Shown piece by piece: positions 1 through 64,000 of a DNA stretch of 64,000 nucleotides. This DNA is from Zygnema cylindricum. Lineage: Eukaryota; Streptophyta; Zygnematophyceae; Zygnematales; Zygnemataceae. Every line of letters begins with the position of its first letter. Position 1 is the stretch's first letter. The translations under genes and the position numbers were made by a program. The notes beneath the pieces were generated by a model. That model was not told the origin of the DNA, did no database searches, and was given only the letters and a program-made list of their open reading frames with translations. The stretch covers positions 298,632 through 362,631 of the forward strand of contig JBBHKE010000684.1 of the NCBI GenBank assembly GCA_037447655.1, written 5' to 3'.

Positions 1-1290
1 ACCTTTTGGTGAGAGCATTCAGATTCCTACTTAACACTCCTACAGTTGCTGCCAAATCCGGTATGGTACAATTCACAAAATAAATTAGACTGCCCACTGC
101 ATGTCTGTATGGGATAGTCTGCATAAACCACTTGTCTTCTGGACCTAGTTCATCATCTAGAATTAGGATGTCTTCTTTTTCACTCCCCTCACTTCCCTTC
201 TTTAGATCCATGGGAGTTGTACAGCTGTAGGCTTTGTCCATCTGAAAATTTTCCAACATGTTTCCAATTGCCTCTTTCTGATTGTCTAATTATTCTTTTT
301 CCTCTATCTCTCTCTACTCGTATTCCTAGAATATATTTTGCCTCCCCCATATCCTTCATTTCAAATCTTCCATTTAGATATGTTTTTAGTTTGTTGATTT
401 TATTCATTGACTTACTCAGAACAAGCAAATCATCAACATAAATTGCAATAAAGATGACACCTCCTCATCTTCAAAAACATAAATTGAATGATCTGAATTG
501 ATCTCGATGTATCCCAGACCGGTAAGGAACTCATCAAGTTTCTTGTTCCATTGTCTGGGCGCCTGTTTCAAACCATAAAGAGATTTGATCAGCCTGCATA
601 CCTTACTTTCCTCTTCTTGTTCCATGAATCTTTCCGGCTTATGCATGAAGATCTCCTCCACCAGTTCTCCATGCAAGAAGGCTGTCTTGATGTCCATTTG
701 GTTTACTTCCATGTCTTCTGCAACACCCAGACTGACAAGTATCTGGACTGTGGGAAATTTGACGACCGCAGGAAAGGTTTTTTCGTAGTCTATTCCCTCT
801 TTCTGAGTAAAACTTTTTGCCACTAACCGGGCCTTATAGCGATCAATGGTGTTGTGCGGATTCTGTTTTAATTTAAAAACCCACTTACATCCTATTGGTT
901 TTCGATCAGGTGGACAGTCCACCAACTCCCATGTATCAACCACCATGATTAAAGCGATCTCTTCATTGATAGCCGTCTTCCATCGGTTTCTTTCCGGGCA
1001 TTTCATTGCTTCTCCATATGTTTGAGGTTCTTCCTGGTGAGACAATTTAGTTTCCTTGTTGTTAACTTGTTTTTCTTTAGCCTTTTGCTGCTTGTTCTCC
1101 CTCCCTCAAAATCTGCGGCCGGAATAGATGGTTCTCGTGGATTCTTTCGAATCACCACGGCTTCTCCCTTGTCCCTCGGATCCATATTCGTTTCCACCAC
1201 GTCTTCCGCTTCAAGTATAGGTGTCATTGGTGTTTCCAAGTCCAAGTCTTTTTCGGTCTGTTTTGAATCTGCAAGAATGTCATGTTCTTG
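1..1290 (-). pseudogene. E1 pol: reverse transcriptase and integrase-RT linker (fragment)
   Basis: The minus strand encodes the acidic/basic linker after integrase (about 1003-1245), then the RT domain (416-1045) with the conserved copia stretches [26 protein letters not shown] and [20 protein letters not shown] one-base deletion near 450 throws the frame just before the YVDD catalytic box. Frame is regained in a segment carrying FEMKDMGEAKYILGI (about 189-428). The left edge cuts the sequence before RNase H. It is non-functional. Confidence 0.85.
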
Positions 1291-1295
1291 GAGAC

Positions 1296-2391
1296 TGTTG
1301 AAATTTATGTATTTTCTAGGTCTGTATTGGAAAAATATATAGAGTGTTGGAAAAAGGTAATTAATAGTTCACTTCTATATTTTAGTTAGAATGTAAAGAG
1401 AGAGAAAGAGAGGATCAAAGGCAGGCCATGACTGTTGCGTCATTTAGAAGGAGGCAGAATGAATTAGAAGGTATTTTACTAGTTTAAGTAAAATAGTGCT
1501 TCTGACCGGATTTGAAACGGGGTCTGCAAACTGCTATTAGACCAACGCCTTATCCATTAAGGCACTTACGAAACGATACACATGATATGCTTCACGCATA
1601 TATATCTATTGATCTTAAGGACTAATTCGCAGCAGACTAACGAAAACGCGCATTAATCAATTCATGCATGGAAGCGAATCGAAGCCGTATAAATACAACT
1701 GATCGTACGACCACCATTACAGCCGCCACCCACAATAAGCTTTCAGTGGCCTTTGGGGAAAGCCTCACGCGGTGCCACGTGGCGCCACATTATTTGATAT
1801 CGGAGAAGATGTGAGGAGGAACCATGGCTCCCGATTTGGCAAATGTCACCTAGTAGACCATGTCGTACAATGGCTGTACAATAAGTACATCGCCCATCGT
1901 ACCTTCTTGTACTATATAATGTTCCTATTAGACTAGGGTTTAGTAGTAGGTAGTCGTGAGTAGGAAGACCAAGACTTAGTGATATTTAGGTACCTCTCTC
2001 TAAGAGAGCTTGTAACTATAAAGGTCATCTTTGACCAGCCATAACTTAATGCTCGGGTGAGCAAATTCAGTGATTTTTTTTGCTGCGGACTCAGAAAAGT
2101 CCAAGCTACACAGGGGTGTAGTCGGTCATAGTCTTTGCGTGCCAGGGTGGCACGTATTCAGTGGGAAAGTCAAAGTGGGGAATATTGTCCAAAACACATA
2201 TTCAAGCTTTGCAATCTGTGGTGGAACTGAGCACACAAAAGGTTTTCTCTTCACTGGGGTGAAGGTGTATTGGGGTTTTGATTCTCAAAGGATCATTCAT
2301 TTGGGTTTATATCAACTTGGAGTCGGCACTATCTAGATTAGCTTCTTTTGGATCTGCGAATTCTGTGGACAATGGAGCCCATAGAATTTCA
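1296..2391 (+). mobile_element. S1: solo LTR inserted in E1
   Basis: A 1096 bp block starts TGTTGAAAT and ends ATTTCA, with no internal domain. It has the shared LTR features: the TATTTTCTAGGTCT motif near the start, a CTCTCTCTAAGAGAG palindrome upstream of the cap region, and an ATGGAGCCCATAGAATTTCA-type end. E1 pol is interrupted on both sides. The flanks are gagac on the left and aagac on the right, a 4/5 target-site duplication. It is best read as a full element reduced to one LTR by LTR-LTR recombination. It is plus-oriented, opposite to its host. Confidence 0.8.
1503..1568 (-). other. antisense tRNA-like module in solo LTR S1
   Basis: On the minus strand, antisense to the LTR, there is an A-box-like TGCCTTAATGGATAAGGCG (1546-1564) and a B-box-like GTTTCAAATCC (1508-1518). 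Their spacing is about that of a tRNA gene and the first part resembles the D-arm of plant tRNA-Arg-type genes. The acceptor stem does not form, so it is not a functional tRNA. It could be an internal Pol III promoter relic. Confidence 0.6.
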
Positions 2392-2396
2392 AAGAC

Positions 2397-3829
2397 TTGG
2401 ATAGTTACGAAGATGAAAGTCATCAGAATTGTCTGACTCAAATCTGATTCCGACTCACTTTGAGGATTTGAAGGGATCTACCAACTTCCCTTCATCCATA
2501 GCTACCAGGTGCTTTACTAAAATTATATCTTCTCTCTTTAGATCATACACTATACCTTTTTACATCCTCATAATATCCCAACAAGTATCTGGGTTTCCCT
2601 TTCGGACCTAGTTTCCAGTTATATTTATCTGTATCTAAACTGATGACTTTACTGTCGAAAACCTTTAAGTGAGATAGATTTGGTTTTCCGCCGGTCTATC
2701 TCTCATATGGAGTTTGGCCTTTTACCGTCCAAGTAAGTACTCTATTTTTCAAATAAAAACACAATTGATAGCTTTGGCCCAAAATATTTTTTCTATCTTT
2801 TTATGTGACAACATACTTCGAGCACTATCATTCATTGTCATATTCAATCTCTCGGCAACACCATTCTATTTCGGGATTTCTGGAACTGTCTTTTGATGTT
2901 GCAAACCATCCCCTTTTAAGAACTCCTCAAACTGATTAGAGGTATATTCCCCTCCATTGTCACTTCTTAATCTCTTTATTCAGGTCTTGTGAAGCTTCTC
3001 GGCCCATGCCTTATATTGTTTGAAATACTCCAGAGTTTGTGATTTGTTTTTCAAAAAATATACCCAGGAGTATCGAGACCAATTATCGGTAATGGTTAAC
3101 ATAAATCTTTTCCCTCTGGGTGATGGCACTCTTGCCGGTCCTCAAATGTCCGTGTGTACCAAATCAAGAACTTTTTCTCCTTTATAGGTTGCTTCCTTTG
3201 GAAATGGTAATCTATCTGCTTTACCCCGAGCACACCATCTGTAATCACTTAAATTCTCATTTTTCCCAAAGCGTATCCCTTCAACCACTCCCATCTTTTT
3301 CATTTCTTTTAGCTTTTCTAGATTCACATGCCCAAGTCTCTTATGCCACAACATAATATCATTGACACCAACATAGTAAAGTTTGAGTTTTTCATTGCTT
3401 AAAGCAAGCATGAACATTCCTTGGCTACCTTTCTCAATAGTGAAGTACACATCTTCCTCAAAGCTAGCTGTAAAAACTCCTTTTCTGGTGCTAGTTTCCA
3501 AACCTCTATCTTCTAGTACAGATGTAGAGAAAACGTTTTTGTTTAACTCCAGAATAAACAATACATTGGAGAATGTAACTATTGAGGTTTTCCCTTCCAC
3601 TATGACTTTCAGATCTATCGATCCTACATAAGTAGTGGTAACTACCCTCCCATCCCCATATTCAATCTCTACTGTAGGAATCTTTCTCAGTTTAGTGAAC
3701 AGATGCTTATCCTTGCACATGTGCATGGAGGCACATGAATCCACGATCCAGCCCCCTTCACCTTTCAGTCCACCGAAAGCACATTTCTGCTTCCGCGGAA
3801 TTTTGACTTCTGTCTTTGCCTCCAACTTT
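2397..3829 (-). pseudogene. E1 pol: protease and integrase
   Basis: The minus strand encodes a copia protease followed by integrase. The protease motif is present but altered: WIVDSCASMHMC has Cys where DSG is usual. Integrase has the HKRLGH zinc-binding start, but the CysCys half reads SDYRWCARG, so one zinc ligand is lost. The core then decays with stops and indels around 2400-3140. The fragment ends abruptly at 3829 within the codons for LEAKTEV, exactly where gag resumes beyond insertion U at 12433. E1 was therefore continuous before U arrived. Confidence 0.85.
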
Positions 3830-4278
3830 GTCGAGCCCATGGTTGTGATGCTTCATGCAAGAAGAATAATATATAAAATTGGCGACAAATAACACTTCGC
3901 GTTGAGAATTTCATACGTCGAAATAATATGATCATCTTGACAACATTAGTGTGGACACATAGATGATAAAAACAATAAAAAGACAAAAAGTTACCAACCG
4001 CGTCCCATTGTTGAGATTTTCGTGGTCACTCCTGAATCATTCTAACCGCGAGCTTGAATATCATCAAGCTCGGTGGGCTATGCTAACAATTTAAAACAAA
4101 AGAGAGTCAACCATAACCCTAATCCTGGGAATTAAAAAATCAAATCAATATGGAACTAATTTAGACTGCCATAACATTTATGATAGTGATCTCTGCAAAC
4201 TTAACAATATTGCCTCCTACCCTACTCAAACAGAAGCCATTCACCACAATACATTAACATATTCCAAAGAATTAAGCA
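3830..4278. other. Insertion U, left part (unclassified, possible host exon/intron)
   Basis: This is non-retroelement sequence joining E1 pol on the left to element A on the right. On the minus strand it has an AACAATGG start context followed by a few codons and GTAACT at about 3990-4020, which looks like a first exon running into an intron. A pyrimidine stretch ending in CAG lies upstream at about 4130. I do not recognise any protein. E1 sequence repeats a 4-base caac at both outer edges of U. No terminal inverted repeat is visible. Confidence 0.4.
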
Positions 4279-4283
4279 CAAAA

Positions 4284-5331
4284 TGTAGAAACTAATGGTT
4301 TTAAAGTATTTTCTAGGTCTGAATAGAAATAAAGAAGCCGAGGCAGTCTACCTCTAACTTCTCTCTCCAACTCTCAAACTTGTCGCAGTCACTGAGAAAT
4401 TGGAGAGGAAGCTAGAGCCATGGCTACCTAGGCTATCCTGAGGTTTACGGGAAATTTATACTAGTTTAGGGATTATTTACTAAAAGGAATATGCCGGCCA
4501 CAGGATTTGATCCTGGTACCTGCCGGCCGACAGATAGTAGATAGCCGGTAGCCTTAGCCGTTAGGTCTAGAAGTAGTCTTACGTAACATATAGTACGATA
4601 TTAATTTAAACATTAATACGTAGGTTAAATCATTTAACTGTAACTGTGTACGGTATACATAGATCCGGTAATGTATAAGTACGGAATACGGTACATGCAC
4701 AAAATCAATACCGCGCATTTTATTTCGTAAGTGAAACGAATACCGCGCATGTATTTATTACGGCTACGATTAAATTAGATTCTAATCGGACGGCCGGAAT
4801 TAGCGCCGAGATCGCGGAAGAAGATTTCGGCGGTTTGTGGTCATCGCCACATCAGATGACGCGTGGCGAAATTACATTGGATCGTGGAATCTCCAGAGAT
4901 TATGGCACCAAATCCGGATATGACATGTGTCGACATTTGGGACATGTCGTACAATGTTCGTACATAAAGTACACCGGCAGATTGATTTTGCGTACGGAAC
5001 TGTATTTTGATTGGTTCCGTACATCAGTAGATAGAGTCTGTGAGAGAGATAGGACTTAGAAAAATTAGGAGATAGGACCCTCTCTCCTAGAGAGCTTCTG
5101 TACAAAAGGTAAACTTTGACCCTTCATAACTTACTACTCAGGGGAGCAAATTCAGAGATTTTTTTTGCTATCGACTGAAGGGAGTCTTGTCTTCACAGGG
5201 GTGAAGTTGGTCAGAGTTTTTATCTGCCAGGGTGGCAGTTATTTTTGCTTAAACACAAAGGGGTCAGGATTATCCTAGAGGCTTCTTGGAAGCTGTCCAC
5301 TCTGAGAACTTATGGAGGTCTCAAAGTTTCA
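4284..5331 (+). repeat. 5' LTR of element A
   Basis: The 1048 bp LTR begins TGTAGAAACTAATGG and ends GTTTCA. Its last 20 bases contain the gag start codon (ATG at 5312). Upstream is a CTCTCTCCTAGAGAG palindrome followed by CTTCTGTACAAAAGG, where other copies have a TATA box. An antisense element with a T-arm-like GGATTTGATCC lies near 4502. It matches 9683-10731 along its whole length. Confidence 0.95.
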
Positions 5332-6400
5332 GGTTATGGGCCCACCCTCTAGGTTACCAATCTTTAATGGAACAGGCTTCATATACTGGGAAAGTATGAT
5401 GATAGGAGCTCTATGCGAAAAAAGGTTTTGGGGGATAGTGAGTGGACGATTGGGGCGTCCATCAAGTCTTGGAATTCCTCCAGGGTTTAAAGGAAGCAGA
5501 TTCACCAGGAAAGAAGATTCACCTTCAACAGAGGAAACAAAGGAAGGAGAGGTGGTGGACAAAGGAAAGGAGAAAGAGGCGACCACACCAATAGCAACTG
5601 GTTTAGCATTCATGTCACCTATTCCGAGGAACGAGGAGAATGATACTCAAACCTGGGACTTCAACAATATGGCGGCAAAGCACTTCATCTTACGCCATCT
5701 CACTCAAGGACTTGCATGTCCTCATTTGCAGGTAGAGAGGGCATCCGATCTTTGGATGGCTCTCATAGAGATGTACCGAAGTGGTACGATTCAGCAACAA
5801 CAGTTGGCTGATCAGAAAGTTAATGAGTATGTATACAAAGGGGGAAATATGTTGGATTTTTGCAATGAGCTAGCTACACTCTTCATGGAGCTAGAGAGTG
5901 CGGGAAAAGTTTTTAGTGAAAAAGAAAAGGTTAACTATTTACTAATGAAGTTACCTGATGAGTTCGAGAACATAGTCAACCGTGTGCAGGACTTGCCGGA
6001 CTCAAGGTGGATATGGAACTCAGTGGTAGGGATGATTCTCGTTCGAGAGAATATGATTGAGATCCGAAGGGGAGGAAAGAGTGGCCAAGCCTTGGCAACA
6101 GCGACCGATTAGAGGAACAAGGATTCCCGGAAACTAGTCGGAAACTATGGGGGTAGGGAGCAGAAAAAACAGGTTGGCGAGTTCGAACCAAGGGCTCCCA
6201 AAGGTTTATGTCATTTTTGTAAGAAACCAGGGCACTATATGGCAAAGTGCACCAAGCTAACCGAGCTTCGGTTAAAGGAGGGGCAGACCGGTGGTACCCC
6301 GAGAGGAAAGAAAAAGGCCCTTGTCACACAGGTACTTGAGGCGAAATCTGAGGACGAGGACGATGAGCTCCTTTTGGATGAGGAGTTGGAGGCGAAAACT
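5312..6400 (+). pseudogene. Element A gag
   Basis: Gag forms the particle and packages the RNA. Translation from ATG 5312, inside the 5' LTR, gives MEVSKFQVMGPPSR, reading straight through the PBS. Conserved copia gag features follow: MIGALCEKRFWGIVSG, AAKHFILRHLTQGL, then a CCHC zinc knuckle CHFCKKPGHYMAKC (about 6210-6251). A stop at 6110-6112 replaces a Trp and separates the main gag body from the zinc knuckle. An acidic stretch (EDEDDELLLDEEL) leads into protease. The start is chosen because the same ATG-to-PBS reading frame recurs in several copies. Confidence 0.85.
5332..5346 (+). other. Primer-binding site of element A (initiator tRNA-Met, internal)
   Basis: GGTTATGGGCCCACC follows the LTR with no gap. 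It is the exact reverse complement of the anticodon-arm sequence of plant initiator tRNA-Met as I recall it (GGTGGGCCCATAACC), not of a tRNA 3' end. Drosophila copia is known to prime from a cleaved half initiator tRNA at an equivalent site. The same 15 bases follow the 5' LTR in E3, E5 and E9. The site is also translated as part of gag. Confidence 0.85.
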
Positions 6401-8060
6401 GAGGTTGAAATTCCACGAAGGCAGAAATGTGCTTACGGTGGATTGAAAGGTGAAGCAGGCTGGATTATTGATTCAGGTGCCTCAATGCACATGTGTAAGG
6501 ATAGGCACTTGTTCACTAAGATAAGAAAGATTCCCACCGTAGAGATAGAGTACGGGGATGGGAGGATAGTCACCACTACTCTTGTAGGATCGGTAGATCT
6601 GAAAGTGTTAGTAGAAGGAAAGACATCCATATTAGCATTCTCCGATGTATTGTTTATCCCGGAGCTGAACAAAAACCTTATCTCTACATCTGTATTAGAT
6701 GATAAGGGTTTTTTTACTTGCACTAGGGAAGGAGTCTTTACTGCTAGTTTTGAGGAGGATGTCTATTTCATTGCTGAGAAAGGTAGCCATGGTATGTTTA
6801 GGCTGATCTTAAGTAATGAAACGAAGAAACTTTATTATGCTGGTGTTCATGATATTATGATGTAGCATAAGAGGCTTGGGCATGTGAATCTAGATAAGTT
6901 AAGAGAGATGAAAAAGATGGGAGTGGTGGAAGGGATTCAGTTCAGTGAGAGTAATGATAGAAGTGATTGTAGTGGGTGTGCTCAAGGTAAAGCACACAGA
7001 TTACCCTTTCCTAAAACAGCCACCTACAAGGGAGAAAAACTTCTAGATCTAGTACACACAGATATTTGGGGACCAGCTAGAGTGCCCTCACCGGGGGGGA
7101 AGAGATTTATGATGACTATAAATGATGATTGGTCTTGGTATTCCCGGGTGTATTTTTTGAAAAACAAGTCAGAAGCTGAGGACTGTTTTAGACAATATAA
7201 AGCATGGAGCGAAAAACTCCATGAAACTCCAATCAAGAGAGTAAGGAGTGACAATGGTGGAGAGTATACTTCTAACCAGTTTGAGGATTTTTTGAGGGAA
7301 GATGGGGTTCAACACCAAAAGACAGTTCCAGAAAATCCGGAACAGAATGGGGTAGCTGAAAGGTTAAATAGAACACTAAGTGATAGTGCTAGAAGTATGT
7401 TGTCGGATAAGAAGATAGGAAAAAGGTTTTGGGCAGAAGCAATGAACTGTGCTAATTACCTCAAAAATAGAGTTCTTACTTCAGCTATAAAAGATCAAAC
7501 ACCTTATGAGAGATGGACAGGCCGGAAACCAGACTTATCTCATTTAAAGGTTTTCGGCAGTCAAGTATTCAGTCTAGATACAGATCGGTCAAATTGGAAG
7601 CTAGATCCTAAAGGAAAACCGGGATACTTATTAGGATATGATGAGGATGTTAAAGGATATAGAGTTTATGATCTAAAAAGAGAAGATATAATCTTAGTAA
7701 AGCATCTAGTAGTTATGGATGAAGGAAAGTCTGTGGATCCCTTCAAATATACAAAGTCAGTAAAGATCAGATTTGAGTCTGAAAATTCTGATGACTTTGA
7801 GCTTCCTAACTATCCAGGTTTTAGAGACGATGACATTCTTGCAGGTACAAATCAGACTGAAAAGGACTCGGCTGTGGAAACTCCAGTGACAACTCTACCC
7901 GAAGTGGAAGACATGGTGGAAATTGATTTAGAATCAAGGGATAGGGGAGAAACCAAGTTTGTTCCAAAGAATCCAAGGGAACCATCTATTCCAGCCTCAG
8001 ATTTTGAAGGGGGAAGGAGAAGTAGTAAAAGACTGCAAGAAAAACAAGTTAATAACAAGG
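6401..8060 (+). pseudogene. Element A protease and integrase
   Basis: The aspartic protease motif GWIIDSGASMHMC is intact near 6460-6498. Integrase begins with the HHCC zinc domain (HKRLGH, then CSGCAQGKAHRLPFP near 6970), followed by the DDE core: HTDIWGP near 7060, SDNGGEY near 7250 and PEQNGVAERLNRTL near 7340. The conserved Trp before HKRLGH is a TAG stop (6863-6865). The C-terminal GKPGYLLGYDEDVKGYRVYD module and an acidic then basic linker (RRSSKRLQEKQ) precede RT. The frame is continuous with gag, which implies a single polyprotein. Confidence 0.9.
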
Positions 8061-9669
8061 TAACAAAACTATCTCATCAAGATGAACCTCAAACTTATGG
8101 AGAGGCGATGACTTGTCCAGAAAGAAATCGGTGGAAGACAGCCATCAATGAAGAGATGGCCTCAATTATGGCAGCCGATACTTAGGAGCTGGTGGATTGT
8201 CCACCTAACGGAAAACCAATCGGTTGTAAGTAGGTTTTCAAATTAAAATTGAACCCGGATAACACAATCGAGCGCTACAAGGCCCGACTAGTGGCAAAGG
8301 GATTTACACAAAAGGAGGGAATTGACTACGAGGAAACCTTTGCCCCGGTGGTCCGATTTCCCTCCGTCCGCATACTTCTCAGCTTGGCGGCAGCGGAAGA
8401 CATGGAAGTGCACCAGATGGACATCAAAACAGCCTTTTTGCATGGAGAATTGGAAGAGGAGATCTTCATTGACAACCCGAAGGGTTTGTGGAAGAAGGAG
8501 AGGAGAGTAAGGTATGCCGGCTGATTAAATCTCTTTATGGTTTGAAACAGGCGCCTCGACAGTGGAATAAGAAGCTTGATGAGTTTCTTACCGGTCTGGG
8601 ATATATCCCGATCAGCTCAGATCACTCAATCTATGTTTTCGAAGATGAGGAAGGTTTTATATTTATTGCAATTTATGTTGATGATTTGCTTGTTTTAAGT
8701 AAATCAATGGAAAAAATTAATAAACTGAAAACCGATCTTAAGGGGAGATTTGAAATGAAGGATATGGGGGAAGCAAAATATATTTTGGGAATTCAAGTAG
8801 AGAGAGACCGAAAAAGAAAAATTATAAGATTGACTCAAAAGGAAGCAATAGGGAACATGCTTGAAAAATTTCAAATGGATAAAGCTAATAGTTGTACAAC
8901 TCCAATGGAATTGAAGAAGGGAAGTGAGGGGAGTGAGGAAGAAGGAGTCATAGTCTTAGACGAGGAATTATCTCCTGAAGAACAGAAGTTCATGCAGACT
9001 ATTCCTTACACGCAAGTAGTGGGAAGTCTAATCTATTTTATGAATTGTACCCGGCCGGATTTAGCTGCAGCTATAGGAGTGCTGAGTAGAAGTCTAAATG
9101 CTCCCACTAAGAAGGATTGGGAGGCAGCTAAGAGAGTTCTTAGATACTTGATAGGAACTAGGGATATATGGTTGCATTTGGGTGGGGAGAATATTGACAT
9201 CACTACTTGCAGTGATGCTAGTTATGGTGATGCTCCGATGAGGAGATGCACTTCTGGATATGTATTATATGTGGGTGATGGGGCTTGTTGTTGGAGTAGC
9301 AAACAGCAAAAGGTTATTGCTCAGTCCACCATAGAGGCTGAGTATATGGCCTCTTGCTCTGCTGTAAAAGAATTGATGTGGGTCAAGTCTTTACTTGGTG
9401 AACTTGGTCATCTTAAGAGTGGTGTGCAGAAAATATTTTGTGATAATCAAGCAGCAATCGCTATTTCTGCCAATCCTAAACATCATTTTAAAGCTAAACA
9501 CATGGACATTAGACTCAGCTTTGTTAGAGAGAAAGTAGAAAATAAAATAATCAGTTTAGAGTACCGACCAGATAGTGAGATGGTAGCAGATATGATGACC
9601 AAACCTGTGCCTTCCCCTAAGCTAATTTTCTGCAGGGAGAAGTGTGGTTTGAAATTAAAGATTGACTAG
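8061..9669 (+). pseudogene. Element A reverse transcriptase and RNase H
   Basis: RT motifs in order: [60 protein letters not shown] and the catalytic AIYVDDLLVLSKS near 8675. RNase H follows with CSDASYGDAPMRRCTSGY, STIEAEYMASCSAVKELMW and CDNQAAIAISANPKHHFKAKH. Two Trp codons are TAG stops (8183, 8228), and a one-base loss near 8470 shifts the frame until about 8490. From there to 9669 the frame is open (393 codons). The gene ends just before the polypurine tract. Confidence 0.9.
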
Positions 9670-9682
9670 AAAATAAGGGGAG
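9669..9682 (+). other. Polypurine tract of element A
   Basis: GAAAATAAGGGGAG lies immediately before the TG of the 3' LTR and would prime plus-strand synthesis. The same AAAATAAGGGGAG word precedes the 3' LTR in E5 and H (plus strand) and, as its complement, in E3, E6 and E7. Confidence 0.85.
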
Positions 9683-10731
9683 TGTAGAAACTAATGGTTT
9701 TAAAGTATTTTCTAGGTCTGAATAGAAATAAAGAAGCCAAGGCAGTCTACCTCTAACTTCTCTCTCCAACTCTCAAACTTGTCGCAGTCACTGAGAAATT
9801 GGAGAGGAAGCTAGAGCCATGGCTACCTAGGCTATCCTGAGGTTTACGGGAAATTTATACTAGTTTACGGATTATTTACTAAAAGGGATATGGCGGCCAC
9901 AGGATTTGATCCTGGTACCTGCCGGCTGTCAGATAGTAGATAGCCGGTAGCCTTAGCCGTTAGGTCTAGAAGTAGTCTTACGTAATATATTGTACGATAT
10001 TAATTTAAACATTAATACGTAGGTTAAATCATTTAACTCTAAATGTGTACGGTTTACATAGATCCGGTAATGTATAAGTACGAAATACGGTACATGCACA
10101 AAATCAATACCGCTCATTTTATTTCGTAAGTGAAACGAATACCGCGCATGTATTTATTACGGCTACGATTAAATTAGATTTTAATCGGACAACCGGAATT
10201 AGCGCCGAGATCGCGGAAGAAGATTTCGGCGGTTTGTGGTCATCGCCACATCGGATGACGCGTGGCGAAATTACATTTGATCGTGGAATCTCCGGAGATT
10301 ATGGCACCGAATCCGGATATGACATGTGTCGACATTTGGGACATGTCGTACAATGTTCGTACATAAAGTACACCGGCAGATGTACTTTTGCGTACGGAAC
10401 TGTATTCTGATTGGTTCCGTACATCAGTAGATAGAGTCTGTGAGAGAGATAGGACTTAGAAAAATTAGGAGATAGGACCCTTTCTCCCAGAGAGCTTCTG
10501 TACAAAAGGTCAACTTTGACCCTTCATAACTTACTGCTCAGGGGAGCAAATTCAGAGATTTTTTTTGCTATCGACTCAAGGGAGTCTTGTCTTCACAAGG
10601 GTGAAGGTGGTCAGAGTTTTTATCTGCCAGGGTGGCATTTATTTTTGCTTAAACACAAAGGGGTCAGGATTATCCTAGAGGCTTCTTGGAAGCTGTCCAC
10701 TCTGAGGACTTATGGAGGTCTCAGAGTTTCA
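9683..10731 (+). repeat. 3' LTR of element A
   Basis: This is the 1049 bp partner of 4284-5331. It runs from TGTAGAAACTAATGG to CAGAGTTTCA and is followed by the TSD caaaa. The gag ATG copy at its end now reads into insertion U, with no meaning. Confidence 0.95.
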
Positions 10732-10736
10732 CAAAA

Positions 10737-12432
10737 TAAGTAACATCCAAGCGTCACCGAATGCTAACTTAATAAGGGTTTTGACCCACCCAGAGGAGTA
10801 AACTGAGGCCACAGAAAACTCTTGTGATCAAACTCCAAAGGTCTCGAAACCCCACGCATCCCTCCCAATCAGGGATCCGTCCAACTCCCTCCTTTAAAAT
10901 CCCAAGGACTATTTCAATGAGAAAGCCCTAAGTATCCTTGTTGCCAAACAAGACACAAATTGACTAACTGGAAGTCAACTCCAACATGATCCAAAGATGG
11001 CTAAAAAGAGGTTGGCAAAATAGCTCTTTTCTGGTGAGTTTAGGTTTTGGAAGGCGACAGAACTGAGAGACAGTTCTGAGCCTTCATTTTCCAAGACAAT
11101 ATTGAATTCCAACAACCTAAAGTACTTAGAACTAATACTTAGCATCAAAATCTGACACTACGGGACTCAGGGTAAGGTTCCATTAGGGGAAAAATGCCGT
11201 TGTCTACTGTAAGCCGTACTCTTTCGTACAGTACCGTACCAAAAAAAAAGAAATGTCAGAAAAACAAGCCTACTAAATGAGGGATTTGATTCTCCACGAT
11301 TATGGGCGTAAACGTGGACCGTCGGATGCATAATCGAATACTCCATCGTCTGACACTTTTAGTTCGCAACAAGTGACCCGGAGTAGGTGAATTCTTAGCA
11401 CCCGAACGAATAACATCGTGCCTCGTGGAAAAGTGAACAAATATCCACGACGACCGCACGACCAGGTGGGTACACGTCGCATATGACATGTGCCTTCCGC
11501 GAGGGAGGATGCGAGGCCATTGGAAGACGCAAAAAAGTCTTTGACGGAGGATATTGTTTCACGCGATCCACTAACCATTTTGACATTTTCGTACGCATTT
11601 ACAAAACTTAAGTTTCGTCCGCTCGTACACATTTTATTGAATGCGTCGTACGAGTCACTTTTTACCTTCGCTGGTACGAATACGTGGTCACAATTTGCTG
11701 CTAGAGATTCTCTGAAGATTACCAGAATCTTATTTTTTTATTACGTGGCCAAATCAAAGTGTGCTACACAAAAACAAATGTCGGTTACTAACCCGACACA
11801 ATGGAACGGTCACTTCAGTAAACGGATTTTTGATGTTTACAGAGACCGCCTAATGGAACAACGCTCTCATTCTATGTTTATTTCCCGAATATGTCAGAAA
11901 TTTTGACTTATGAAAAGTCAGTTGGACAGCCTGTACTAATTTCCAACCGGCAAAAGCAATCATTACTTCAAAAAGTCAATAATTAACCTAGATTATGCAG
12001 TTAACAAAAACTGCCATATCTCTAATAATGTATATCTGATAAATAAAAAAAAACAATCATTAGAAAGGTATTAAAAATTTCTATCTGTCAATATAAAATA
12101 CAGCATATGTAACCCTGCCGTTGAAAAGATATTGAACTTCAAATTTTCTACAATTTGCACCAAAACACTACTTTGACCTCACATATCTTGTAGCCTAATT
12201 ATTCAAATTAAGTCAAATAAAGTTTTATTAGCTATGCTATATAGAATTTAATAGGGCGTTCGATTACAAAACAAAAAAATAATCTTTGTGATCATAATCG
12301 TCTCTCAAAAATGGCTTTTGGTGCCCTGCTGGCTTAATATTGACCAACTCCAAAATTGGTCCGAAACCACATCCAACGGAGTAGTAATAGGGTCGGAAAT
12401 CCTCCATAGGCAATAAATATAATCGTGCATGA
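10737..12432. other. Insertion U, right part (unclassified)
   Basis: This is about 1.7 kb unlike the surrounding retroelements. It ends at 12432, where E1 gag resumes. On the minus strand an open stretch near 12260-12400 starts MEDFRPYYYSVGCGFGPILE and ends at a stop near 12255. It looks protein-like but I do not recognise it. GTACG-rich sequence with regulatory appearance lies around 11200-11500. A 138-codon open frame at 11490-11906 has no recognisable domain. Captured gene pieces carried by a DNA transposon would fit, but I see no terminal inverted repeats and only a 4-base duplication. Confidence 0.4.
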
Positions 12433-13543
12433 ACAACTCCTCATCCAAAAGAAGTTCGTCATCCTCCTCATTAGATTCCTCCTCAAGTACTTGTGAGACA
12501 AGTGCCTTTTTCTTCCCTCGTGGTTGACCCCCGGTCTGCCCCTCCTTTATCCGAAGCTCGGTCTGTTTGGTACATTCCGCCATGTAATGCCCGGATTTAT
12601 TTCAGAAATGACAAAGCCCCTTAGGTCCCATTGTTATTGACTCATTGGATTAAATTTTCTGGTTTTCCCCTCCATGACTTCTAATGGGTTTCCGTGAATC
12701 TTTGTTTCTCCAACTTGCTCTAGCCGCCAAGGCTTGTCCACTTTTAATCCCTCTCCGGATTTCGATTGTATTCTCTCGGACGAGAATCATACCAACTACC
12801 GAATTCCATATCTACCTGGAGATCGACAGATCCTGTACCCATATCACAATGTTCTCATAGTTATTAGGTAGTTTCATGAGTAGGCAGTGAACCTTTGCCT
12901 TCTCGGTTTTTGCATTTCCGGCACACTCTAACTCCTTGAAGAGTATAGCAAGCTCATTAAATAAATCGAGCATCTTCTCCCCTTTGTGAAAGTATCCATT
13001 GATCTTTTGCTCTGCCAGCTTCTGTTTTTGAATCGTACCGCTCTGGTACATATCTATAAGCATATCCCACAGATCAGATGCCCTTTCCACCTGCAAATGA
13101 GGACTTCTGAGTCCTTGTGTGAGGTGACGGAGGATAAAATGCTTGGCCGCCATGTTGGTGTAGTCCCAAGTATCGATGTCATTCTCCTCATTCCTCGGAA
13201 TAGGAGACATGAAAACATAACCGGTTGCTTTAGGTGTGGTTTTCTCTTTTTCTTTCCCCTTTTCCATCACGATGCTTTCTTCGTCTTGTGAGTCCTCTGA
13301 TGGCAGTGGATCTGGTTTCCTAGCAAATTTACTTCCTCCAAACCCTAAAGGGATAGCAAAACCGGATGGACGCTTTACTCGCCCACTCACTATTCCCCAA
13401 AATCTTTTCTCACATAGGGCTCCTATCATAATACTCTCCCAGTTGATAAACCCAATCCCATTATATGTGGGCACCCTACAGGATGGGCCCATAACCTGCA
13501 CTTCTGAGACCTCTATTGGTACTGACAGTAGGGAGCTTACCAA
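12433..13543 (-). pseudogene. E1 gag
   Basis: Minus-strand gag starts in the 5' LTR and reads through the PBS as EVSEVQVMGPSCRVP. The usual ATG in the LTR tail is ATA here; an in-frame ATG lies further up at 13541-13543. It carries MIGALCEKRFWGIVSG and KHFILRHLTQGL. The second Cys of the zinc knuckle is a TGA stop (about 12600). The acidic DDELLLDEEL segment ends at 12433, at the U boundary. Its continuation is at 3829. Confidence 0.85.
13482..13496 (-). other. Primer-binding site of E1
   Basis: On the minus strand, GGTTATGGGCCCATC abuts the LTR. It has one mismatch to the 15-base initiator tRNA-Met anticodon-arm complement found in A, E3, E5 and E9. Confidence 0.75.
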
Positions 13544-14478
13544 AAGCCCCTAGGATAGCCTGAATCCCTTAGTCTTTGTATGAGTATTACTGACACCCCG
13601 ACAGATTACAGATGACCAGACTGCAGCCCTCTCCCCTGAGTCTACTACAAAATTAATCCTTGAATTTGCTTCTCGAGTAGTAAATTATCATGGTCAATAA
13701 TGACCTTTTATACATGAGCACTTCGCAAGAGAGGCGGCTACTTCTTATTCTCTTAAGTCCTAAACCCCTCTTTGATCTCTCTACTACTAAATTACGAGCC
13801 AATCTAATCACTCTACAGTACAAAAAGGTACACCGCCTAGAGTACTTTGTGTACGGCTATTGTACGACATGGCCAAAAAGACAACGCCTGCCATATCCGG
13901 ATTTACCATGGTATATCCCGAAGATGCCGCTATTGAATGTCATCTTGGCACGTGTCACCTGGTGTGGTTGTAACCGCACACTGCCAAATCGTCCATTTCG
14001 CGATACCGGCTTGTTCCTCTGCCGTCCGATTGATATTGGCCTTAATTCAGGGTCGTTAAAAATACAAGTGGTGTTTCTGACGTAACTCTATCTAGCTATC
14101 TCTAAGTGATTGTGGTCGTTCTTCAGTTAAATGAACTTTTGTATTTCCATATTGTTAACGTGCTAATGTACCCTATATACTTGAACACCGATGTTAGGCT
14201 ACATGGTAACGATACTAGGCTACTTAGATGGACGGTAAGTACCACGATCAAATTTTGATCTGTCAACCTTTTTCGTAAGTTTACCAAAACGGTAATTTTC
14301 TGACTTTAGGAGAAGCATAGGCAGCCATGGCTCTTGCTTCCTCTCCAGCCTTTAGTGACTTTGGCAAGTATTGGGCCACAGAGAGAAGTGAAAAGCAGGC
14401 TGCCTCTACTTTTTCCTCCTCATTTTAGATCATTTAGGAAACCTAAAAAAATACATAAGAAAACTTTTAATTTCAACA
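13497..14478 (-). repeat. 5' LTR of E1
   Basis: This 982 bp LTR is in minus orientation, from TGTTGAAATTAAAAG (right end) to TCAGAAGTGCA (left end, next to the PBS). The sequence outside, from 14479, is gag of element H. The 3' partner is outside the window. Confidence 0.85.
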
Positions 14479-15310
14479 AAAGATAAGAAGACAGTAACAT
14501 CGATTGCAACACCTATCACAATCGGTTCAGCATTCATGTCACCTATTCCGAGGAATGAGGAGAATGATGCTGATATTTCGGACTGCATCAATATGGCTGC
14601 AAAACATTTCATTCTCCGTCATCTTACTCAAGGACTTGCATCTCCTCATTTCCAGGTGGAAAAGTCATCCGATCTGTGGATTGCCCTCATAGATATGTAC
14701 TGGAGTGGTACTATTCAGCAGCAGCAATTGGCTGATCAAAAGATAGATGCATATATATATAAAGGGGGAAAAATGATAGACTTTTTTAATGAGCTTGCCA
14801 CCCTTTTCATAGAACTAGAGAGTGCTGGTCAAGTAGAAACAAAAAAAGATCAAGGTGAACTGTCTACTTATGAAGTTACCTGATGACTATGAAAACATAG
14901 TCAACCGTGTGCAAGATTTGCCAAATTCCAGGTGGATCTCAAATTCTGTGGTAGGGATGATTCTTGTCCGTGAGAATATAATTGAGATCCGAAGAGGAGG
15001 GAAGAGTGGACAAGCTTTGGCAACAGGAACTGGTTGGAGGAGGAAGGATCCCAGAAAATCAGCATGAAACTACGAAGGAAGAGGATAGAAAACTCAGCCC
15101 AATGAATATGGACCGAGGGTCTCCAAAGGGGTGTGTCACTTTTGCAAGAAACCAGGACACTATTAGCCGAGTGTACTAAGCTAACCAAGCTTTGGTTAAA
15201 GGAGGGGCTCACCTGTGGGCCCCTGAGAGGAAAGAAAAGGCCCTTTTAACACAGGTACATGAAGCAGAATGCGAGGACGAGGATGATGAGATTTTATTGG
15301 ATGAGGAGTT
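14479..15310 (+). pseudogene. H gag (5' end missing)
   Basis: Gag starts in mid-domain because E1 is inserted here. Recognisable stretches are AFMSPIPRNEENDADI, AAKHFILRHLTQGLA and a decayed zinc knuckle (CHFCKKPGHY followed by a TAG) near 15140-15170. A frameshift near 14856 and further indels disrupt it. It closely resembles element A gag. Confidence 0.85.
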
Positions 15311-16636
15311 GTAGACGCAAAACGAGGTCGAAATTCCACGAAAGGAGAAATGTGCTTTTGGTGGATTGATAGGTGAAGATGGCTTGATTGTAGATTCACA
15401 TGCCTCCATGCACATGTGTAAGGATAAACACGTGTTCACTAAGATAAGGAAGATTCCCACCGTAGAGATAGAATACCGGGATAGGAGGATAGTCACTATT
15501 ACTCTTGTAGGGTCGGTAGATTTCAAAGTGTTAGTAGAACGAAAGACATCCATAGTTACATTTTCCGATGTATTGTTTATTCCGGAGCTGAACAAAAACC
15601 TCATATTTACATCTGTATTAGATGACAAGGATTTTGATACTAGCACTAGGAAAGGAGTCTTTACTGCTAGTTTTGAGGAGGAAGTTTATTTCACTGCTGA
15701 AAAAGGCAGCCAAGGGATGTTTAGGCTGAATTTAAGCAATGAAAATAAGAAACTTTATTATGTTGGTGTTCATGATATAATGTTGTGGCATAAGAGGATT
15801 GGGCATGTGAATCTAGATAAGTTAAGAGAGATGAAAAAGATGGGTGATATGGAAGGGATTCTGTTCAGTGAGAGTGAGAATCTAAGTGATTGTAGTGGAT
15901 GTGCTCAAGGTAAAACACACAGGTTACCCTTCCCAAAAACTACCACCTATAAGGGAGAAAAGTTCATAAATTTAGTACACACAGATATTTGAGGACCGGC
16001 TAAAGTGCCCTCACCCGGGGGGAAGAGATTTATGATGACTATCATTAATGATTGGTCTCGGTATTCTAGGGTGTATTTTTTGAAAAATAAGTCAAAGGCT
16101 CAGGAATATTTTAGACAATATAAAGCATGGAGTGAAAAACTCCATGAAACCCTAATCAAGAGAGTTAAGAGTGACAATGGTGGAGAGTATACCTCTAACC
16201 AATTTGAGGATTTTCTGAGGGAAGATGGAGTCCTACACCAAAAGACAGTTCTAGAAAACCCGGAACAGAATAGGGTAGCTGAATGATTAAATAGGACACT
16301 AAGTGATAGTGCTAGAAGTATGTTGTCGGACAAAAAGATAGGAAAAATGTTTTGGGCCGAAGAAATGAACTATGCTAATTACCTCAAAAATAGAGGTTTT
16401 ACTTCAACGATAAAAGGCAAAACACTTTATGAGGGATGGACTGGTCGAAACCTAGACATATCTCTGTTAAAGCTTTTCAAAAGTCAAGTGTTCAGTCTAG
16501 ATACAGATCGGTCTAGCTAGAAGCTAGATCCTAAAGGAAAACCAGGGTACATGTTAGGATATGATGAGGATGTCAAAGGATACAGAGTTTATGATCTTAA
16601 AAGAGATGATATAATCTTAGTAAAACACCTAGTAGT
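15311..16636 (+). pseudogene. H protease and integrase (N-terminal and core)
   Basis: The protease keeps the Asp but reads VDSHASMHMC. The integrase zinc domain (HKRIGHVNLDKL, CSGCAQGKTHRLPFP) and core (SDNGGEY, ENPEQN) are present. Stops lie at 15313, 15990 (Trp to TGA), 16285 and 16518 (Trp to TAG). The reading stops at KHLVV at 16636, where the LTR of E3 begins. The five bases before it, gtagt (16632-16636), are one half of a target-site duplication whose partner is at 24819-24823 on the other strand. Confidence 0.9.
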
Positions 16637-17665
16637 TGCAGTTCTGTTTCATCCATTGGACCACAAAATACAAAAAGCCTCTAGATATTATTTAACTAAC
16701 CCACTTCAAGCCACAACCATTGTTCTCGTGGAAGGCAAAATGACAGTTTGACTACACCCCTATGCAGCTTGGACTCCCCCGAGTCCGTAACAAAAATAAT
16801 TTTTTTTTATCACTGAAAACGGCCAACCTGCCGATAAGTTATAGGTCGGCAAAAATGCCAAGTTTATACAAGCTCTCTAGGAGAGAGAGGTGATATCTAC
16901 CAAAATCCCCTAAGTCCCAAACCTTCTCTCACAACCCCTATCTACTGAAGTACGCTCCAATCATGAGACTGTAAAGTACCAAAAAGTATAGTGGCCAATG
17001 TATTTTTTGTACGACCTCTGTACGACAAGGTCAGGGAGTGGACGTGTGTCGCCGTCTAAGTCATCATTATGTTGTCCGGGATCCCTGCTGCTCAATTCAA
17101 TCTTGCCACGTATCGCTTTGTCACGCCACGTCACGCCACGATTGAAAACCGCCAAAATGACCATTCCAGGACCTCGGCAACGATTAGCGCCGTCAAATAG
17201 AGACCGACATTTAATTTACGCCGTCGAAATAAATGTCCAATTCATTTGTTTCGTGCGGCAGGTTGTACGCATTGAATCTGATATGTTCTATGTTTCCTAT
17301 TTCATAGTTAAGTTAATCGGATTTAAAGTTCTACTCAATGTTTAAATAAATATCGTACCCCATGTATTGTAACGAACTTCTACAAAAAACTGGTTAGAGC
17401 TGACGGCTACGCCGCGCTCTGCTTGTCGGAGGTTCGAGTCTTGCCGGACTCAACCTTTTGTTGAGAGTGACTTAGGTCACTCTTAACTCCTATCTATGGA
17501 GCTGAGGCCATCATGGCTCCACCACCCTCTCTATCCTTTAGTGACTACAACAAGTATGGGGGATAGAGGGAAGAGGTGGACGCAAGCTGCCTGTGTTTTA
17601 CTTTTCTTATTTAAATTAATGTATTAAGACCTAAAAAATACATTATAAATGTGATAATTTCAACA
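16637..17665 (-). repeat. 3' LTR of E3 (LTR type a)
   Basis: This 1029 bp LTR, on the minus strand, runs from TGTTGAAATTATCAC to ACAGAACTGCA. It shares distinctive features with 24824-25851 (GCGTCCACCTCTTCCCTC, AGAGTGACCTAAGTCACTCT) that the other LTR of E3 lacks. An antisense tRNA-like module lies at 17392-17440. Confidence 0.9.
17392..17440 (+). other. antisense tRNA-like module in LTR type a
   Basis: GGTTAGAGC (17392-17400) looks like the 3' part of a tRNA A box and D stem. GGTTCGAGTC (17431-17440) is close to the consensus B box. The spacing is about 30 bases. It lies on the strand opposite to retroelement transcription. No full cloverleaf forms. Confidence 0.6.
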
Positions 17666-19240
17666 CTCCTCTTATTTTCTAGTCCAACTTTAACTTCAGT
17701 CCACACTTTTCTCTACAGTATTTTAACTTGGGTGAAGGCACCGGTTTTGTCATCATATCAGCCACCATTTCCTCATTTGATTTATATACAATTTTCACAA
17801 TCTTATTTTCAACTTTTTCTCTCACATAACTTAATCTTATGTCCATAAGCTTAGCTTTGAAATGATAATTTGGATTAGTTGCAATTGCGATGGTAGCTTG
17901 ATTATCACAAAACACTTCATGCACCCCCTTTTTAATATAACCTAGTTCTTGCAATAAGGACTTGACCCACATCAACTCTTTCACAGAAGAACAAGAGGCC
18001 ATGTACTCAGCCTCCGTAGTAGACTAAGCAACCACCTTTTGTTGTTTACTTCTCCAACAGCAAGCACCTTCCCCCACATACAACACATACCCAGAAATGC
18101 ATTTTCTCATAGGTGCGTCCCAATAGCTCGCATCACACCAAGTAGTGATGTCAATGTGCTCCCCTCCCAAATGCAACCATAATTATCTGGTTCCTACCAG
18201 ATATCTCATGACTCTCTTGGCTGCCTCCCAGTCTCTTTTCCTAGGATCATTAAGACTCCTAATGAGTACTCCAATGGCTGCCACTTTGTCCAGCTTGGTA
18301 CAATTCATAAAATAGATCAAACTTCCTACAACTTGTCTATAAGGGATAGACTTTATAAACTCTCGCTCCTTTGGACTCATCTGATCATCTAAGATCATCA
18401 CTCCTCCTTCTACACTCCAATCACTTACTTTTTTCAAGTCCATGGGAGTGGTACAACTGTTAGCATTTTCTATCTGGAATTTCTTAAGCATATTACCTAT
18501 TGCTTCTTTCTAAGTAAGCCTGATAATCTTCTTCCCCTTATCTCTCTCCATTTGCATCCCCAAAATATATCTTTCCTCCCCTAAATCCTTCATATCTAAT
18601 TTGCTTCTAAGATCTTTCTTTAACTTATTTAGTTTTTCCAAAGATTTACTCAACACAAGCAGATCATCCATATAAATTGCAATAAAAATGACACCATTCT
18701 CATCTTTAATCATATAGATAGAATGGTCAGAGCTGATCCGGATATATCCCAGACCGGTGAGAAACTCTTCTAGTTTCTTATTCCATTGTCGGGGAGCCTG
18801 CTTGAGTCCATATAAGGACTTTATGAGCTTACAGACTTTGCTCTCTTCCCCTACTTCCACGTACCTCTTGGGTTGCCTCATGAAAATTTCTTCCTCTAAC
18901 TCACCATTAAAAAAAGCAGTCTTAATGTCCATCTGGTGTTTTTCCATGTCTTCGGCTGCTGCCAGACCGAGGAGAATCCTTACCGATGGGAACCGAACAA
19001 CTAGAGCAAAGGTCTCCTCATAGTCAATTCCCTCTTTTTGGGTGAGCCCTTTCGCTACCAATCAAGCCTTATATCTCTCTATGATATTATCAAGGTTTAG
19101 TTTTAGTCTAAAAACCCATTAACAGCCAATAAGTTTTTTGTCTCAAGGACAATCCGCTAGTTCCCAATTATTTGCTTCCATGATGGAGGCCATCTCATCA
19201 TTTATGGCTCTAATCTATCTTTTTTTCTCTGAACTATTCA
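17666..19240 (-). pseudogene. E3 reverse transcriptase and RNase H
   Basis: Minus-strand RT (18510-19061) keeps [36 protein letters not shown] and AIYMDDLLVLSKS (YMDD for the usual YVDD). RNase H (17679-18002) keeps EYM(A)SCSSVKELMW and CDNQATIAIATNPNYHFKAK. Stops include TAG in place of Gln at about 18025 (shared with E5) and TAG for Trp near 19218. A polypurine tract (complement of CTCCTCTTATTTTCT, 17666-17680) precedes the 3' LTR. Confidence 0.9.
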
Positions 19241-21010
19241 TTGCCTGCGAGTAGAACTGAGGCTCATCAAGGTGAATAGCTTAGTTACCTTATGAGCGGC
19301 CTGTTTTTCCTGTATCCTTTTGCTGCTATTTTTCCCTCCCTCAAACTCTGAAGCTTGAAAGGATGGAAGTCTTAGATTTCTCCTCACTGTCTCATCGGCT
19401 CCCCTATCCATAGAAGCCGGTTCTAGTCCCACGTGTTCTATCTCCTCGAAGCCCATAGGGGTATGTGAGGTGTTCGGTGAGTCTCTTGTATCTCGGATCT
19501 CCCTTGAATCTGCAATCACCGTTTCACTCATGTCCCTTTTGCGATCGACCGAGTTCTCCTCACTTTCGGACTCAAATCTGATTCTTATCTTCTTTGTATA
19601 TTTGAAGGGGTCAAATGACCTCCCTTCATCCATGGCAACTAAGTGTTTGACCAAAATGATATCTTTCTTTGCTAAGTCATAGACTCTATATCCCTTAACA
19701 TCCTTATCATATCCCACAAAGTATCCAGGTTTTCCCTTTCCATCTAGTTTCCAGTTTTTCTTATCCGTGTAAAGACTGTAAACTTGGCTACAAAATACTT
19801 GAAGGTGTGAGATATATGGTTTCCTTCCAACCCATCTCTCATAAGGTGTCACTAACTTTACAGCTGAGGTAAGAACTCTATTCTTAATGTAGTTGGCACA
19901 GTTCATTGCTTCTACCCAAAATCTCTTTCCTATTTTCTTGTCGGCCAACATACTGCATGCACTATCTCCTATTGTTCGATTCAACATCTCAGCTACCCCT
20001 TGTTCCACGTTATATGGTACATTTTACTGGTGTTGTACTCCCTTATCTCTTTGATATTCCTCAAACTCGTTAGAGGTATATTCCCCCCCATTATCACTCC
20101 TTATCCTATTAATGGGGGTTTCATGCAACTTCTCACTCCAAGCTTTATATTCTTTGAAGTAAGTTGATGCTTCAGACTTTGTTTTCAGAAAGTAGACTCT
20201 AGAGTATCTAGACCAGTCATCAGTTATTGTCATCATAAACCTCTTTCCTCCAACCGAAGGTACTTTTGCAGGCCCCCAAATATCTGTGTGGACTAAATCT
20301 AATACTTTCTCACCTCTATATGTGGCGGCTTTGGGAAAGGGAAGTCTGTGAGCCTTACCTTGAGCACAACCACTACAATCATCCATCATTTCATTATCCC
20401 CAAACTCAATGCCATCTACTACCCCAAGTTTGTTCATTTCCCTTAACCTATCAAAATGTACATGCCCCAACCGCTTATGCCAAATCATCACCTTAGGAAC
20501 ACCAACATAGTAAGCATTCTTCTTTTCATTACTCACGTTAAGCCTAAACATTCCTTGGCTACCCTTATCTGCTGTGAAGTAAACTTCATCCCCATACTTA
20601 GCTGTAAAGACTCCCTTTCTGGTGAAGGTATCAAACTCTTTGTCATCTAACACAGACGTAGAGACAAGATTTTTACTCAGCTGAGGAATGTAAAGTACAT
20701 CTGAGAATGTAAGTATAGAAGTCTTACCCTCCACTAAGACTTTCAGATCTACTGATCCCACTAGATCTGTAGTAACCACTCTCCCATCCCCATACTCTAT
20801 CTCTACAGTAGGGATCTTTCTTAGCTTAGTGAAGAATTCCTTATCACGACACATATGCATGGATGCACCTGAGTTGATGATCCATCCTTCCTGTGGAGCT
20901 TCCCCAATTACTCCAAGGGCACATTTCTGTCTCCGAGGGATCTCCTTCTCCTCCAAATTCTCGTCAAGAAGAAGCTCCCCATCCTCCTCAGAAGACTCAT
21001 CCTCGGTTTC
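19238..21010 (-). pseudogene. E3 protease and integrase
   Basis: The minus strand carries protease motif GWIINSGASMHMC, with Asn for the catalytic Asp. The integrase zinc domain (HKRLGHVHFDRL, CSGCAQGKAHRLPFP) and core (HTDIWGPAKVPS, SDNGGEY) follow. A stop after GVQHQ (20024) and loss of PEQN separate this from EQGVAEMLNRT. From 19772 rightwards the sequence is almost identical to E5. Left of 19771 it diverges. Confidence 0.9.
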
Positions 21011-22016
21011 GCCCGTCACTTTTGTAACCACAAGTGTCTTTTTCTTCCCTCCGGAAGACGTCCCTCCACGTTTCTCTTGGAGCCTCATCTCTGACAGCTT
21101 GACACAATCTGCAATGAAGTGTCTCGGCTTTTTGCAAAGAGGATAAGACCCTTTGGGGGCCTCGGTCCTCCAAAATGATCTCTTTCCCCTTTGTACAGTT
21201 TCTTTGGGTCCTTCCCCCATCAGTCCCCTCCTGCTGCTAGAGCTTGAATGCTATTTCCTCCTCTCCTAATCTCCATTGTGTTTTCCGGCACAAGTATCAT
21301 CGTGACTAGTGTGTTCCATTTCCATGAACTATCAGCCATTTCTTGTACTCGGTACACTATGTTTTCGTACTCATCTTGTAACTTCATGATAAGGGTGTTA
21401 ACTTTCATTTTCATTCTACTTGTCCACCCGGCACTTTCCATTTCCGTATACAAACAAGAAAGATCATTACAGTAATCTAACATCTTTCCTCCTTTGTAAG
21501 TGTAATTAGTAGCTTTTGCTCAGCCAACTGGAGCTCCTGAATAGTTCCAGCTCTATAAATTTCCACCAAACTCACCCACAACTCCTCGGCCTTGTAAATG
21601 TGAAGATGAGGAGTGGCCAAACCTTGAGTGAGGTGCCTCAGAATGAAGTTTTTGGCTGCCATGTTTACATCCTCCCACATTTGAGTATCGTTCTCCACGG
21701 TCTTCACGATTGCCGCTCCCGATACTGTGGCAATAGGAGTGAGGGGTGTCTCCTTCCCTTTCCCCTTTTCGGACACACTGCTGTCCCTATCATCTGCCTC
21801 CTCCGCCGAGGCAGCCGTTGTTGCAGGAAACCTTACTCCCCCAAATCCTGGTGGAGTTCCCGAAGGTGGACGTTTCACTTGTCCACTGACGATACCCCAG
21901 TATCGTTTTTCACACAAAGCTCCCATCATCATGGCTTCCCAATTGATGAACCCCGATCCATTGAAGGTGGGCACCCTAGAGGGTGGGCCCATAACCTGCA
22001 ATTCTGTGTCCTCCAT
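21011..22016 (-). pseudogene. E3 gag
   Basis: The start codon (22014-22016) lies in the 5' LTR. The product begins MEDTELQVMGPPSRVPTFNG, with VMGPP encoded by the PBS. It continues with MMMGALCEKRYWGIVSG and ILRHLTQGLATPHLHIYKAEE. A frame break near 21485 and a TGA at about 21220 divide it. The zinc knuckle has Tyr for the first Cys (YPLCKKPRHFIADC). A KGKGKE basic patch and an acidic tail precede protease. Confidence 0.88.
21982..21996 (-). other. Primer-binding site of E3
   Basis: GGTTATGGGCCCACC on the minus strand lies directly next to the 5' LTR, identical to element A. It is complementary to the anticodon arm of initiator tRNA-Met. Confidence 0.85.
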
Positions 22017-22210
22017 TGGACCACAGAATACAGGAAGCCTCTAGATAGTATTTAACTAACCCACTTTAAGCCACAACCACTCCTGCCCTAGAAGGCAAAC
22101 TGACAATTTGACTGCACCCCTGGGTAGCCTGGACTCCCTTGAGTCCGTAGAAAAAAAAATCACCGAAAAAGGCCAACCAGGCGATAAGTTATAGGGTGGC
22201 AAAGATGCCA

Positions 22211-22217
22211 ATTTATA
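22211..22217 (-). promoter_or_regulatory. LTR TATA box (E3 5' LTR)
   Basis: TATAAAT on the minus strand sits directly downstream of a CTCTCTGAGAG palindrome and about 215 bases before the LTR end, a suitable place for the start of genomic RNA. Confidence 0.55.
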
Positions 22218-22766
22218 CAAACTCTCAGAGAGAGGACTATCTACCTAAATTTTCCTAAGTCCTAGTTTTTCCTACTTCCCTCTCACAGCTCTTATCTACT
22301 GCCTGTACGAACCAATCAAAAACTGTATAGTACAAGAAAGTACTACTGCTGATGTACTTTCTGTACGACCTCTGTACAACAAGGCCATTAAGTGGACGCG
22401 TGTCAATTTTCCACTCGTCCGTACGTTCCTCGGAATTCCCGCGACCGAATGATGTCTTCCCACGTGGCGCCAGGTCATGCCACGTCACTAAATGCCAAAA
22501 TGACCATTCCGAGATTTCGGGAATAATGTGCGCCGTTAGATTTGACGTGAAATTCAATCTCGGCCGTAATAAATACTTGCGCGATATTTGTTTGCTTTCG
22601 AAACAAAATGCGCGAATATCCATTTCAAACAAGTACAGTACTTCGTATTTCGTAGAACTGTATCTATGTGTGGCGTTGAGGGTTTCAGTTAAATGAATCT
22701 AGTACATTACAATAGTTTAAATACTAATGAAACCCTATATCTCCTAACGGACTTCTACGACAAACT

Positions 22767-22816
22767 GGTTAGAGCTAACGGCTACGCCGTGCTCTACCGG
22801 TCGGGGGTTCGAGTCC
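22767..22816 (+). other. antisense tRNA-like module in LTR type b
   Basis: GGTTAGAGC (22767-22775), then a short ACGGC/GCCGT stem resembling an anticodon arm, then GGTTCGAGTCC (22806-22816), an exact B-box consensus match. It is opposite to the LTR sense strand. The equivalent in 30189-31230 is on the minus strand. Confidence 0.65.
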
Positions 22817-23036
22817 TTCCGGACTCAACCTTTTGTTGAGAGTGGCTTAAGCCACTCTTTAGTCCTTCCTATGGAGTTGAGGCAGCCATGGCTCCATTGC
22901 TCTCTCTCTCTCTCCTTCAGTGACTACAACAAGTATGGGGGCGAGAGAGAGAGAAGAGATAGAGGCAGGCTGCCTACTTTTTCTTTTCTAATAAATTTAG
23001 ACCTAGAAAATATATTAAAAACTACTTATTTCAACA

Positions 23037-24823
23037 TTTGGCTTTAAAATGGTGTATAGGGATTGGCAGCAATAGCGATTGCTGCTTGATTATCACAAAA
23101 AAATTATGCACACCACTCTTAAGGTGACCAAGCTCACTAAGCAAAGACTTCTCCCACATCAATTCATTTACAGCAGAGCAAGAGGCCATATATTCAGCCT
23201 CGATGGTGGACTGAGCAATAATCTTTTGTTGTTTGCTACTCCAACAACAAGCTCCATCACCCACATAGAATACATATCCAGAAGTACATCTCCTCATCGA
23301 AGCATCACCATAACTGGCATCACTCGAACAAGTGATGTCAGTACTCCCTCCACCCAAATGCAACCATAGATCCCTAGTTCCTATCAAATATCTAACGAAT
23401 CTCTTTGCTGCCTCCAAATCTCTCTTAGTGGGAGCATTTAGACTTCTACTCAGCACTCCTATAGCTGCAGCCAAATCTGGACGGGTACAATTCATAAAAT
23501 AGATTAGGCTTCCCACTACTTGCCTATAAGAAATAGTTTGCATGAACTTATGTTCTTCGAGACCTAATTCCTCGTCTAAGATTATAACTCCTTCCACACT
23601 TCCCTCACTTCGCTTCTTCAACTCCATTGGAGTTGTACAACTATTAGCCTTATCCATCTGAAATTTTTCAAGCATGTTCCCTATTGCTTCCTTTTGAGTT
23701 AGCCGTATAATCTTTCTTTCTCGGTCTCTTTCTACTTGAATTCCTGAAATATATCTTGCCTCTCCCATATCCTTCATCTCAAATCTCCACTTAAGATTCG
23801 TTTTCAGTTTATTAATTTTATTCATTGATTTACTTAAAACAAGCAAACATCAACATAAATTGCAATAAAAATAACGCCTTCCTCATCTTTGAAAAACATA
23901 GATTGAGTGATCTGAGCTAATCTAGGTGTATCCTAGACCGGTAAGAAACTCATCAAGCTTCTTATTCCACTATCGGGGCGCTTGTTTCAACCCATAAAGA
24001 GATTTAATCAGCCGGGATACCTTACTCTTTTATCCTTGCTCCACAAATCCTTTGGGTTGTCGCATGAAGATTAACTCTTCCTATTCTCCAAAAAAGGTTG
24101 TTTTGAAGTCCATCTGGTGCAGTTCCATGTCTTCCGTTGCTGCCTGGGTGAGAAGTATGCGGACGGAAGGAAATCTGACGACCGTGGCAAAGGTTTCCTC
24201 GTAGTCAATTCAAACTTTCTGTGTAAATCCTTTGGCCACTAATCGGGCCTTGTAGAGCTCAACGGTGTTATCTAGGTTCAGTTTTAATTTGAACACCCAC
24301 TTACACCCGATTGGTTTTCGGTTTGGTGAACAATCCACCAGCTCCCAAGTATCGGCTGCCATGATTGAGGTCATCTCCTCATTAACGGTTGTCTTCCACC
24401 TATTCCTTTCTAGACAATTCATCGCCTCTCCATAAGTCTGAGGTTCATCCGGATGAGAGAGTTTTTTAACCTTGTTATTAGCCTGTTTTTCTTGCAACCT
24501 TTTGCTACTTCTCCTTCTCCCATCAAAATTTGCGGCGGGTATAGATGGTTGCCCTAGGTTCTTTCGAACAATCTTGGCTTCTCCCCTATCCCTTGATTCC
24601 GAATCATTTTCCATCACGTCTTCCGCTTTTGGTAGTGTTGTCACTGGAGTTTCTGCAGCCGAGTCCTTCTCGGTCTGATTTGTACCAGCAAGAATGTCAT
24701 CTTCTCTGAAAAACCCGGATAGTTAGGAAGCTCAAAGTCATCTGAATTTTCTGACTCAAATCTGATTTTTACTGACTTTGTAAACTTGAAGGGATCCACA
24801 GACTTTCCTTCATCCATAACTAC
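23037..24823 (-). pseudogene. H integrase C-terminus, RT and RNase H (inverted segment)
   Basis: This piece of H is inverted relative to the rest. On the minus strand it starts with MDEGKSVDPFKFTKSVKI, passes the linker, then RT ([29 protein letters not shown]), then MKDMGEARYISGIQVERD and RNase H (CSSDASYGDASMRRCTSGY), and ends at HHFKAK. Frameshifts occur near 23850-24210. Its ends carry actac (24819-24823) and tttgg (23037-23041), the partners of the TSDs at 16632-16636 and 31231-31235. Confidence 0.88.
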
Positions 24824-25851
24824 TGTTGAAATTATAAGATTTATAAGGTATTTTCTAGGTCTTAATATAGTAGTTTAAAGAGGAAAAGTAAAGCGCAAGC
24901 AGCCTGCGTCCACCTCTTCCCTCTATCCCCCATACTTGTTGTAGTCACTGAGGGATAGAGAGGGTGGTGGAGCCATAGCTGCCTCAGCTCAATAGACACG
25001 ACTTAAGAGTGACCTAAGTCACTCTCAACAAAAGTTTGAGTCCGGCAGGACTCTAACCTCCAACCGGCAGTGCGCGGCGTAGCCTTCTGCTCTAACCGGT
25101 CTGTTGTAGAAGTTCGTTACAATACATGGGGTACGATATTTATTTATACATTAAGTAGAACTTTAAATCCGATTAATGTTACTATGAAATAGAAAACATA
25201 GAACATATCAGATTCAGTGCGTACAACCGACCGCAAAAAAAAAAAAATCGGACATTTATTTCGACAGCGTAAATTAAATGTCGGTCTCTATCTGACGCCG
25301 CTAATCGTCGCCGAGGTCTTAGAATGGTCATTTTGGCGGTTTTCGGACGTGGCGTGACGTGGCGTGACCTAGCGATACGTGGCAAGATTGAATTGAGCAG
25401 TAGGGGTCCCGGACAACATAATGATGACTCAAACGGCGACACACGTCCACTCCCTGACCTTGTCGTACAGTGGTCGTACAAAAAATACATTGGCCACTAT
25501 ACTTTTTGGTACTTTACAGTCTCATGATTGGAGCGTACTTCAGTAGATAGGGGTTGTGAGAGAAGGTTTGGGACTTAGGGGATTTTGGTAGATAGCACCT
25601 CTCTCTCTTAGAGAGCTTGTATAGACTTGGCATTTTTGCCGACCCATAACTTATCAGCTGGTTGGCCGTTTTCAGTGATAAAAAAAAATTATTTTTGCTA
25701 CAGACTCAGGGGAGTCCACGCTGCATAGGGGTGCAGTCAAACTGTCATTTTTCCTTCTTGGACAGCAGTGGTTGTGGCTTGAAGTGGGCTAGTTAAATAC
25801 TATCTAGAGGCTTCATGTATTTTGTGGTCCAATGGAGGACATAGAATTGCA
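24824..25851 (+). repeat. 5' LTR of E5 (LTR type a)
   Basis: This 1028 bp LTR runs from TGTTGAAATTATAAG to ATAGAATTGCA. It pairs with 16637-17665. A poly-A run and TGTATAGACTTGGC follow the CTCTCTCTTAGAGAG palindrome near 25605. The gag ATG is at 25832, 20 bases before the LTR end. Confidence 0.9.
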
Positions 25852-26860
25852 GGTTATGGGCCCACCCTCTAAGGTGCCCACCTTCAATGGATTTAGGTTC
25901 ATCTATTGGGAAGCCATGATGATGGGAGCTTTCTGCGAAAAACGATACTAGGGTATCGTCAGTGGACAATTGAAACATCTACCTTCATGAACTCCACCAA
26001 GATTTGGAGGAGTAAGGTTTCCTACAGCAACGGCTGCCTCAGCGGAGGAGGCAGAGGATGGGGATAGCAATGTGTCCGAAAAAGGGAAAGGGAAAGAGAC
26101 ACCCCTCACTCCTATTGCCAAAGTCTCGGGAGCGGGGACCGTGAAGACCGCGGAAAACGATACTCAAATGGGGGAGGATGTTAACATGGCTGCCAAGTAC
26201 TTCATTCTGAGGCACCTCACTCAAGCTTTGGCCGCTCCTCATCTTCACATTACAAGGCCGAGGAGTTGTGGGTGAGTTTGGTGGAAATTTATAGAGCTGG
26301 AACTATTCAGGAGCTCCAGTTGGCTGAGCAAAAGCTACTAATTACACTTACAAAGGAGGAAAGATGTTAGATTACTGTAATGATCTTTCTTGTTTGTATA
26401 CGGAAATGGAAAGTGCCGGGTGGACAAGTAGAATGAAAATGAAAGTTAACACCCTTATCATGAAGTTACAAGATGAGTACGAAAACATAGTGTACCGAGT
26501 ACAAGAAATGGCTGATAGTTCATGGAAATGGAACACACTAGTCACGATGATACTTGTGCCGGAAAACACAATGGAGATTAGGAGAGGAGGAAATAGCATT
26601 CAAGCTCTAGCAGCAGGAGGGGACTGATGGGGGAAGGACCCAAAGAAACTGTACAAAGGGGAAAGAGATCATTTTGGAGGACCGAGGCCCCCAAAGGGTC
26701 TTATCCTCTTTGCAAAAAGCCGAGACACTTCATTGCAGATTGTGTCAAGCTGTCAGAGATGAGGCTCCAAGAGAAACGTGGAGGGACGTCTTCCGGAGGG
26801 AAGAAAAAGACACTTGTGGTTACAAAAGTGACGGGCGAAACCGAGGATGAGTCTTCTGAG
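25832..26860 (+). pseudogene. E5 gag
   Basis: The ATG at 25832 is in the LTR and the frame crosses the PBS as MEDIELQVMGPPSKVPTFNG. TAG replaces the Trp of RYWGIVSG (25949-25951). A one-base loss near 26250 shifts the frame, and a TGA ends the reading after QALAAGGD (26627). The zinc knuckle near 26705 has Tyr for the first Cys. From 26251 on the sequence is nearly identical to E3 gag; before that point it differs at many residues. Confidence 0.88.
25852..25866 (+). other. Primer-binding site of E5
   Basis: GGTTATGGGCCCACC, identical to A, E3 and E9, with no spacer from the LTR. Confidence 0.85.
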
Positions 26861-28560
26861 GAGGATGGGGAGCTTCTTCTTGACGAGAATTTGGAGGAGA
26901 AGGAGATCCCTCGGAGACAGAAATGTGCCCTTGGAGTAATTGGGGAAGCTCCACAGGAAGGATGGATCATCAACTCAGGTGCATCCATGCATATGTGTCG
27001 TGATAAGGAATTCTTCACTAAGCTAAGAAAGATCCCTACTGTAGAGATAGAGTATGGGGATGGGAGAGTGGTTACTACAGATCTAGTGGGATCAGTAGAT
27101 CTGAAAGTCTTAGTGGAGGGTAAGACTTCTATACTTACATTCTCAGATGTACTTTACATTCCTCAGCTGAGTAAAAATCTTGTCTCTACGTCTGTGTTAG
27201 ATGACAAAGAGTTTGATACCTTCACCAGAAAGGGAGTCTTTACAGCTAAGTATGGGGATGAAGTTTACTTCACAGCAGATAAGGGTAGCCAAGGAATGTT
27301 TAGGCTTAACGTGAGTAATGAAAAGAAGAATGCTTACTATGTTGGTGTTCCTAAGGTGATGATTTGGCATAAGCGGTTGGGGCATGTACATTTTGATAGG
27401 TTAAGGGAAATGAACAAACTTGGGGTAGTAGATGGCATTGAGTTTGGGGATAATGAAATGATGGATGATTGTAGTGGTTGTGCTCAAGGTAAGGCTCACA
27501 GACTTCCCTTTCCCAAAGCCGCCACATATAGAGGTGAGAAAGTATTAGATTTAGTCCACACAGATATTTGGGGGCTTGCAAAAGTACCTTCGGTTGGAGG
27601 AAAGAGGTTTATGATGACAATAACTGATGACTGGTCTAGATACTCTAGAGTCTACTTTCTGAAAACAAAGTCTGAAGCATCAACTTACTTCAAAGAATAT
27701 AAAGCTTGGAGTGAGAAGTTGCATGAAACCCCCATTAATAGGATAAGGAGTGATAATGGGGGGGAATATACCTCTAACGAGTTTGAGGAATATCAAAGAG
27801 ATAAGGGAGTACAACACCAGTAAAATGTACCATATAACGTGGAACAAGGGGTAGCTGAGATGTTGAATCGAACAATAGGAGATAGTGCATGCAGTATGTT
27901 GGCCGACAAGAAAATAGGAAAGAGATTTTGGGTAGAAGCAATGAACTGTGCCAACTACATTAAGAATAGAGTTCTTACCTCAGCTGTAAAGTTAGTGACA
28001 CCTTATGAGAGATGGGTTGGAAGGAAACCATATATCTCACACCTTCAAGTATTTTGTAGCCAAGTTTACAGTCTTGACACGGATAGGAAAAACTGGAAAC
28101 TAGATGCTAAGGGAAAACCTGGATACTTTGTGGGATATGATGAGGATGTTAAGGGATATAGAGTCTATGACTTAGCAAAGAAAGATATCATTCTCGTCAA
28201 ACACTTAGTTGTCATGGATGAAGGGAAGTCATTTGACCCCTTCAAATATACAAAGAAGATAAGGATCAGATTTGAGTCCGAAAGTGAGGAGAACTCAGTC
28301 GATCCCGAAAAAGACATGAGTGAAACTGTGATTATAGATTCAGGGGAGATCGAAGATACAGGAGACTCACCGGAAACCTCACATACTCCTATGGACTTCG
28401 AGGAGATGGAAGAAGCGGGACAAGATACGGTTTTTATGGACAGGGGAGCCGATGAGACAGTGAGAAGAAATCCAAGACTTCCATCCATTCCAGCTTCGGA
28501 GTTTGAGGGAGGAAGGAGGAGCAGCAAAAGGATACAGGAAAAACAAGCTGCCCATAAGGT
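26861..28560 (+). pseudogene. E5 protease and integrase
   Basis: The protease active site reads IINSGASMHMC (Asp to Asn). Integrase has HKRLGHVHFDRL, CSGCAQGKAHRLPFP, HTDIWGLAKVPS and SDNGGEY, a stop after GVQHQ (27821), then EQGVAEMLNRTIGD. The only difference from E3 that I find in this part up to 28075 is Leu for Pro in IWGLAKVPS. From 28076 on it departs from E3. The linker (GRRSSKRIQEKQ) leads to RT in the same frame. Confidence 0.9.
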
Positions 28561-30174
28561 AACTAAGCTATCTCACCCAGATGAGCCTCTGTCTTACTTA
28601 GAGGTAGTGAATAGTCCAGAGAAAGAAAGATGGATTAGAGCCATAAATGATGAGATGGCTTCTATCATGGAAGCAAATTCTTGGGAACTAGCGGCTTGCC
28701 CTCCAGACAGAAAACCTATTGGATGTAAATGGGTATTTAAACTAAAACTGAACCTAGATAATACAATTGAGAGGTATAAGGCTCGATTGGTAGCGAAGGG
28801 GTTCACCCAAAAAGAGGGGATTGACTATGAGGAGACCTTTGCTCCAGTTGTTCGGTTCCCATCGGTAAGGATTCTCCTCTGTCTAGCCGCAGCGGAAGAC
28901 ATGGAAATTCACCAGATGGATATTAAGACTGCTTTTCTTAATGGTGAGTTAGTGGAAGAAATTTTTATGGGGCAACCCGAGGGGTTTGTGGAAGAAGGAG
29001 AAGAGAGCAAAGTGTGCAGGCTCATAAAGTCCTTATATGGACTGAAACAGGCTCCCCGACAGTGGAATAAGAAACTAGATGAGTTTCTCACCGATCAGGG
29101 ATACATCCGGATCAGCTCTGACCAATCTATCTATATGTTTGAAGATGAGAATGGTGTCATTTTTATTGCAATTTATGTGGATGATCTGCTTGTGTTAAGT
29201 AAGTCTTTAGAGAATATCAATAGGCTAAAGAAAGATCTTAGGGGCAGATTTGATATGAAGGATTTAAGGGAGGCAAAATATATTTTGGGGATCGAAATGG
29301 AGAGAGATAGGGGGAAGAAGATTATCAGACTAACTCTGAAAGAAGCAATAGGTAATATGCTTGAGAAATTCCAGATGGAAAATGCTAACAGTTGTACCAC
29401 TCCCATGGACTTGAAAAAAGGAAGTGATGGGAGTGTAGAAGGAGGAGTGATGATCTTAGACGATCAGATGAGTCCAGAGGAGAGAGAGTTCATGAAGTCT
29501 ATCCCTTATAGACAGGTCGTAGGAAGCTTAATCTATTTTATGAATTGTACCAAGCCGGACATAGCGGCGGCAGTTGGTGTACTCAGTACGAGTCTTAATG
29601 ATCCTAGGAAGAGGGATTGGGAGGCAGCCAAGAGAGTCATGAGATATCTGGTGGGAACTAGAGAGTTATGGTTGCATTTGGGAGGGGAGCACACTGACAT
29701 CACTACTTGGAGTGATGCCAGTTATGGGGACGCACCTATGAGACGATGCACTTCTGGGTATGTGTTGTATGTTGGGGAAGGTGCTTGCTAATGGAGCAGT
29801 AAGCAACAAAAGGTGGTTGCTTAGTCTACTATGGAGGCTGAGTATATGGCGTCTTGTTCTGCTGTGAAAGAACTAATGTGGGTGAAGTCATTATTGGAAG
29901 AACTGGGATATATGAAGGAGGGAGTGCATGAAATCTTTTGCGATAATCAAGCTGCAATCGCAATCGCAGCCAATCCAAAACATCATTTCAAAGCAAAACA
30001 TATGGACATAAGATTAAGCTTCGTAAGAGAAAAAGTTGAAAATAAAATTTTAAATCTTGTGTATAGACCTGATGAAGAAATGGTGGCTGACATGATGACC
30101 AAACTTGTGCCCTCTCCTAAATTAAAATATTGTCGGGAGAAATGCGGGTTAAAAGAAAAATTTAAATTTTACTA
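28561..30174 (+). pseudogene. E5 reverse transcriptase and RNase H
   Basis: RT is open and carries all expected motifs: [57 protein letters not shown] and YVDDLLVLSKS near 29174. Together with the integrase C-terminus this makes a 650-codon open frame (27839-29791). RNase H starts well (WSDASYGDAPMRRCTSGY), then has TAA at 29789 and TAG for Gln near 29822. The second is shared with E3. CDNQAAIAIAANPKHHFKAKH follows. RT itself may be catalytically competent. Confidence 0.92.
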
Positions 30175-30188
30175 GAAAATAAGGGGAG

Positions 30189-31230
30189 TGTTGAAATAAG
30201 TAGTTTTTATTATATTTTCTAGGTCTAAATTTATTAGAAAAGAAAAAGTAGGCAGCCTGCCTCTATCTCTTCTCTCTCTCTCTCGCCCCCATACTTGTTG
30301 TAGTCAGTGAAGGAGAGAGAGAGAGAGCAATGGAGCCATGGCTGCCTCAATTCCATAGGAAGGACTAAAGAGTGGCTTAAGCCACTCTCAACAAAAGGTT
30401 GAGTCCCGAAGGACTCGAACCCCCGACCGGTAGAGCGCGGCGTAGCCTTTAGCTCTAACCAGTCTGTCGTAGAAGTCCGTTAGGAGATATAGGGTTTCAT
30501 TAGTATTTAAACTATTGTAATGTACTAGATTCATTTACCTGAAACCCTCAACGCCACACATAGATACAGTTCTACGAAATACGAAGTACTGTACTTGTTT
30601 GAAATGGATATCGCGCATTTTGTTTCGAAAGCCAAACAAATATCGCGCAAGTATTTATTACGGCCGAGATTGAATTTCACGTCAAATCTAACGGCGCACA
30701 TTATCGCCGAAATCCCGGAATGGTCATTTTGGCATTTAGTGACGTGGCATGACCTGGCGCCACGTGGGAAGACATCATTCGGTCGCGGGAATTCCGAGGA
30801 ACGTACGGACAAGTGGAAAGTGGACACGCGTCCACTTAATGGCCTTGTCGTACAGAGGCCGTACAGAAAGTACATCGACAGTAGTACTTTCTTGTACTAT
30901 ACAGTTTTTGATTGGTTCGTATAGGCAGTAGATAGGAGCTGTGAGAGGGAAGTAGGAAAAACTAGGACTTAGGAAAATTTAGGTAGATAGTCCTCTCTCT
31001 GAGAGTTTGTATAAATTGGCATCTTTGCCACCCTATAACTTATCGCCTGGTTGGCCTTTTTCAGTGATTTTTTTTTCTACGAACTCAGGGGAGTCCAGGC
31101 TACACAGGGGTGCAGTCAAATTGTTAGTTTGCCTTCTTGGGCAGCAGTGGTTGTGGCTTAAAGTGGGTTAGTTAAATATTATCTAGAGGCTTCCTGTATT
31201 CTGTGGTCCAATGGAGGACACATAATTGCA
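30189..31230 (+). repeat. 3' LTR of E5 (LTR type b)
   Basis: This 1042 bp LTR runs from TGTTGAAATAAGTAG to ACATAATTGCA. It pairs with 21997-23036. AAAATAAGGGGAG (polypurine tract) precedes it. TSD ccaaa follows at 31231-31235. Confidence 0.9.
31010..31016 (+). promoter_or_regulatory. LTR TATA box (E5 3' LTR)
   Basis: TATAAAT directly follows a CTCTCTCTGAGAG palindrome, in the same place as in E3 and E9. Confidence 0.55.
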
Positions 31231-31235
31231 CCAAA

Positions 31236-31399
31236 CACATGGACATTAGACTCAGTTTTGTTAGAGAGAATGTAGAAAACAAAATAATCTGTTTAGAGTA
31301 CCGACTAGATAGCGAGATGGTAGCATATATGATGACCAAATCTGTGCCTTCCCCTAAGCTTATTTTTTGCAAGGAGAAATGTGGTCTGAAATTAAAGAG
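31236..31399 (+). pseudogene. H RNase H tail
   Basis: The final codons of H pol read HMDIRLSFVRENVENKIICL and continue to MMTKSVPSPKLIFCKEKCGL. They complete the RNase H interrupted at HHFKAK in the inverted segment (23037). A stop and the polypurine tract (31406-31419) follow. Confidence 0.9.
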
Positions 31400-31419
31400 T
31401 GACTAGAAAATAAGGGGAG

Positions 31420-32461
31420 TGTAGAAATTAATGGTTATTTTTAGTATTTTCTAGGTCTAAAATAAAATGCGGAAAAGAAGGCGAGGCAGTCTGCCTCTAA
31501 CTCCTCTCTTCAGCCCCCACAATTGTCGCATTCATTAAAGGTTGAAGAGGAAGTTAGAGTCATGGCTGCCTATGCCGTTTAAAGGTAGAGAGACAGGTGG
31601 TAGATTTTGGTAGATTTACCAAAACTTACTTGACGAACCCAGGATTTGATTTTGGTACCTACCGTCCGTCAAGTCCAGCCGTAGCCGGTAGCTTTATCTT
31701 ATTAGTATAGGATTGGTGCTGATACATACTGAGTTTGACATTTATTTAAATTACTATACGTACACAAGTTCGTTTTACGGTGCGAACAATTTTTCAAACT
31801 TAGACACATTTTTGTATAGTACGACGTACGTTACTTCACCAAATGAATATCGCACATTGGTTTCGACCGCGAAACAAATATCACGCAATTGATTTCGACG
31901 GCTATAATTAAATGCTGATCTAGATCAAACGACCGTGATAGATGCCGAGATCGCGGAATGGACCCTTCGGTCATCGTCACGTCAAACGACATGTGGCAAA
32001 ATCACATTGGCCTGCGTCATCTCCGGAGAATACGAGAACAAATTCGGATATGGCAGATTTCAACATTTTGGCCATACCGTACAATGGCCCTACATAATGT
32101 ACATCGGCACCTATACTTTTCTGTACGATACATTAATATGATTGGTCCATATTCTAGTAGTATAGGGTTTAGAGAGGGATTTAGGACTTAGAAAATTTGG
32201 TAGGTAGACCCCTCTCTCCCAAAGAGCTTCTGTACAAAAGGTCAACTTTGACCCTTAATAACTTACTGCTCAGAGGAGCAAATCACAGATTCCTTTTGCT
32301 ATAGACTCAGGGGAGTCTTGTCTTCACACGGGTGAAGTTGGTCAAAGTTTTTATTTTTCAGGGTGACACTTATTATTATGGAATACAAAGGGGTCACGGT
32401 TATCCTCAAGGCTTCGAATGAGCTGCTTACTCTGAAGGCCAATGGAGGTCTCACAGTTTCA
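31420..32461 (+). repeat. 3' LTR of H
   Basis: This 1042 bp LTR runs from TGTAGAAATTAATGG to ACAGTTTCA. It resembles the LTRs of element A in its first motif and in its GTTTCA end. It is followed by tccct inside a minus-strand gag. The 5' partner is off the window. Confidence 0.85.
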
Positions 32462-32716
32462 TCCCTCGCAAGACTTATCCCCATGGTAATGCTCCAAGTC
32501 TATGGGGAGCCATCCATTCCTGCATATGATAAATGATGTCTTCGTACTCATATGGGAGTTTCATGATTAGTGTATTAATTTTTTCTCCTCAGATTCTTCA
32601 TATCCTGCATTAGCAACCTCAACATATAACGCAACAATATCATACAAAACTCTATCATGCTATCGCCTTTATAAACATAGGCATCTATTTCCTATTTTAC
32701 TAACTATTGCCTCTCT
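32462..32716 (-). pseudogene. E8 gag fragment
   Basis: This minus-strand gag piece has the conserved region around IYVYKG...FVDDI and KLPYEYEDIIY, recognisable only by comparison with E7 gag (47908-48180), to which it aligns along its length. It hosts H on its left at the same gag position (tccct) that solo LTR S2 occupies in E7. Confidence 0.7.
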
Positions 32717-33220
32717 TGATATTTGAGTATTTTTTAGGTCTTTATTTAGGATAGGAAAAAGAGCAAAGGCAGTTTGCCTTTGACTCCCTTCTTTAAGCCT
32801 CCACATTTGTTGTAGTCACTGAAGGCTGGAGAGGGAGCTAGAGCCATGGCTGCTAAGCTCTCCAGAGATAGGAGTAGATAATGGTAGGTTTACTAAAAAG
32901 GTATTTGACGAACCCAAGATTTGATCCTGGTACTTACCGTTAGTCAAACAACCCGTAACCGTTAGCTTTGTCCGTTTAGTCTGAACTAGTGCTAGGATAT
33001 GTAGGGTTTAATAGATATTAAAATAGTTACACGTAGGGCTTTCCATTTAATTGGATTACGGTATATAGGGCATAGAAACACTTGTACTTTAAGTACCGGA
33101 CAAAACAAATAGTACGGACATTTGTTTCGACGGTCCGCATTAAATGCCGAAATAAATCGGACGGCCATGGTTAAGCACCTGCTTCAGGGAAAGGATAATT
33201 TGGCAGTTTGCGGACGTCAC
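32717..33220 (+). repeat. 5' half of a plus-strand LTR, cut by E6
   Basis: It starts TGATATTTGAGTATTTTTTAGG and has the usual GTAGTCACTGAAGGCTGGAG and antisense tRNA-like AAGATTTGATCCTGG. It stops at GTCAC where the E6 LTR begins. I do not find its 3' half in the window, which suggests a deletion on the other side of E6. Confidence 0.7.
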
Positions 33221-34215
33221 TGCAACTCTGAGACCTCTATTGGTACTCAGAGTAGGCAGCTTGCTAGAAGCCTCTAGGATAACCTCAGTTCTTTAAGCTT
33301 TGTTTGAATATTGCTGACACCCTAACATAACACAGACTGACCGAACTGCACCCTTTGGAAGAGCTGACTCCCGTGAGTCCGCCACAAAAAAGATTCCTTG
33401 AATTTACTCCCCTGAGCAGTTTTTTATCAATGGTCAAAGATGACCCTTTTATACCGGAGCTCTCGGAGAGAGAGGCGGCTACCTCTAACTTTTTTAGAAG
33501 TCCTAAACCCCTCTCTAAACCCTGTTCTACTGATGTACAGAGCCAATCAATTGAGTGTATAGTAGAGAAAGGTACTTGGTCCGGAGTACTTTCTTTACGG
33601 CCATTGTACGACATGGCCAAAAAGACGACGCCTGCCATATTCGAGTTCGCCATAGTATTTCTCGGAGATGCCATCATCCAATGTCATGCAACCATGTGTC
33701 ACCCATTGTGGCTATGACCGCAAACCGCCAAATGGACAATTCCGCGATGGCGGCTTCTTTCTCCGTCGTTAGATTGATGTTGGCCTTAATTTATAGCCGT
33801 CAAAAATACAAGTAGTACCTTTCTGGTGTAATTTTATTTAACTCTGTCTGTGTGATTGTGGTCCGCTTGTCAGTAAATCGAACTTCTGTATTTCGTCATC
33901 TTTAAGTAACTATCAAACCCTATATACTTCAACACTGGTCTTAGACTACAGGGTAAGACTAACGGCTACTTTGATGGATGTTAGGTACCAGGATCAAATC
34001 CTGGGTCCGTCAATCCTTTTGGTAAGTTTACTGAGGATCTACCTTCTGACTCTAGAAGGAGCATAGGCAGCCATGGCTCTAGCTTCCTCTCCAGCCTTCA
34101 GTGACTACGAGAAGTATCGGGGCTAGAGAGAGAAGTTAGAAGAAAGCTGCCTCTGCTTTTTCCTGCTACTACTTAAATCATTTAAATAACCTAAAAAATA
34201 CCTTTAATTTCAACA
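33221..34215 (-). repeat. 3' LTR of E6
   Basis: This 995 bp LTR, on the minus strand, runs from TGTTGAAATTAAAGG to CAGAGTTGCA. It is most like the E1 5' LTR. The plus strand carries GGTACCAGGATCAAATCCTGG (33986-34006), which folds into a T-arm-like 5 bp stem with a 7-base loop. Confidence 0.88.
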
Positions 34216-37150
34216 CTCCCCTTATTTTCTAGTCACTTTTAATTTTAAGTCCACATATCTTTCTACAAAAATTTAATTCAGGAGAAGGTACAGGCTTAGT
34301 CATCATGTCTGCCACCATCTCACTGTCTGATCTGTATTCTAGACTTATTATTTTGTTCTCCACCTTTTTCCTAACAAAGCTAAGTCTGATGTCCATGTGT
34401 TTTGCTTTAAAATGATGTTTGGGATTAGCACCAATTGCAATTGCTGCTTGATTATCATAGAATATTTTATGAATTCCACTGTTAAGATGCCCGAATTCAC
34501 CAAGCAAGGATTTGACCCACATAAATTCTTTCACAGCAAAGCAAGATGCCATATACTATGCCTCTATGGTAGACTGTGCAATGACCTTTTGCTACTTACT
34601 GCTCCAGCAACAAGCACCATTCTTCACATACAACACATATCCAGATGTACATCTTCTCATTGGAGCATCCCCATAGCTGGCATCACTCCAAGTAGTGATG
34701 TCAGTATTTTCCCCACCCAGATGCAGCCATAGATCCCTAGTTCCTATGAGATATCTGAGGACCCTTTTTGCTGCTTCCCAATCCCTTTTGGCAAGAGCAT
34801 TCAGACTCCTACTTAGCACTCCTACAGCTGCTGCCAAATTTGGTCTGGTACAATTCATAAAATAAATCAGACTTCCCACTACCTGTCTGTATGGAATAGT
34901 CTGCATAAACTTCTTTTCTTCTAGACCTAGTTCATCATCTAGAATTAGGATGTCTCTTTCCTCACTCCCCTCACTTCCCTTCTTTAGATCCATGGGAGTC
35001 GTGCAATTGTTGGCTTTGTTCATATGAAATTTTTCCAGCATGTTTCCAATTGCCTCTTTCTGAGTTAGTCTAATTATCCTCTTTTTCCTATCTCTCTCTT
35101 TTTGTATTCCCAGAATATATCTAGCCTCCCCCATATCCTTCATTTCGAATCTTCCCTTTAGATTTGTTTTTAGTTTGTTAATTTTCTTTAATGACTTACT
35201 TCGAACAAGAAGATTATCAACGTAAATTGCAATAAAGATGACACCTTCCTCATCTTCAAAAACATAAACTGAATGATCTGAACTGCTGCCGATGTATCGA
35301 TGATCGGTAAGGAACTCATCAAGTTTCTTGTTCCATTGTCTGGGCGCATGTTTCAAACCATAGAGAGATATGATCAGCCGACATACCTTACTTTCCTCTC
35401 CTTGTTCTAAGAATCCTTCCGGCTGTCGCATGAAGATCCCCTCCTCTAGTTCTCCATGTAGAAAAGCTGTATTTATGTCCATCTGGTGTACTTCCATGTC
35501 TTCTATAGCTGCCAAACTGAGTAGTATTCTGACCAAGGGAGATCCGACGACCGGAGCGAAGGTTTCTTCGTAGTCTATTCCCTCTTTCTGAGTAAAACCT
35601 TTCGCCACTAATCGGGCCTTATAGCGCTCAATAGTATTGTTTGGATTCACTTTTAGTTTGAAAACCCAGTTACATCCAATTGGTTTTCTATTGGGTGGAC
35701 GGTCCACCAACTCCCACGTGTCAGCCGCCATGATTGAATCCATCTCTTCATTGATGGCTATTTTCCACCGGTTTCTTTCCTGACAGTTCATTGCATCTTC
35801 ATATGTTTGAGGTTTGTCCAGGTGAGACAATTTAGCTACCTTGTTGTTAACTTTTTTTTCTTGACGCCTTTTGCTGCTTCTTCTCCCTCCCTCAAAATCA
35901 GCGGCCGGAATAGATGGTTCCCGTGGATTCTTTTGAATCACCACGGCTTCTCCCTTTTCCCTCGGATCTATATCTGTTTCCACCACGTCTTCCGCTTGTG
36001 TCATTAGTGTTTCGAAGTTCAAGCCTTTTTCTGTCTGTTTTGAATCTGCAAGGATATCATCTGAACAAGCAAGAGTATCGTCTTTTGAAAAACCCGAATA
36101 GTTAGGGAGATGAAAGTCATCAGAATTGTCTGACTCAACTCTGATTTTGACTGATTTTGAGGATTTAAAAGGATCTATGGACTTCCCTTCATCCATAGCT
36201 ACCAGATGTTTTACTAAAATTATATCTTCTCTCTTTAGATCATACAATCTATACCCTTTTAAATCCTCATCATATCTTAGCAAGTATGCGGGTTTCCCTT
36301 TAGGATTTAGTTTCCAGTTTGATTTATCTGTATCTAAACTGAAAACTTTACTACCGAAAACCTTTAAGTGAGATAGATCTGGTTTCCGGCCGGTCAATTT
36401 CTTATATGGAGTTTGGCTTTTCACCGCCAAAGTTAGAACTCTGTTTCTCAAATAATTAGCACAATTCATAACTTCTGCCAAAAATCTTTTTCCTATCTTT
36501 TTATCTGACAACATACTCCGTGCACTATCATTTAGTGTCCTATTCAATCTCTCGGCAACACCATTCTGTTCCGAGTTTTCTGGAAATGTCTTTTGATGTT
36601 GAACACTATCCTCTCTTAAGAACTCCTCAAATTGATTTGAGGTATATTTCCCTCCATTGTCATTTGTTACTCTTTTTATTGAGGTCTTGTTAAGTTTCTT
36701 GACCCATGCCTTATTTTGTGTGAAATAATCCGGAGTTTCTGATTTGTTTTTCAAAAAGTATACCTGGGAGTATCGGGACCAATCATCAGTAATGGTTAGC
36801 ATAAATCTTTTGCCTCTGGGTGATGGCACTCTCGCCATTCCCCAAATGTCCGTGTGTACCAAATCAAGAACTTTTTCTCCTTTATAAGTTGCTTCCTTTG
36901 GGAATGGTAATCTGTGTGCTTTACACTGAGCACACCCACTGCAATCACTCACATTATTATTTTCCCCAAAGCGTATCCCTTCAACTACTCCAAACATTTT
37001 CATTTCTTTTAACTTTTGTAGATTCACATGCCCAAGTCTCCTATGCCACAACATAATATCATTGACACCACTATAGTAAAGTTTGAGTTTTTCATTACTT
37101 GAAGCAAGCCTGAACATTCCTTGGCTACCTTTCTCAACTGTGAAATACAC
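34216..37150 (-). pseudogene. E6 pol: integrase, reverse transcriptase, RNase H
   Basis: This is the longest open frame in the window (852 codons, 37150 to 34592), covering the end of protease, integrase, linker, RT and most of RNase H. Integrase keeps HRRLGHVNLQKL, CSGCAQCKAHRLPFP and SEQNGVAERLNRTL. In RT the catalytic box reads YVDNLLVRSKS, so the second Asp is lost and polymerase activity should be gone. After WSSK a TAG interrupts RNase H; CNDNQAAIAI-type sequence resumes at 34229-34552. It is open but dead, which suggests a fairly recent loss. Confidence 0.92.
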
Positions 37151-37649
37151 ATCTTCTCAAAGCTAGCTATAAAGACTCATTTTTCTGGTGCTAGTTTCAA
37201 ATCCTTTATCATCTAATACATATGTAGGGATAAGATTTTTGTTTAACTTCGGAATAAACAATACATCGGAAAACGTAATTTTGAGGTTTTTCCCTCCACT
37301 ACGACTTTCAGATCTACCAGTCCTACATAAGTAGTGGTCATTACCCTCCCATCCCTATATTCAATCTCTACTGTAGGGATCTTTCTCAGCTTAGTAAACA
37401 TATGTTTATCCTTGCACATGTGCATGGATGCACCTCAATCCACAATCCAGCCTCCTTCACCTTTCAGTCCACTGAAAGCACATTTTTGCTTTCATGGGAT
37501 TTCGACTTCTGTCTTTGCCTCCAACTCCTCTTCCAAAAGAAGTTCGTCGTCCTCCTCATCGAATTCCTCCTCGAGTACCTGTGTGAGAAGTGCCTTTTTC
37601 TTCCCTTGTGTTTGACCCCCAGTCTGCCCCTCCTTTATCCAAAGCTTGT
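37151..37649 (-). pseudogene. E6 protease and end of gag
   Basis: The minus strand carries the acidic FDEEDDELLLEEELEAKTEVEIP region and the start of protease, with TGA in place of the Ser of DSG (about 37440) and a frameshift near 37155. It ends at a gag codon next to TELRIKEG, at the left end of element B. Confidence 0.85.
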
Positions 37650-38657
37650 TGATTTGAGGCAGCTAGTGCCAATGACGAAGATGAAAAAGCACCGGCAGTT
37701 GCCATGATAATCAATTGTGCAAAGAGGAAACTCTCACGAAATCCAACAAACAACCAAATTCACAATGAAGCCCCAATCAAATCAGACACACCCAAGGTCT
37801 ACAAATTTGCCACAATATAGAATATACACCAAAAGAACCACATGCAGAATTTCACAAAATTCTGCCAAAAAATGACAATGATCTTATAATTCAAACACAC
37901 CGAAAAACTGCTTCGCAGTTTTCCTACACAACAATCCTACTTTTCCTAAAGAAATCTAAGTCCTATATATACAAGTGAGCCTACAGTTGATCACACCGTA
38001 CTACAACTAGCGTGGTCAATTGGTACACTACTCTTCATGAACAAAATCCCACCGTCGAATGCACATAATTATTTACATCAATTAGATAGCCGCTAGAAAT
38101 GAAATAGTATGCGGTTAAAGTTCGTCCGCTGAAATGACGATACTGTCAGTACTTCTCTTCCAAAAATGACGGCAGACTGCGTCTGCTTTCCACGTATTCT
38201 TTCATCACCAAAGATGAACCTCCATGTGTAACATCGGTCCTCAAAAAAAACTGTACCTTTACTTCTAGAAAACAACCAAACTTGACTTTCTCATGACCGA
38301 CACGTGTGCCTGAAGTGCACCAAATCTGTGTACTACCTTTCGAGTTACATACTCACTAAATCATGTCCTCGTCAAATTATCTTCACACAAACTAACTCAT
38401 ATTCAGAACACCTTCCTTGCGCAGACTGCTATAGCTGCTATGATTGTGATACGACTGCTATGACTGCTGTGACTGCTATTATTTGTCAGCGCAGCTGTGA
38501 TATTAGAGCAGCGCAGTTGCGATGTCATATCACAGCAGCATAGCAGCACAGCAACAAGTGTAGAGTGCTCAAGGTTTCTAGCTGCGATGTCAAACTTAGC
38601 GCAGCATGGCAGCATAGCAGCAAGATATAGAGAGGACTGAAGGTTTCCAAAACAACA
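37650..38657 (-). repeat. 3' LTR of element B
   Basis: This LTR, on the minus strand, starts TGTTGTTTTGGAAACC after a GGTTTAGGGGAG polypurine tract and ends CTCAAATCA. It includes a GCA/GCT-rich quasi-palindromic stretch (38429-38552) and the gag start region (37700-37753). Confidence 0.85.
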
Positions 38658-38680
38658 CTCCCCTAAACCTTTATAATCTC

Positions 38681-39703
38681 TCAGCCACTGAGTCCACATT
38701 CCTCTCTACAAACTTTCAACTTAGGTGAAGGTAAAGGCTTAGTCATCATATCTGCTTCCATCTTCTCATCCGGAAGATAACTTAGCTTTATAATTTTGTT
38801 CATCACCTTTTCTATTACAAAATGCAGCTTGATGTCGATGTCCTTGCTTTTGAAGTGATGACTCGGGTTCGATGTAATCGCAATAGCTGCCTGGTTGTCA
38901 CACCACACTATTTTAGATCTGGATTGCATAAAATGAAGTTCTTGGAGGAGCGACTTCACCCATAGTAACTCCTTGACAGCTGAGCTTGTTGCCATATATT
39001 GAGCATCCATTTTAGACTGAGTTGTTTCCTTTTGAAGCTTGCTGCTCCTGCAGCATGTTCGAGTTCCAATCTTCAAAATGAATACAGTGGTGGAACGGCG
39101 GCTTGACATGTCTTCATAGCTAGCATCGCTCCACGCATGAAATTTGACTTCATCTCCACCGAGAGCAAGTCCAAGATTCCGTGTTCTTGCAAGGTACGGA
39201 AAAACCCTTTTTTCGACCTCCCAATCTGTTTTTCTCGGATTCTGCAAACTCCGGCTCAAAGCACCAACTGCTGCCGCAATATCCGGCCTCGTGCAGTTCA
39301 TGAAGTAAATTAGGCTGCCAACAACCTGTCGGTATGGAATGACGGCCATAAAATTTGCCTCCCATGACTCCAAGGTATCGTCAGAAATGATTCCTCCCTC
39401 GGTCTCCATGCCTTCCACTTTCTGCTTAAATTCCATGGGAGTGGCACTTCCTTTTGCCTCTGCCATTCCAAACTTTTCAAGCACATTTCCTATCTCTTCA
39501 CGCTGCGTTAGATGGATTGTTCTCCTATCTCTATCCCTTTTTACTTGAATTCCAAGAATATACTTTGCCTCACCTAAGTCCTTCATCTCAAATCTTGAAT
39601 TGAAGGCTGCCTTTATTTTGTTAATCTCATTTAATGACTTGCTTAACAGCAGCAAATCATCTACATATACCGCAATGTACATAATCCCATCTTTCCCTTC
39701 CAT
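38681..39703 (-). pseudogene. B reverse transcriptase C-terminus and RNase H
   Basis: A 340-codon minus-strand frame starts just before the YVDDLLLLSKS catalytic box, passes FEMKDLGEAKYILGIQVKRD and GSLIYFMNCTRPDIAAAVG, and reaches RNase H (WSDASYEDMSSRRST, VKELLWVKSLLQEL, CDNQAAIAITSNPSHHFKSK). RNase H motifs are mostly kept. It ends close to the polypurine tract. Confidence 0.92.
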
Positions 39704-40707
39704 AACATAGACTGAGTGATCTGAGCTAATCTTGACGAATCCTTGACCGGTTAGAAACTCATCTAGTTTTAGGTTCCACTAACGTGGAGCCTGCTTCAAA
39801 CCATACAAGGATTGCAACAACATACAGACCAGATTTTCTTTTCCAGTCTCTTTATTCCTTTCAGGCTGCTTCATATAAATAACTTCCTCTAAATCTTCAT
39901 GCAAGAAAGTTGTCTTAACATCCATTTGATGTAGTTCCATATTCTCAATGGCCGCTAAGGATAACAAAATTCTACCTCTTGGAAACGGGACAACCGGAGA
40001 GAAAGTCTCTTCATATTCAATTCTCTCCTTCTGACTGTAGCCTTTTGCAACAAGCCTAGCCTTATATCTTTCAATAGAGTTATCTGGATTCAACTTTACT
40101 TTAAAGACCAACTTACAACCGATGGCTTTTCATCTTGGTGGATGCTCCAGAAGCTCCTAATTTTGAGCCTCCATTATCGATCGCATTTCATCGTTAGCCG
40201 CAGCGATCCATTGATCTTTTTTCGGAGCTGAAAATGCTTCTTGTATTGTGATCGTTTCCATCATGCTGGCAGATAATAGAGCAGTTTTGCAGCTTCGCAA
40301 TTTCGCAGTTTCGCAGCGTTGCAGTTTTCATTCATATCCAATGTACCGACAGAAAATAGAGCAGCTTCGCAGTTTCGCAGCCTGCTGTTTTGCCTTTTTC
40401 CCCCCGGAAAATCTGAGGCTGGAACTGTTGGATCCGTAGGTTGCCGCCGAGGAGGAGGTGGAGGAGGAGGAGGAGGATTCTCCACACGTGGACCAGCCGG
40501 AGGGTCCAAAGTGGGACTAGAAGAAGTGAGAGGAACACTTTCAAAAATAACATATTCTTTGATTTTGGTATCTTTTTCAAAATCTGTCATACCAAAAACA
40601 TCTACTGAACTGCTCTCTTCTTTAACCTGAATATTTATAGCAGTCTGAAGAGTATTCCTATCCCTATTAAATACTCTATAGCCCACTGATTCATCATCAT
40701 AACCCAT
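39704..40707 (-). pseudogene. B integrase-RT linker and RT N-terminus
   Basis: The linker contains a Pro-rich run and a repetitive segment (RLRNCEAAL and KLRNCEAAK) made of TTCGCAGTTTCGCAG-type repeats at 40261-40385, absent from the other elements. RT follows with [35 protein letters not shown] and [10 protein letters not shown], then TAG in place of Gln (39778-39780). The region between 40111 and 40261 carries further stops. Confidence 0.85.
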
Positions 40708-40713
40708 AAAAAT

Positions 40714-41939
40714 TCATGGAATCGATTTCGGACTAAGCTTAGAAATAGGGAGATTATCCAAAATAAAACATTTACTCCCAAAAACCCGGAAGTGACTTAC
40801 ATTCGGTTTTCTTCCGGTCCACACTTCATATGGTATTTTCCCTTTTACTGCTCTAGTCTCTATTTTATTCCTAATATACGACGCACACGAGAAAGCTTCA
40901 ACCCAAAATTTGAAATTTATTCTCTTATCTAGTAACTTAGATTTTGCACTTTCCGTTAGAGTTCGGTTGAGTCTTTCGGATACTCCATTCTGTTCCGGAG
41001 TATAAGAAACTGTAAATTGCCGAGAAATGCCATTGTCTTTTAAATATTCAGAGAATGTATGAGAAATATATTCCCCTCCGTTGTCGGACTGAATGGAAAG
41101 GATCGGTTTCCCATGAAGTTTTTCGGCCCATACCCGAAAATGCTTGAAGTGAGTGAGCACTTCACTCTTTTCCTTCATAAAGTAAACCCTGCTATATCTT
41201 GAGAAGTCGTTTGTAAAAGTGACCAAAAACCGGTTGCCACTGAGTGAAGGAACTTTTGATGGTCCCCACACATCCGAATGAATAATTTGCAGCAAATCCG
41301 TGGTCAGGTTATCCGCTGTCTGAGGTAGTGGTAGCTTATGAAATTTTCCCAAAGCACATCCATCACATACATGAGAATCTGTTTGTCCTAATTTAACACC
41401 ATCTATCATATTTTGCTTTACCATTTTATCAAGCCTATCATGATGAACATGACCGAGCCTCTTATGCCACAAAACATTTTCCGGAAGGACACTAGAGTAT
41501 GCAAAGTCAATTTCATTAGCCAAGTCCATCCGGTACAACAAGTTTAGGCCTCTAGTTCCTACCAAAGCTACCTTCCCATCTTTGCTTACTACCTTTTTCC
41601 CATTCTTTTGTAAAATTTCAAAACCTTTTATTTCTGCTACCGAAGTGGAAAACTTTTTTTTTGTAAACTTTGGGATATAGAGAACATCATGCAAGGTTCT
41701 CTTTACAATCTGACCATTGATGTCACATGCTAACTCCACGCTTCCCTTTGCCGTAGCCTCCACACCACTGTCATCCGCGTAATAAATCCACGAGTGGGAA
41801 TTAGAGTAAGCGTTTTGAAGTAAGCCCGGTTGCCGCACATGTGGGAGGAGCATCCGGAGTCCATAATCCATCCATTCTCTCGAGGTCCCTCCATGAGATC
41901 TTTTGCAAGAGCAAAGAACTTGTCATCATCCGATTGCGG
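40714..41939 (-). pseudogene. B protease and integrase
   Basis: The protease motif WIMDSGCSSHMC is intact (about 41850-41885) but a frameshift near 41800 follows. Integrase (385-codon frame 41871-40714) has HKRLGHVHHDRL, CDGCALGKFHKLPLP, HSDVWGPSKVPS, SDNGGEY and PEQNGVSERLNRTL, so the zinc ligands and DDE residues appear complete. A TGA at 40714 interrupts before IFMGYDDESVGYRV. Confidence 0.9.
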
Positions 41940-42930
41940 AAATCTGACCACATCTTCCTTTTCTTCCCGTCGTTCATCTTGTGACATCTCATCAAATGCA
42001 AGGAACACCGCATTTTTCATAGGCAGTTTTGATGTCGTAAATTTTGGCGATGAATCCACTGATTGCACCCTCCATCCCGCACGATAAATTCCTGTTTCAC
42101 ACACTTTTATAAATGCCGAACACAGCCAGAAAACATGACCTTGACCAAAGCAATAGACACACCAATCATATTGCTTATAATTCGGATTGGGGGTAAAGCT
42201 TCTGTTTCCAGAAAATCTAGCCGACTTATATGTCTGTGCATTGTAAGCAACCACTGATTGACCACCATTTAATGCTATCTGAGTTGCCTCTTCGTCTAAA
42301 ATATAAGCTTGAGCTATTGCTATATTCCATTTACTCTTCTCTAACCTTCTTAACTGCTCCGCTGCTCTTCTATATTCAGAAGGAAGCCCTCTCATTAGAA
42401 TCATAGCTTGATGATAAGGAGGAAAACTCCCCCCGGAACATGCATTCTCTGACAATACAAGTTTCAAGCCATTACAATATGAGTTCATGTCACCACCAGT
42501 ATATTTATAGTCCCAAATTTTTCCAGCAGTAAAAACCTCATTTTGATCACTAGCTAAGACATAAGATTCACTCAAGGCCTTCCATATTTAAGCTGCCGTA
42601 GAGATATGTATATATGTAATGTTAAGATCTTATGACAAAAGTAACTTCAAAAAATGTAATGCATCTTCATTTTTCCTACCAAACTTCCGGATCCGTATTT
42701 GGAAGGATACCAGAAATCACATCATATAATTTCACTTGTTTCAAATAAGAGTTAGTCAAATCCGCCCAATAAAGATACTTCTGCCCAATAAACACCGGGA
42801 TCCATGTGGGAGGGCCCGTGACCCGTTGATTTGAGGCAGCTGGTGCCAATGAAGAAGATGAAGAAGCACCGGCAGTTGCCATGATAATCAATTGTGCAAA
42901 GAGGAAACTCTCACGAAATCCCACAAACAA
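41940..42930 (-). pseudogene. B gag
   Basis: Gag starts in the 5' LTR: an in-frame ATG at 42880-42882 gives MATAGASSSSSLAPAASNQ, which continues across the LTR end as RVTGPPTWIPVFIG. TAG interrupts at 42676. Gag resumes at 42575 (MNSYCNGLKLVLSENACSGG) and has an intact CCHC knuckle, CVYCFGQGHVFWLC (about 42125-42165). The VTGPP at the PBS parallels VMGPP of the other family. Confidence 0.85.
42809..42823 (-). other. Probable primer-binding site of element B
   Basis: GGTCACGGGCCCTCC on the minus strand, three bases after the LTR end, matches 12 of 15 positions of the initiator tRNA-Met anticodon-arm complement used by the other elements. It is a diverged or decayed site, or one for a different tRNA. 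Confidence 0.5.
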
Positions 42931-43821
42931 CCAACTTCACAATGAAGCCCCAAGCAAATCACACACACCCTAGGTCTGCAAATTTGCCACAATGTAGAAT
43001 CTACAACAAAAAAACCACATGCAAAATTTCACAAAGTTCTGCCAAAAGATCACAATGATCTTATAATTCAAACAAACCTAAAAACTGCTTCGCAGTTTTC
43101 CTACAAAACAATCCCACTTTTCCTAAAGTAATCTAAGTCCAATATATACAACTGAGCCTACAGTTGATCACACTGTACTACAACTAGCGTGGTCAATTGG
43201 TACACTACTCTTCATTAAGAAAATCCCATCGTCGAATGCACATATTTATTTACACCAATCAGACAGTCGCTAGTTATGAAATAGTACGCGGTTAAAGTTC
43301 GTCCGCTGAAATGACGTTACAGTCAATACTTCTCTTCCAAAAATGACGGCGGACTCCATCCGCTTTCCACGTATTCTTTCATCACCAAAGATGAACCTCC
43401 ACGTGTAACTTTGGTCCTCAAATGAAATTGTACCATTTCTTCTAGAACAACCAAACTTGACTTTCTCACGGACCAACACGTGTGCCTGAAGTGCACCAAA
43501 TCTGTGTACTCCGTTACGAGTTACATACTCACTAAATCATGTCCTCGTCAATTTATCTTCACACAAACTGACTCATATTTAGAACACCTTTCTTGCGCAT
43601 ACTACTATAACTGCTATGACTCTGCTACGACTGCTATGACTGCTATGATCTGTCATCGCAGCTGTCATATTAGAGCAACGCAGCTGCGATGTCAGATCAG
43701 AGAAGCATAGCAGCACAACAACAGGGGTTGAGTGCTCAAGGTTTCTAGCTGCGATGTTAGACTTAACGCAGCATGGCAGCATAGCAGCAAGATATAAAGA
43801 GGACCCAAGGTTTCCAAAACA
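42827..43821 (-). repeat. 5' LTR of element B
   Basis: This 995 bp LTR matches 37650-38654 along its length, including the CTGCTATGA-type repeats (43597-43720) and the TTTGGAAACC start. Its outermost TGT is missing compared with the 3' LTR. Confidence 0.85.
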
Positions 43822-44698
43822 GCTTGTTGTAGTCATTGAAGGATAAAGAGGGTGGTTGAGCCATGGCTGCCTTAGTTCAGCACGCACGACTAAAGAGTGA
43901 CTTATGTCACTCTCAACAAAAGGTTGAGTCCGGTAGGACTCGAACCTCCGATTGGTAGAGTATGGCGTTGTCGTTAGCTCTATCGAGTCTGTCATAGAAG
44001 TCCGTTAGATTACATGGGGTGTGAAATATATTTAAAGATGTACTTGATCTTGAAACCTATTAACTGCAATATGAACAAAGAAACATAGAACTAGGAAAAT
44101 TTTCAATGTGGACGTCATTTCGCACGAAAAAAACGAATCGGACATTTGTTTCGACGGCTCACATTTAATGTCGGATTTAATCCGACGAAGTTTATCACTT
44201 CCAAGATCGCGAAATGGCCACTTTTGGCATTTATGGACGTGGTATGACCTAGCGCCACGTGGAGGGATAACATTTGGTTGCAGGAATTATGGGGAGACAC
44301 GCTTCCACTTAGTGGCCTTGTCGTACACAGGCCGTACTAAAAGTACATCGGCTGTAGTACCTTTTTGTACTTTACAGTTGTGTGATTGGTTCGTACTTCA
44401 GTAGACAGGGGTTGTGAGAGGGGTTTAAGAGTTAGGAAATTTGGTAGATAAACACCTCTGTGTTAGAGAGCTTTGTATAAAATTGGCATTTTTGCCGGCT
44501 CAAAATTATCGACTGGTTGGCCAATTTTCAGTGATTCTTTTTGCTCCAGACTCAGGGAAGTCCAGGCTGCAAAGGGGTGTAGTCAGATTGCCAGTTTGCT
44601 TTGTTGGGCAGAAGTGAGTGTGGCTTAAAGTGGGTTAGTTAAAAACTATCTAGAGGCTTCCTGAATTCTATTTTCCAATGGAGGACACATAATTTTAC
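43822..44698 (+). repeat. LTR truncated at both ends
   Basis: This plus-oriented LTR is of the type a/b group, with AGAGTGACTTATGTCACTCT, GGTTGAGTCCGGTAGGACTC and an ATGGAGGACACATAATT end. It lacks roughly the first 115 bases and the final GCA. The left truncation is at the edge of element B, the right at the LTR of E7. Confidence 0.8.
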
Positions 44699-45633
44699 TG
44701 AGGAATTCACCAACCCTAAAAGGGAAAAACTTTGATCGACTTCAACTATGTGTAGCTTAGACTCCTTTGAGTCTGCAGCAAAAAGAATCACTGAAAATGG
44801 TCCACTGAGTGAGTTGTAATTAAATGGCAAAGTTTGCCTATTTACACAGATGCTCTCCGGAAGAGAGGTGGCTACCTACCAATTTTATTCTAAGTTCTAA
44901 AACCCCTCTCTAAGCTCCCTAGTGTTGAGGTAAGGACCAATCGTAAGACTCTACCGTACAAGAAAGTACAGGTATCGTCGTACTTTCTGTACGGTCGATG
45001 TACGACATCGCCATAATGTAACATTTGTCACATCCGAAATTATCATCTCGCGTTCCGAAAATACTGCAATCCTCCCAAATTTTGCCACTTGTCATTCGGA
45101 GTTGCAGTTCCCGAAAACGCCAAGTCGTCCACTCCGCAATCTCAGCTCGCACCACAACCGTTCAATGAAGATCGACATTTAATATTGGTCGTCTAAATAA
45201 AATATCGTTTCGTTAATTCTGTGAGGTCCGAAATTTGTGCGATCTAATGCGTTTCCGTCTACAGGCCGTTCGTAACTAGTTAAATGAAACATATTGCGCG
45301 TTCAGGTTTATATAATTATCGTACCCTACATTTTCTAGCATGTATCCTATACTATAGGATAAAGCTACCGGCTTTTGGATTCTTGACGGACGGCAAGTAC
45401 CACAATCAAATCGTGGGTCTGTCAAAGACACTTTTGGTAAACCTACCAAATACTACAGCCTGTCTCTCTCTCTGGGCAGCATAGGCAGCCATGGATATGG
45501 CTTCCTCTCTAACCTTCAGTGGCTACGACAATTGTGGGGGTTTGGAGAGTGGAGCGAGAGGCAGGCTGCCTTTGTTGACTTCCTTTTATTAATTTCCCTT
45601 TATTCAAATCTAGAAAATACACACATTTTAACA
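44699..45633 (-). repeat. 3' LTR of E7
   Basis: The minus strand starts TGTTAAAATGTGTGTATTTTCTAG, as does the 5' LTR at 57631. Its inner end differs from the 5' LTR in length and sequence, so the left end is probably truncated. CTCCCCTTATTTTCT (polypurine tract complement) lies at 45641-45655. Confidence 0.7.
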
Positions 45634-45640
45634 TTTTACA

Positions 45641-46440
45641 CTCCCCTTATTTTCTAGTCTACTTTTCTTTCAACTCACACTTAATAACAAAACACAATTT
45701 TTTTCTTACTTTTTTTTTTTCCTCAAAAAACTTTAAGTGAATACCTTCATATTTGAAAGAGTATTAGATGAACCGAAATAATAATTGCATCACACATATT
45801 ATTTTGCATGCCATTTTTCATAAATCCAGGCTTTTGGAGCAAGGACTTTATGCACCTCATTCTTTTTCATCTGAGCAAAATCCATATTCCCACTTGCATT
45901 TCAAAGAGTCAGCCCCATCTCCAACCTGCAACCCATACCCAGATGCTAACCCTTTTACAGGCACACCTTGATAAATGGCATCACTCCCATTAGTGATGTC
46001 AAATCCATTACCCCCCAAATTTATCTTTAAATCACGAGTCCCCACTAAGTTCAACATAAAATCTACATCTTCCGCACTCATATATTTGTACATGATATTT
46101 ACCCCATTTTATAAACTTCTCCACTCTCACCCATGGAATTCTTTTCCACTATCACTTTCAATTTTGATTCCCGAAATGTATTTCTCCTACCCTAAACCTT
46201 TCATTAAATATTCCTCTTCGCCCCTATTCTTTGGAGCCCCTTCTAGATTTACTTCTCCCCTTTCTATAAAATCCGTTGAAGTCTCCTTTTTAGACGAGTT
46301 TTCAGTCACCAAAATATCTATGAAAATATCCTCATTATTTTTACCTTTTTCAAGCACCTTTTTTCTCTTTACCTCTTTTATACCTCCAAAAGCACACAGT
46401 TGCTTTCGTGGAATTTATGTGTGTTTTTCTCTCTCCCCTA
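45641..46440 (-). pseudogene. E7 pol remnants (protease start, RT and RNase H scraps)
   Basis: The minus strand has a decayed RNase H (VGTRDLKINLGGNGFDITNG, 45857-46093), then an RT scrap matching MKDLGEAKYILGI (about 46180), then sequence matching IPRKQKCAFGG of the protease start (about 46400). The protease body, all of integrase and most of RT are missing between these, an internal deletion of about 3 kb. Confidence 0.7.
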
Positions 46441-46756
46441 TACTACCGATGTGGAGAAGTTTCGAAATATCTTCATCCTATTTTTCCTCTTCCCCTTTTT
46501 CCTCCTCATTCACATTCTAACTTCTAATTACTTCCAAACAAGGACATTCCGCCATATAGTGACCTGGTTCCCAACTAAAGAAGGAAACCCCTTCTCTCGA
46601 AACTCCCCTTTTTTTTCCTCTTCCTCTCTTTCCACCAAATTTCCGATAAGGCGTATTTTTTTCTTTCTTCCTCTCATCACACTTCCGCCAATCACCACCA
46701 GCTGCGAGTGCATTCACCCTTTCACTTCCCCTACGAAGCTCCAAAGAGCTTTCCCT
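46441..46756 (-). pseudogene. E7 gag, 3' part
   Basis: The minus strand carries RESSLELRRGSERVNALAAGGD, a basic KKEKNTPYRKFGGKRGRGKK stretch and a decayed zinc knuckle (FSWEPGHYMAEC, first two Cys lost). It is separated from the rest of gag by S2. Confidence 0.78.
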
Positions 46757-47907
46757 TGTTGAAATGTATGTCTTTTTGAGGTATGAATAAAGGGAACTTA
46801 ATAAGGGGAAGTCAGCAAAGGCAGCCTGCCTCTCGCTCCACTCTCCAAACCCCCACACTTGTCGCAGTCACTGAAAGTTGGAGAGGAAGCAAGAGCCATG
46901 GCTGCCCATGCTGCCCAAAGAAAGAGAGACAGGCTATAGTTTCTGGTAGGTGTACCAAAACGGATCTTGACGGACCAAGGATTTGATACTGGTACTTGCC
47001 CTTCGTCAAGTATCTAATAGCCAGTAGCTTTATCCAATAGTCTATGATCGCTACTAACAATTATATAAATGTGAACGACGCAATATGTTTCATTTAACTG
47101 CTTACGGGACAGCCTGTACACGAAAACGGATTAGACCGCACGAATTTCGTACCGCACGGAATTAACGAAATGACACTTTATTTAAACGACCAACATTAAA
47201 TGACGCTCTTCATCGAATGACCATGGTGCGAGCCAGGATTCTGAAGTAGAGGACTTGGCGTTTTCGTGCACCGCCACTCTGGATGACACGTGGCAGGATC
47301 AATAGGATAGCGAGATTTTCGGAACGCTAGATGAAAATTCCGGTTTTAATAAATGTCACATTATGTTGATATCGTAGATGGACCCTACAGAAAGTACGAC
47401 GATACGCGTACTTTCTTGTATGGTTTAGTCTTACGATTGTTCCGTACCTCACTACTAGGGAGCTTAGAGAGGGGTTTTAGGACTTAGAATAATTTTGGTA
47501 GGTAGTCGCCTCTCTTCTAGAGAGCATCTGTATAAATAGGCAAAATTTGGCATTTAATTACAACTCACTTTGTTGGCCAAATTCAGTGATTATTTTTGTT
47601 GCGGACTCAAGGGAGTTCAAGCTATACAGGGGTGTAGTTGGTTAGAGTGTTTTGCTTGGCAGGGTGGCTGCATTTCTAAGGGAAAGTCAAAGTGGGTGAA
47701 TGTGTCCAAAACTCATATTCTAACTTTGCATTCTGTGGTGGAGCTGAGCACACAGAAAGTCTTATTTCACAAGGGTGAAGTTGTATTGGGGTTCTGATTG
47801 TCAAAGGGTCAATCATTTGGGTTTGTATCAACTTGGAGTCGGCACTTACTACATAAGATTTTTGAGAGTTGCCTACTCTAAGGACCATTGAAGGTCTCAA
47901 AGGTTCA
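46757..47907 (+). mobile_element. S2: solo LTR in E7 gag
   Basis: This 1151 bp LTR runs from TGTTGAAATGTATGTC to AAAGGTTCA, with a perfect target-site duplication tccct (46752-46756, 47908-47912). It interrupts the E7 gag between MILMR and ESSLELRRG. It has a TATAAATA box (47531-47538) after CTCTCTTCTAGAGAG. No internal domain remains. Confidence 0.9.
47531..47538 (+). promoter_or_regulatory. LTR TATA box (S2)
   Basis: TATAAATA follows the conserved gag-type palindrome CTCTCTTCTAGAGAG at the same place as in other LTRs. Confidence 0.55.
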
Positions 47908-47912
47908 TCCCT

Positions 47913-48660
47913 CATAAGAATCATCCCCATGGTAATGCCCTAATTGCATGAGGAGCAATTCATTTCCTTCATACAGTTAATGATGTTTTCGTACTTATCT
48001 GGAAGTTTCATGATTAGGGTGTCAATTTTTCTCTCCTCGGATTCTACATATTTGGCACTATCAAGCTCAACATATAACGCAGTAATATCATTGCAAAACT
48101 CTATCATGCTACCGCCTTTATAAACATAGGCCTCTATTTGACGTTTTACTAATTGTTGCCTCTGTATAATCTCACTCTTATTAATCTGAATTAGTGTATC
48201 CCAAATTTTAAAACTTGGTTAGGTTTGAAAGAGTGATAGCTATTGACTTAGACATGTTTCTAAGCATGAGATGATTTGCTATAGTATGTTTATACTCCTA
48301 CATTTTACAGTTATTTTCTTTAGTTTTTGGTTTAGCTATAACCCCTACAAGTGGAACTGTAGGCGAGAGCCTAGCTCCCCTCACCATAGGTGTTCTTTTA
48401 CTTTTCTCCCCTTTTCTCTCTTCCATTGCAATAATATCTTTTTCACCTTCTGTTGTATCTAAACTCCATTTGATTTTCTGGGAAGCCCTAGTTGATTCTC
48501 CATTGTGAGTTCCACCGAAGCCCGGTGGGGGACACCTCACTTGTCCCGAAACAATTCCTTATAAGTGCTTTTCGACAAAGCAATCCCTCTATCGTAAATT
48601 CCTAGTAAGTGAAGTTTGTTCCATCAAACATAGGCACTCTAAATATGTGGTTCCATATTT
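47913..48660 (-). pseudogene. E7 gag, 5' part
   Basis: The minus strand starts near the PBS with VPMFDGTNFTY and continues with a degraded CRKAL-type segment, a KGEKSKRT basic patch, YVYKGGSMIEFCNDI and KLPDKYENII. It has several stops and indels. The presumed PBS (about 48646-48660) matches the initiator tRNA-Met complement at only 9 of 15 positions, consistent with age. Confidence 0.75.
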
Positions 48661-49371
48661 TGAAATTATATGGGTTCAATTTCCCCACAGATATCGCAGA
48701 CCTAAAGAAGCTTATCTAGATAATGTCGACTCCAAGTTGATACAAACCCAAATGACTAACACCTTGAAAATCACAACTCGTACAGAGCATTACCCTTGTA
48801 AATGAAGACTTTCTGTGTGCTCAGTTTCACCAAAGAATGCAAAGCTTGAACATGTGTTTTGGACAACTTTCCCCACTTTGACTTCCCTTAAAAATGTTGC
48901 CGTCCTCCCAAACAAAAACATTGACCAAATAAACCCGTGTATAGCGTGGACTCGCATGAGTCCGCTGCAAAAAGAATCACTGAATTTGCTCCCTTGGCAG
49001 TTAGTTATAGGTAGCCAAAAATGGCTTATAAATACAAAAGGTCACTTGGAGAAAGGCGCCTCAAACACGCTAAGTCCCTTAACTCCTACTCACAACTACC
49101 TACTACTCTAACCTAGGCCAATCAAAAATAGTGTATAGTACAAGAAGGGAAAGTGGCCGATTGTACTTATTCTATGGCCATTGTACAACATGGCCTTCTA
49201 GTTGACACTTCTCAACTTTGGAGCCATTGTTCCTCCTCCCATCTTTTCCAAAGTCCAATGATGTGGGGCCACATGGCATAGCGCGCCGCTATTTCCGAAA
49301 GCCGCTAATGATTCATTCGGGTTTGGCTGGGGCGACGTTGTCTGTCCGATCATGTATTTTACACGGTTAGA
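48661..49371 (-). repeat. 5' LTR of E7, inner part
   Basis: The inner 711 bp of a minus-strand LTR starts TGAAATTATATGGG at its gag-proximal end. It is cut at 49371 by E9 and resumes at 57261. Confidence 0.8.
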
Positions 49372-50407
49372 TGTTGAAATTAATAGATTTCTAGAGTATT
49401 TTCTAGGTATAAATATGTTAGTATAAAAGCAAAAAGAAGAGGACGGACAACCTGCCTCCACCTCCTCTCTCTAGTCCCCATACTTGTTGTAGTCACAGAA
49501 GAATAGAGAGGGTGGTTGAACCATGGCTGCCTTAGTTCAACAAGCAATTATTTTTAGTAGGTTACTAAAAGACACCTGACGGACCCAGGACGTGATCGAG
49601 ATACCTGCCGTTCGTCAGGTTGGCCGGTAGCGGTCAGTTTTATCCTATTTGACTATGACCAATGCTAAATGCTATATGGTATGATAGATATATATTTATT
49701 TAGAATTGAACGAATTCATTTAACTCAAACTGTATACGGCAGGCATAGATACAGTTTTGTAAAGTACAAAGTACGATACTATTTCGAAATGGATACCACG
49801 CATTTTGTTTTGACAGCGAAACAAATATTGCGCAAGTATTTATAACGGCTGAGATTGCATTTCGGTTCATATCCAACGGCGCACATCATCGCCGAAATCC
49901 CAAAGTGGTCATTTTGGCTTTTTGTGATATGGCATGACCTGGCGCCACGTGGAGAGATCACATTTGGTCGCGGGAATTCCGAGGAACCTATGGACGAGTA
50001 AAAAGAGGGCACCCGTCCACGTAAAAGCCTTGTTGTACATTTGTCATACAAAGGGTACACCGGCAGTAGTACTTTTTGTTACGGTACAACAATATAATTG
50101 GTCTGTACTTCAGTAGATAGGAGTTGTTTGAGGGAACATGACTTAGTGTTTTTTTTTAACAATCACCTCTCCCCTTGAGGGTTTGTATAAAGTATGCATC
50201 TTTGCCACCCCATAACTTATCGCCTAGTTGGACGTTTTCATAGATTTTTTTTCCTACAAACTCAGAGGAGTCGTGACTGCACATGGAAGCAGTCATGTTG
50301 TCTGTTTTTTTGCTTGGGTAGTAGTGGTTGCCATTGAAAGTGGGTTAGTTAATAACTATATAGAGGCTTCCTGAATTCTGTAGTCCAATAAAGGAAACAA
50401 AATTGCA
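49372..50407 (+). repeat. 5' LTR of E9
   Basis: This 1036 bp LTR runs from TGTTGAAATTAATAG to AAAATTGCA. A TATAAAG box lies at 50186-50192. The usual gag ATG near the end is ATA here (50388-50390), so the start codon has been lost. Confidence 0.92.
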
Positions 50408-50422
50408 GGTTATGGGCCCACC
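50408..50422 (+). other. Primer-binding site of E9
   Basis: GGTTATGGGCCCACC directly after the LTR, identical to A, E3 and E5. Confidence 0.85.
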
Positions 50423-51440
50423 CTGTAGGGTGCCCATCTTTAATGGATCACGGTTTATCTATTGGGAAGCCATGATGAGAGGGCCTTTGTGTGAAAAACG
50501 ATACAAAGGTATTGTTAGTGGACAAGTGAAACGTCCACCTCAGGGAACACCACCGAGATTTGGTGGAATAAGGTTTCTGTAGCAACATCTGCTGCAGCAG
50601 AGGAGGTAGATGATGGGGACAACAATGTGTCCGAAATGGGGAAAGAAAAGGAGAAACCTCTTACTCCTATAGCTCCTATTCCCACGACACACCGGAGCGG
50701 CGATCGTGAAGACCGTGGAGACCGATACTCAAATGTGGGAAGTCACCATCATGGCTGCCAAGAACTTCATTCTTAGACACCTCACACAAGCTTTGGCAAC
50801 TCCTCACCTTCACGTTTACAAGGCCGAGGAGTCGTGGGTGGGTTTGATAAAGATCTATAGAGCTGGTACAATTCAGGAGCTCTAGTTGGCACAACAAATG
50901 TTGGGAAATTATACTTACAAAGGGGTAAAGATGTTAGACTACTGTAATGATTTTTTTTGTTTGTATATGGAGATGGAGAGTGCCGGATGGACAAGTACAA
51001 TGAAGATGAAGGTTTACACTCTCATCATGAAGGTACCCGACGAGTATCAAAATATAGTGTACACAGTACAGGAAATGACTGATAGTTCATGGAAGTGGAA
51101 TACAGTGGTCCGCATGATACTTGTGCAGGAGAACAAAATTGAAATCAGGATAGGAGGAAAGAGCGTTCAAGCTCTAGCCGACAGAGGGGACAAGTGGAAA
51201 CCGGACCCGGAAAAACCATTCAAAGGAGAAAGAGTTTATCTTGGAGGACCGATGCCCCCAAATGGCCTATGTCATTTTTGCAAAAAGTCGGGACACTTTA
51301 TTGCGGATTGTGTCAAGCTATCACAACTGAGGCTCCATAAAAACCATGGAGGGGGTTCTTCCGGAGGGAAGAAAAAGGCACTTTGGTCACAAAGTTGACA
51401 GGAGAGACCGAGGACGAGTCCTTTGAGGAGGATGGGGAGC
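50423..51440 (+). pseudogene. E9 gag
   Basis: Gag continues from the PBS (VMGPPCRVPIFNG) with GPLCEKRYKGIVSG and ILRHLTQALATPHLHVYKAEE. A stop near 50883 separates off a 170-codon frame (50886-51398) with YTYKGVKMLDYCNDFF and an intact CCHC knuckle, CHFCKKSGHFIADC (about 51268-51309), the best preserved knuckle in its subfamily. A frameshift near 51395 follows. Confidence 0.88.
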
Positions 51441-53130
51441 TTCTTCTTGACGAGAGTTTGGAGGAGAAGGAGATCCCTCTAAGATGCCTTTGGAGCAATT
51501 CGGGAAGCTCCACAAGAAGGATGGATCATCAACTCAGGTGCATCCATGCATATGTGTCGTGACAAACACCTCTTCACTAAGCTAAGGAAAATCCCTACTG
51601 TAGATATAGAGTATGGGGATGGGAGAGTGGTTACTACAGATCTAGTGGGATCAATAGATCTGAAAGTCTTAGTAGAGGTTAAGACTTCTATACTCACATT
51701 CTTAGATGTACTCTACATTCCTCAACAGAGTAAAAATCTTGTCTCTACTTCTGTGTTAGATGACATAGAGTTTGATACCTTCACAAAAAAAGAAGTCTTT
51801 ACAGTTAAGTATGGGGATGAAGTTTACTTCACGGCGGATAAGGGTAGCCAAGGAATGATAGGCTTAATCTGTGTAATGAAAAGAAGAATGCTTACTAGGT
51901 TGGTGTTCCTAAGTTGATGATTTGGCATAAACGATTGGGGCATGTGCATTTTGATAGGATAAGGGAAATGAAAAAGCTTGGGGTAGTAGAAGATATTCAG
52001 TTTGGGGATAATGAAATGATGAATGATAATAGTAGCTGTGCTCAAGGTAAGGCTCAAAGATTTCCTTTTTCCAAAGCCGCCACATATAGAGGTGAGAAAG
52101 TACTAGATCTAGTCCACATAGATATCTAGGGACCTTCGAAAGTGCCTTCGTTTGGAGGAAAGAGGTTTATGTTGACAATAACCGATAAATGGTCTAAATA
52201 CTCTAGGGTCTACTTCCTAAAAAGAAAGTCTGAATTATCAACTTACTTCAAAAAATATAAAGCTTGGAGTAAGAATTTGCATGGAACCCCTATTAAGAGA
52301 AAAATGAGTGATAATGATGGGGAATATACCTCTAACCAGTTTGAGAAATACCTGAGAGATGAGGGAGTTCAGCACCAAAAAACCGTACCGTATAACCCTG
52401 AACAAAATGGGGTAGCTGAGAGGTTGAACCGAACACTAAGAGATAGTGCATGCAGTATGTTGGTCGACAAGAAAATAGGAAAGAGATTTTGGGCAGAGGC
52501 CATGAACTTTGCCAACTACATTAAAAATAGAGTCCTTACCTCAGCTAAAAAAGGAATGACACCTTATGAGAGATAGGTGGGAAAAAAACCAGATATCTCT
52601 AACCTTAAAGTATTTGCAGCCAAGTTTACAGACTTGACACGGATAAGAAAAACTGGAAATTAGATGCTAAGGGAAAACCTACATACTTTGTAGGATATGA
52701 TGAGGATGTCAAGGGATATAGAGTCTATGACTTAGCAAAGTGAGATATCATTCTTGTCAAACACGTGGTTGTCATGGATAAAGGGAAGTCATTTGACCCT
52801 TTTCAAATATACAAAATAGATAAGTATCAGATTTGAGTTTGAAAATGAGGAGGACTCCATCCTTCTCGAAAGAGACATGAGTGAAATAGGGATTGCAAAT
52901 TCAGGGGAGATCTAAGACATAGGCAATCCACCGGAAACCTCACATATTCCTATGGACTTCGAGTAGACAGAGTAGGAGGGACCGGAACCGGCTTCTATAG
53001 ATAAGGAAGCCAATGAGACAGTAAGGAGAAATCGAAGACTTCCCTCCATCCGAGCTTCAAAGTTTGAGGGGTGGAGAAGGAACAACAAAAGGATCCAAAA
53101 TTTACAGGCAGCTCACAAGGTAACTAAGCT
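51441..53130 (+). pseudogene. E9 protease and integrase
   Basis: The protease reads WIINSGASMHMCRDKHLF, with Asn for the catalytic Asp as in E3 and E5. Integrase keeps HKRLGHVHFDRI, SSCAQGKAQRFPF (one Cys lost) and PEQNGVAERLNRTL. Trp codons are TAG at 52127 (DIWGP) and 52574 (ERW). A one-base loss near 52615 and several stops follow to the linker. Confidence 0.88.
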
Positions 53131-54728
53131 ATCTTACCCAGATGAGCCTCAGTCATACTCACAGGAAGTTAACAGTTTGGAGAAAGACATATGGATTAGA
53201 GCCATAAATGATGAGATGGCCTCTATCATGGAAGCAAATACTTGTGAACTAGCGTACTGTCCTCCAGACAGATAACGGATTGGCTTTAAATGGGTGTTTA
53301 AACTAAAACTTGACCCAGAAAATACTATTGATAGATATAAGGCTCGATTGGTAGCAAATGGCACCCAAAAGGAGGGGATTGACTAAGAGGAGATTTTTGC
53401 TCCAGTTGTTCGGTTCCCATCAGTAAGGATTCTTCTCAGTCTAGTAGCAGCGGAAGACATGGAAATACACCAAATGGATATTAAGACTGCTTTTCTTAAT
53501 GGTGAGTTAGAGGAAGAAATTTTCATGAGGCAACCTGAGGGATTTGTGGAAGAAGGCGAAGAGAGCAAAGTCTGCAAGCTCATAGAGTCCTTATATGGAT
53601 TGAAGTAAGATCCCTGACAATGGAACAAGAAACTAGATGAGTTTCTCACCAGTCTGGATATATCCGGCTTAGTTCTGACCATTCTATCTATATGCTTGAA
53701 GATGAGAATGGTGTCATTTTTATTGCAATTTATGTGGATGATCTGCTTGTGTTGAGTAAATATTTGGAAAAGATTAATAGGCTAAAGAAAGATCTTAAAA
53801 GCAGATTTGATATGAAGGATTTAGGTGTGGCAAGATACATTTTGGGGATCGAAATGGAGAGAGATAGGGGGAAAAGGATTATCAAACTTACTCAGAAAGA
53901 AGCAATACGTAATATGATTGAGTAATTCTAGATGGAAGAGGCTAACAGTTGTACCACTCCCATGGACTTGAAAAAAGTTAGTGATACGAGTGTAGAAAGA
54001 GTGATGATCTTAAACGATCAGATGAGTCCAGAGGAGAGAGAGTTTATGAAGTCTATCCCTTATAGCCAGGTCGTAGAAAGTTTGATCTATTTTATGAACT
54101 GTGCTAGGTCGGACATATAGGCAGCAGTTGGAGTACTCAGTAGGAGTCTTAATGATCCTAGGAAGAGAGATTTTGAGGTAGCTAAGAGAGTCATGAGATA
54201 TCTGCTGGGAACCAAAGAGTTATGGTTGCATTTGGGAAGGGAGCACACTGACATTACTACGTGGAGTGATGCCAGTTATGGGGATGCACCTATGAGAAGA
54301 TTCAATTTTGGGTATGTGTTGTATGTGGGGGAAGGTGCTTTCTGTTGGAGCAGTAAGCAACAAAAGGTGGTGGCTCAGTCTACTATAGAGGCTGAGTACA
54401 TGGCCTCTTGTTTTGCTAAGAAAAAATTGATGTGGGTCAAGTCCTTGTTGGAAGAACTGGGGTATATGAAGGAGGGAGTGCATGAAGTGTTTTGTGATAA
54501 TCAAGCTGCCATTGCAATTGCAGCTAATCCAAAACATAATTTCAAAGCTAAGCATATGGACATAAGATTGGGTTCTGTGAGGGAAAAAGTTTAGAATAAG
54601 ATTGTGAATCTTGTATATTAATCTGATGAGGAAATGGTGGCTGATATGATGACAAAACCAGTGCCCTCTCTTAAAATTAAAATATTGCAGAGAAAAATGT
54701 GGACTAAAACTGAAGTTAAAATTGGACT
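53131..54728 (+). pseudogene. E9 reverse transcriptase and RNase H
   Basis: RT motifs are [17 protein letters not shown] near 53475, a damaged SLYGLK, and AIYVDDLLVLSKY near 53735. RNase H has WSDASYGDAPMRRF, STIEAEYMASCFAKKKLMW and CDNQAAIAIAANPKHNFKAKH, then TAG near 54592. At least eight stops or shifts divide it. The polypurine tract is AAAAAATAAAAGGAG (54729-54743), weaker than in the others. Confidence 0.88.
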
Positions 54729-54743
54729 AAAAAATAAAAGGAG

Positions 54744-57255
54744 TGTTGAAATTAATAGATTTTTAGAGTATTTTCTAGGTATAAATATGTTAGTATAAAA
54801 GGAAAAAGAAGAGGACGGACAGCGTGCCTCCACCTCCTCTCTCTAGCCCCTATAGTTGTTCTAGTCACTGAAGGATAGAGAGGGTGGTTGAACCATGGCT
54901 GCCTCAGTTCAACAGGCAGTTATTTTTAGTAGGTTACTAAAAAGATACTTGACGGACCCAGGACTTGATCTCGATACCTGCCGTTCGTCAGGTTGGCCGG
55001 TAGCAGTCAGCTTTATCCTATTAGACTAGGACCAATGCTAAATGCTATATGGTATGATAGATATATATTTATTTAGGAGTGAACGAATTCATTTAACTGA
55101 AACTGTATACGGTATGCATAGATACAGTTTTGTAAAGTACGAAGTAGGATACTATTTCGAAAAAGATACCACGCATTTTATTTCGACAGCGAAACGAATA
55201 TTGTGTAAGTATTTATAACAGCTGAGATTGCATTTTGCTTCATATCCAACAGCGCACATCATCGTCGAAATCCCAGAGTGGTCACTTTGGCTTTTTGTGA
55301 CATGGCATGACCTGACGCCACGTGGAGAGATCACATTTGGTCGCGGGAATTCCGAGGAACCTAGGGACGAGTAAAAAGAGGGCACGCGTCCACGTAATAG
55401 CCTTGTCGTACATTTGTCGTACAAAGGGTACACCGGCAGTTGTACTTTTTGGTACGGTACAGTAATATAATTGGTCTATACTTCAGTAGATAGGAGTTAT
55501 TAGAGGGAATCAGGACTTAGAGTTTTTTTTTAACAGTCACCTCTCTCCTTGAGAGTTTGTATAAAGTAGGCATCTTTGCCACCCTATTACTTATTGTTGT
55601 TTTTGAAGATTTAGTTTCGTGCGTACGCGGCGTTTCATGCGTACGCGACATTTCGTGCGTACTTGACGCGATTTTTAATGTGTAAGTACTCATAAAATTT
55701 TTGTGTGGAGGTTCGAATGGATTACGGAATTTAATTGAAGTGATGCGAACAAACATTTGTAAATGTACGGTTTGCGTAAGGAGAAATGGACGGCGGATTG
55801 CGAAGCGATCCGACGTTTAATATTCGAAGTGTGTGAAAATGTACGCATGGCGTACGAAACAAAATGTGACAAGCTCATTTTTTACAAAGGACGCGTTTGA
55901 GGTACGGAAATGATTTCGGTTGTACGATAAATTATTTCGGCAAGTGGACTTGCATTTGCTTTGCGACATTCGTGAGATATTTGACGACACGCACAGATTT
56001 CAATTGGATTTTTATGACCACGCGGCGCGACATCGAGGGTGCGGATTAAGAGCAACGGACGGCGGATATAGGCTGCCGAGATTTTTTTTTGTAGTGGTGA
56101 CGCGAAATCGCGTCAATCACACGATGTTTATTTTGGACGTCCCGGATTGTTTTACGAAATTTGACGAGTTTCGTTGATTGACTCAGATGACTCAGCATAC
56201 GATTTTGTGAGATTCTGTGTACTTGAAAATATTTGGAACAACATTTCTTTGTCTTATTTGCATTAATAAATTAGTGTTGATTATGACGTTTATATTTAAG
56301 TGGTCAATTAGGGTTTCGACAATTTAATTTGTGTGTGTAAAATATCGTACTTGTCGACAAGTGTACGCTTACGATTGCTTGACTCTCAGGTGGATGCTTA
56401 CGATTAGTTACTCTTACTAGAAGGTTATTATGCGTGAATAGGATTTAGTGACAGTTACGTAATTTACATTGGTTATTTTGACACTTAGTGATTCGTTGAC
56501 AGCTCACAAGTGTTTTTATAGGAATGAGCTTTGTTAGGAATTAATCATCAATGCTTGTTAATTGAAGTAGGGACCAAAGATGTAATATTTTAGGGTTGTC
56601 GATTAGGTTATGCACTATGAGTGATATTATTGATTATACTTGAATTATTCATGTATTATTTGGTTATACTTTTGTTTAAGTGTGATGCATTATTTTATTA
56701 TTATTTATATAATTTATTTATATTCTTGTTTGCTATGCATTTATTATGCATTTGTCCTAGGGTTTCTTGTGATTTTCATGTAACCCTAGATGTTATTCAT
56801 CCGTCTGTGTGCGCATGCTGCTCCGTATATGTACGGATTGTTAATGCATCTGTGTATGCATTTTGTTGCGTTTGTGTACGTATTGTTTTAGGGTCTGTTG
56901 TGATTTTCATTTTACCCTAATTGCTATTTATTGGGTTTGTGAACGCATGTGTGTCATTTGGAGGATGCATTTCAATATGGTAGTTGATTGGCCTAGCTTT
57001 GCTAAGATTTTTGTTTGATAGTTTGGGTGGCTTCTGCCGTCTATTTTAGACCAAAGAACAACACTTATCGCCTAGTTGGGCGTTTTTAGAGATTCTTTTT
57101 CCTACGGAATCAGGGGAGTCCAGGCTGCACAAAGGTGCAGTCAAATTGTCTGCTTGTCTGCTTGGGTAGTAGTGGTTGCCATTGAAAGTGGGTTAGTTAA
57201 TAACTATTTAGAGGCTTCCTGGATTCTGTATTCCAATGGAGGACCTAAAATTGCA
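54744..57255 (+). repeat. 3' LTR of E9, enlarged by S3
   Basis: It matches the 5' LTR up to 55594 and again from 57064 to 57255. Without S3 and its duplicated cttat it is about 1.04 kb. Its end, ATGGAGGACCTAAAATTGCA, still has the gag ATG that the 5' LTR has lost. Confidence 0.92.
55595..57063. mobile_element. S3: 1469 bp solo LTR of an unrelated family
   Basis: It begins TGTTGTTTTTGAAG and ends AAGAACAACA, with perfect 5 bp duplications cttat (55590-55594, 57064-57068). It lacks the motifs of the copia LTRs here. It has a short tandem array of CGTGCGTACGCG-like units at 55617-55665. TG..CA ends with a 5 bp duplication fit a solo LTR. Orientation and superfamily are unclear. Confidence 0.75.
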
Positions 57256-57260
57256 TTAGA

Positions 57261-57631
57261 TTCGCGTCCGCGAGCGCCGTTTGACTATAGAAGTCGTTTA
57301 GTCAATTTTGGTGTGTTTAAGTGAAAGTGACGTTTGCGTGAAACTTTAATTAATCACCGAACCACGACCATTTACCGTTTTGTTAATGCTTTAATGGTTA
57401 AGGCGTAGGTCTATTAATTAATCCGTAGGCCTAAGTTCAAATCCTTTTACAGGCATCATTTTGGTAATCTATCAATCTGTGTGCCTGTCTGCCTGTTTCT
57501 TTTTGACTATGGCAGTAGCCATGGTGACTCTCTCTCTCTCTTCACTCTAGAGTCTAAATTAAGAATTGAATATTAATTACTTTTTTTCAACATAGAAAAA
57601 TACAGACCTAGAAAATACACACATTTTAACA
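57261..57631 (-). repeat. 5' LTR of E7, outer part
   Basis: This is the outer 371 bp of the E7 LTR, starting TGTTAAAATGTGTGTATTTTCTAGG on the minus strand at 57631. It contains an antisense tRNA-like module (57387-57444). Confidence 0.8.
57387..57444 (+). other. antisense tRNA-like module in E7 LTR
   Basis: TGCTTTAATGGTTAAGGCG (57387-57405) resembles an A box and D arm, and AGTTCAAATCC (57434-57444) a B box, at near-tRNA spacing. It is on the strand opposite the LTR. Confidence 0.65.
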
Positions 57632-57684
57632 ATTTTTTCAAAAAGTTACATATCTATTATCACCAGAAACTGCACGATATAGAA

Positions 57685-57893
57685 CACTACACCGTCGATC
57701 GTATTTAGCGTGTAGAAATTATTAGAGTAAAGAAAAAATTAGCGTCATTAATTCTAATTCATTGCCAGGAGACGTGGCAAATTATGGTCCACGTCCTTAA
57801 ATAGCGTCATTTATTCTATTTAAGGTTCAAGGGTCAAAATTTAGGGGCGCCGAATTAGTGTTCAACACGCTAAATACGATCGACGGTGTAGTC
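57685..57893. mobile_element. 209 bp MITE with 30 bp inverted ends (CACTA-like)
   Basis: The left end CACTACACCGTCGATCGTAT is repeated inverted at the right end (57861-57893). About 30 of 32 inner positions match. The CACTA start fits the CACTA group, but the right end reads TAGTC, not TAGTG, and I see no convincing 3 bp duplication. It has no coding capacity. Confidence 0.65.
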
Positions 57894-58147
57894 TATACCC
57901 TTAGTAAAGCAACTAGTGAAAAGGAGTCTATAGCCTTGATTTCAAACATGCGTTTTGTTACATTATTCACCACAACTTAGGATATCATCTTCAAAAACTC
58001 GCACATTATTCTTCAAAAACTCGTGGATTCCCATATGAACTAGTTACCATAATTTATTTCCGTGATTTGCAAACTAGTTGCCACAAAGACCCCTAAGTTG
58101 GGGATGTAGTCAAAATGTACGTCGCAAATCATATTTAGGTAGGAAAC
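57894..58147. other. Unassigned sequence
   Basis: This is AT-rich unique sequence with no feature I can name. Confidence 0.3.
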
Positions 58148-58579
58148 TATAGAAATTAAAGGTTATTTTAGTATTTTCTAGGTTTTGTAAAATACAGAAA
58201 AGAAGCAGAGGCAATCTGACTCTAACTCCTCTCTCCAGCTTCCACACTTGTTGCAGTCACTGAAAGTTGGAGAGGGAGATAGAGCCATGGCCGCCTATGC
58301 TATCGCGACGGGGACAAACATTAGGTTGGTAGATTTTACCAAAATAGATTTTGACGGACCCAAGATTTGAACCTGGTACATACCGTCCGTCAGGGTAGCC
58401 GGTAGCCGGTTACCTTAGCCAATTAGTCTAAGATCAAGGTTAGAGTATATATGGTTTGCTAACTATTAAAATGATTGCACGTAGGCTATTTCATTTAACG
58501 GGATATTATAGACATAGATACAGTTTGTAATGTACGGCGTACGGAAAATCTAAAACGGATACCGCGCATCTTGTTTCGT
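58148..58579 (+). repeat. LTR 5' fragment
   Basis: About 430 bp match the first part of the copia LTRs (AGAAATTAAAGGTTATTTTAG, GTTGCAGTCACTGAAAGTTGG, antisense tRNA-like AAGATTTGAACCTGG), ending at CATCTTGTTTCG. No internal sequence follows. It is an isolated truncated LTR. Confidence 0.7.
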
Positions 58580-59069
58580 TTAAATTTCATAACCCATGAA
58601 ACTTGTTCCGCTTAACCAAACATTTTTACATCTACCAGATTTTTGCTCTCACCATTTGAGAACAATCAAGTAAATGGATGCCTTGCCCGTGGATACACAA
58701 ATTATAGGCAGTAGGTCGATAATTCGCTGGCAGAGGGAGTGGCATATCTTTGAGAACTATAAACAATTAATGGAGAAGTTTAATAAAGGTTAGCAAAAGT
58801 TGGCGTACCACCAAGTAAAACACCATTGTACGACAAATGGTAAAAGCGAAGTAGCTCACGTGCTTCAACGAAGGTAACGGCTCCCTTAAGGAATTTCAAA
58901 TTGTTTTTTTTTTTTAATCACCCTGATGAATCTGGCCGGCCCCCAAATTTTGGCACCAAAATCCGTTGCGGACCCGAGGCCGCCGGTCGGATGGTTTTTG
59001 GGTACGGCTTGGGTATGGTTCGGGTACGGATTCAGGCGCAGATTTTACAACCTTTTTGCGACCAGACGG
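58580..59069. other. Unique sequence
   Basis: I see no gene or repeat here except a poly-T run near 58903. It may be intergenic. Confidence 0.3.
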
Positions 59070-59290
59070 TACACCGTGTAATGCTAATAGTGTTAATGTT
59101 TTTTCCGTTGCTTAAAACATGTTTTTTTTACACACACACCTCAGATTATTGATCTGGCGGTTAGGATTGAAAGGTAAGATTCTTAGCTTTCAATTGGCGG
59201 TCTAAAATCCAGAATCGGACATGTGTGTATGGAGAAAATATGTTTTAAGTGGCGTGAAAAATATTAACCCTAATAGCGATACACGGTGTA
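59070..59290. mobile_element. 221 bp foldback element
   Basis: The left half from TACACCGTGTAATGCTAATA is matched by an inverted right half ending ATAGCGATACACGGTGTA, with similarity along most of each arm (including CTTAAAACATRTTT and GGCGGT). It would form one long hairpin. TA dinucleotides at both edges could be a target duplication. A further copy of the tip, TACACGGTGTAG, is at 59642-59653. Confidence 0.65.
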
Positions 59291-60503
59291 TAGTAACGAC
59301 TTGCGGGGAGGGTTGGGGGGAGGATGACGGTATGGTAAGCGATATACTGACCAGGGTTCAGATGTGAAACCTCAAACTGTTACACACATTAAATAAAGTT
59401 TATTGTTGCAGTCTACGACATGTGTGATAGCATGGTATGCGCCGTGTATCATTTTTAGTTTATTACTTTATTAACGTCAAGGAATCATTATAGTGTGGTT
59501 TGTATTTCAAGAATCTTTGTAGAATGACGTGGGTGGTTTTGAACCATTTAAAGGAATTAGCGTCAAGACAAAGATGATGTGTCACTGACAGTACTTTTGG
59601 ATTGAGTTGGTAAAGTTTAGGACATGTGTTGTAGAATTGAGATACACGGTGTAGTTGTTCAGCTGATTTCCCGTCTCCGTTCTAAAGGTAGATTTCCATT
59701 AGGTGGTCTCAGGAAATGTACGGAAATTCTACGGGCAGCGTTTACTAGAAGACTATTCTATTTTGTGAGGCCACTAACAAACCTTCGTCAATTATGATTG
59801 GCGCCACGTAGGTTGGAGTCCATATTTTAAAAATCTTAAAAAAAATCTTGAAACGGAAAGTCAGAATGAAATATCTGTACGACTAGAGGTAGTTAATGAT
59901 AATTATGTAAAGTTTGCGGCCAGATTTTTGATTTTGAAAATGGAAATCAAAATTTCGAAACGGAATGGCAAAAAGACGCGGCAAACTTTGAAGGTCGCGA
60001 CAAACTTTGAATGTCGGTGGATGTCAAACGAAGCGTGCAAAAATATTCTCGGCTCACCTGCATTCAGCGTGGCAAGCGACACATGGACTGTACGACGTAG
60101 GCACATGGCATGTACGACGTGTAGACCTGCGATCGCTTGTTGAAAGCGGATATTTTTTTGCTTTTTCACGTGTACCAATGGTACACGTCTTGTATTGTAC
60201 AACTCTCCTCGCGAGGAGAGTATCGTCACACTGGATGATTTGCGCAATTCTTTCGCGGATATGAAAAAATGGAATATCCACGACCAGGAATTACGCCTAC
60301 ATTATTGGAGCTTCCCGACAGCTTTCCAGTAACGATATTTTGTCTGACAAAAAACAAAATTAAGGTACGGCGTGGTACGGATATGTACGAAAACGTACGG
60401 CGTCCAGTACAAACCACACTTTTTGTTTAATGGAATTATACCCTAAGGCCGCTTCTCCATCAAGCGTCGACAGTAATCGTTCGGAAAGGTTTACTGGCTG
60501 TAA
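59291..60503. other. Unique sequence with two short palindromes
   Basis: No gene is recognised. A 9 bp inverted repeat (ACGTGTACC/GGTACACGT, 60168-60188) and a perfect 18 bp palindrome CTCTCCTCGCGAGGAGAG (60203-60220) lie 14 bases apart. Confidence 0.4.
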
Positions 60504-61264
60504 GGGTATGGCCCCATGTGGCTAAGTTCGGGTGTTTTTCTGGCGTTTTCCTTTCAAACTTAGCGCCGTACTGCCTAAGCTGCGACCGTTTGAAGAAATC
60601 GCAAATTTGTATAGTTCAATTTGGGTCATTCTCTAACTTAGGATGTACGTAAATTTGTCGTCTTGCGTTTTCTCGACCCACTGTCACGTCATCGTCAAAC
60701 TTATCATAAAACACATCGGCAATGTGTTTTAAGCTAAGTAATATCTATTTACACCAATAGGAAAACAATTTTTCACGTGTGAAATCTTTTCAAAAATTTT
60801 TGACGAAAAAAAAGTACAGGGTTGTTGGGTTTTGTTCGGTAGTACCTTGTACGGTTTTTTTTTGCAGGTGTCTCGATGCTGCAGTGTCATTTCACGCAAA
60901 GTTGAAAAATCTGCGAAGGTGAAAAATCTTCGAAGTCATGGCTGCCGGACTGGCGAGGTTTACGCAAAGGCATGTCGTAGAACCACGGCTGCAAGGCTGC
61001 ATGTCTACGATGTCACGCAATGACACGGGACATGCAAACCGTTTCAAAAGTTACGATGTGTGTTGCGACGCTTAAAAAAGTTTCGAAAAAATACGGTGCG
61101 GCACGGTGACAGCCGTCACGGGTATTGTTGACGTATACAGTCGTCACAAACTTAAGTAACAATCTCGAGAGAATACATAGAGACACTTAAAATCCGGGTC
61201 CGCCGGATCCGCGCTAAAGTCCAAAAGTAAGTACGCTAAGTTGCAACTACATGGGGCCGTACCT
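60504..61264. mobile_element. 761 bp element with short inverted ends and TAA duplication (Harbinger-like candidate)
   Basis: The left end GGGTATGGCCCCATGT and the inverted right end AGGTACGGCCCCATGT match at 14 of 16 positions, each directly flanked by TAA (60501-60503, 61265-61267). A 3 bp TAA duplication is typical of PIF/Harbinger elements. I see no transposase, so it would be non-autonomous. Confidence 0.6.
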
Positions 61265-61267
61265 TAA

Positions 61268-63315
61268 TACTTCGTTCACTTCTCCATCAGGTCGTGTCAG
61301 CAATGGAATCTATCGCGCAAGTGCTTTACTTCGATTGGACGCACGTAGGTTCATGTTCTGACGGCGACCAGTCAAAGGTTCCAAAAGCACAATATAACTT
61401 GTACCCGTACATCCTGCCGCAAAATTAAATTACATGGATGTACGTTCTGTACGTTCGTGTTTTTGATTTTTTGTTGTTGTTTTGTCGTTCGTGTTTCGTC
61501 GTGGTGCCACAAATTTCGGATGTCAGCGGATCGTGGAGGAGGCGTCACGGCACATTCCTCAACAAAGATTTTTTTTGGTGGTTTTGGTTGGATTTGATTC
61601 CCGCCTGTCCGAAGCGCGTGGCAAATGTTCGATGGGGCGCGGCTCGTACGTGTCCTTTCCACGCGTAAACCTTTTACACGCCCGGTGATTGGCTAGTGTG
61701 GACACTACGAATCCCTGGACGAAGTGACCTTCTGCTTCGAAAACTCATAATCGGACGGTCGACGTTGTCGCCCAAATGTTTGGAGAATCTTGACGAATCT
61801 CCAGTAATCATGTTCTATATATAAAAAAACAGTACGTCCATGTACGGCAATGAGCTGGATCTGTGCCAAAATGTACTTTTTCAAGTAAACAACCCCACTT
61901 TTCGCCTGATGGAGGTTCGTCCTAAAACTCGAAATTTGAAAATATAATATCTGAATTTTGGGCGGCAGAATTTGATCTTGACTTGTGGTCGGCGTTTGTC
62001 GTTTTCTACGCTGAAATGATCGCAGGAATAGCATTTGCAGACAGGCGTACGGCACCCCCAAGGAGTTTGGCACGTGCGAAATTTGCTGCCCGAGATTGCC
62101 GGAGTCAAATACTCTATGTAAGGTCGTTTCCGCACGATGTTACCTCGGTACAGTTTATTTTGTCGTTATTATCTGCTGTGCTCGTTACAGGCTTTCTTGT
62201 TTGTCGTTTAGCTGCCTTGGATGATCGCCGCCTGTTGCAGGACTTAAATATTTGTGTCGGAGGGAGTAAGAAATAAAGTACTACCGTACATTGTAGTACA
62301 GTACATTACAGTACAGTTAAAAACTTCAAATGTGTGAAAACAGATGAAAACGCTACAGTACATAGAGCGTTCTCAATTGTTCTGGACCTCACGTCGACGT
62401 TGAAGGCCATTCATTGGAAAGTGCTCATCCGTACGTCAGTGTACGTAGTGCGCTTATTGTCGGTGCGAAAATGTCGACCCGCACAGGTCAGATTTTCTGA
62501 CAGCCTGTCTTTAATTCTTAATTACAACCCTCCGCGAATCATTATTGCAATTTGCACGTGTGAGTTTGTAATGTCGGCCACTTGAAAACAGGTCTCCAAT
62601 CAGAATCGAATATTCGAACTGACGAAAACGTAATTGCGTTAAGATTTGCCGGCGGCATTATGGGAGGCAGCGAGGACCGTACATTCTGCTTTGCGATCCA
62701 CTACGTACGGATTATTTGTCGCTACATGGCATTCTGTCAAACCAACCTCAAGTGCGTCCATTTTTTGTCGTTAGTTTGGTCTTGTCATCAATACAGGTGT
62801 CAGTGCGAATATCTGCAAGCTGTACGCATTCTGCATTCTATTGACCGTACACAATCTAAAAGGGGGACTATACAGTTCCGTACTGTATCATATCGAACGG
62901 ACAGCTTTTTAAATTCCCATGCGACATACGTCGTTGTACGGTCTATCGCCCGTCTGGCATCAGCACTATAGAGTATAGACCGTCGCAATCGAAGGAAGCC
63001 ACGCGATTGGTCGAAAGTTATCAGAACCGTACGTGCACTGATGGCAAATGTACTTTTTTTTGACGACGTCAGAAAAACGAATCTTTGAAAAAAAATACGC
63101 GTACTATAATGGTATCTCAATGCCGAAAATTAAAAATCACATCTAGGCCAAAAAACTTGTCGTTATCACAAATAATTAAGTTTTAGTACACAACCGTATT
63201 CTAAAATCTCCCCTTTTTTTTCCCTCCATACGGTTATTTAGTGCGATGTCAAAAGATTTCCAACTTTCCACGACTTCCCGCCGTACGACTTTCCAATTTG
63301 CCCAAAGAGAACTTT
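61268..63315. other. Unique sequence, no gene recognised
   Basis: Short open frames of 60-130 codons occur on both strands, but none has a recognisable domain or splice context. A small TACAGTAC repeat lies at 62292-62318. The region is rich in GTACG/CGTAC words. Confidence 0.35.
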
Positions 63316-63532
63316 GCTACGTGGACTTACCAAACTGCTACGTGGACAATTTTACATTAAAACCCGTACGATAACTGTACGATTTAGGACACGTAGAAGC
63401 GCGTCAACATTTTTAGGATTCTAGCGACGCCTCTTTCTAACGCCCCTCCCCCCCTCTGCCAGGCGGTCTTGGAAACGCCGCCGCGAAAACAAGTGGCAGG
63501 CACTTTTTAGGGTTTACAGATTCGCACGTGGC
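63316..63532. promoter_or_regulatory. Promoter-like cluster (G-box and telo-box words)
   Basis: GCTACGTGGAC occurs twice (63316-63326, 63337-63347), with a TAGGGTTT telo-box (63508-63515) and a CACGTGGC G-box (63525-63532). Such combinations are common upstream of plant genes. No gene is visible to the right within the window, so the assignment is tentative. Confidence 0.3.
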
Positions 63533-64000
63533 AATCGAACGGTTTTCAGTTTAACAGCTTCCCGTTCAAAAATTAAAACGTACGCAGTGTCTACTAAACG
63601 ACAAAAAGTTCGAATCTTATTATTTGATATATTCTGTACGTCGAGGAATATAGAATGTACGAATAATCCAGAAGCTGAAATTTCAATTTTTCGGTGGATT
63701 TATTTATGACATTTTGTCGTTTTCTGTCCCGTCTTTAGGTTAAAACTGTCGCTGATTGGTAACTGGATTTTTTCGTACTGCTAAGTCAATTTTCAGTTTG
63801 TATACGAAAAATTGAAGTAGAATACGAATCGCTTTCCAACTGTAGATTGATTTATTTCGACGGTTATCCTTGCGATTTCTTTTTTTTTTTTGTTGTTTCG
63901 AATCCTAAAAACGTTTTTATTGACCGCTGCCCAAAAAAACTTTACGTCATTTAGCGGCTGTCCGTACGGACCCTAATTTCAGTACACCGTGAATCGGTAT
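63533..64000. other. Right-edge sequence, no feature recognised
   Basis: This is AT-rich sequence with homopolymer runs (poly-T near 63882). Nothing supports a gene. Confidence 0.3.

Follow-up and report, generated by a model that had tools for sequence, protein, structure and literature searches.

Crossed insertion scars and chimeric internal regions point to a probable inversion by recombination between two nested copia retrotransposons in Zygnema cylindricum

In a stretch of 64,000 nucleotides from Zygnema cylindricum (hereafter the window) we found two homologous retrotransposon copies, E3 (16637-23036, minus strand) and E5 (24824-31230, plus strand), that bracket an inverted segment of a host copia element, H. 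The two copies aligned over 5071 bases with 91.1% identity on opposite strands. Comparison of their sequences makes it very probable that E3 and E5 combine, in reciprocal fashion, parts of two elements, X and Y, inserted into H in opposed orientation, and that a crossover in a 1.8-kb tract common to both inverted the H segment between them.

E3 and E5 look like ordinary Ty1/copia retrotransposons. Pfam domains occurred in the order rve, SH3_retrovirus, RVT_2, both in 34592-37150 and across both open frames of E5, which places the integrase ahead of the RVT_2-type reverse transcriptase as is characteristic of Ty1/copia. The long terminal repeats (LTRs) of E3 and E5 showed TG..CA ends and 5-bp target-site duplications, again as for Ty1/copia. 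A protein search returned distant copia relatives with 34-48% identity (among the best 120 of 6643 matches), and Rfam gave no matches in the window at gathering scores.

The target-site duplications are exchanged between the two elements. E3 is flanked by GTAGT and TTTGG and E5 by ACTAC and CCAAA; each flank has its counterpart only at the other element, in reverse complement. The duplication of X has its outer copy gtagt at 16632-16636 (plus strand) and its inner copy at 24819-24823 (minus strand, reading actac on the plus strand). That of Y has its inner copy at 23037-23041 (minus strand, reading tttgg on the plus strand) and its outer copy ccaaa at 31231-31235 (plus strand). The initial annotation had described the unmatched flanks within E3 and E5 and their pairing across, and the sequence agreed with it to the base. 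Among control elements in the window, duplications were matched for 4284-10731 (caaaa) and for 37648-43821 (gctt or gcttg), and the duplication of a third, 49372-55594, was unreadable, with its 3' LTR match ending early.

The host element lies in three pieces. H left (14481-16636, plus strand) is 5'-truncated and ends in GTAGT; its positions 14509-16636 aligned with 84.4% identity to 5585-7713 of the paralogue at 4284-10731. H middle (23037-24823, minus strand), a piece of the H pol region, aligned in reverse orientation to 7709-9498 (88.4%). H right (31231-32461, plus strand), comprising the end of pol and the H 3' LTR from about 31420, aligned to 9496-10731 (74.5%). Once H middle is reversed, the pieces are collinear with this paralogue at both joins; at the first of these they overlap by five bases, which are the target-site duplication. 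The earlier proposal that 23037-24823 is inverted, and that flipping it restores the order of H pol, was thus borne out. The paralogue is unbroken across both insertion sites, with a single gtagt at the X site and a single ctaaa at the Y site, as against ccaaa in H. Both sites are likewise uninterrupted in a second paralogue near 34372-36240 (minus strand); the empty target sites were seen in these paralogues inside the window only. H itself is incomplete: it has no 5' LTR and breaks off at about 14481, next to a further LTR on the minus strand (about 13496-14480).

The LTRs pair in the same crossed manner. The X LTRs form the inner end of E5 (5' LTR, 24824-25851, plus strand) and the outer end of E3 (3' LTR, 16637-17665, minus strand) and are identical at 937 of 1028 positions (91.2%; divergence 0.095). 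The Y LTRs form the inner end of E3 (5' LTR, 21997-23036, minus strand) and the outer end of E5 (3' LTR, 30189-31230, plus strand), with 1010 of 1039 positions identical (97.2%; divergence 0.0285). Within one element LTR identity was 73.6% (E3) and 73.8% (E5), so that LTR-pair dating misleads if an element's own two LTRs are compared. A tree of the six LTRs recovered the pairs across elements with support of 100/100 and 100/99, and the grouping within E3 and within E5 that the initial annotation had named as a refutation was not obtained; its LTR coordinates were correct, and its pairing agreed with the alignments and with this tree. When 13 further family LTRs were added, the X pair stood alone (98/98), but the Y LTRs and those of two more copies of the family made up a clade of four rows (99/98) without internal resolution, so that for Y the proof lies in the crossed scar.

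Beyond what had been noted before, the internal regions of E3 and E5 are, judged by diagnostic sites, reciprocally chimeric. Compared with relatives from the same genome, E3 combines a Y-type 5' part (21598-21996, minus strand) with an X-type 3' part (17666-19771, minus strand), and E5 combines an X-type 5' part (25852-26249, plus strand) with a Y-type 3' part (28076-30188, plus strand). A site was considered diagnostic when one base was common to at least 85% of Y copies and another occurred in at least 60% of X pieces, with no X piece having the Y base. The set comprised seven pieces from X relatives (C478a, b, c, C38_dn, C38_up, C1585, C825b) and Y-family pieces; it excluded E7, the Y-like copy on contig C38, C825a and C1529a, b, c. 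In the 5' part all seven sites were Y-type in E3 and all seven X-type in E5. In the 3' part E5 was Y-type at 106/106 sites, with 39 other copies scored at 98%, and E3 was X-type at 96, Y-type at 6 and neither at 4 of the 106. The states of decay are exchanged as well: the frame is open in the 5' part of E3 and the 3' part of E5, and broken in both X-type parts.

The Y-like copy on contig C38 is independent of the definition of diagnostic sites. It showed 95.2% identity to the 5' part of E3, and 5' of the common tract it agreed with E3 at 29 and with E5 at 8 of 38 discordant sites, as against 46 and 197 of 250 sites 3' of the tract (Fisher p = 1.7e-12). Eight of nine other relatives, X-like ones included, also favoured E3 5' of the tract (22-24 vs 11-14 sites; the ninth was even, 18:18), so the X identity of E5 in this part rests on the seven diagnostic sites. 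Private mutations polarised by E7 alone ran in the expected direction without significance (11:22, p = 0.08; 117:101, p = 0.31), and same-genome relatives were used instead because this polarisation was too weak. End branches estimated from these relatives were 0.059 for X and 0.025 for Y, making X by far the more diverged.

Both copies change type inside one shared sequence, as expected for ectopic recombination. This tract (19772-21597, minus strand, in E3; 26250-28075, plus strand, in E5) is identical at 1825 of 1826 positions, with E5 the odd one out at the lone mismatch, whereas its flanks showed 90.5% and 88.1% identity between E3 and E5 (differences of 9.5-12%). In a control of 481 other copy pairs at 80-92% identity, the longest run with at most one mismatch was 111 bases. 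Pairs of higher identity were not used as control; runs reached 427 bases among 112 pairs at 92-95%, in tract-to-Y-family pairs, and 1719 bases among 408 pairs above 95%. Among the scored copies (the best 40 of 7188 candidates) the tract occurred at about 100% identity in E3 and E5 only, the next best reaching 95%.

Both tract copies carry the same Y-X-Y-X patchwork, with approximate edges in E5 (plus strand) at 26250-26435 (Y), 26436-27094 (X), 27095-27780 (Y) and 27781-28075 (X). Diagnostic sites were 4/4 Y in the first patch, which is short (186 bases, four comparison copies); 17 X, 3 Y and 1 neither among 21 in the second; 8/8 Y in the third; and 3/3 X in the fourth. Shared differences from the Y-family majority numbered 4/186, 54/659, 6/686 and 23/295 respectively (second vs third patch, p = 1.3e-11), and none of 19 Y-family copies exceeded 93.3% identity in the second or fourth patch. 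This patchwork in both copies would require conversion besides the crossover, likely in both directions, and the tract divergence of about 0.0005 per site would place the last exchange between X and Y much later than both insertions.

The following history would account for these observations. X may have inserted into H before Y, in opposite orientation, as the LTR divergences suggest, and the homology of the two would have let them pair as inverted repeats. An ectopic crossover inside the tract would then have flipped the H segment between them, a step that would require only the recombination machinery of the host. Mismatch repair of heteroduplex, or at least two successive conversions, may have produced the patchwork, with Y overwritten by X in two patches and X by Y in the other two. 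Two opposed insertions in H with a crossover between them, as originally proposed, fit the crossed duplications, the LTRs, the inverted H piece and the chimerism. The crossover is supported; its count of one is the simplest reading, as any odd number yields the same arrangement. More tentatively, and with a rather small chance of being right, the patchwork shared by both arms could be what a single event left behind: the inverted copies would have paired along 1.8 kb, possibly through one strand folding back on itself into a duplex, and mismatch repair would have settled each patch in favour of X or Y in both arms at once while the crossover flipped the loop. If so, nested inverted retrotransposons would preserve in nature a legible account of how heteroduplex is repaired when the sequences differ by about 10%.

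Among other explanations, X or Y might already have been a mosaic at insertion, through template switching in reverse transcription, and a simple conversion with crossover would then have copied it; this would alter the reading of the patchwork only. LTRs and internal regions do assort between subfamilies (11 of 19 fetched Y-family copies had a different LTR, as had the Y-like copy on C38), but we consider a prior mosaic unlikely, given the absence from the other scored copies of any match above 95% over the tract, the low identity of the Y family in the second and fourth patches, and a third patch as near the Y family as Y itself despite the greater divergence of X. Repeated flip-flop, with the arms exchanging again and again, orientation polymorphic and the tract homogenised, is compatible with opposed insertions followed by crossover and differs in the number of crossovers. 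Near-zero tract divergence and conversion in both directions would suit it, and recurrent inversions between inverted repeats are reported for humans (PMC3961182). Yet the assembly shows one arrangement only, with no allelic contig of an un-inverted allele or relative among about 40 scored candidates per assembly search, and X and Y remain distinct outside the tract, so we regard recurrence as improbable.

An assembly or consensus artefact, with X and Y collapsed over the tract, the mixed consensus used twice and the segment misoriented, seems to us quite improbable as well. The same sequence appearing in both copies, in X-type and Y-type patches 186-686 bases long, could resemble a collapsed repeat polished in blocks. 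However, the assembly separates family copies on different contigs at 99.7-99.9% identity over these segments and distinguishes X from Y at 28076-28263, at about 95% identity; the tract copies differ at one base; the patches are nearly pure, not a site-by-site mixture; and the window contains no N in an assembly of 353 Mb and 2689 contigs. Recombination of retroelements in reverse transcription produces chimeras, but that E3 and E5 were already recombinant when they inserted, with the H piece inverted separately by end joining, is highly improbable, as it is contradicted by 5-bp duplications that are crossed at each end of the two elements and by a switch inside the tract found, among scored copies, in E3 and E5 only.

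Crossover between opposed X and Y thus has scars, LTR pairs, H order, chimerism and conversion record in agreement, which makes this a self-documenting case within one assembly and with no outgroup. This suggests that any repeat-rich genome could be scanned for crossed duplications in combination with identical tracts whose flanks have diverged; such scans could count small inversions and show how repair treats diverged repeats.

The proposed mechanism is already known from the transposon Galileo; in the present case the elements are of the copia type, nested, and their conversion record can still be read. Galileo made inversion 2z3 of Drosophila buzzatii; as in E3 and E5, there are opposed copies, exchanged duplications, chimerism of both and a breakpoint within the elements (PMC2775673). 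In that case a DNA transposon was involved and sequence of the non-inverted arrangement was obtained; here the elements are LTR retrotransposons nested in a third one, the inverted segment spans a few kb, no non-inverted allele was found among the scored candidates, and there is a patchwork conversion tract. In plants, intact LTR retrotransposons without duplications after unequal recombination (Shirasu 2000, Vitte and Panaud 2003, as cited in PMC7251063) similarly reflect recombination between elements that leaves duplications unmatched; there the process is treated as removal of elements, with solo LTRs, whereas E3 and E5 are inverted with both products kept adjacent. Patchy tracts, with converted and unconverted markers alternating, make up about 20% of mitotic recombination events in repair-proficient yeast strains (PMC5531827); those arose between homologues in the laboratory, whereas the present case is natural and concerns inverted repeats that differ by about 10% and carry the same patches in both arms. 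A literature search for exchanged target-site duplications as a phrase returned no paper; we do not claim from this that the literature lacks comparable cases. Hughes and Coffin reportedly inferred rearrangements of human endogenous retroviruses in 2001 from mismatched duplications and LTR trees, the same crossed-LTR and target-site inference as used here, in a different host and element superfamily.

Two copia elements in this region, E3 (16637-23036, minus strand) and E5 (24824-31230, plus strand), carry exchanged scars that point to two original insertions, X and Y, in opposite orientation. The flanks and LTRs described in the initial annotation were borne out. The flanks read GTAGT and TTTGG around E3 and ACTAC and CCAAA around E5, and the LTRs pair between the elements, with 937 of 1028 aligned bases identical for X (16637-17665 and 24824-25851) and 1010 of 1039 for Y (21997-23036 and 30189-31230). 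Identity between an element's own two LTRs is far lower (727/988 in E3 and 729/988 in E5). In a maximum likelihood tree of six LTRs, both crossed pairs were recovered (support 100/100 and 100/99). With 13 additional LTRs from both families the X pair was retained at 98/98, and the Y pair fell inside a 99/98 clade along with two other family copies. These two copies are about as near to the Y LTRs (96.8-97.6%) as the Y LTRs are to each other (97.2%), and the Y pair is therefore identified by its crossed scar rather than by the tree. As controls, the duplications of three other elements in the window were judged from their flanks. They match in 4284-10731 (caaaa) and in 37648-43821 (gctt or gcttg, depending on LTR edge placement); in 49372-55594 the 3' LTR match ends early and the duplication is unreadable.

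Both insertions are held by a third copia element, H, whose pieces align to the paralogue at 4284-10731. The left piece (14509-16636) corresponds to 5585-7713, the middle piece (23037-24823), once reversed, to 7709-9498, and the right piece (31233-32461) to 9496-10731, so that flipping the inverted segment restores the order expected earlier. At the first join the alignments overlap by five bases, which are the duplication. In the paralogue, gtagt occurs once at the X site and ctaaa once at the Y site, where H reads ccaaa, and a second, minus-strand paralogue is likewise uninterrupted at both sites.

E3 and E5 share a near-identical tract of 1,826 bases with one difference (19772-21597 in E3, 26250-28075 in E5), flanked by regions in which 360/398 and 1856/2106 bases are identical. 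Relatives for a piecewise comparison of the internal regions were taken from this same genome, which comprises 353 Mb in 2689 contigs. X relatives were the stretches around the six best X-LTR matches outside the window; Y is a member of a young family, with 39 other scored copies of its 3' part at 98%. Sites counted as diagnostic where the selected X relatives differed consistently from the Y-family copies. Upstream (5') of the tract, E3 is Y-type at 7/7 sites and E5 X-type at 7/7; downstream, E5 is Y-type at 106/106 and E3 X-type at 96/106 (six Y-type, four neither). A Y-like copy on another contig, C38, was kept out of the site definition. Of 38 discordant sites upstream of the tract it agrees with E3 at 29 and with E5 at 8; of 250 downstream, with E3 at 46 and with E5 at 197, which is the same switch (Fisher p = 1.7e-12). 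In separate trees it groups with E3 in the 5' piece (85/93) and with E5 in the 3' piece (96/97). Eight of nine other relatives are also nearer E3 than E5 in the 5' part (22-24 versus 11-14 sites; the ninth is even), which makes the X identity of E5 there the weakest link. The decay state is swapped as the sequence types are: a 172-codon frame at the 5' end is open in E3 and broken in E5, and a 655-codon open frame of E5 extends into the 3' part, which in E3 is broken. LTRs and internal regions also assort between subfamilies. The C38 copy (9440-15850) combines a Y-like internal region with LTRs only about 75-82% like those of Y, and in 11 of 19 fetched Y-family copies the LTR resembles that of Y at only about 82-84% across some 700 bases.

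Among 481 other copy pairs at 80-92% identity, the longest run with at most one mismatch was 111 bases or less. When 40 of 7188 genome candidates were scored, the tract was found at about 100% only in E3 and E5, the other 38 matches listed reaching 92-95%. Scored as differences from the Y-family majority, both tract copies switch type at the same places, with approximate edges: Y-type at about 26250-26435 (4/186 sites off the majority), X-type at 26436-27094 (54/659), Y-type at 27095-27780 (6/686, plus one in E5 only) and X-type at 27781-28075 (23/295). The second patch differs from the third with p = 1.3e-11 and from the first with p = 0.003. For scale, over 1918 sites in 28264-30188, departures from the majority number 24 in E5 only, 215 in E3 only and 10 that both share. 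The 36 diagnostic sites in the tract are identical in both copies, being, patch by patch, 4 Y; 17 X, 3 Y and 1 neither; 8 Y; and 3 X. Since the patch types are common to both copies, two patches record overwriting of Y by X and two the reverse, assuming X and Y as sole parents. The stop codon closing the first E5 pol frame (27821-27823) lies within the fourth patch and thus likely came from the older copy. Beside the tract, at 28076-28263, the divergence of E3 and E5 is only about 5%, versus about 12% further 3', perhaps through an older or partial conversion. Collapse of the two tract copies during assembly is the most serious rival explanation, but is disfavoured: copies 99.7-99.9% identical are kept separate elsewhere in the assembly, X and Y stay separate at about 95% identity directly beside the tract, and the patches are nearly pure in type.

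LTR divergence (K) is 0.095 for X and 0.0285 for Y; for the tract the divergence is about 0.0005, with 0.003 as the upper end of the 95% range. Insertion of X, then of Y, then exchange would be the natural order, with the last exchange, in relative terms only, dating to about 2% of Y's age and to no more than about 11%. What the tract dates is the latest homogenisation by exchange, and the crossover could in principle have preceded it. Insertion of related elements in opposite orientation into one host element, followed by a crossover in the internal region, would account for all features except the patches. These require conversion in both directions, either in a single event with a long heteroduplex repaired patchily or in several successive conversions. 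A yeast study (PMC5531827) classes about 20% of events as patchy. The X-Y-X core might reflect a break in X, with the third patch filled from Y and the flanking heteroduplex repaired towards X. Exchanged duplications and chimeric copies, as seen here in E3 and E5, serve as proof of element-mediated inversion in the published case of Galileo 2z3 (PMC2775673). The present locus is a new case, small and nested, with a readable conversion record.

The Pfam domains gag-pre-integrase, integrase, SH3-like and RVT_2 place the elements in Ty1/copia. Directly after 5' LTRs (after 25851 and after 5331) stands ggttatgggc..., which appears complementary to the initiator tRNA-Met anticodon arm rather than to a tRNA 3' end, presumably like those copia elements that use a half tRNA as primer. 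H is without its 5' LTR, and a truncated minus-strand element (12434-14480, part of gag and an LTR) adjoins it at that end. More minus-strand copia pieces are packed end to end at 33220-37647 and 37648-43821; the former appears without a 5' LTR at the start of the latter, whose duplication matches.
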